Positions 1 to 35,055 of a stretch of DNA of 35,055 nucleotides are shown in pieces. The notes under the pieces are model-generated. The model saw nothing but the letters and a program-made list of their open reading frames with translations. It searched no databases and was not told where the DNA came from. How positions within the stretch are numbered: the first letter of the stretch is position 1; every line of letters starts with the position of its first letter. This DNA comes from Corallococcus praedator (GTDB lineage Bacteria > Myxococcota > Myxococcia > Myxococcales > Myxococcaceae), in assembly GCF_003612125.1 (NCBI RefSeq), contig NZ_RAWI01000053.1, positions 1 through 35,055 of the forward strand. The letters are read 5' to 3'. The translations under genes were made by a program, and so were the position numbers.

Positions 1-21
1 GCCCGGGGCTAAAGCTAGAGC

Positions 22-678
22 ATGTTCTTCACGTCCCCGAAGAAGTTGAAGCTCCCCACTCCCCAGGAGGCGCTGCCGGGCCGTCCGCAGGAGATGCAGG
101 TTCCCCCGAAGCACACCGTGCTGGGCACCCCGTTGAAGGGGCCGGTGCCGGAGGGCTTTGAAGAGGCCGTCTTCGGCATGGGCTGTTTCTGGGGGGTGGA
201 GCGCAAGTTCTGGCAGGTGCCGGGGGTGTACTCCACGGCGGTGGGCTACGCGGGCGGGCTGACGCCGAACCCCACGTACGAGGAGGTCTGCTCGGGGCTC
301 ACCGGCCACAACGAGGTGGTGCGCGTGGTGTACGACCCGAAGAAGGTCTCCTACGCGCAGCTCCTGAAGGTGTTCTGGGAGAACCACGACCCCACGCAGG
401 GCATGCGCCAGGGCAACGACGCGGGCACCCAGTACCGCTCCGGCATCTACTACGCGAACGACGCCCAGAAGCGCGCCGCGGAGGAGACGCAGCGCACGTT
501 CCAGGCGGCGCTGAACGCGAAGGGCCTGGGCGACATCACGACGGAAATCCTGCCGGCGCCGGCCTTCTATTACGCCGAGGACTACCACCAGCAGTACCTG
601 CAGAAGAACCCGGGCGGCTACTGCGGCGTCGGGGGCACGGGCGTCAGCTGCCCGATTGGCGTCGGCGTCAGCGCCTGA
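22..678 (+). CDS. msrA: Peptide methionine-S-sulfoxide reductase MsrA
   Basis: This enzyme reduces methionine-S-sulfoxide in oxidised proteins and free methionine, using thioredoxin as the usual electron donor in the cytoplasm. The 218-residue protein carries the family signature GCFWG with the catalytic cysteine at residue 55. Two C-terminal cysteines (201 and 210, within [13 protein letters not shown]) sit where the resolving cysteines of the E. coli-type enzyme are found. The motifs GYAGG, GHNEVV and HDPTQ are also family-typical. The roughly 45-residue N-terminal extension before the fold resembles that of longer proteobacterial MsrA proteins. No secretion signal is seen. The ATG at 22 lies near the window edge and only a weak ribosome site is visible. 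It is followed after 107 bases by the M28 peptidase gene on the same strand. Confidence 0.96.
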
Positions 679-785
679 CGTGAAACACGCGGCTTGAGAC
701 AGGGACACGGCGCGGATCCACCGTCATCGGGTTCGCGCCCTCCCACGCTGCGGGCAGCAAGGGAACCCGGTAGGGTCGCGGTCCC

Positions 786-3101
786 TTGAACACACGCCTC
801 GCCACCCTGTCGGCCGTGGCCCTCGTCGGGCTCACCGTCGCGTTCGCCCTGCACTTCGCCGCCGCGCCCACGGCCCTGCCGGCCACGGCGCCCGCGGAGG
901 TGTTCTCCGCCGGGCGGGCCCGCGCGCACCTGGAGCACATCGCGGCGGTCCCGCACCCCGTCGGCTCGCGGGCGCACCGCGACGTGCGCGAGTACCTGCT
1001 GCGCACCCTCCGCGAATCGGGGGTGACGCCGGAGGTCCAGGTGACCTCCGCCATCAACCCGACGCTGGGCACGGGCCGCACCATCCCGGGCTCCACGGTC
1101 CACAACGTCCTGGCCCATCTGAAGGGCGTGGATGGAAGCAAGGTCGTCGCCATCGTGGCCCACTACGACTCCGTCCCCACCTCGCCCGGGGCCTCGGATG
1201 ACGGGGCTGGCGTGGCGGCGATGCTCGAGACGCTGCGCGCGCTGCGCACCGGTCCCCCGCTTCGCAACGACGTCCTCTTCATCTTCATGGACGCGGAGGA
1301 GACGGGGCTCGTGGGCGCCAGGGCCTTCACGCTCCAGCACCCGCTGGCGAAGCGGGTCTCCGTCGTCCTCAACTTCGAGGCCCGCGGCTCGCGCGGCCCC
1401 TCGCTGATGTTCCAGCCGAGTCCCGACAGCCGCTGGCTCATCGAACGGCTGGCGCGCTCGGGGGCCCCCGTCCAGGCCAGCTCGCTCTTCGATGAGACCT
1501 ACCGGCGGCTGCCCAACGAGACGGACTTCTCCATCTTCCTGAAGGCGGGCACGCCGGGCCTCAACTTCGGCTTCATCGACGGGTTCATGCGCTACCACAC
1601 GCGCCTGGACGACCTCACCCGCCTGGATCCGGACAGCCTCCAGCATCACGGCGAGATGATGCTCGCGCTCGCGCGCCACCTGGGCCAGGACCCGCTGGAG
1701 CCCGCCCCCATGGGGAGCGCCGTCTACTTCAACGTCGGGCCCTTCCTCGTCCACCATGCGTCGTCCTGGGCGGTGCCCCTCGCGCTGCTGGCGCTCCTCG
1801 CCTGCGGTGCCGCCATCGCCGTGGGCCTGCGGCGGGGCGCGCTGCGAGCAACCGGCCTCTTGAAGGGCGTGGGCGCACTGCTCGCGACGACGGCGGGGAG
1901 CGCGGCGGTGATCCAAGCCGCGTGGTGGCTCGTGCGGCGCATCGATGGGGGCTTGAGTGCCCTGCCCCAGCGCGACGCCTACCAGGGCCGCCTCTTCATC
2001 GTGGGGCTGCTGGCGCTGACGCTCGCGACGGTGGCCGGTTTCCAGGCCCTCTTCCTGCGCAAGGTGCGGCGGGCGGAATTGGCGGCGGGCGCGCTCATCG
2101 CGTGGACGGTGCTGGGACTCGTCAGCGCGTTCGTGGCGAGCGGACTCAGCTACCTGTTCACCTGGCCGGTCGTCTTCGGCGCGCTCGGCCTGGGGTGGCG
2201 GTGGCGCGAACCGGGGGAGACGCTGACCTTGCGCACGCGCCTGGTGCTGGCCGCGAGCGCCATCCCCGGCCTGCTGTTGTGGGTGCCGCAGGTGCCCCAC
2301 TTCTACGTCGCCCTGACGCTCTTCCTGGTGGCGGTGGTGACGGCGGTGGTCGCGCCCTGGCTGGCGCTGCTGCTGGCCCAGACGGTCGCGGAGCCCGTGC
2401 GCCTGGGCCGGACGGTGGCGCCGCTAGCCTTCGCGCTGGCCGTGGTGCTGCTGGGCGTGGGCGTGGTCCGGGAGCGCTTCGACGTGGAGACCCCGCGCCC
2501 CAGCAGCCTCGCGTACGTCGTCGATGCCACGAGCAACGAGGCGTACTGGCTCTCCGGCGACTACGAGCCGGACGCCTGGGTCTCCCAGGTCCTCGGCGGC
2601 GAGGCCACGACACGCCGCATGGGCGACTACCTGCCCTTGTTCCCCAAGGACGTCCGCGTGGCTCCCGCGCCCATGCGGGCCCTGCCGGCGCCAGAAGTGC
2701 GGGTGGAGCGCGACGAGACCCGGGACGGACTGCGCCAGCTTGCGCTTCGGGTGACGTCGCGCCGGCAGGCGACCCAGCTCCAGATCCAGCTTGGCCCGCA
2801 CATGCCCCTGCGAGGCCTGTCCATCGCCGGCCACCGACTGGAGCCGGAGGCCATCGCTCGCACGCGCGATCGTGAGACGGGCACGGCCCTGGTGTACTGG
2901 GACGCGCCGCCCGAAGGCATCCTCCTGGAGTTCTCCGTCCCCGAGGGCACCCGCGTGCCGCTGCGCGTGACGGACCTCCGCTTCGACCTCTCCGAAGCCC
3001 CCGGCGCGCCCGGCGACCAGCGCCCGGCCGGCACCATCCCCGTGCCCTTCTACTTCGGCGTCACGGACGAGACCCTGGTGAGCATCGCGGTCGAATACTG
3101 A
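786..3101 (+). CDS. M28 family metallopeptidase with C-terminal polytopic membrane domain
   Basis: This is a predicted zinc aminopeptidase-like enzyme anchored in the inner membrane. Residues 1-25 form a signal anchor. The M28 domain covers about 40-310 and shows the expected di-zinc ligands: His126 (AHYDS), Asp138 (SDDGAG), Glu171/172 (DAEETG), Glu198 (NFEARG) and His271 (RYHTRLDD). After residue about 320 there are roughly eight hydrophobic helices, up to about 590. A soluble beta-rich domain of about 180 residues follows. This order matches the endoplasmic-reticulum metallopeptidase 1 / Pff1 type of M28 protein rather than the simple secreted aminopeptidases. The TTG start at 786 is chosen because it begins the hydrophobic anchor; the ribosome site is weak. 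The gene converges with the beta-helix gene, with only 12 bases between the stops. The substrate is unknown. Confidence 0.9.
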   Translation: MNTRLATLSAVALVGLTVAFALHFAAAPTALPATAPAEVFSAGRARAHLEHIAAVPHPVGSRAHRDVREYLLRTLRESGVTPEVQVTSAINPTLGTGRTIPGSTVHNVLAHLKGVDGSKVVAIVAHYDSVPTSPGASDDGAGVAAMLETLRALRTGPPLRNDVLFIFMDAEETGLVGARAFTLQHPLAKRVSVVLNFEARGSRGPSLMFQPSPDSRWLIERLARSGAPVQASSLFDETYRRLPNETDFSIFLKAGTPGLNFGFIDGFMRYHTRLDDLTRLDPDSLQHHGEMMLALARHLGQDPLEPAPMGSAVYFNVGPFLVHHASSWAVPLALLALLACGAAIAVGLRRGALRATGLLKGVGALLATTAGSAAVIQAAWWLVRRIDGGLSALPQRDAYQGRLFIVGLLALTLATVAGFQALFLRKVRRAELAAGALIAWTVLGLVSAFVASGLSYLFTWPVVFGALGLGWRWREPGETLTLRTRLVLAASAIPGLLLWVPQVPHFYVALTLFLVAVVTAVVAPWLALLLAQTVAEPVRLGRTVAPLAFALAVVLLGVGVVRERFDVETPRPSSLAYVVDATSNEAYWLSGDYEPDAWVSQVLGGEATTRRMGDYLPLFPKDVRVAPAPMRALPAPEVRVERDETRDGLRQLALRVTSRRQATQLQIQLGPHMPLRGLSIAGHRLEPEAIARTRDRETGTALVYWDAPPEGILLEFSVPEGTRVPLRVTDLRFDLSEAPGAPGDQRPAGTIPVPFYFGVTDETLVSIAVEY

Positions 3102-3113
3102 GGCAGGGACGCG

Positions 3114-6100
3114 TCAGCGCTTCCCCTTGCGCCGGGGATTCGCGAGCCCGAGGAGCGAGAGGAGCAGCAGGCTCATCACCGAGGCGCTCGTTCCTGAGCC
3201 ACCGCAGCCCCAGCCCTCGCCGATGACTTCATCGGGAACCGGAGGAGCGTCCACGCAGACCCCCTCCTGGCACACCTCGCCGTCGCCACACTCGGAGGGC
3301 GCGCCGCAGAACGTGTCAGGCGTGTTCGGGTCCGTCTCGCTCGAATCGAGCCGGCCATCGTGGTTGGCGTCCTCTTCGCCGTCCTTGCGCCCGTCCCCGT
3401 CCGTGTCCGCGTTGAGCGGATCCGTGCGGGTGCTCGGATCCGCGTCCGCCACGAACTGTTCCTTCGAGACGTCGGTCCCCACATGCGGCGAGGAGACGGC
3501 CATCTCCGTCCCATCGAAGAGCCCATCATCGTCACTGTCCGGGTCCCGCACGTTCGGCAGGCCGTCACCGTCCGAGTCCTCCGTGGGAGCCAGCTCGTGA
3601 CCATCGAGCACGCCATCATCATCCGTGTCGGCGTCGTGGGGGTCGGAGCCCGCCTCGAACTCGGCGACATTGGAGAGCGCGTCGTCGTCCGCGTCGAGCG
3701 AGGCGTCACCCGGTGAGTTCGGGTCGAACCCATGGGCAAGCTCCCACTCGTCGGCCATGCCATCGTCGTCGGAGTCGGTGGAGACGGTGACGGAGGTGCT
3801 GGCACTCTGACCGTCGGCCGTGACCCGGACGGTGTTGGAGAACGTTCCGCTGTGGAGGCCAGCGGTGAAGACCCCCGATGCGTCGAGGGTGCCGCCGCCG
3901 TTGACAGCCTCCCAGGTGGCAGTGAGCGGAAGCTCGTTGTCGAACGCGTCATAAGCCTTCGCGCTGAAGGTGATTCTCCCCTGGATGACCACCGTCGGGT
4001 TCTGGGGTGAGATGACCACGCGGTGAAGGGCGCCTGGCGCCACGACGACCGAGCCCGAGCCCGCGAGGCCGTGGGCCGTGGCGAGGACACTCGCCGGGTA
4101 GGTGCCAGGCACGGAGGTCGCGGTGAAGCGGCCCTCCGGGGTGATGCTACCGGCGCCGCGCAGGACCGACCAGACGGGCGCGATGGAGACCTCATTGCCC
4201 TCGGCGTCCTCTCCCTTCGCGCTGAACGGCTGCTCGTTGCGAGGTCCCAGTTGGGCGAGCGCGGGAGTCACCACGATTCGCGTCACGTCACCGGGGGCGA
4301 GCGTCACATCGGCGGAGCCGCTCATGGCGTCGAACCGCGCCGTCACCGCGCCAGGGTATGCGCCCGCCCTGCCGCTGGCCGTGAACAGGCCTTCGGCGTC
4401 GATGCTGCCCACGGCCGTCGAGCCGACCGACCAGGCCGTTGTTCCGGGCACGGTATTGCCCCAGGAATCGGTCGCGGTGGCGGTGAACCGCTGAGCCCCA
4501 CGCACCCGCAGGGCCGTGGACGCAGGGGTCACCTGCACGGTCTGGGTCGGTCCTGGGTTCACCGTGACGCTCGCTGTCGCGGACAGCGCACCGCTCAGGG
4601 CCGTGATCGTCTGGGTGAAGGTTCCCGCGACGGTGCCCGCCGTGAACACGCCGTCCGGACCGATGTCCCCACCGCCGTCGGTCACGAGCCAGGAGACCGG
4701 CGCCAGGGGCAGCGGGTTGTCGCAGCCATCCCGGACATTGGCGGTGAACTGCTGTGTGTCGTTGACGGACAGGGTCGTCGTCGCCGGAGCGAGCATGACC
4801 ATCGCCGCCGGGCCCGGGGTGAGCGTCACCGTCGCGGACGCGGACTGGCCATCCACCGTCGCGGTGACCGCACCCGGATGGGTGCCCGCCGTGCAGCTCG
4901 CCGTGAACAGGCCGCTCGCGTCGATGGTGCCCGCCGCGCCGTGAGCGGACCAGGTGATCGCCGCATCGGGCAGCGGGTGGTTGGAGGCGTCATAGGCCAT
5001 CGCGGTGAAGGCTTGCGTGCCCTGGACGACCAGGGAGGGCGCCGAGGGCGTCACGACGACATACGCCGCCAGCGGCCGGACATACGGGAAGGCTCCCATG
5101 TCCGAGCCATCGGAGGCGGCGTTGCGGCACGGCGACGTGGCCTGAAGCGAGAAGTCGGTAGCTCCCACGAAAAGCGGGTCGGCGGAGAGGCTGCCGGGAC
5201 CGGGCGTGACGTTGAGGTAATTGGCGGTGCCGTGGCCCCAGACGTTGTTGTGGATGACGGAGCGGTTGGGGCCGCTCGGATGCGAGAAGACAAGGCCATA
5301 CTCGCCGTTGGAGGTGATGATGTTGTCGGAGAGGGTGACGTCTCCGTTGAAGGGATACACGTTGACGCCCATCCCGTTGCCCGTGATGGTGTTGTGGAGC
5401 AGGGAGGACTGGCCGCCCAGCGCGATGGCGTAGGTGGTCGGGGCGGGAAGACCGTTGGCTCGCACCAGACTGTGCTCGAGCCGGGTGATGGTGTTGAAGA
5501 CAGACTGGAGGGCTTGAGCGCAGTTGCGCAGGGTGCCATGGCTGAAGGTCGTGGTCCCGCCATAGACGACCAGGCACTGCGCGGTGTCACCCTGGATGGT
5601 GGTGCGGTGGAAGGTCGACTCCCCCGTACTGTGGACGCCGACGATGCCCGCGTTGAGGGTGGCGAAGTCGAAGGTGGCGGAGCCCCGGACGTACACGCCG
5701 CGGGCGCCGGTGGCGGTGAGGGTGACGGGGGAGGCGGAAGTGCCCTGGGCTTCCAGGTGTCCGTCGATGAAGAGTTCGATCTTCTTCGTGTCCGTGCCGG
5801 CCCCGAGCGCGTCGGTGGCCGCGAAGGTGAGCGAGGCCCCTGGCGCCAGCGTGAGGGTGACACCCGGGCGGACGGTCAGATCGCCCGCGAGGGTGTTGGC
5901 GCCGGTGAGGGTCAGGTCCGAGACGAGGGCTCCCAGGAGGCCGGGGCTGGGGTGGCCCGCATAGGGGAAGGCGCCCATGTCGGTGCCATCCGACGCGGCC
6001 AGGCGGGCCGGCGAGTACGCGGTGAGGCGGAAGTCCGAAGCGCTCACGAAGAGCGGATTGGCGGAGATCCCCCCGAGCCCCAAGGGGGCACTGGGGGCCC

Positions 6101-9100
6101 AGACGACGCCGTTGCTCCACACGTCGTTGTGGTGGATGGCGCCGGGAGGGGTGATGGCGGAGTAGAAGGGCCGATGACCGCTGGAGGTGATGATGTTGTC
6201 GTAGATGCTGATGGAGCCGGCGTCGTCGCGGACGTTGAGGGCTTCGTAGAGGTTGTCGACGATCGTGTTGTGGACGACGTGGGCTGAACCTCCCCCTCTC
6301 ACTTCCATGGCGTAGACGCCGTTCCCCGGTGCGCCGCTGCTGCGAACCAGGCTGTAGCGAAGCTCGATGGTGCCGCTCGTGGTCCAGATCGCCTGGCGGC
6401 AGTTCTGCAAGGTGCCCTGGATGAAGCGGGTGGTGCCGCCCGTGACCAACAGGCACTGGGTGGAGGCCCCTTGGAGGGTGGAGTTGCGGAAGGTGGTGGC
6501 ACCGGTACTGGCAGCGCCGTAGAGGCCGGCGTGGAGGGTGGTGAAGTCGAGGGTGGCGGAGCCCTGGACACGCACGCCGTAGGCGCCCGTGGCGGTGAGG
6601 GTGACCGGCGCGTCCTGGGTCCCCTGGGCGGCGAAGGTGCCGTCGACGATGAGCTCGACCCTCGCGCGGTCCACGCCCGAGCGCAGGCCGTCGGTGGCGG
6701 CGAAGGTGAGCGAGGCCCCTGGCGCCAGGGTGAGCGTGACGCCCGGGCGGACGGTCAGATCGCCCGCGAGGGTGTTGGCGCCAGTCAGGAGCCTGTCGGA
6801 GAAGAGGACGCCCTGGAGCGACGGCGTGGGGGCCCCCGCGTAGGCGAAGGCGCCCATGTCGGTGCCATCCGAGGCGGCCAGACGGGCCGGAGAGTTCTCC
6901 GTGGGGTGGAAGTCCGAGGCACTGACGAGGAGCGGGTTGGCGGAGATACCGCCGGGCCCCAGGTCTGAGGAGCCGAAGTCACTGATGGAGTGACCCCAGG
7001 TGTTGTTGTGGTGGAAGACGCGCGTGGGCGTGTTGGTGTTCTCGAGGAAGACGCCGAAGCGACTGTTGAGTGCGACGATGTTGTCATGGAGGTCGACGGT
7101 GCCGGTGAAGCTCTTGATGGAGATGCCGCCGTAGGCGTTGCCGGTCACCGTGTTGTGAACCAGGGTGGCCGGAGCGCCCAGGACCATGGCGTACCGGGAG
7201 CCGGATTCGGCGCCGCTCGCGTGCACCAGGCTGGAGTGGAGCTCGGTGGTACCGCCGGTGGTGACGAGGGCCTGGAGGCAACTGCGCAGGGTGCCCTGGC
7301 TGAAGCGGGTGGTGCCGCCCGTGACGCGCAGACACTCGGTGGAGGCACCCTGGACGGTGGTGCGCTCGATGACGGAGGCGCCGGAGCTGACGACGCCGTA
7401 GAGACCGGCGTTGAGGGTCGCGGAGTCGAAGGTGGCGGAGCCCTGGACGCGCACGCCGTAGGCGCCCGTGGCGGTGAGGGTGACCGGAGCCTCTGGGGTG
7501 CCTTGGGCGGCGAAGGTGCCGTCGACGATGAGCTCGACCTTCGCGGTGTCCACACCGGAGCGCAGGCCGTCGGTGGCGGCGAAGGTGAGCGAGGCCCCTG
7601 GCGCCAGCGTGAGCGTGACGCCCGGGCGGACGGTCAAATCGCCCGCGAGGGTGTTGGCGCCAGTCAGGAGCCTGTCGGAGACGAGGACGCCCTGGAGTGA
7701 AGGCGTGGGGGCCCCCGCGTAGGCGAAGGCGCCCATGTCGGTGCCATCCGAGGCGGCCAGACGGGCCGGAGAGTTCTCCGTGGGATGGAAGTCCGAGGCG
7801 CTGACGAAGAGCGGGTTGGCGGAGATGCTGCCGGGGCCCGGGGTGATGGTGGAGGCGGTGGAGTAGTTGGTGGTGTGATCCCAGACGTCGTTGTGGTGGA
7901 CGGAGCGCGTGGGGGTGGTGGTGTTGGCGAAGCTGATGCCTTGGCTGCCATTGGACACCACGAGGTTGTCGTAGACCTCGACGGTGCCCGCGAAGCTGGC
8001 GACCTGGACAGCGCCGAAGCTGTTGCCGGTGAGGGTGTTGTGAACCAGGGCGGCCGAGGCACTCAGGGCGATGGCGTGCTTGGACCCCGCACTGGAGCCG
8101 CTCGCGTGCACCAGGCTGTAGCCGAGCGTGGTGGTGCCGCCCGTGGCGGCGAGCGCCTGCGTGCAGTTCCTCAGGGTGCCATGGCTGAAGTGGGTGGCGC
8201 CGCCCGTGACGCGCAGACACTCGGTGGAGGCACCCTGGACGGTGGTGCGTTCGATGACGGAGGCGCCGGAGCTGACGACGCCGTAGAGACCGGCGTTGAG
8301 GGTCGCGGAGTCGAAGGTGGCGGAGCCCTGGACGCGCACGCCGTAGGCGCCCGTGGCGGTGAGGGTGACCGGAGCCTCTGGGGTGCCTTGGGCGGCGAAG
8401 GTGCCGTCGACGATGAGTTCGACCTTCGCGGTGTCCACACCGGAGCGCAGGCCGTCGGTGGCGGCGAAGGTGAGCGAGGCCCCTGGCGCCAGCGTGAGCG
8501 TGACGCCCGGGCGGACGGTCAAATCGCCCGCGAGGGTGTTGGCGCCAGTCAGGAGCCTGTCGGAGACGAGGACGCCCTGGAGTGAAGGCGTGGGGGCCCC
8601 CGCGTAGGCGAAGGCGCCCATGTCGGTACCATCCGAGGCGGCCAGACGGGCCGGAGAGTTCTCCGTGGGATGGAAGTCCGAGGCGCTGACGAAGAGCGGG
8701 TTGGCGGAGATGCCGCCGGGGCCCAGTGTGATGTTGGTGCTGACGTCACGGGTGCTGTGGCCCCAGACGTCGTTGTACTGGACGGTGCGAGTGGGGAACG
8801 TGGAGCCTACCGCGGTGATGCCGTAGAGGCCGTTGGAGGCAATGACGTTGTCGGAGAGTTCGGCGGTTCCCGCGAAGCTGGCGAGCTGGACGCCGCCGAA
8901 CGGGTTGCCCGTGAGGGTGTTGTGGACGAGCCGGGCCGAGCCTTGCAGGTAGATGGCGTACTGGGACAAGGCGCTTGAGCCGCTGGTGCGAACCAGGCTG
9001 TAGCGAAGCTCCGTGGTGCCGCCGCTGGTGATGAGGGCTTGAGCGCAGTTCTGCAGGGTGCCGTGGCTGAAGGAGGTGGCGCCTCCCGTGACAATCAAGC

Positions 9101-10433
9101 AGGTGCTGGAAGCCCCTTGAAGGGTGGAGCGGGTGAAGGTGGAGGAGCCGTTGCTGACGACGCCGTAGAGGCCGGCCTGGAGGGTGGTGGAATCGAAGGT
9201 GGCGGAGCCGCTCAGCACGCGCACGCCATAGGCGCCGGTGGCGGTGAGGGTGACCGGAGCCTCTGGGGTGCCCTGGGCGACGAGGGTGCCGTCGACAATC
9301 AGCTCGGTCTTGCCCTTGTCGATCCCCGAGCCAAGGCCATCCGTGGTGGCGAAGGTGAGCGAAGCGCCGGGTGCCAGGGTGAGGGTGACACCGGGGCGAA
9401 CGGTCAGGTCACCCGCCAGCGTGTTGGCACCGGAGAGCGTCTTGTTGGAGAAGAGGACGCCCTGAAGCGTGGGGCTGGGATGGCCCGCATGGGCGAAGGC
9501 CCCCAGGTCGCCACCATCCGAAGCGGCGAAACGTGCCGGAGAGTATTCGGTGAGGCGGAAGTCAGGCGCGCCGACGAAGAGCGGGTTGGCGGAGATGCTG
9601 CCAGGACCTGGAGTGACGGTCGCGGGGCTGTAGTCGTAGGTGCTGTGGCCCCAGACGTTGTTGTACTGGACCGTGCGCGTGGGGTTGAGGGCGTTGGCGA
9701 AGTAGACGCCATGGTAGGTGTTGGAGGTGATGATGTTGTCGGAGACGTTGACGGTCCCCGAGAAGATGTTGATGCGGAGGGCGCCGTGGAGGTTGCCCGT
9801 GAAGGTGTTGTGGACCAGTTGGGCCGAGGCGAACACGTCGAGGGCAAACTGGTTGGTGGCACCGCTGGCGTGCACCAGGCTGTCGCGCAGGGACGTGGTG
9901 CCGCCGTTGGCGACCAGCGCCTGAGCGCAGTTGCGCAGGGTGCCCGTCTCGAAGGACAGGGTGCCTGAACTCACGAGCAGACACTGGGTGGCGGCGCCCT
10001 GGATGGTGGAGGAGCGAAGGGTGGTCCAGCCGGCGCTGACCACGCCGAAGCGCCCGGCGTTGATCGTGGTGGAGTCGAAGAAGGCGGAGCCGGTGCCCAG
10101 GACGCGCACGCCGTAGGCGCCCGTGGCGGTGAGGGTGACGGGTGAGGTGCTGGAGCCCTGGACGCTCAGCGTGCCGTTGACGATCAGCTCGGTCCGGGAC
10201 GCATCCGCGCCCGAGCCCGAGCTATCACTCGCGGCGAAGGTGACCTGGACCCCGGGCTGGATCGTCAGCGTCCGGCCGGAAATGATGGTCACGTCCCCCG
10301 TGATCACCCAGGGGTTGCCCGCGCTCGTCCACGTCGTGTCGACGGAGAGCGGCCCGGACACGTTGGTGGCGCGTGCAGCGGAGGGAAGAAGCACAGCGAA
10401 GAGGAAGAGGATCAGGAGACGAACTGGCGACAA
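3114..10433 (-). CDS. Giant secreted beta-helix repeat protein with Ig-like domains, TSP3-like calcium-binding region and MYXO-CTERM-like tail
   Basis: This is a cell-surface or secreted protein of about 2,439 residues. Starting at TTG 10433, it has an N-terminal signal peptide (MSPVRLLILFLFAVLLPSA). Six tandem modules of 293-295 residues then run to about residue 1785, each with the right-handed parallel beta-helix pattern (LTVRPGVTLTLAPGASLTF, LIVDGT, VTLTATGAYGVRV, LVHNTLTGN). Five Ig-like (BIG2-type) domains of about 85 residues follow to about 2215. Next is an aspartate-rich thrombospondin type 3-like calcium-binding stretch (DSDDDG, DADTDGDG), then a short Cys-rich segment. The last 33 residues are Gly-Cys-Gly-Gly, a hydrophobic helix and a basic end (RRKGKR), as in MYXO-CTERM tails. 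An upstream in-frame GTG at 10499 would lengthen it by 22 residues. The TTG is preferred because AAAAGGA lies 7 bases before it and the signal peptide then starts cleanly. Adhesion or matrix function is inference. Confidence 0.88.
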   Translation of the reverse strand: MSPVRLLILFLFAVLLPSAARATNVSGPLSVDTTWTSAGNPWVITGDVTIISGRTLTIQPGVQVTFAASDSSGSGADASRTELIVNGTLSVQGSSTSPVTLTATGAYGVRVLGTGSAFFDSTTINAGRFGVVSAGWTTLRSSTIQGAATQCLLVSSGTLSFETGTLRNCAQALVANGGTTSLRDSLVHASGATNQFALDVFASAQLVHNTFTGNLHGALRINIFSGTVNVSDNIITSNTYHGVYFANALNPTRTVQYNNVWGHSTYDYSPATVTPGPGSISANPLFVGAPDFRLTEYSPARFAASDGGDLGAFAHAGHPSPTLQGVLFSNKTLSGANTLAGDLTVRPGVTLTLAPGASLTFATTDGLGSGIDKGKTELIVDGTLVAQGTPEAPVTLTATGAYGVRVLSGSATFDSTTLQAGLYGVVSNGSSTFTRSTLQGASSTCLIVTGGATSFSHGTLQNCAQALITSGGTTELRYSLVRTSGSSALSQYAIYLQGSARLVHNTLTGNPFGGVQLASFAGTAELSDNVIASNGLYGITAVGSTFPTRTVQYNDVWGHSTRDVSTNITLGPGGISANPLFVSASDFHPTENSPARLAASDGTDMGAFAYAGAPTPSLQGVLVSDRLLTGANTLAGDLTVRPGVTLTLAPGASLTFAATDGLRSGVDTAKVELIVDGTFAAQGTPEAPVTLTATGAYGVRVQGSATFDSATLNAGLYGVVSSGASVIERTTVQGASTECLRVTGGATHFSHGTLRNCTQALAATGGTTTLGYSLVHASGSSAGSKHAIALSASAALVHNTLTGNSFGAVQVASFAGTVEVYDNLVVSNGSQGISFANTTTPTRSVHHNDVWDHTTNYSTASTITPGPGSISANPLFVSASDFHPTENSPARLAASDGTDMGAFAYAGAPTPSLQGVLVSDRLLTGANTLAGDLTVRPGVTLTLAPGASLTFAATDGLRSGVDTAKVELIVDGTFAAQGTPEAPVTLTATGAYGVRVQGSATFDSATLNAGLYGVVSSGASVIERTTVQGASTECLRVTGGTTRFSQGTLRSCLQALVTTGGTTELHSSLVHASGAESGSRYAMVLGAPATLVHNTVTGNAYGGISIKSFTGTVDLHDNIVALNSRFGVFLENTNTPTRVFHHNNTWGHSISDFGSSDLGPGGISANPLLVSASDFHPTENSPARLAASDGTDMGAFAYAGAPTPSLQGVLFSDRLLTGANTLAGDLTVRPGVTLTLAPGASLTFAATDGLRSGVDRARVELIVDGTFAAQGTQDAPVTLTATGAYGVRVQGSATLDFTTLHAGLYGAASTGATTFRNSTLQGASTQCLLVTGGTTRFIQGTLQNCRQAIWTTSGTIELRYSLVRSSGAPGNGVYAMEVRGGGSAHVVHNTIVDNLYEALNVRDDAGSISIYDNIITSSGHRPFYSAITPPGAIHHNDVWSNGVVWAPSAPLGLGGISANPLFVSASDFRLTAYSPARLAASDGTDMGAFPYAGHPSPGLLGALVSDLTLTGANTLAGDLTVRPGVTLTLAPGASLTFAATDALGAGTDTKKIELFIDGHLEAQGTSASPVTLTATGARGVYVRGSATFDFATLNAGIVGVHSTGESTFHRTTIQGDTAQCLVVYGGTTTFSHGTLRNCAQALQSVFNTITRLEHSLVRANGLPAPTTYAIALGGQSSLLHNTITGNGMGVNVYPFNGDVTLSDNIITSNGEYGLVFSHPSGPNRSVIHNNVWGHGTANYLNVTPGPGSLSADPLFVGATDFSLQATSPCRNAASDGSDMGAFPYVRPLAAYVVVTPSAPSLVVQGTQAFTAMAYDASNHPLPDAAITWSAHGAAGTIDASGLFTASCTAGTHPGAVTATVDGQSASATVTLTPGPAAMVMLAPATTTLSVNDTQQFTANVRDGCDNPLPLAPVSWLVTDGGGDIGPDGVFTAGTVAGTFTQTITALSGALSATASVTVNPGPTQTVQVTPASTALRVRGAQRFTATATDSWGNTVPGTTAWSVGSTAVGSIDAEGLFTASGRAGAYPGAVTARFDAMSGSADVTLAPGDVTRIVVTPALAQLGPRNEQPFSAKGEDAEGNEVSIAPVWSVLRGAGSITPEGRFTATSVPGTYPASVLATAHGLAGSGSVVVAPGALHRVVISPQNPTVVIQGRITFSAKAYDAFDNELPLTATWEAVNGGGTLDASGVFTAGLHSGTFSNTVRVTADGQSASTSVTVSTDSDDDGMADEWELAHGFDPNSPGDASLDADDDALSNVAEFEAGSDPHDADTDDDGVLDGHELAPTEDSDGDGLPNVRDPDSDDDGLFDGTEMAVSSPHVGTDVSKEQFVADADPSTRTDPLNADTDGDGRKDGEEDANHDGRLDSSETDPNTPDTFCGAPSECGDGEVCQEGVCVDAPPVPDEVIGEGWGCGGSGTSASVMSLLLLSLLGLANPRRKGKR
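7314..7828 (-). repeat. Near-identical 515 bp segment, copy A
   Basis: This block matches 8199-8713 at an offset of 885 bases, with only three differences by eye. All three are third-codon-position and synonymous (two GAG/GAA and one GGC/GGT). The flanking parts of the same modules are clearly diverged, which points to recent gene conversion or unequal recombination limited to this block. Confidence 0.92.
8199..8713 (-). repeat. Near-identical 515 bp segment, copy B
   Basis: This is the partner of 7314-7828 within the giant beta-helix gene. The encoded residues are identical, including the ERTTVQGASTECLRVTGG and LIVDGTFAAQGT parts. Confidence 0.92.
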
Positions 10434-10439
10434 GGCCGG

Positions 10440-10446
10440 TCCTTTT
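10440..10446 (-). promoter_or_regulatory. Ribosome binding site deciding the TTG start of the giant beta-helix gene
   Basis: Read on the minus strand, AAAAGGA ends about 7 bases before TTG 10433. No comparable site precedes the longer GTG candidate at 10499. This supports initiation at TTG, directly in front of the signal peptide. Confidence 0.6.
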
Positions 10447-10677
10447 GCGCGCTCCCCCAGGCGGGAGAGTGACGAAGAGTCGATGCCGCAAGGTACCACG
10501 CCGCCTGTTCAATCGGAGCCAGTGCAGGGGCCACCCCAGCGGGCCGCGCGGGCAATTCCGAGTGGGCCAGGATGGCACGCCCCAAGCGGTACTGATGGCG
10601 GCCTGAGGACGGCCGCGACCTTGTCCTCTTGCTCCAGCAGGTTGTACGCCTCCATCCCGCCATCCCCCTCATGGGGT

Positions 10678-10697
10678 ATGGCCTCCTCGGAGGCCAT
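10678..10697. promoter_or_regulatory. Inverted repeat upstream of the OLD-S24 gene, possible operator or hairpin
   Basis: ATGGCCTCC and GGAGGCCAT are perfect 9-base complementary arms around a 2-base centre. The site lies 114-133 bases before the ATG of the OLD-S24 gene and about 245 bases before the start of the divergent beta-helix gene. With so short a loop it suits a dimeric repressor site or a cruciform better than a terminator, and no T-run follows. It does not match the LexA box known from Myxococcus. Its role is unproven. Confidence 0.4.
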
Positions 10698-10810
10698 GGG
10701 TAACCTCTGGCATTGCAGAGAAGGTCACGGGCAGACGTCGTCCGCACGGCCAAGCACCTGGAGCCCTCGCAAGGGAGCTCAGGCTCTCCGCAATACCAAA
10801 GGGCAACTCC

Positions 10811-13315
10811 ATGAGACTGGACCGGGTGGTCATCAAGAACTTCAAGTCCATCAAGATGATCGAACTGCGAATCCCCCAGAAGGATGAGCATCGACAGGGC
10901 TCTGCCGACTTCCTTTCCATTGTCGGGGAGAACAACGCAGGAAAATCATCCGTCCTCGAAGCCATCCGCTTCGCATGTACCGCCACGTCGAAATCAGCGC
11001 AGGTGCAGTTTCCGGGCAACGAACCAAGCAATGGTCCTATTGAGATTGAACTGGATTTCGACCAGTTCAATGAGAGCGACCGCGCTTCACCCGTTCTCCA
11101 GGAAAACATCTTCATGGAAGACGGGCGGGAAAAGTATCGACTCAAGCGGAGCTGGAGAACGGTTGGAACTGCCTCTGAGAACTCATCATACAACCCCAAC
11201 CGCCCACCCACGGATCATCTCACGGGGTGGACTGGCAAGAAGACCCTCAAAACCCTTCTTGAAGCAGACGAGCGATGGAAGCCCATCGCCGAACTCGTCG
11301 CCCAGGAGAATTCTACCCCTAGACCGCCAATTGGCGTGCTCATCAAGGCGGCGAGGCAGCTCAACTCACCCCTGCTTGAGACCCATCCGCAAGAACCGTG
11401 GGCAGCCCACCCGGGAAGCAGCGCATCGCATCTCGAAGCCATCCTGCCCAGCATCATCTACGTTCCAGCGCTTCGTGAAACCAGCGAAGAAGCAGACGTG
11501 GGCATGAAACAATCCTCGATTCGCAAAATCGTGAACTCCCTCTTTGAGCAGCAACTCGCAAGCCACGAGAGGGTCATCCGGTTCAGAGCCGCAGCAATAG
11601 AACTCCAGGATCTTTTCGCTACGGAGGGAAAACACCGGATCGTGACCTCCATCGAGGAGCAGATCACAGCGAAGTTCAAGGAACTCATCAACATTGGCGC
11701 TGAGCTCAAGTTCAGCGCTCCCGATGTGATGTCGGATCTCGCGAGCAGCACCGAGTTCAGGGTCCTGGATGGGGGCCTGTCCACGACACCGGACAATCAA
11801 GGCCACGGAGCACAACGCTCCATCGTGCTGGCGCTTCTCCAGATGTACGCCGAACAGCTCAGGAAAAGCACTGCACGTGAGCAGCACCCCATGTTGTTCC
11901 TGATCGAAGAGCCGGAAATCTATTTGCACCCTGCCATGTGCCGAAGGATGCGCGACACGCTGCTGAAAATCTCCCGAAGCGGCATCGGTCAGGTCATCTG
12001 CACAACGCACTCCCCGGTCTTCCTGGACCTCGCCGACCGTCACGACGGCATTGTCATCTTGAGGAAGAAGGCGGCGGCTCCGGTCGCCAAACAACGAACC
12101 CGTGACGTGTTCGACCAGACCGCCACCGACAAGGAGCAGCGGGCGCGGCTCCGAATGCTTCTGAGCTTCGATCCCGCCGTCAACGAAGCATTTTTCTCGG
12201 AACAGGTCTGCCTTGTCGAAGGAGACTGTGAAATCGCCGCAGTCGAAGCGGTCGCCAGACGGCTCGAAAAGGAAGGGAATATCAGCTGGTCCAAATACCT
12301 CATGGCCAGACGCACGGTCACCCTCATCAACTGCCGTGGCAAATGGACCATCCCTGCCTTCCAGAAGGTGCTCAGCGCTTTCGACATCAACTATCGCGTC
12401 ATCTACGACCTGGACGCGGGAGCCCAGGCCAACCAGGCCAACTCCCAGATCGAGAACCTCTTGTCGGAAAATGACAAGAGCCTGCCGCACGACCCGAACT
12501 TCGAGCAGTTCATCTTCGGCAAATCCTGGCGGAGCGACAAGCCCTGGCTCGCCACGAAGACCATCAATGAGGCTCCTCAACTCAATGCGCGACTCATCGA
12601 ATTCTTCGAATTCGCACTCGGGAAATCTGTCTCGGACCTGAAGCCGGACGCCGTGCCTCCAACCACTGAGAACACGACCGCTCCGCAAGTCCAAAGGCCC
12701 AGCCGTCGAAATCTCCGGGGAAAACTCAAGGAGTTCAAGGTTCCGTCCCAGGTCATCCAGTCTGCACAGCGCGTGGAACAACTGTTCCGCATCGCCGCAG
12801 GGCCGAATTTCGCGATACGTCCAGACTCCGATTCACCCTTTCAGCAACTGGAAGGGACGAAAATCGATGCATTCGCCATCGTCACGGGCTCATCCATGGC
12901 GGACACCCTGCACGACAACGACATCGTCGCGCTCAAGTTCCTCAACAAAGTCTTCCTGGAGTCTGTGCACTCGACCGACATCCCCTTCAATGCCGCGCTT
13001 CCAAGCCTCCTTGAGAATGATGGCATCTACGTGTTGGCTGCGAACGATTACATCGATCAAAAATCGTACACCATGAAACGCGTCAGGATTTCCACCCGCC
13101 CCGACGGGGCATGGCGCGGAGATATCTCCGCGGACAACCCGGACACGAACTGGGGCGACCGCGGTCATTTCGAGATCCGCAAGACGGATCGCATCCACTT
13201 CGCAGCACAAGTCATCGGAGTCGTTCGAAGAGACGAATTGGAAGGATTCTCCCCGGAGGCGATTGGGTTGACCACCATCCCAATGGAGCAAGAGCCCACC
13301 TTCGAGGAAGACTGA
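10811..13315 (+). CDS. OLD-family AAA ATPase-TOPRIM nuclease fused to a C-terminal LexA/S24-like peptidase domain
   Basis: The 834-residue protein has three parts. (1) An SMC/ABC-type ATPase, residues 1-415: Walker A GENNAGKSS 39-47, signature-like GHGAQRS 331-337, Walker B LFLIEEPE 362-369, switch His400. (2) A TOPRIM nuclease, about 463-620: Glu470 in VCLVEGDCE, and Asp533 and Asp535 in YDLDAG. (3) A C-terminal S24/S26 peptidase-like domain, about 655-834: Ser695 in VTGSSMADTL, Lys756 in YTMKRV, and an Ala663-Gly664 pair (FRIAAGP) that resembles the LexA cleavage site. OLD proteins cut DNA and act in anti-phage defence; LexA-type domains self-cleave when RecA filaments form. Putting both together in one chain is unusual. 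No helicase (GajB) lies next door. Base composition is lower in GC than its neighbours (one sampled line 31/60), suggesting transfer. Start: ATG 10811, after AAAGGG. A defence role is inference; the domain calls are strong for parts 1 and 2 and moderate to good for part 3. Confidence 0.88.
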   Translation: MRLDRVVIKNFKSIKMIELRIPQKDEHRQGSADFLSIVGENNAGKSSVLEAIRFACTATSKSAQVQFPGNEPSNGPIEIELDFDQFNESDRASPVLQENIFMEDGREKYRLKRSWRTVGTASENSSYNPNRPPTDHLTGWTGKKTLKTLLEADERWKPIAELVAQENSTPRPPIGVLIKAARQLNSPLLETHPQEPWAAHPGSSASHLEAILPSIIYVPALRETSEEADVGMKQSSIRKIVNSLFEQQLASHERVIRFRAAAIELQDLFATEGKHRIVTSIEEQITAKFKELINIGAELKFSAPDVMSDLASSTEFRVLDGGLSTTPDNQGHGAQRSIVLALLQMYAEQLRKSTAREQHPMLFLIEEPEIYLHPAMCRRMRDTLLKISRSGIGQVICTTHSPVFLDLADRHDGIVILRKKAAAPVAKQRTRDVFDQTATDKEQRARLRMLLSFDPAVNEAFFSEQVCLVEGDCEIAAVEAVARRLEKEGNISWSKYLMARRTVTLINCRGKWTIPAFQKVLSAFDINYRVIYDLDAGAQANQANSQIENLLSENDKSLPHDPNFEQFIFGKSWRSDKPWLATKTINEAPQLNARLIEFFEFALGKSVSDLKPDAVPPTTENTTAPQVQRPSRRNLRGKLKEFKVPSQVIQSAQRVEQLFRIAAGPNFAIRPDSDSPFQQLEGTKIDAFAIVTGSSMADTLHDNDIVALKFLNKVFLESVHSTDIPFNAALPSLLENDGIYVLAANDYIDQKSYTMKRVRISTRPDGAWRGDISADNPDTNWGDRGHFEIRKTDRIHFAAQVIGVVRRDELEGFSPEAIGLTTIPMEQEPTFEED

Positions 13316-13401
13316 GTTCGCATCATTCTTCCATTGGAGCGAAGGGCGCGAGGGCACGGCCCATCGAAGTCCGGGCAAAGCCCTCACCGGGGGCGCATGC
13401 C

Positions 13402-13436
13402 GGTTCGACACGCGAACCCCATTCCGCGCTGCGCGG
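13402..13436. other. Two adjacent small hairpins downstream of the OLD-S24 gene
   Basis: GGTTCG/CGAACC arms (13402-13407 and 13413-13418, 5-base loop) are followed by CCGCG/CGCGG arms (13424-13428 and 13432-13436, 3-base loop). They lie between the converging OLD-S24 and DUF962 genes. Neither is followed by a T-run in the plus direction, so an intrinsic terminator is not supported, but the pair may mark the 3' boundary of transcripts or of an inserted segment. Confidence 0.3.
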
Positions 13437-13461
13437 GCGAAAATTGAAACGACGCTCCGGA

Positions 13462-13836
13462 CTACCGGACCTCGGCCTGGGCCGAAGCCACCGGGACGGG
13501 AACCTGACGGCCCGCCCAGGCACGCTCCAGGTGCGGCGCGAGCTGGCCCACGGCCATCAACCCCGCCATGCGGAGGTCGGAGATGAACGACCAGAGCGGG
13601 TACTTGAAGCTCGCCGGACGGTTGTTCTCGATCTTGAAGTGGCTGAACCACGCGAAGCCGTAGGCGGCCACCAGCGCGGCGGGAATCAGCGCCCCCCGCC
13701 CGGTGACGGCGGCCGTCACGCCCAGGCACACGCCCAGGCTGGTCCCGGAGAAGTGCAGCCAGCGTGTCGACGGCAGCGAATGCTCGCGCAGGTAGAACGG
13801 CCAGAACTCGGCATAGGTCTGGATGCGGTCGGACAT
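13462..13836 (-). CDS. DUF962 / Mpo1-like membrane protein
   Basis: This small membrane protein of 124 residues belongs to the DUF962 family. Its yeast member Mpo1 is a dioxygenase acting on 2-hydroxy fatty acids. The characteristic features are an N-terminal YAEFWPFYLREHS segment, RWLHFSGTS and SHFKIENNRPASFKYPLWSF. Together these supply the conserved histidines (in REHS, WLHF and SHFK) and the NRP motif. Two hydrophobic helices lie at about 33-66. The bacterial function is not established. The gene converges with the OLD-S24 gene and is divergent from the next plus-strand gene. The ATG at 13836 gives the family-typical start MSDRIQTYAEF, although no strong ribosome site precedes it. Confidence 0.88.
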   Translation of the reverse strand: MSDRIQTYAEFWPFYLREHSLPSTRWLHFSGTSLGVCLGVTAAVTGRGALIPAALVAAYGFAWFSHFKIENNRPASFKYPLWSFISDLRMAGLMAVGQLAPHLERAWAGRQVPVPVASAQAEVR

Positions 13837-14090
13837 GAAGTGAAGTTGTGTCCAGACCCTGGCCTCCCGTCAACCCACACCGGCAATCAGGATGCCCGCA
13901 CCGACACCGGTCGGCCCTCGGGTCCCGGCAACCCGAGCGGACCCGTTGGCTGGAAGGCAGCCGGGCAGGCCTCGACGCAGCCCGTCGTTTTCGGCCGGCT
14001 CCAGAACAATCCGGTGTCGACAGCCCAAGGGGCCGGCTCCGGCTCGGAGCAGCGCGGGGTGCGCGTGTCGTGAAAGACTCGGGGCCGCGC
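13837..14090. other. Divergent intergenic region with two hairpin-forming repeats
   Basis: Between the DUF962 and winged-helix-like genes there are two perfect stem-loops: CCGAC/GTCGG (13901-13914, 4-base loop) and CTCGGGT/ACCCGAG (13917-13937, 7-base loop). They sit only two bases apart. No T-run, clear promoter or open frame with myxobacterial codon bias was seen. Confidence 0.4.
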
Positions 14091-15140
14091 ATGAACGACT
14101 GGACGCCCAAGCTGAACCCCACGGTGGACCTGCGGCGCCTTCCCCTGAACGCGGAGGAGGGCTTCGTGCTGTCGCGCCTGGACGGGCACACGCGGGCCCG
14201 GGACCTGCCCGCGCTCACGGGGCTGCCGCAGGAACGGCTCCAGGACATCCTCGCGCGGCTCGTGGCACAGGGCGCGCTGTTGCCGGGCGCGGACACCGTG
14301 GCGGCGCCCGTGAACACCGTGCGCCAGGAGCCTGCTCCCGAGCCTTCGCTGGACGTCCACGACACGGAGCCGCTTCCGGACGCGGAAGCCTCCGATGCCG
14401 GTGACGACGAAGCCGCGCCCGAGGAAGAAGTCCCCGAGGCCGTGCTGGGCAACTACCGCAAGCTCTTCGAGACGCGCCTGCACGCGCTGCCCGAGGACCA
14501 GCGGGTCGCGATGGCGCACGGTGCGGCGGACCCGGAGCTGTCCGCGCTGTGTTTCGACCCGGTGCCCGCCGTCATCAAGGCCGCCCTGGAGAACCCGCGC
14601 GTGGGCCTCGCGCACGCGCGCCTCATCGCCCGGCACCACCGCAACCCCGTGGGCCTGGAAGCGCTGGTGGCCCGAGCCGCCTTCGCGGCGGACACCGGCG
14701 TGCGCCGCTTCCTCGTGCGCAACCCGCAGCTTCCGGCGGCCCTCTTCCGCCGCATGTGGGCGCTGCGCCGGCTGATGGAACACCACAAGCTCACCGTGGA
14801 CCGCGACGTGCCGGAGTCCACCCGCCGCACCGCGCGCGAACTCTTGCGCCAGCGCTTCGCCACCGGCCCCTCCGAGGAGAAGGTGGAGCTCATCCTCAAC
14901 ACGGAGGGCCGCGCGCTGGGGGCGCTCGTGGGGATGCCGGTGGACGGCAAGACGGCGTCGCTGCTGTGCGGCCGCACGTACCGCTCACCGCTGCTCGTGC
15001 AGAACCTGGCGCGCTGGAGCGCCGCGCCGCCCGTGCTCATCGCGCACCTGCTCAAGCAGGAGCTGGTGCGCCGTCAGCCACAGCTCCGCGCGATGCTCGC
15101 GCGCCATCCCAACGCCCCCGCGGACGTGAAGCGCGCCTGA
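14091..15140 (+). CDS. Uncharacterised protein with N-terminal winged-helix-like and C-terminal helical repeat-like regions
   Basis: This gene of 349 residues was not assigned to a named family. Residues about 15-60 (VLSRLDGHTRARDLPALTG and following) look like a small winged-helix segment, as found in the N-terminal part of many myxobacterial regulatory proteins. An acidic, Pro/Glu-rich linker follows to about 118. Residues 120-349 are helical, with repeated short units such as ENPRVGLAHARLIARHHRNP, VRRFLVRNPQLP and LRAMLARHPNAP that suggest a HEAT-like or leucine-rich-variant array. There is no signal peptide or membrane segment. ATG 14091 is chosen because codon bias begins there; an in-frame GTG at 14070 is possible. 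Its role is unknown. Confidence 0.8.
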   Translation: MNDWTPKLNPTVDLRRLPLNAEEGFVLSRLDGHTRARDLPALTGLPQERLQDILARLVAQGALLPGADTVAAPVNTVRQEPAPEPSLDVHDTEPLPDAEASDAGDDEAAPEEEVPEAVLGNYRKLFETRLHALPEDQRVAMAHGAADPELSALCFDPVPAVIKAALENPRVGLAHARLIARHHRNPVGLEALVARAAFAADTGVRRFLVRNPQLPAALFRRMWALRRLMEHHKLTVDRDVPESTRRTARELLRQRFATGPSEEKVELILNTEGRALGALVGMPVDGKTASLLCGRTYRSPLLVQNLARWSAAPPVLIAHLLKQELVRRQPQLRAMLARHPNAPADVKRA

Positions 15141-15144
15141 CCCC

Positions 15145-15666
15145 TCACCCCGGTGAAGGCGTCCGCAGCGCCGTGAAGGCCCTTCGCAGCTCGCTCCCCA
15201 CGCCGAGGACGGCCACCAGGAGCATGGCCAGGGCGAGGGCCAGCCAGATCAATGAAAAGCCCCACAGGTCCATGAACCCGGACACGGGCCGCACGTCGTG
15301 CCGGTATCCCCTGTCGTGCACCCGCAGGGCCACCGGCGCCCCCACCTCGATGCGGTCGGGGGATTTCATGTCGTGCATCTTGCGCGTGAAGGTCTGTCCA
15401 TGAAGGACGTAGCGCACCTCGGGCGTATAGCAGTCGTACTTCTGGATGCGGGTGACGCCCCCCGAACGACTCCGGATCTCCTGCACGCAGTAACTCGCCA
15501 CCGACGCACTGCAGATCGCCTCCACCTTGACGGCGTGCTTGAGGAAGGAGTGCGTGTCCCGCAGCTGCCCCACGGAAATCGAAAGGAGGAGCGAACCCAT
15601 CCCGCCGCAGAAGAGGATCACGATCCACAGGACGAGCCTGCTGCCTCCATCCAGGGGTTTCGCCAT
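15145..15666 (-). CDS. DUF3592-like membrane protein
   Basis: The 173-residue protein has two membrane segments, at about residues 11-33 and 135-158, flanking an extracytoplasmic region of about 100 residues. That region resembles DUF3592: CYTPEVRYVLHGQTF, then a GAPVALRVHDRGYRHDVRP strand like the usual 'G..v.v.ydp.nP' part. Four cysteines lie in or near the outer domain. The function of DUF3592 is unknown. ATG 15666 is preferred because codon bias is strong from there. An in-frame ATG at 15867, with GAAGGG before it, would add 67 residues, but these have weak third-position bias and no domain. The stop lies only 4 bases from the stop of the converging upstream gene. Confidence 0.72.
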   Translation of the reverse strand: MAKPLDGGSRLVLWIVILFCGGMGSLLLSISVGQLRDTHSFLKHAVKVEAICSASVASYCVQEIRSRSGGVTRIQKYDCYTPEVRYVLHGQTFTRKMHDMKSPDRIEVGAPVALRVHDRGYRHDVRPVSGFMDLWGFSLIWLALALAMLLVAVLGVGSELRRAFTALRTPSPG

Positions 15667-15847
15667 GGCGGCGAGTCTCTTCGAGTCGCCGCCCCGGCAG
15701 CAAGCCATGCACCCGTCCGCCGCTGGAGCCCCGCAGGCCGGGTGGACGCGGATCCGTCCTGCGTCCACAGCCCGTTCGCCCACGAAACGTCTCTTGCCCG
15801 GAGGAAGACGTCTGGACCCTTGCCCCGCGCAAGCCCCACCCATCGTC

Positions 15848-15895
15848 TTGACTACTACTGTAGTCATGGCATATCCCTTCGTGACTACAACTGTC
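15848..15895 (+). promoter_or_regulatory. Promoter with overlapping palindromic operator-like sites
   Basis: The 16-base site GACTACTACTGTAGTC (15850-15865) has perfect 6-base arms around TACT. A related half-conserved copy, GACTACAACTGTC, begins at 15883, that is 33 bases (about three helix turns) later. TTGACT (15848-15853) inside the first site could be a -35 box, with a weak -10 around 15870-15876. Overlap of operator and promoter suggests repression. The TAC/GTA core is similar to BlaI/MecI-family operators, but the regulator is not in this window. It precedes the small plus-strand gene at 15910 and lies upstream of the divergent DUF3592 gene. Confidence 0.5.
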
Positions 15896-15909
15896 GCCAA
15901 GAGGGTGCC

Positions 15910-16191
15910 GTGGACAGAACGCCGAGCGGATGGACAGAGCGTGACGGACAGCGGTGGCTCCCGGTGCTGCGGGACACACTGGGGTGGCTGGTGGCGCTCC
16001 AGCTCCTGGTGGCGCTGGTCTGGGTGGGACCGCTGCACCCGACGCGACTCCCCGTGTCGCTCGACACGCTGCGCACCCGGGCGCGACAGGCCCAGGTGCT
16101 GTTCAAGGCCGCCGCCACCGTGCGCCACCACGCCCTGCCCTTCGTGCGCCTGGAGCTGGAGTCCTGGTGGCTCAGGGTTTCCGAACGGTGA
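15910..16191 (+). CDS. Small single-span membrane protein of unknown function
   Basis: This is a 93-residue open frame starting at GTG 15910 with AGAGGG just before it. It encodes a basic N-terminal part (VDRTPSGWTERDGQRWLPVL), one hydrophobic helix at about 27-43 (GWLVALQLLVALVWVG) and a C-terminal basic amphipathic part ending in LESWWLRVSER. No family was recognised. Its 3' end overlaps the 3' end of the methyltransferase gene on the other strand by 20 bases. The promoter/operator at 15848-15895 lies immediately upstream. The gene is probable rather than certain; good start signals and third-position bias support it. Confidence 0.55.
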   Translation: MDRTPSGWTERDGQRWLPVLRDTLGWLVALQLLVALVWVGPLHPTRLPVSLDTLRTRARQAQVLFKAAATVRHHALPFVRLELESWWLRVSER

Positions 16192-16942
16192 TGAGCGGCT
16201 GGTAGAAGCCGCTCTCCTCCGGCGAGTACCAGCGCGGATCCACCAGCCCCGCCTGCGTGAGCGCGCGCTCCAATTCCAGACGCTCCAGCAGCCGGTAGAT
16301 GCCGGTGTGCTCGGTGGTGTGCCAGATGCCGGACTCCTGGCGCAGGATGAACTGGCGCACCGTGTACTGCCGGTCGTCCACCGCCCAATCCCAGACCTGG
16401 AAGAGGACGCGGCGGCCCAGCGGCGTGTCCAGCACGCGCTCCGCCGTGAAGCGCGGCCGCTTCTCCAGCAGCGCGGCGTTGTCCCGCAGGCTCGCCACCA
16501 GCAGTCCACCGGGCACCAGGCGTGACGCCATCGCGTTCGCCGCGTCCTGCAGGTCCGAGTCCTCCAGCAGGTGCGCGAGCGCGTTGTCGCACGCCATCAC
16601 CACGTCGAACGTGTCCGGCACCTGCCAGTCCAGCATCCGCATGTCCGCCACGCCCGTGGTGATGCTCACGTGCATGGCGCGCGCTTCCCGCTCCGCGCGG
16701 GCCACCGCGGACGGACTCAGGTCCGTGGCGTGCACCCCGAAGCCTCGCGCCGCAAGCCCCAGCGCCTGCGTGCCGATGCCGCACGCGCAGTCCAACACCC
16801 GGCGCGGAGGCGGCGCGCCTGAACGGCGCAGGAGTGCGTCCAGCACCGCGCCCTGCCGCTCCACCGACTGCTCCCAGTCCGCGAAGAGCAGGTGGTACTC
16901 CTCGGCCAGCCCTTCGTAGAAGTCCAGGACGCTGTCAGGCAT
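16172..16942 (-). CDS. Class I SAM-dependent methyltransferase
   Basis: This 256-residue cytoplasmic methyltransferase binds S-adenosylmethionine through motif I, VLDCACGIGTQALGLA (about residues 49-64), followed by the acidic ATDLS, then VVMACDNALAHLL and PGGLLVASLRDN. The N-terminal part (FYEGLAEEYHLLFADWEQS) and the C-terminal YSPEESGFYQPL are typical of a family of small-molecule methyltransferases distantly like glycine/sarcosine N-methyltransferases. The substrate cannot be read from sequence. The start at ATG 16942 is supported by a strong AAGGAGGAGG five bases before it. The gene is divergent from the fru operon (227 bases between). Confidence 0.87.
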   Translation of the reverse strand: MPDSVLDFYEGLAEEYHLLFADWEQSVERQGAVLDALLRRSGAPPPRRVLDCACGIGTQALGLAARGFGVHATDLSPSAVARAEREARAMHVSITTGVADMRMLDWQVPDTFDVVMACDNALAHLLEDSDLQDAANAMASRLVPGGLLVASLRDNAALLEKRPRFTAERVLDTPLGRRVLFQVWDWAVDDRQYTVRQFILRQESGIWHTTEHTGIYRLLERLELERALTQAGLVDPRWYSPEESGFYQPLITVRKP

Positions 16943-16947
16943 GACGG

Positions 16948-16957
16948 CCTCCTCCTT
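16948..16957 (-). promoter_or_regulatory. Strong ribosome binding site of the methyltransferase gene
   Basis: AAGGAGGAGG on the minus strand lies five bases before ATG 16942 and fixes that start. Confidence 0.75.
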
Positions 16958-17158
16958 AACACCCTCCCACCTGCCGTCACGCCCTCGGACGCGAGACGTT
17001 GGCTGGCGGGCGGGCCCATGCTCGCGGTGCGGGCGGGCGCACGGACTTCCACGGATTTTCCCTGCGGCGGGCTGTTACCGGGAAGACGGGACCTGGGGGA
17101 CTCAACCGGCGGAGGTGGTATCCCGGGGCAGGATGCACCGTCGTCCCCCGCGGTCGCC

Positions 17159-17164
17159 AAGGAG
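17159..17164 (+). promoter_or_regulatory. Ribosome binding site of fruB
   Basis: AAGGAG is placed five bases before ATG 17170. It decides this start over upstream in-frame codons in a stretch without domain content or codon bias. Confidence 0.8.
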
Positions 17165-17169
17165 CCCCG

Positions 17170-19671
17170 ATGCTGACGTTGACACCCTCGCAGGTCCGAC
17201 TGGGACGCTCCGCCGCCAACAAGGCGGAGGCCATCCGCATGGTCGGGCAGGTGATGGTGGAGTCGGGCTTCATCGCGCCCGGCTACATCGACAGCATGCT
17301 CAAGCGCGAACAGGTGTCCGCGACGTACCTGGGCCACGGCATCGCGATTCCCCACGGTCTGCCTGAAGCGCGGGACCACGTGCGCCAGACGGGCGTCGTC
17401 GTGGTGCAGTTTCCCGCCGGCGTCCCGTGGAGCCCGGAGGGTTCCGCGCGCATCGTGGTGGGCATCGCGGCGAAGTCCGACGAACACCTCCAGGTGCTCG
17501 CCAACCTCACCGGCGTGCTGGGTGATGAAACCCAATCCGAAGCGCTGGCCCACACGCGGGATCCGGCCGTCATCGTCCAGGCGCTCAACGGCGCCGCCGC
17601 CGCGCCAGAGCCCCAGGCCTCCGTCGTGACGTTCGACGGGCCGCATCTCCAGGTCACCTCCCCTTCCCCGCACGGCCTGCACGCGCGCCCGGCCACCGTG
17701 CTGGTGGAGGTGATCCGCCGCTTCCGCGCGGACGTCACCGTGCACCACGAAGGACGGCAGGCGAATGCGCGAAGCCTCCTGTCGCTCCTGCAACTGGGCG
17801 CTCGGGCCGGCACGGCGCTGACGCTCACCGCGACGGGGGATGACGCGAACGCGGTGCTCGACGCGCTCCGGGACGCGTTCCAGTCCGGTCTGGGCGAAGG
17901 GGAAGCCGTCGCGCCCACCGCGCACGCGGCCCCGATGGCCGCCACCGTGACGCTCGACTACGAGGGCACGCTGGTGGCGGGCCTGTCCGCGTCGCCGGGC
18001 ATCGCCGCAGGGCCGGTGTGGGCCTTCCAGCGGGAGCGGCTGGAGGTGGAGGAGCACGCCCCCGACAGCGCGCAGGAACATCGCCGCCTGGAGGAATCCC
18101 TGGCGGGCGCGGCGGCGGAGCTGCGTCAGCTGCACGAGGGCTTCCTGCAGAAGGCCGGAGCGCAGCGGGCCGCCATCTTCAAGGCGCACCTGGAGCTGCT
18201 GGACGACCCGGAGATGTTGTCGGAGACGCACGGCCACATCGACACCGGGATGAGCGCGGGCGCGTCCTGGCGCCGCGTCTTCGAAAGCCGCGCTGACTCG
18301 CTGGCCAGGCTGGCGGAACCGACCCTGGCCGCGCGAGCCGCCGACCTGCGGGACGTGGGCCGGCGCGTGCTGCGGCCCCTGGCGAAGGTGGTGGAGGGCG
18401 AGGCCACCTTCCCGGACCACCCGGTGGTGCTGCTGGCGGAGGACCTGGCGCCGTCGGACACCGCGAAGCTGGACCCCGCGATGGTGCTGGGCCTGTGCAC
18501 GGTGGGCGGCGGCACCACGTCGCACACGGCCATCATCGCGCGCTCGCTCGACCTGCCGGCGGTGGTGGCGGTGGGGCCGTCGCTGCTGGACCTGCGCAAT
18601 GGACAGCACTGCATCCTGGACGGCGACGCGGGCGTGCTCGTGGTGGGCCCGTCGGAGCGGGACCGCGCGAAGGCCGCGAACCAGCGCGAGCGCACCCAGG
18701 CCCGGCGCGAGGAGGAGAAGCTGGAGCGCTACCGGCCCGCCATCACGCTGGACGGCAAGCGCGTGGAGGTGGCCGCGAACATCAGCGAGGCCGCGGAAGC
18801 GCAGAAGGCCGTCGACGCGGGCGGCGAGGGCGTGGGCCTGATGCGCACGGAGTTCCTCTTCCTCAAGCGCGACAACCCGCCCGACGAGGAGGAGCAGTTC
18901 CACGCGTACCGCACCATGGTGCGCGCGCTCAACGGCCTGCCCCTCATCCTGCGCACGCTGGACATCGGCGGCGACAAGCACGTGCCCTACCTGTCGCTGC
19001 CGGCGGAGGAGAACCCCTTCCTGGGCGTGCGCGGCATCCGGCTGTGTTTTGAACGCGAAGACCTGTTCCGCACGCAGTTGCGCGCCATCCTGCGAGCGTC
19101 GAAGGAGGGCCCGGTCCGCATCATGTATCCGATGGTCGCGATGCCCGAGGAGCTGGCGAAGGCCCGCGCCATCACGGAGTCCGTGCGGCTGGAGGTGGGC
19201 GCGGATCCGGTGGAGGTGGGCATCATGATTGAAGTGCCCTCGGCGGTGATGATGGCGGACCGGCTGGCGAAGGACGTGTCGTTCTTCTCCATCGGCACGA
19301 ACGACCTGACGCAGTACGTGCTGGCGATGGACCGGGAGCACCCGGTGCTGGCACCCCTGGCGGATGGTCTGCATCCGGCGGTGCTGCGCATGGTGGACCT
19401 CACGGTGCGAGCGGCCCGGAAGGCGGGCATCTGGGTGGGCGCCTGCGGAGGCATCGCCGGAGACCCGTCGGGCGCGGTGGTGCTGTCCGGTCTGGGCGTC
19501 ACCGAGCTGAGCGTCGCCATTCCCAGCATCCCGTCGGTGAAGGCGCTGCTGCGGGGCCTGTCCATGGCGGACGCGGAGGCGGTGGCGCGCGAGGCCCTGG
19601 ACAGCGGCAACGCGGCGGAGGTGCGGGCGTTGGTGCGCGGCCTGCTGGCGAGGAAGGGAACAAAGGTATGA
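17170..19671 (+). CDS. fruB: Multiphosphoryl transfer protein: EIIA(Fru)-HPr-Enzyme I
   Basis: This protein of 833 residues contains all the soluble fructose PTS carriers. Its EIIA domain (about 1-145) has the phospho-His62 in GIAIPHG. Its HPr domain (about 155-245) has the phospho-His171 in SPHGLHARPA. Its Enzyme I domain (about 265-833) has the phospho-His452 in GGGTTSHTAIIAR, the PEP-binding RTEF and GIMIEVPSA segments, and the active-site Cys in GACGGIAGD. It accepts phosphate from phosphoenolpyruvate and passes it through EI, HPr and EIIA to FruA. The same fusion is known as FruB in Pseudomonas and Xanthomonas. The gene begins the operon and overlaps fruK by four bases (ATGA), indicating translational coupling. 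Confidence 0.96.
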   Translation: MLTLTPSQVRLGRSAANKAEAIRMVGQVMVESGFIAPGYIDSMLKREQVSATYLGHGIAIPHGLPEARDHVRQTGVVVVQFPAGVPWSPEGSARIVVGIAAKSDEHLQVLANLTGVLGDETQSEALAHTRDPAVIVQALNGAAAAPEPQASVVTFDGPHLQVTSPSPHGLHARPATVLVEVIRRFRADVTVHHEGRQANARSLLSLLQLGARAGTALTLTATGDDANAVLDALRDAFQSGLGEGEAVAPTAHAAPMAATVTLDYEGTLVAGLSASPGIAAGPVWAFQRERLEVEEHAPDSAQEHRRLEESLAGAAAELRQLHEGFLQKAGAQRAAIFKAHLELLDDPEMLSETHGHIDTGMSAGASWRRVFESRADSLARLAEPTLAARAADLRDVGRRVLRPLAKVVEGEATFPDHPVVLLAEDLAPSDTAKLDPAMVLGLCTVGGGTTSHTAIIARSLDLPAVVAVGPSLLDLRNGQHCILDGDAGVLVVGPSERDRAKAANQRERTQARREEEKLERYRPAITLDGKRVEVAANISEAAEAQKAVDAGGEGVGLMRTEFLFLKRDNPPDEEEQFHAYRTMVRALNGLPLILRTLDIGGDKHVPYLSLPAEENPFLGVRGIRLCFEREDLFRTQLRAILRASKEGPVRIMYPMVAMPEELAKARAITESVRLEVGADPVEVGIMIEVPSAVMMADRLAKDVSFFSIGTNDLTQYVLAMDREHPVLAPLADGLHPAVLRMVDLTVRAARKAGIWVGACGGIAGDPSGAVVLSGLGVTELSVAIPSIPSVKALLRGLSMADAEAVAREALDSGNAAEVRALVRGLLARKGTKV

Positions 19672-20624
19672 GGGCGACGAAGCCGGGGGTGGTGACCGTC
19701 ACCTTGAACGCGGCCATTGATCAAACGCTGGAGTGCCCGGGCTTCACGGCGGGCGCCGTCAACCGCGTGGTGGCGGAGACGCGCACGCCGGGGGGCAAGG
19801 GCATCAACGTGGCGGCGTTCCTCGCGGGAGGCTCCCGGCCGGTGACGGCGGCGGGCTTCCTGGGCGCGGACAACGTGACGCTGTTCGAAGCGTTGTTCCA
19901 CGACCGGGGCATCCAGGATCGCTGCCTGCGCCTGCTGGGCTCCAGCCGCGTGAACATCAAGGTCGTGGACCGCACGAGCGGCGCGGTGACGGACCTGAAC
20001 CTGCCCGGGCTCCGTGTTCCGGAGGAGGCCCTGGACGCGCTGGGGGCCACGCTGGACGCGCTGACGGAGGACCACGGCTGCTTCGTGCTGTCGGGCAGCG
20101 TGCCGGCCGGAGTGCCCGCGACCATCTACGCCACGCTGACGGAGCGCCTGCGCGCGAGGGGCGCGGTGGTGGCGGTGGACACCAGTGGAGAGCCCCTGCG
20201 CCACGCGGTGGCCGCGCGGCCGGACTTCGTGAAGCCGAACGTGCACGAGCTGGGGGAACTGCTCGGGCGTCCATTGAAGACGCCGGGAGACGTGGGACGG
20301 GCCGCGCGCGAGCTGCATGCGAGCGGCATCGGGTTGGTGGTCGTGTCGCTGGGGGCGGAGGGGGCGCTGTTCGTGTCGCACGACGGGGCGTGGCGGGCAC
20401 TGCCGCCGCCGGTGGAGGTGGCGAGCACGGTGGGCGCGGGCGACGCGCTCGTGGCGGGCGTGCTGGCGGCGCGGCTGGATGGGAGCGACCTGGAGACCTG
20501 CGCGCGCCGGGGCACGGCGTTCGCGGCGGGGAAGCTGGCGAGGGTGGGGCCGGTGCCGCCGACACCGGAGCGGGTGGCGGCATTGGTGGGCGCGGTGCGG
20601 ATGCATCCGTTGGGCAACGCCTGA
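19668..20624 (+). CDS. fruK: 1-phosphofructokinase
   Basis: FruK phosphorylates fructose-1-phosphate, the product of FruA transport, to fructose-1,6-bisphosphate, which enters glycolysis. The 318-residue protein is a PfkB-family sugar kinase. It shows the N-terminal TVTLNAAIDQT, PGGKGINVA at 42-50, VKPNVHELGELLG at 188-200, and the catalytic GAGD at 256-259 with Asp259 as the base. The start ATG overlaps the fruB stop. FruA follows 29 bases later, so the gene order is fruBKA. Confidence 0.97.
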   Translation: MRATKPGVVTVTLNAAIDQTLECPGFTAGAVNRVVAETRTPGGKGINVAAFLAGGSRPVTAAGFLGADNVTLFEALFHDRGIQDRCLRLLGSSRVNIKVVDRTSGAVTDLNLPGLRVPEEALDALGATLDALTEDHGCFVLSGSVPAGVPATIYATLTERLRARGAVVAVDTSGEPLRHAVAARPDFVKPNVHELGELLGRPLKTPGDVGRAARELHASGIGLVVVSLGAEGALFVSHDGAWRALPPPVEVASTVGAGDALVAGVLAARLDGSDLETCARRGTAFAAGKLARVGPVPPTPERVAALVGAVRMHPLGNA

Positions 20625-20653
20625 GACGACGGCACGACAAGGACACGACGACG

Positions 20654-22741
20654 ATGGCGAAACTGGTGGCGGTCACCGCCTGTCCCACGGGCATCGCGCA
20701 TACCTTCATGGCGGCGGAGGCGCTGCGCCGCGTGGCGGATCTCAAGGGGCACGACCTCGCGGTGGAGACGCGTGGCGCGGAGGGCGTGCGGACCCCGCTC
20801 GACGAGGTGGCGGTGGCGCAGGCGGACGCGGTCATTCTCGCCACGGACATCACCGTGGACGAGTCGCGCTTCGTGGGCAAACCGCTGGTCCGCACCTCCA
20901 CGGCGGTGGCCATCCGGGACACCGAGCGCATCATCGACGAGGCCGTGGCCCGCGCCACGCTGCACCGGACGGCCAGCGCGGAAGCCGCCGCGCACGGAGT
21001 CCCTTCAGCGGACCCGGCCCGCGCAGGCACGGAGGCCGCATCGCAGTTTCAAGATGCCCCGCTGCCCCTCGCGGGAACGCCACAGGCCCTGGGCGCTTCG
21101 ACACGCGCCTCGCAGTTCTCCACGGGAACTCCGCGCCAGACCGAGCAGGCCCCAGGCACTCCGATACGCGCCTCGTCGCCCCAAGGGGGAACGCCGCGCG
21201 CGACCGAGCCGTCCTCGGGGGTTTCCTTCCCACGGCCCCACGGGCTGTTGACGTCCACGCCCCTGTCTCCGTCGGATGTGACGCTGCCCCTCGATGGAGC
21301 GTCGCGCCGGGCCGACCCCGCGGGCACTCCGACGCGCACGCCTCCGTCCGGCACACTCGCCGGCACGCTGGTCGCGGTGACGGCCTGTCCCACGGGCATC
21401 GCGCACACCTTCATGGCGGCGGAGGCCCTCACGCGCGCGGCACGGGCGAAGGGCTACGCCATCCGGGTGGAGACCCAGGGCTCCGTGGGCGCGAAGAACA
21501 CGCTGACGCCGGAGGAGATCGCGCAGGCGGACGCGGTCATCATCGGCGCGGACACGCACGTCTCCACGGAGCGCTTCGTTGGCAAGCGCCTGCTCCAGAC
21601 CTCCGTGGGTGAAGCGCTGAAGCAGGCGGACCACGTGGTGGAGCAGGCGCTCGCGCTGCCCGAACCGATGAGCGCGACCCGTCCCGTGGCGGCGCCACCG
21701 CTCGGCGTGCCCGTGAAGGCCGAACCCGCGGGCGCGTACAAGCACCTGCTCACGGGCGTGTCGTTCATGCTGCCCTTCGTCGTCGCGGGCGGACTCCTGC
21801 TGGCGCTGTCGTTCGTGTTCGGCATCGACGCGTACAAGCAGCCCGGCACGCTGCCCGCGGCGCTGAAGGGCATTGGAGACGCGGCGTTCGCGCTGATGGT
21901 GCCCGCGCTCGCGGGCTACCTCGCGTACTCCATCGCGGACCGTCCGGGGCTCGCACCGGGGTTCATCGGGGGCATGCTGGCGAACCAGCTCAACGCCGGG
22001 TTCCTCGGCGGCATCGCGGCGGGGTTCCTCGCGGGCTACGTGGCGCGCACGCTGCGCGACCGCATCCGGTTGCCCGCGAACCTGGAAGGACTCAAGCCGG
22101 TGCTGGTCATCCCGCTGCTCTCCGCGCTCATCGTGGGCCTGCTGATGACGTATGTCATTGGAGCCCCCGTCGCCGCGCTGATGGGGGCGCTCACGCGCTT
22201 CCTCACGGGCATGTCCGGAACGAACGCGGTGCTGCTGGGCCTGTTGCTGGGAGCGATGGTGGCCTTCGACACCGGAGGGCCGGTCAACAAGGCGGCCTAT
22301 GCCTTCGCGGTGGGCCTGCTGGGCTCCAGCACCTTCACGCCAATGGCCGCGGTGATGGTCGCGGGAATGACGCCGCCGCTGGGACTGGCGCTGGCCACGG
22401 TGGTCGCGAAGAGCCGCTTCACGCTCCAGGAGCGCGAGGCGGGCAAGGCGGCGGCGGTGCTGGGGCTCGCGTTCATCACGGAGGGCGCCATCCCCTACGC
22501 GGCCCGCGACCCGCTGCGCGTCATTCCGTCCATCGTCTTCGGCTCCGCCGTCGCGGGAGCGGTGTCCATGGGCTTCGGCTGCGCGCTCCGGGCGCCACAC
22601 GGCGGCGTCTTCGTGCTCGCCATCCCCAACGCCGTGCAGCCGCTGGGCTACTACGTGCTGGCGCTGGTCGCGGGAACGCTGGCCACCACGCTCGCGCTCA
22701 TCGTGCTCAAGCGGCCCCTGACCGACACGCCGACGCCGTAA
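20654..22741 (+). CDS. fruA: Fructose-specific PTS permease EIIB'-EIIB-EIIC
   Basis: The permease imports fructose across the inner membrane and phosphorylates it at C1. The 695-residue protein has two EIIB domains, each with an intact CPTGIAHTFMAAEAL site (phospho-Cys10 and Cys245), and a EIIC membrane domain from about 362 with around nine hydrophobic helices and FDTGGPVNKAAYAF. A linker of roughly 130 residues between the EIIB domains is rich in Pro, Thr, Ser and Gly and carries repeats of the GTPR/TRAS type. ATG 20654 is preceded by AAGGA ten bases upstream. It is the last gene of the fru operon. Its stop converges closely with the histidine kinase gene. Confidence 0.96.
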   Translation: MAKLVAVTACPTGIAHTFMAAEALRRVADLKGHDLAVETRGAEGVRTPLDEVAVAQADAVILATDITVDESRFVGKPLVRTSTAVAIRDTERIIDEAVARATLHRTASAEAAAHGVPSADPARAGTEAASQFQDAPLPLAGTPQALGASTRASQFSTGTPRQTEQAPGTPIRASSPQGGTPRATEPSSGVSFPRPHGLLTSTPLSPSDVTLPLDGASRRADPAGTPTRTPPSGTLAGTLVAVTACPTGIAHTFMAAEALTRAARAKGYAIRVETQGSVGAKNTLTPEEIAQADAVIIGADTHVSTERFVGKRLLQTSVGEALKQADHVVEQALALPEPMSATRPVAAPPLGVPVKAEPAGAYKHLLTGVSFMLPFVVAGGLLLALSFVFGIDAYKQPGTLPAALKGIGDAAFALMVPALAGYLAYSIADRPGLAPGFIGGMLANQLNAGFLGGIAAGFLAGYVARTLRDRIRLPANLEGLKPVLVIPLLSALIVGLLMTYVIGAPVAALMGALTRFLTGMSGTNAVLLGLLLGAMVAFDTGGPVNKAAYAFAVGLLGSSTFTPMAAVMVAGMTPPLGLALATVVAKSRFTLQEREAGKAAAVLGLAFITEGAIPYAARDPLRVIPSIVFGSAVAGAVSMGFGCALRAPHGGVFVLAIPNAVQPLGYYVLALVAGTLATTLALIVLKRPLTDTPTP
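21068..21215 (+). repeat. Degenerate short tandem repeats in the fruA linker
   Basis: Units of roughly 50-57 bases share CGGGAACKCC, CCNNGGCNCT and ACGCGCCTCG blocks. They encode recurrent GTPR, APGT and TRAS elements in a low-complexity linker between the two EIIB domains. The units differ by small in-frame changes, typical of an expanding disordered linker. Confidence 0.6.
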
Positions 22742-22757
22742 GCATCAAGGAGGGCCC

Positions 22758-23975
22758 TCAGCCCCTGCGCGGCAGGTGCACCCGGAAGGTGGTGCCTGTC
22801 TCCGCCGTGGACACCACATCCACCTGCCCCCCGTGCGCCAGGGCGATCTGGTTCACGATGAACAGGCCCAGTCCCACGCTGCGGCGCTCGGTGCCCTCCG
22901 TGGTGCCCCGGGTCATCGGCTCGAAGAGCACGGGCAGCAGCTCCTTCGGGATGGGCGTGCCCGCGTTGGTCACGCTCAGCACGACCTCCGTGGCCTCGCC
23001 GCGCGTCTCCACCTGAATGTGCGCGCTGGGGGCGCTGTACTGCACCGCATTGGTGATGAGGTTGGTCAGCACCTGCGCGACGCGATCCGGATCCCACGTT
23101 CCCCGCGCGTCCCCTTTACACACCACGTTCAGCGTGCGCTCCGGAACGGTGAGCTGCACCTCGTCCACCACCTGCTGGGTGATTTCATGCAGGTCCATGG
23201 CCTTCGGATTCACCGGCAACGCCAGGCCCGTGCGCACGTGGGTGAAGTCCAGCAGGTCCAGGATGAGGCGGTTCGCCCGGTCCGACGAATCCAGGATGCG
23301 CCGCAGCCCCCGCCGGGCCCGGTCGTCCAGGTCCGTGCGCCGCATCAACGTCGTGGCCGCCAGCGAGATGGCATTGAGCGGGTTGCGCAGGTCATGGCTG
23401 ACAATGCCCATCAGCTGCTCACGCAGGAGCGCGGCCTCGTGCGCGCTCAGCAACTGCGTGTCGCGCTCGTTCAGCACCTCTTCCTGCTCCAACTGGTAGC
23501 CCACCAGGTCCCCCAGGTGGCGGAAGACCTCCACCTTGTCCTCGGTGAGGTCCGCGGGCTTCGCGTCCAGCGCGCACATCACCCCAAAGAACTCCCCGTT
23601 GCGCCGGTACAGCGGCACCGCGATGTAGCTCTCGATGCCGTACATCTTCGGCGCGGGATGGTCCTTGAAGCGCGGATCCTGGCTCGCGTGGCTGACGACC
23701 AGCGGCGTCCCCAGGCATTGCACCGTGTTGCAGAACGTCGTGGAGATGACCAGCGTGTCCCCGACCTGCAACCCGAAGTTCATCTGGTCCAGCACCGCGC
23801 AGCACGTCCACGACTCCGGCGTCACCCGGGCCACCACCGCCAGCCGCAGGCCCGTGGTCTGGGTCAGCACCCGCAGCACCGTCTTCACCGCGTCGATGCG
23901 GCCAATGGCCTCGACGTCCGACATCAGGCTCTTCACGGGGAGGATGTTGGGATTCGCGGGAGGCAGACGGGCCAT
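22758..23975 (-). CDS. GAF-domain sensor histidine kinase
   Basis: This is a soluble kinase of 405 residues. A GAF domain covers about 25-165 (FCNTVQCLGTPLVV, SYIAVPLYRRNGEFFGVMCALD). The dimerisation domain has phospho-His194 in IVSHDLRNPLNA. The HATPase domain covers about 275-405, with the N-box LTNLITNAVQYS and the G2 box VGLGLFIV. There is no membrane segment, so it probably senses a cytoplasmic ligand or redox state through the GAF pocket; the cysteines at 58, 59, 82 and 87 are notable. No response regulator lies nearby, so it is an orphan kinase, which is common in myxobacteria. It converges with fruA, with 16 bases between stops. Confidence 0.92.
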   Translation of the reverse strand: MARLPPANPNILPVKSLMSDVEAIGRIDAVKTVLRVLTQTTGLRLAVVARVTPESWTCCAVLDQMNFGLQVGDTLVISTTFCNTVQCLGTPLVVSHASQDPRFKDHPAPKMYGIESYIAVPLYRRNGEFFGVMCALDAKPADLTEDKVEVFRHLGDLVGYQLEQEEVLNERDTQLLSAHEAALLREQLMGIVSHDLRNPLNAISLAATTLMRRTDLDDRARRGLRRILDSSDRANRLILDLLDFTHVRTGLALPVNPKAMDLHEITQQVVDEVQLTVPERTLNVVCKGDARGTWDPDRVAQVLTNLITNAVQYSAPSAHIQVETRGEATEVVLSVTNAGTPIPKELLPVLFEPMTRGTTEGTERRSVGLGLFIVNQIALAHGGQVDVVSTAETGTTFRVHLPRRG

Positions 23976-24071
23976 GGTTTTTTCTCGCGAAACTCAACTC
24001 CAGACGGAGCCCGGGCCATGCCCGGCCGATGACGGTGGTCGCCCGACACAACGACCGCCAGCACGCTGCCC

Positions 24072-24533
24072 CTAGCCGCCAGACAAGCGGCCTTCCAACG
24101 CCTCGATGGCCGCGCGGATGTGCGGGGGCACCGGCACCTTCTCGTTCGTGGCGTAGCGCAGCGTCACGACGATGGAGCCACCTCGCGTGTACACCACGCC
24201 GTCCTCCGCGCCCGCCACCGCGTGCTCGAAGGTGATGGAGGAATTGCCCACGCGCGTGACGCGCGCCCCCGCCACCAGGTTCACCGGAAACACCACCGGC
24301 CGCACGTAGTCCGCGTGCGTGTTCGCCAGGATGGGACCAATCCCGTCCACCGTCGTGTCCCTGCCCGCCGCGGACGGCCCCACCAGCCCCACCCGGGCCA
24401 TGTACGCGATGCGCGCGGACTCGAACCAGGTGAACGTGCGGGCGTTGTTCACGTGCCCGTAGGCGTCCATCTCGCTCCAGTGCACGGGGAAGGGCACGAC
24501 GACGGGGAAGTCCTTCAGGGGCGCATCCGACAT
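24072..24533 (-). CDS. Acyl-CoA thioesterase, hot-dog fold (4HBT family)
   Basis: This small enzyme of 153 residues is expected to hydrolyse acyl-CoA or related thioesters in the cytoplasm. The motif WSEMDAYGHVNN contains the family's catalytic Asp and the conserved His-Val-Asn. It is followed by a helix with the FESARIAYM sequence and then the beta-sheet part (VRPVVFPVNLVAGARVTRVG). ATG 24533 gives MSDAPLKDF, a family-typical distance from the motif. A longer in-frame start at 24599 adds 22 residues without domain content. It is divergent from the metallophosphoesterase gene, with 165 bases between. Confidence 0.92.
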   Translation of the reverse strand: MSDAPLKDFPVVVPFPVHWSEMDAYGHVNNARTFTWFESARIAYMARVGLVGPSAAGRDTTVDGIGPILANTHADYVRPVVFPVNLVAGARVTRVGNSSITFEHAVAGAEDGVVYTRGGSIVVTLRYATNEKVPVPPHIRAAIEALEGRLSGG

Positions 24534-24698
24534 GCCCCCATGCTCGCAAGGACCGTCCCACCAGGGAACGGAAACCATGCCCGCCTGCCCTCCAGGCATC
24601 CCGGGCGGACATGCTAAGCCAGGGGTGCATGGCTCTCTGGTCCGCCCTGGCGCCGCTTTTTATTCCGCAGTCCTCCTCCGCTCTGCCGGGTCCCCACC

Positions 24699-26528
24699 AT
24701 GGCGGGTGAACCCACGCGGCCCGGAGGGGCCCGTCGCGACGACACGCCCGCGCCCTGGGAGGACCCGGGCCCCCTGCCCTCGCCGCCGCACCTCGTGCGC
24801 GAGCGCGGCAGCGCCACCGCCACCAAGCCGCAGAAGCACGCGGACATGGTGCGCTGGCTGCATCCCACCCAGGTGCTGCGCACGGGCCTGGACGCGGTGG
24901 TGGCCACGGTGTTCGGCGCGCGCGCGGACCACCGGCTCATCGAAGCGGTGGTGCGGCCGCAGGCGCCCTACTTCGACTACTCGGAGGAGGCCGGCGCGGA
25001 CGGCGACCTGTGGCTCGACTACGTCTCCGACATCGGTGACGGCTGGGACTCCACCTACGCGGTGGCGCGCCTGCTGGCGCTGCCGGAGCTGAAGCTGCCG
25101 GAGGAGGACGGCAAGACGGTGCACACCACGCCGCGCGGCCGGGTGCTGGTGTTCGGCGGTGATGAAGTCTATCCGGGCGCCAGCCGCGAAACCTACGAGG
25201 AGCGCACGGTGCAGCCCTACGAGGCCGCCATGCGCCGCTCGCAGGCGCCCCACCCGGACCTGTTCGTCATCCCGGGCAACCACGACTGGTACGACGGGCT
25301 GTCCGCCTTCATGCGGCTGTTCTGCGCGCAGCGGTGGGTGGCCGGGCGAAGGACGCGCCAGAGCCGCAGCTACTTCGCGCTGAAGCTGCCGCACGACTGG
25401 TGGCTCATCGGCACGGACGTGCAGCTCAACAGCGACATCGACGTGCCCCAGGTGGAGTACTTCCGCAACGTGGCCGAGCAGATGGGCCCCAAGGACCGCG
25501 TCATCCTCTGCAACGCGGAGCCCGCCTGGATTCTCGCGGCGGCCTCGCGGCGCAACAAGGGCAGCTACCTGGAGAACAACCTGGAGTACCTGGAGGAGAA
25601 GGTGCTCGGGCGGCGCATCTGCGTGTTCCTCGCGGGCGACCTGCACCACTACCGCCGGCACGAGGACGACACCGGCCAGCACCGCATCACCGCGGGCGGC
25701 GGCGGCGCGTTCATGCACCCCACGCACGCGCCCGCGGCGCCCGTGCTGCGCGACGGCTCCACGCTGCGCAAGAGCTTCCCGGACGAAGCCACCTCCCGGA
25801 AGCTCGCGCTCAAGAATTTGTGGCTCATCCGCTACAGCCCGCTGTTCGGCCTCATCACCGGCCTGTGGTACCTGCTGCTCGCGCTGGCGGCCTACGCGGA
25901 GGTGGGAGGCCTGGGCCTGGCCCAACTGCCGGAGGTGCTGACGGCGGTGGGCAACAGCATGGTCAACCGCCCGTGGACGCTCATCCTCGGGCTGGTGACG
26001 GTGGGCGGGCTCACCGGGCTCGCGGACGCGGCGCTCGGCCGGTGGCGCGCGCTGCTGGGAGTCCTGCACGGCGCCGCGCACATCGCGGCGGCGTTCTTCG
26101 TCGCGTGGGGAGGCACCTACCTCACGGTGAGCAAGCTGGGCATCTGTCCCACGCTGATGCCAGACGGCGCGCACTGCGTGGACGGGTGGGCGCACCTGGC
26201 CGGCAAGTTCCTCTTCTCCTGTGGCTTCACGTTCGTGGGCGGCTTCCTCGTGGGCCCGTTCATCACCGGCCTCTACCTCTGGGTGTGCGTGAACTTCTTC
26301 GGCGCGCACTCCAACGAGGCCTTCGGTTCGCTCGCGCTGCCGGACTGGAAGAACTTCCTGCGCATGCGCATTGGCAAGGACGGGGCGCTGACCATCTACC
26401 CGGTGGGCCTGGAGCGCGTGCCCCGCAGGTGGAAGCCCACGGGCGCGGGGCCCCTGGCGCCCGCGTTCGACCCGGATGACCCGAAGGCCACCGAGCCGTT
26501 CCTCATCGAGCCGCCCATCCGCATCTGA
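24699..26528 (+). CDS. Membrane-bound metallophosphoesterase
   Basis: This 609-residue protein has a calcineurin-like phosphoesterase domain, residues about 100-350, with DIGDGWD, GGDEVYPGAS, PGNHDWYDG and GDLHHY. These provide metal-binding Asp, Asn and His residues. The first block is DIGD, whereas most of the family have DxH. The C-terminal half, about 370-550, has five or six hydrophobic helices, and the tail ends in a short beta-rich part. The combination suggests a membrane-tethered phosphodiesterase or phosphatase, perhaps acting on nucleotide or lipid substrates; the specificity is unknown. Start ATG 24699 is the first with codon bias. No secretion signal precedes the catalytic domain, so it probably faces the cytoplasm. 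Confidence 0.85.
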   Translation: MAGEPTRPGGARRDDTPAPWEDPGPLPSPPHLVRERGSATATKPQKHADMVRWLHPTQVLRTGLDAVVATVFGARADHRLIEAVVRPQAPYFDYSEEAGADGDLWLDYVSDIGDGWDSTYAVARLLALPELKLPEEDGKTVHTTPRGRVLVFGGDEVYPGASRETYEERTVQPYEAAMRRSQAPHPDLFVIPGNHDWYDGLSAFMRLFCAQRWVAGRRTRQSRSYFALKLPHDWWLIGTDVQLNSDIDVPQVEYFRNVAEQMGPKDRVILCNAEPAWILAAASRRNKGSYLENNLEYLEEKVLGRRICVFLAGDLHHYRRHEDDTGQHRITAGGGGAFMHPTHAPAAPVLRDGSTLRKSFPDEATSRKLALKNLWLIRYSPLFGLITGLWYLLLALAAYAEVGGLGLAQLPEVLTAVGNSMVNRPWTLILGLVTVGGLTGLADAALGRWRALLGVLHGAAHIAAAFFVAWGGTYLTVSKLGICPTLMPDGAHCVDGWAHLAGKFLFSCGFTFVGGFLVGPFITGLYLWVCVNFFGAHSNEAFGSLALPDWKNFLRMRIGKDGALTIYPVGLERVPRRWKPTGAGPLAPAFDPDDPKATEPFLIEPPIRI

Positions 26529-26560
26529 AGCACGGAGGGGCGGCCGACATGCGACGGTGA

Positions 26561-27391
26561 CTACTTCGTGTTGCCGTTCGCCTGCACGTCCGTGAGCGTC
26601 GTGACCTTCGCCGTGCTCTGGACGAGGATGCGGTCGAAGTTCACGTACGGGTAGCTGCCGCTCGGATCAATCTCCTCGGTCAGCTCCACCATGTCACCCT
26701 CGACGACCTGCGCGGCGGCGCCCAGCTGCGCCAGCTGGAAGTTCGCCCGCTCCACCTGCATGCTCCAGACACAGGCGCCGCTGAGTTCCAGGCGGTGGAA
26801 GGTGCGACGGCACGGGACGGTGCAGTAGTTGCAGTTGGCGTAGGTGCACGACGCCATACAGGCGCTGTAGCCCTGGTTCGTGCAGGTCGGCGTGATGCCG
26901 CTGATGACCCGGCCCGGCACCTGCGTGACGCCCACGTCGCCGTAGCGCACGCCACTCACGGAGGCCACGCGCTGCCCCTGCGAATACACCGTCGCCGTGT
27001 ACGTGGACTGGTCCGGCGTCGCCGCCGTGAAGGTGGCCGCATAGGACGTCCGGCCTCCTTCGGTCCGGAGGGTGGCGGTGCTGGCCGCCGCGCCTTCGGA
27101 CTCACCCGTCAGCACCGTCTGCTCCACGCCCTGGCCCGAGGGCTGGCTGCGGAAGCCCGCGCTCCAGACCGTGGACCCCTCCGTGAAGATGGCCACGCCG
27201 TCCTCGGCGGCCCCGTACGGAGACACGACCTGCAGCTCCTTCCCGTTCAGCCTCAGCTGCGCCTTCCCCATCCCACAGTGATTGATGCCATTGAAGGTCA
27301 CGCACTCCTCGGCCTGCGCCTGCGCGAACGGAAGGGCCACGACGAACAACGCGGCCAGGCTGGACTGGGCAAGACGGTTGAAAAGACGCAT
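26561..27391 (-). CDS. Secreted cysteine-containing protein of unknown function
   Basis: The 276-residue protein has a signal peptide (MRLFNRLAQSSLAALFVVAL, cleavage probably after AQA at about 26-27). The mature part begins with a conserved-looking ECVTFNGINHCGMGKAQL segment, continues in beta-strand-rich repeats, and has a Cys-rich knot at about 195-215 (CTNQGYSACMASCTYANCNY, then CTVPC). The cysteines are probably disulfide-bonded in the periplasm or outside. No family was recognised. ATG 27391 is preceded by CGGAG seven bases upstream. It lies downstream of the di-heme gene on the same strand, but 154 bases separate them, so a separate promoter is likely. Confidence 0.8.
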   Translation of the reverse strand: MRLFNRLAQSSLAALFVVALPFAQAQAEECVTFNGINHCGMGKAQLRLNGKELQVVSPYGAAEDGVAIFTEGSTVWSAGFRSQPSGQGVEQTVLTGESEGAAASTATLRTEGGRTSYAATFTAATPDQSTYTATVYSQGQRVASVSGVRYGDVGVTQVPGRVISGITPTCTNQGYSACMASCTYANCNYCTVPCRRTFHRLELSGACVWSMQVERANFQLAQLGAAAQVVEGDMVELTEEIDPSGSYPYVNFDRILVQSTAKVTTLTDVQANGNTK

Positions 27392-27545
27392 GGGGGACTC
27401 CGGAGGCGCTCCACGGGTAATCCATGGAAGCGCGCACCGGGTGTCTTCATGCGCCGTGCCATCAATCCGATTTCCAGGTCCTCAGAGGGAAGTGCGTCAA
27501 AACGGTGCAAGGCTTTGTAGCGCGTCCGGATACACAGACATGCCG

Positions 27546-28955
<1,410 letters not shown>

Positions 28956-29140
28956 GGTTCGCGCGCGGCGGGCACAAGGCCCCCCACGGTGTCACCCTAC
29001 ATGCCGCGTGCCAGAAGCCGGGGCAGCGGTTCCCCGGGCACAATGCCTGTCATGGCGTCCGATGATGCGGTGCGTGTGACATTGAAATCCACAGCCTGCG
29101 TCGAAACGTGACTTCCCAGGCTACATGGTCAAAGCTGACC

Positions 29141-30481
29141 TCAGACGTTCGACCTGGGGGGCAGCTGGGACTCCAGGACGGCCGCGGCGGGGTCCTCCGC
29201 CTCCGCCTCCGCGCTCGCGGCCCGCGACGCATCCTCCAGGAGCGGCGCGATGCCGGGCTGTTTGCGATTGAGCGTCACGTAATCCTGGAGCGCCGCGTCC
29301 AGGCCCACGTCGCGCTTCGCGCGCTCGGACAGGAACCACTTGTGCTCCAGCACCTGGCAGTAGAGCTCCGCGGTGTCCGCCGCGCGGCCCAGGTCCTTCT
29401 GCAGGCGCGACAGCGTGGGGTGGTAGCGCTCGTCCAGCCAGCGGAACGCGGCCACGCTCAGGGGCACGCTGCGGTCCAGCTTGCGCGTCAGCGTGGCCTT
29501 CATCTCCTGCATCTCGTTGAGCAGCAGGCTCGCCTGACGCTCCTCCGCGACGATGCCGGTGAGCGTGTGGAGCTGGTGCCGGTGGTACTCGCGGTCCGTC
29601 ACGATGGTGCGCATGCGCAGCTGGCTGCCCTGTCCGTTCGCCAGCAGCTCCACCTCGCCCACGGAGAAGCCCAGGTCGTTGAGCGTGCGGATGCGCTCAT
29701 GGATGCGGTAGCTCTCGTGCGGCTGGAGGATGAGCTCACGGTTGATTTCAGCCCACAGCCGCTCATAGCGCTGGCGGATGCTGGTGGCGGTCTCCTGCCA
29801 GTCCTCCAGCTCCTCGGGCAGCGCCACGCGCGCGGCCAGGTCCGCGAGTCCCCCCGCGACGTTCTCCTCCATGATCTGCAGGTCCATCTCCCGCTGGCCG
29901 GAGGAGAGCTGTTCGTGCAGCTCGGACGTCTCCGCGTCCACCGCGTACGCCTGCAATTCGCCCGCGTCGCGGCGGAAGAGCACGTTGGAGAGCGAGCAGT
30001 CGCCCCAGAAGAAGCCGCCCAGATGCAGGCGCACCAGCAGGCCCGCCATCGCGTCCAGCAGCCGCGAACGGTAGCGCTCCAGGCCCTGGTGCATGAACAG
30101 CGCGCGGTACGGCAGCGACGAGGCCAGGTATTGCGTGATGAGCACCCCGGGGCGGTCATCCGGCGCGGAGGACTCGCCACCCGCCTCCGTCTGGACCGCC
30201 AGCCCCACGGGGACCACCGACGGCAGCCGGCGCTCCTCCAGGCCGCGCAACAAGTCATACTCGCGCTGGGCCACGCGCGCGGGCGTCTCCTTGAAGGCGT
30301 AGATGGTGGCGCCGTAGCTGATGAACACCACCACGTGCCGGGACAGGCCGCGCGGCACCTCCACCACCCGGGGTGAACGCTCCGGCCACGCCTCCAGGGG
30401 CAGCTCCCATGGCAGGTCGAGGAAGTCCGGGTGTCCCTGTCGGATGTGCAGGGAGTGGAGGCGGCGCACGGGGTGGGACAT
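29141..30481 (-). CDS. DUF4032 protein with kinase-like N-terminal domain
   Basis: The 446-residue cytoplasmic protein has an N-terminal domain (about 1-190) resembling lipopolysaccharide-type small-molecule kinases: VVVFISYGATIYAFKET with a candidate ATP-binding Lys, a GGFFWGDCSLSNVLFR catalytic-loop-like element, and YAVDAETSEL in place of the metal-binding DFG. A C-terminal DUF4032 region (about 190-330) follows, with a helical end. The function of this family is unknown. ATG 30481 is chosen over GTG 30520 because MSHPVRRLHSLH is the natural beginning. The gene is divergent from the amylase gene, with 90 bases between. Confidence 0.85.
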   Translation of the reverse strand: MSHPVRRLHSLHIRQGHPDFLDLPWELPLEAWPERSPRVVEVPRGLSRHVVVFISYGATIYAFKETPARVAQREYDLLRGLEERRLPSVVPVGLAVQTEAGGESSAPDDRPGVLITQYLASSLPYRALFMHQGLERYRSRLLDAMAGLLVRLHLGGFFWGDCSLSNVLFRRDAGELQAYAVDAETSELHEQLSSGQREMDLQIMEENVAGGLADLAARVALPEELEDWQETATSIRQRYERLWAEINRELILQPHESYRIHERIRTLNDLGFSVGEVELLANGQGSQLRMRTIVTDREYHRHQLHTLTGIVAEERQASLLLNEMQEMKATLTRKLDRSVPLSVAAFRWLDERYHPTLSRLQKDLGRAADTAELYCQVLEHKWFLSERAKRDVGLDAALQDYVTLNRKQPGIAPLLEDASRAASAEAEAEDPAAAVLESQLPPRSNV

Positions 30482-30571
30482 GGCGGCCACAAGCCTACTG
30501 TCCTGGGGAGCGCGCTTCACGCGGCGCGGGCGCTGGCCGGGGTGGAACGTTCGCTGTTAGAGCTAGGGACC

Positions 30572-32239
30572 ATGCGTCCCCTCCGCGGCCTCTCCCTGTT
30601 CAGCGCGGCCCTGCTGTCGGCTTGCGCGCGCTCCTCGCCCCCGCCCACCGTCTCTCCGCCCGCGCCGGGCACCGTGACGCTCGCCGCGCCCGCGGGTGAT
30701 GGTTGGTACCGGGGCGCGGTGTTCTATGAAGTCTTCGTCCGCAGCTTCCAGGACTCCAACGGCGACGGCGTGGGCGACCTGCCGGGGCTCATCTCGCGGC
30801 TGGACTACCTGAACGACGGCAATCCGGCGACGACGGACGACCTGGGCGTGGACGCGCTGTGGTTGATGCCGGTGTTCGCGTCGCCCAGCTACCACGGCTA
30901 CGACGTCGTCGATTACGAGCGCATCCAGCCCGCGTACGGCACGCTGGAGGACCTGCAGAAGCTGTGTGACGAAGCGCACCGCCGGGGCATGCGCGTCATC
31001 CTGGACTTCGTCATCAATCACAGCAGCTCCGCGCACCCGTGGTTCGTGGAGTCGGCGTCGTCACCGCAGTCGGCGAAGCGGGACTGGTATCAGTGGCGGG
31101 CCAACAACCCGGCGTGGAAGCAGCCGTGGGACCCCGCCTTCTCGCAGACGGACACGTGGCACGAGCGCAACGGCGCCTGGTACTACGGCGTGTTCTGGAG
31201 CGGGATGCCGGACCTCAACCTCCAGACGGTCGCGGTGCGCGAGGAGGTCAAGCGCCTGGCCACGGTGTGGCTGTCGCGCGGCGTGGACGGCTTCCGGCTG
31301 GACGCGGCCCGCTACCTCATCGAGACGGGCGGCGGCGCCGGACAGTCGGACACGGCGGAGACGCACGCGTTCTGGAAGGAGTTCGCCGCGCACGTGCGCT
31401 CGGTGAAGCCGGACGCGGTGCTGGTGGGGGAGAACTGGAGCGAGACCCCGTCGGTGGCGAAGTACTACGGCTCCACGGCGCAGGTGCCGGGCGGGGATGA
31501 GCTGCCCATCAACTTCAACTTCCCGCTGTCGGAGCGGGTGCTGGCGGGCATCAACTCGGGCAACGCCGGGGGCGTGGCGTCGAAGTTCCTGGAGATGCGC
31601 AACAACTACCCGGCCGGGGTGGTGGATGCGCCCTTCCTCACCAACCACGACATGGTGCGCGTGGCGACACAGTTCTCCGGTGACACCTCGAAGCTGGGGC
31701 TGGCGGCGGCGGTGCTGCTGACGCTGCCGGGCGCGCCGTTCCTCTACTACGGCGAGGAGGTGGGGCTGGGCAACGGCGCGGCCAACAACGACGAGTCCAA
31801 GCGCACGCCGATGCCGTGGACGTCCGCGGCGGGCGGAGGCTTCACCACGGGCTCGCCGTGGTACGGCTTCTCCAGCGGGAAGGACGCGGCCAACGTGGAG
31901 ACGCAGAAGGCCGCGCCGGGCTCGCTGTTGTCGCGCTACAAGGCGCTGCTGCGCGCGCGTCAGGGTTCGGAGGCGCTGCGCACGGGCGACCTGCGCCTCT
32001 TCACACCGACGACAGGCCCGTCCGCCACGCTCGCGTTCGTGCGAACGGTGGACGACGAGCGGGTGCTGGTGGTGCACAACTTCTCCAACGCGCAGGTCAC
32101 GGCAGGGCCTTTCGACGTGGAGGGCACGGCGGTGGAGCCCCTGTTCACGGACACCGGCGTGTCGCCGCCCACGGGGGGCTCGGGGGCCTGGAAGACGACC
32201 GTGCCCGCGCGCGGCACCGGCATCTGGCGGGTGCAGTAG
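30572..32239 (+). CDS. Lipoprotein alpha-amylase family glycosidase (GH13)
   Basis: This 555-residue enzyme is predicted to hydrolyse alpha-1,4-glucans or related oligosaccharides at the cell surface. The lipobox LLSAC gives a lipidated Cys18 after a short signal peptide. The GH13 catalytic barrel includes FVINHS, the nucleophile Asp244 in GFRLDAARY, the acid/base Glu287 in VGENWSE and the transition-state Asp360 in LTNHDMVR. A small beta-domain follows to the C terminus ([11 protein letters not shown]). The start is ATG 30572 with TAGGGA just before it. The stop lies 10 bases from the stop of the converging immunity gene. Confidence 0.95.
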
Positions 32240-32249
32240 GCACGTTCCG

Positions 32250-33497
32250 TCAGACGACGGGCTGTCGCCAGGAGCGGGAGACATGGCCGTCTCCCGCTTC
32301 GGTGAACCGCCGCGCCAGCTCCGCCGCGCCGCCCCGGCCCTGCTGGAGCATCCACTTCAGCTCCGACGGGAGCAGCGCCTTCACGGTCACCAGCCGCACG
32401 TCGCCTCCGGGCACCGGGAAGCGCGCGGGCAGGGAGTCCGTCGCCATGCCCAGCAGCACCGCCGCGCGCCCTTCCTGGGTGAGCAGTGTTTCGGGCAGGT
32501 GCGTCCCGGCCACCTCCATGGACAGGGTTCCGCGCTCCAGCGCGCCACGCAGCTTCTCGTGGCCCGCAAGCTCGTTGCCCACGCGTTCGAGCAACTGCAC
32601 CAGCCAGCTCTTCTCCAGGTCCGGCAACGGCTCCGGCGTCTCCATGGCGAGCTCGAACCCGAAGCCTGCGGTGGGCCGGTCCAGGATGTCCGCGAAGGGG
32701 GCGGACAGGCCGTCCGTCACCACCAGCGTGTTTCCTGAAGGGCGGCGGATGACCCGCCACGCCTGGCTTCCCGCGGGCCAGTCACCGCCCAGGACCATGG
32801 AGATAACGGACCCCGCCTCCAGCGTGCCCAGCCCACGCCAGAAAGACTCACGGGCAGCTTGCGCCTGATCCCACAGTTCACGGCGCTTCTTCGTCTCCGC
32901 GCGCATCACGGGGTCGACGGTGCTGGGACCGGTCACCTCCTTGAACTTCGCACCCGTGATGCCTGCGCGTTCCATCGCCTCCTTGATGTCCTCGGACACA
33001 ATGAGAGCGACATCCCATTCCGAGGGACGGAACACCTTCGCATCGCCCACCTTCGACGGGTCGATGCGCATCCCGTAGAGCGAAAAAAAGGTTCCAACCT
33101 TCTCCGGGAAGCCGTCCTCTTCCTTCCAGTAATTCACCTCCTCCGAGGCTTCGACGTCGACGCAGGCAATCGCGCGGGTGGCATTGAGAATGAAGTACGG
33201 ACCGGAGTGGGAGTCGACCTCGACAGGAATCAGCTCCACGCCCTCAGGAGCCAGCTCCTTGAAGAGGGACGCCACTCTGGCATGGACGACGGGAGTGCCA
33301 AATGCAGCGTGCGAGAAGTCGCGCGCCTTCCCCTCGAGACTCAGAGGAAAGCGGACTTGCCCCGTGAAGTGCGCCGGTGCCCCTCTTGTGAACTGCCAGG
33401 GATCATCGAGTTCTCGTCCCTCAGAGTCCAGGGGATGTCCCAGGCACCAGAAGCCTTCAGCTACATCTTCGGCAAGATCAAAGTATCGCACTGCCAT
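32250..33497 (-). CDS. Immunity protein: Imm11-like domain fused to SUFU domain
   Basis: This 415-residue protein probably neutralises the upstream AHH nuclease toxin. Residues about 1-195 resemble the Imm11 (DUF1629) immunity family: MAVRYFDLAEDVAEGFWCLG, YFILNATRAIACVD, and WDVALIVSEDIKEAMERAGI. Residues about 215-400 match the suppressor-of-fused (SUFU) fold that is widespread as an immunity domain (GFGFELAM, LLERVGNEL, VTVKALLPSEL). Two immunity domains in one protein may reflect broad or dual protection, or fusion of neighbouring immunity genes. ATG 33497 follows the toxin stop by 15 bases, with AAGG eight bases before it, so toxin and immunity are co-transcribed with the toxin first. 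Confidence 0.85.
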   Translation of the reverse strand: MAVRYFDLAEDVAEGFWCLGHPLDSEGRELDDPWQFTRGAPAHFTGQVRFPLSLEGKARDFSHAAFGTPVVHARVASLFKELAPEGVELIPVEVDSHSGPYFILNATRAIACVDVEASEEVNYWKEEDGFPEKVGTFFSLYGMRIDPSKVGDAKVFRPSEWDVALIVSEDIKEAMERAGITGAKFKEVTGPSTVDPVMRAETKKRRELWDQAQAARESFWRGLGTLEAGSVISMVLGGDWPAGSQAWRVIRRPSGNTLVVTDGLSAPFADILDRPTAGFGFELAMETPEPLPDLEKSWLVQLLERVGNELAGHEKLRGALERGTLSMEVAGTHLPETLLTQEGRAAVLLGMATDSLPARFPVPGGDVRLVTVKALLPSELKWMLQQGRGGAAELARRFTEAGDGHVSRSWRQPVV

Positions 33498-33512
33498 GGA
33501 GCACCTTCTGCG

Positions 33513-34883
33513 TCACTCACCGCCCGTAATCAACCGATTCAACTTGGTATTCGGCGCGCGGATCTCCTTGGCGAGCCCCTCCAGTGCCTTCGTCAGCGCC
33601 GCCCTACATCGCTCCGTGGAGCTGCAATCTTTCGTCAGCCGATTCAAGGTCCGCAAGACCTCCTCGTGGTACTCCCGAGGGTGAGGCCCTTTGTGCCCTG
33701 GAACCCGCACTTTGTTCGCCGGATCATCGAGAGACATGCCTGCCTTGTCGAAGATCTTCTGGAACTGCGGAGACCACGGCCCACCACGGTTCGTAGCGCT
33801 CCACCACTTGTTCGAAGCGATGTGGTGCTCATGTCCCTCGCCATCCACACCACTCGCGACAGGAGGGCCCCCTTCTTCCCGCGCCGCCATCGCCATCGCG
33901 GTCGGCGCCAGGGCCAGGGTGATGACTCCATCCGTGGCCACCGCCACCGACTCCACCTGCGCCACCGCACCCAACCGCACCCCGGCCTGCTCCGCCGCCA
34001 CCACCGCGGCCTGTCCTGAACCCGGCAGCACCGGCACCTTCGAGGCCAGCGTCTGCGCCGTGCTGCCCACCGCCGCCGTGGCCAGCATCACGAAGGCCCG
34101 CGCCGCGTTTTCTCCCAGCACCTCCCCGTACTGCTCCCCCGCGTCGCGCACTTCATCGAAGCTCCTGGCCACCCTCACCTGCTCGGACAGCACCCTCCAT
34201 CCCCGGATGAGGTCCAACACCGTGTCGATGCCCAGGTAGCCAATCAGCACCACCGTCATCACCGCCGCGACCCCCTTCGACACCGGCTCCGGCAGTGCCC
34301 ACAGGCACAGGTACACCGTCCCCGTCGCCACGACGGTGGCGAGCACCGCCTCCCGGTTCGTCATCCCCACCAGCGCCTCCGCCGTCTCCTCCCACACCGC
34401 ATCCAAGGCAATGGCGAACGCCAGCGTGCGCCGCGCGTCCTCATCCAGCGTCGGCCTCACCTCCAGCAACTGGAGACAGTCCCCAGGCGTCTGCTTGCGC
34501 TGACACCACCGCCCGTAGGCGCGCGCCAGCTCCGCGTCCGCACCGTCCTCCTCCCCCAACAGTCGCAAGCGTGGAGGCTCCTCCACGGACACCAATCCCA
34601 GGCGCCCCCGGACCCGGGAGTACGCCTTCGAAGAGAAGGAGCCCGCGAACAGCCGGTACGCCTCTTCCCTCGGACGCACGGACACCGGCGCATCCTCCGC
34701 CAGCGTCTTCACCGCCTCCGCGAACGCGTCCTCCTCCAACCCCGCCGGAGCGCTCTCCGGCCGCGGCGAGTGGACGACAGCCGCGCCCCGTCCCGTGTCC
34801 AGGCGCACGACGCGCGCCGCCGAACACCCCGTGCCCAGCAGCACCAGCACCACCGCGACGGCCCAGCTCCGACACAAGGACAT
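33513..34883 (-). CDS. Lipoprotein AHH-nuclease toxin (SitA-like)
   Basis: This is a polymorphic-toxin lipoprotein of 456 residues. The signal sequence ends with the lipobox LLGTGC, giving lipidated Cys20. Residues 40-165 form a variable region. Two hydrophobic helices lie at about 177-197 and 204-226. The C-terminal AHH-type HNH nuclease domain has His351, His353 and His354 in GHEHHIASNKWW, then PQFQKIFDKAGM and the GHKGPHPREYH motif (about 396-406). An outer-membrane lipoprotein with a C-terminal nuclease resembles SitA toxins of Myxococcus xanthus, which are passed between kin by TraA/TraB outer-membrane exchange and kill cells lacking SitI. Start ATG 34883 is preceded by AGGA seven bases upstream. 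Delivery by exchange is inferred; the nuclease and lipobox are well supported. Confidence 0.85.
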   Translation of the reverse strand: MSLCRSWAVAVVLVLLGTGCSAARVVRLDTGRGAAVVHSPRPESAPAGLEEDAFAEAVKTLAEDAPVSVRPREEAYRLFAGSFSSKAYSRVRGRLGLVSVEEPPRLRLLGEEDGADAELARAYGRWCQRKQTPGDCLQLLEVRPTLDEDARRTLAFAIALDAVWEETAEALVGMTNREAVLATVVATGTVYLCLWALPEPVSKGVAAVMTVVLIGYLGIDTVLDLIRGWRVLSEQVRVARSFDEVRDAGEQYGEVLGENAARAFVMLATAAVGSTAQTLASKVPVLPGSGQAAVVAAEQAGVRLGAVAQVESVAVATDGVITLALAPTAMAMAAREEGGPPVASGVDGEGHEHHIASNKWWSATNRGGPWSPQFQKIFDKAGMSLDDPANKVRVPGHKGPHPREYHEEVLRTLNRLTKDCSSTERCRAALTKALEGLAKEIRAPNTKLNRLITGGE

Positions 34884-35055
34884 GGACGCATCCTGTGCAC
34901 GCCAACTGCACGACAGCCACGCCCCTCACGCAGAGAGCAGTAGCGCGTCGGCATGCGTGCATCCGCCCAAACACATCCGACAATACGAGGACGCAGCGCG
35001 GGACGTACCGCATCCGACCGCGAACATCAGGGCACGGAACCGCCCGCATCCCCCG
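34884..35055 (-). promoter_or_regulatory. Upstream region of the toxin-immunity operon
   Basis: This end of the window must include the toxin promoter. On the minus strand GTCGGATG occurs twice (35018-35011 and 34981-34974), 37 bases apart, and GGATG-type motifs recur two more times. No standard -35/-10 pair was convincing. The repeats could be activator or repressor sites, but this is only a pattern. Confidence 0.3.

Follow-up and report, generated by a model that had tools for sequence, protein, structure and literature searches.

We find that an open reading frame of Corallococcus praedator, a soil bacterium, encodes an intact Class 1-type OLD ATPase/TOPRIM nuclease, a phage-defence family, which appears to carry as its C-terminal tail the self-cutting domain of the DNA-damage switch LexA (peptidase family S24), including its likely cutting site. 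Several restriction-type enzymes in related bacteria carry a similar domain. The gene lies on a 35,055-nucleotide stretch of contig NZ_RAWI01000053.1 (assembly GCF_003612125.1), here called the window. The first-pass annotation had described the protein as an OLD nuclease fused to a LexA/S24-like peptidase domain, and this observation is confirmed. Its interpretation, that a single chain holding both parts would be a nuclease with a built-in damage or phage sensor, is only partly supported, as the architecture is right while the sensor is plausible but inferred.

Domain architecture of the OLD protein

The protein features are listed in Table 1. The catalytic residues named in the first-pass annotation, Ser695 (TGSSM), Lys756 (YTMKRV), Glu470, Asp533, and Asp535, are all found at the positions given there. 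The best PADLOC model is Old (1.8e-74), ahead of AriA (2.5e-38) and GajA (5.9e-29), and the nearest solved chain is the OLD protein of Thermus scotoductus (PDB ID 6p74, 1.4e-15; PMC10568477). The Walker A motif, the two Glu residues of Walker B, His400, and the three TOPRIM acids are invariant in the six rows of the alignment.

Table 1. Features of the OLD protein and their positions in the window
Position	Strand	Residues	Feature	Support
10811..13315	+	834 aa	Whole gene, OLD ATPase-TOPRIM nuclease with C-terminal LexA-type S24 domain	Profile and PADLOC matches; GC 57% against 69% for the window
10811..12022	+	1-404	ABC-type ATPase (AAA_15)	E 8.3e-32
10925..10948	+	39-46	Walker A, GENNAGKS	GxNNxGKS invariant in 6 rows
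11891..11911	+	361-367	Walker B, MLFLIEE; His400 switch at 12008-12010	Alignment of 6 rows
12191..12415	+	461-535	OLD-like TOPRIM with Glu470, Asp533, Asp535	PF20469, E 3.5e-13
12626..12760	+	606-650	Linker, variable	dN/dS 0.17-0.33 in 5 pairs; RRN.R invariant in 9 tails
12773..13228	+	655-806 (approximate)	LexA-type S24 domain	Profile, profile-profile, and model comparisons; dN/dS
12794..12802	+	662-664	Predicted self-cleavage motif Ala662-Ala663-Gly664, cut between 663 and 664	Gly 31 residues before Ser695
12893..12895	+	695	Ser695, predicted nucleophile	Ser in 9 of 9 homologues
13076..13078	+	756	Lys756, predicted general base	Lys in 7 of 9, Arg in 2 of 9

Described Class 1 proteins such as P2 Old, the T. 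scotoductus OLD, and Escherichia coli YbjD (residues 1-552; PMC13261556) are likewise encoded by a single gene with an ABC ATPase followed by TOPRIM and with the catalytic residues kept, but consist of ATPase plus TOPRIM (PMC10568477), whereas the protein studied here has about 200 more residues with an S24 domain. The best tail-less match among plasmids is a 643-aa protein of Exiguobacterium plasmid pE73, which is 35% identical over residues 1-605, so the tail looks like an addition after about residue 605. The Class 2 OLD protein GajA of Gabija shares the ATPase-TOPRIM core, but is a weaker model match than Old, and no GajB-type UvrD-like helicase is found beside the gene. Among the 17 window proteins scanned, none is a UvrD helicase or a reverse transcriptase, and there is no Rfam match, so the locus resembles neither Gabija nor a Class 3 retron OLD, which has an adjacent reverse transcriptase and msr RNA.

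The first-pass annotation knew of no described system with this architecture, and we likewise found no description of OLD-S24 in the open-licence literature listed, mostly judged by title and the start of the abstract; the papers holding both OLD family nuclease and S24 are on other subjects by title. The words S24 and peptidase do not occur in the OLD review PMC10568477, nor do peptidase and LexA in PMC12796447.

The tail as a LexA-type S24 domain

By single sequence, the S24 assignment of residues 655-834 is below threshold (Pfam S24, 12.8 bits, E 0.1, cut-off 23.3). However, all 9 tails of the OLD-S24 homologues match S24 (Pfam ID PF00717; best E 0.019), with two other families matching one tail each, and all 9 match the PHROG CI-like repressor (best E 0.0012). 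The conserved domain spans about residues 655-806, whereas residues 807-834 are poorly conserved in 3 of 5 close pairs.

The profile-profile comparison with hhalign of the 9-row tail alignment against 28 LexA plus 5 enzyme-fused S24 domains gives a probability of 91.8 and a score of 46.9, and the 7-row alignment gives 87.5 and 42.1. The best of 100 column shuffles each reaches 19.0 and 26.8, the reversed alignments 12.3 and 11.8, and six stretches of the OLD part 12.4 or less, while the stretch that overlaps the tail gives 35.7. Against the 28 LexA alone, the comparison was weak (probabilities 13.4 and 2.2, scores 28.4 and 21.6), and it became strong only after the 5 fused domains made the profile diverse. 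Of 31 LexA loci, 3 failed our pattern, leaving the 28 used. In the 7-row comparison, the alignment is colinear from AAG through Ser and Lys to the last strand, VIGVVR against VIGVYR.

The full-length AlphaFold model, made from 6 rows without LexA, gave no usable tail (pLDDT of about 21-34). A model of residues 640-815, whose alignment included LexA rows, has a pLDDT of 69.6 and a pTM of 0.70. Its plain Foldseek search was uninformative, with a best E of 0.13 that is not LexA and no LexA in the first 50 rows of the E-ordered list. A second look with VIA-align, in contrast, shows only LexA, UmuD, or phage repressors in the first 30 rows, the best being LexA (PDB ID 1jhe; Z 11.1, 3.4 A, 120 residues), which is the cleavable conformation. 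Signal peptidases (family S26) and a homologue follow at Z 5.9 in this list, which depends on the same alignment with LexA rows. Of the 28 LexA, the alignment A5 used 13, all chosen to contain AAG, plus 4 of the 5 fused domains (one left out as a near-copy of another); the AAG in the LexA rows is therefore by choice, in the OLD tails not.

The weak single-sequence score, the plain Foldseek result, the weak comparison with LexA alone, and an hmmsearch of the seven-row tail profile against PDB sequences, which returned two chance hits and no S24 chain, could indicate that the tail is not S24 and that Ser and Lys are coincidental. We consider this very unlikely, since the Pfam, PHROG, profile-profile, and VIA-align results agree on S24 or CI-like repressors and the order of AAG, Ser, Lys, and last strand is colinear. 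Of S24 and S26, the two families named in the first-pass annotation, the LexA side (S24) fits best.

A predicted LexA-type cleavage motif

LexA-like proteins autocleave between conserved Ala and Gly residues (PMC7101444). The tail has the sequence RIAAG, with a predicted cut between A663 and G664, where the LexA of the same genome has KVAAG. This motif was missed by the first-pass annotation, and makes self-cleavage a more specific proposal than the dyad alone. AAG is aligned with that of LexA. In 7 of 9 homologues, the Gly of AAG lies exactly 31 residues before Ser, and the distance from Ser to Lys or Arg is 61 residues in 9 of 9; in the own LexA both spacings are 37, the longer Ser-to-Lys spacing of the tail being due to an insertion.

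The conservation of the dyad, which had been set beforehand as a condition for the first-pass reading, holds in part. Ser is present in 9 of 9 homologues, while Lys and AAG are present in the same 7, including the window protein. In the remaining two homologues, those of genomes G049 (39% identical overall) and G139, Lys is replaced by Arg and AAG is absent. These two are sisters (support 0.992), so this is one event, not two. They nevertheless keep the domain (69% identical between the two, against 74% for the OLD part), suggesting that it can be useful without standard self-cleavage. The S24 part is under purifying selection like the nuclease, with a dN/dS of 0.12-0.18 against 0.14-0.20 for the OLD part in 5 pairs, one of which has dS above 1; the sixth pair, G049-G139, was saturated and gave no ratio.

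The two Arg homologues leave room for a second reading, in which the S24 domain is mainly a dimerisation or RecA-docking module that steers the nuclease, with self-cleavage minor or an ancestral remnant. This seems unlikely, as AAG, Ser, and Lys are invariant in the other 7 and the motifs recur on other enzymes (see below).

S24 domains on other restriction and defence enzymes

Long open reading frames with S24 in Myxococcota include other DNA-acting enzymes, a recurrence that the first-pass annotation could not see. Pfam and PADLOC name them as type I R (HSDR_N, SWI2_SNF2), type III Res (locus L119, PADLOC REase_III, 1153 bits), a HIT-PLD-ResIII helicase like type IV enzymes (locus L117; its relative L128 has DUF3427 after the S24), and NERD-UvrD proteins. 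These catalytic cores are different from that of OLD and from each other, though the first three share an SF2-type helicase part. In the PLD-helicase type, 93-366 residues follow the S24 in the full-length frames. The S24 of these enzymes passes the Pfam cut-off in 4 of the 7 proteins scanned (best 2.9e-13), which the OLD tail does not.

Of 25 such domains that we read, 25 have Ser, 23 have Lys in the aligned column and the other 2 one place away, and 19 have AAAG; the rest have ACG (2), AAAT (2), or AAAS (1), or are cut short (1, locus L130). The 25 were chosen for long frames and are not a survey; many are orthologues, 13 falling in one cluster, and one (L115) was placed by an AAG pattern. 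Five come from a first set of 6 long S24 frames, of which the sixth was a signal peptidase and was dropped, and 20 from a second set; in a reading of 30 loci, 4 gave a wrong pattern hit and 1 was incomplete, and these are not counted. A stretch 55.6% identical to the L119 tail also occurs in Halomonas plasmid DNA. No paper was found that holds DUF3427 with S24, S24 peptidase occurs in none of the restriction papers listed, a small part of those matching, and S24 and LexA do not occur in the review PMC12707154.

Predicted function of the S24 tail

What the sequence shows is an intact nuclease joined by a variable linker to an S24 domain under purifying selection, with the Ser-Lys dyad and a LexA-type Ala-Ala-Gly motif at a fixed distance. 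Nuclease and anti-phage activity, self-cleavage between Ala663 and Gly664, its stimulation by RecA filaments as for LexA, UmuD, and CI, and its outcome are all inferred. Our preferred, though tentative, explanation is that a solitary Class 1-type OLD nuclease has acquired the S24 domain as a self-cleaving fuse. In contrast to LexA, UmuD, and CI, the effector half would be a nuclease and not a DNA-binding repressor. Cleavage would leave the nuclease half ending in -LFRIAA, like the N-terminal half of LexA, whose newly exposed end is a ClpXP degron (PMC5742171, PMC10584840; degrons exposed by LexA-like proteins are also described in PMC7101444), so that the nuclease would be removed or disarmed when the host's own DNA is being repaired. 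The Ala-Ala before Gly belongs to the cleavage motif, however, and is not independent evidence for a degron.

This would be a built-in form of restriction alleviation. The removal of a restriction nuclease on damage is known, with ClpXP degrading HsdR of type IA/IB systems during damage repair (PMC12707154); there the protease acts on the assembled, translocating enzyme, whereas here the trigger would be built into the chain. One explanation would then cover five kinds of enzyme and would explain why several restriction-type enzymes carry the same kind of domain. It would also fit P2 Old, which is activated by RecBC inhibition (PMC13261556): when a phage disables repair so that RecA filaments do not form, the nuclease would stay uncut and armed. 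On the other hand, P2 Old is said to cleave a host tRNA, and YbjD acts without regard to RecBC and without its TOPRIM (PMC13261556), so the restriction analogy may not carry over.

The predicted cut falls between two folded parts, beyond the nuclease and next to the variable linker, and would leave the nuclease whole, so removal of a brake fits the anatomy as well. In this main rival reading, the S24 tail holds the nuclease inactive or at a wrong oligomeric state, and RecA filaments formed during phage attack or damage trigger self-cleavage and free a toxic nuclease as an abortive-infection switch. S24 domains dimerise in LexA and CI, and OLD enzymes are effectors of several defence systems (PMC10568477). 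We regard activation as possible but rather unlikely, because it would arm a nuclease on ordinary DNA damage and would not readily explain the same kind of domain on type I and type III restriction subunits, which already have methylation to tell self, and because the exposed end resembles that of the N-half of LexA. A further reading is constitutive self-processing, with the tail being a folding or assembly aid removed after translation without any signal, as RecA-independent, constitutive autocleavage exists in IrvR (PMC7101444). There is no direct evidence against it, but it appears improbable, since the domain is conserved as strongly as the enzyme, which fits a lasting regulatory role better without excluding this one.

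A broader and more speculative possibility, which we hold to be less likely than not, is that self-cleaving LexA-type S24 domains are a general, portable fuse on DNA-attacking defence enzymes (OLD, type I R, type III Res, type IV-like PLD-helicase, NERD-UvrD). RecA filaments on the host's own damaged DNA would trigger the enzyme to cut itself and expose a degron, so that immunity would be switched off during repair but stay on when a phage blocks RecBCD/RecA. How cells stop their own nucleases from attacking self and what tells Class 1 OLD proteins to act are open questions, and the OLD review asks whether Class 1 OLD proteins defend on their own (PMC10568477); a nuclease with the SOS switch on the same chain would make both directly testable. 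If the theme on restriction enzymes holds, SOS self-cleavage would extend from repressors and polymerase subunits to immune effectors.

Distribution and genomic context

OLD-S24 is found in 9 of 195 Myxococcota genomes and 3 of 90 genera, and makes up 9 of 43 OLD-like TOPRIM matches there. The tail profile found no further OLD-S24, and of 9 long-frame OLD loci, a pattern search read 3, without an S24 pattern, and returned nothing for the other 6. A search of genome contigs gave one full relative, an 88% identical copy in Corallococcus terminator, and one 30-residue match. None of 111 matching plasmid records reached 80% coverage, 8 phage records matched the OLD part only, the tail alone had no plasmid hit, and viral contigs gave none; as these searches mainly reach close relatives, absence outside Myxococcota is not shown.

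In the window, the flanking genes encode a beta-helix protein and an Mpo1-like protein. A crude LexA-box scan near the gene gave no site, but also none at the lexA locus, and is thus uninformative. In Corallococcus, 4 of 16 genomes have the gene, in each within a few genes of msrA, and in 2 of the 4 gene-lacking genomes fetched (G011, G013) msrA adjoins the next conserved gene directly. In the other genera, the gene sits elsewhere and the neighbours vary. With a crude gene caller, one family recurs next to the gene across genera, a GFO/IDH/MocA oxidoreductase in genomes G004 and G139, which also occurs at the Corallococcus locus of G001, a genome lacking the gene. We did not take this oxidoreductase, a large family, for a partner. 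The caller missed the OLD gene of G049, so that flank is not informative. Taken together, the context fits an accessory, single-gene Class 1 OLD. A tenth genome, G152, has an OLD N-part that runs into unrelated sequence at the TOPRIM, and this broken copy shares its flanks with the gene of G148.

S24 domains on other enzymes and the loci around the OLD genes

S24 domains with LexA-like motifs were found on NERD-UvrD, type I R, PLD-helicase (type IV-like) and type III Res proteins in Myxococcota, at the loci L066, L068, L117, L119, and L126. The loci L126 and L127 have AAAT where others have AAAG, and the S24 domain of L126 is not seen by Pfam. In the Halomonas plasmid, a frame that is helicase-like by eye and an S24 domain with the motifs IAAG, ESM, and TVK follow each other in different frames. 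The tails of the OLD proteins of the genomes G049 and G139 (loci L009 and L022) keep the S24 domain with its Ser, but have Arg in place of Lys and no AAG, and are perhaps a non-cleaving form. The G004 stretch is 53% identical to tail residues 748-798, and might be a remnant of a second copy of the tail.

The OLD gene of genome G152 is broken or rearranged, with the frame of its N-part running, at the TOPRIM, into unrelated sequence. DUF2169 and PAAR-like genes lie nearby, and the flanking genes are shared with the intact locus of genome G148. The large protein near the OLD gene of G139 has phosphorylase-superfamily and TPR domains and a sub-threshold STAND NTPase match, and is similar to PADLOC effector models.

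In the window, the beta-helix protein is internally repetitive at the DNA level, and is absent in C. terminator at this place (locus L003). The AHH domain (HNH superfamily) is C-terminal (E value 2.5e-23); the protein is possibly a polymorphic toxin, and the gene next to OLD in genome G146 falls in the same BLAST cluster.

Coordinates of further features in the window and at related loci
Location	Coordinates	Strand	Feature
L066; L068; L117; L119; L126	1289-3868; 3077-6676; 1278-5504; 728-4288; 733-4284		enzymes with S24 domains, Myxococcota
L083 (G152)	7924-10149	-	OLD N-part
L012 (G004)	1514-1666	+	51-residue tail-like stretch in a 119-aa frame
L084 (Halomonas sp. PA16-9 plasmid)	2938-5429	+	helicase-like frame and S24 domain
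L080 (near the G139 OLD gene)	12087-17315	+	large protein
window	33513-34883	-	protein with AHH nuclease domain
L081 (G146)	10267-11622		gene next to OLD
window	3114-10499	-	2461-aa right-handed beta-helix protein, between the M28 peptidase gene and the OLD gene
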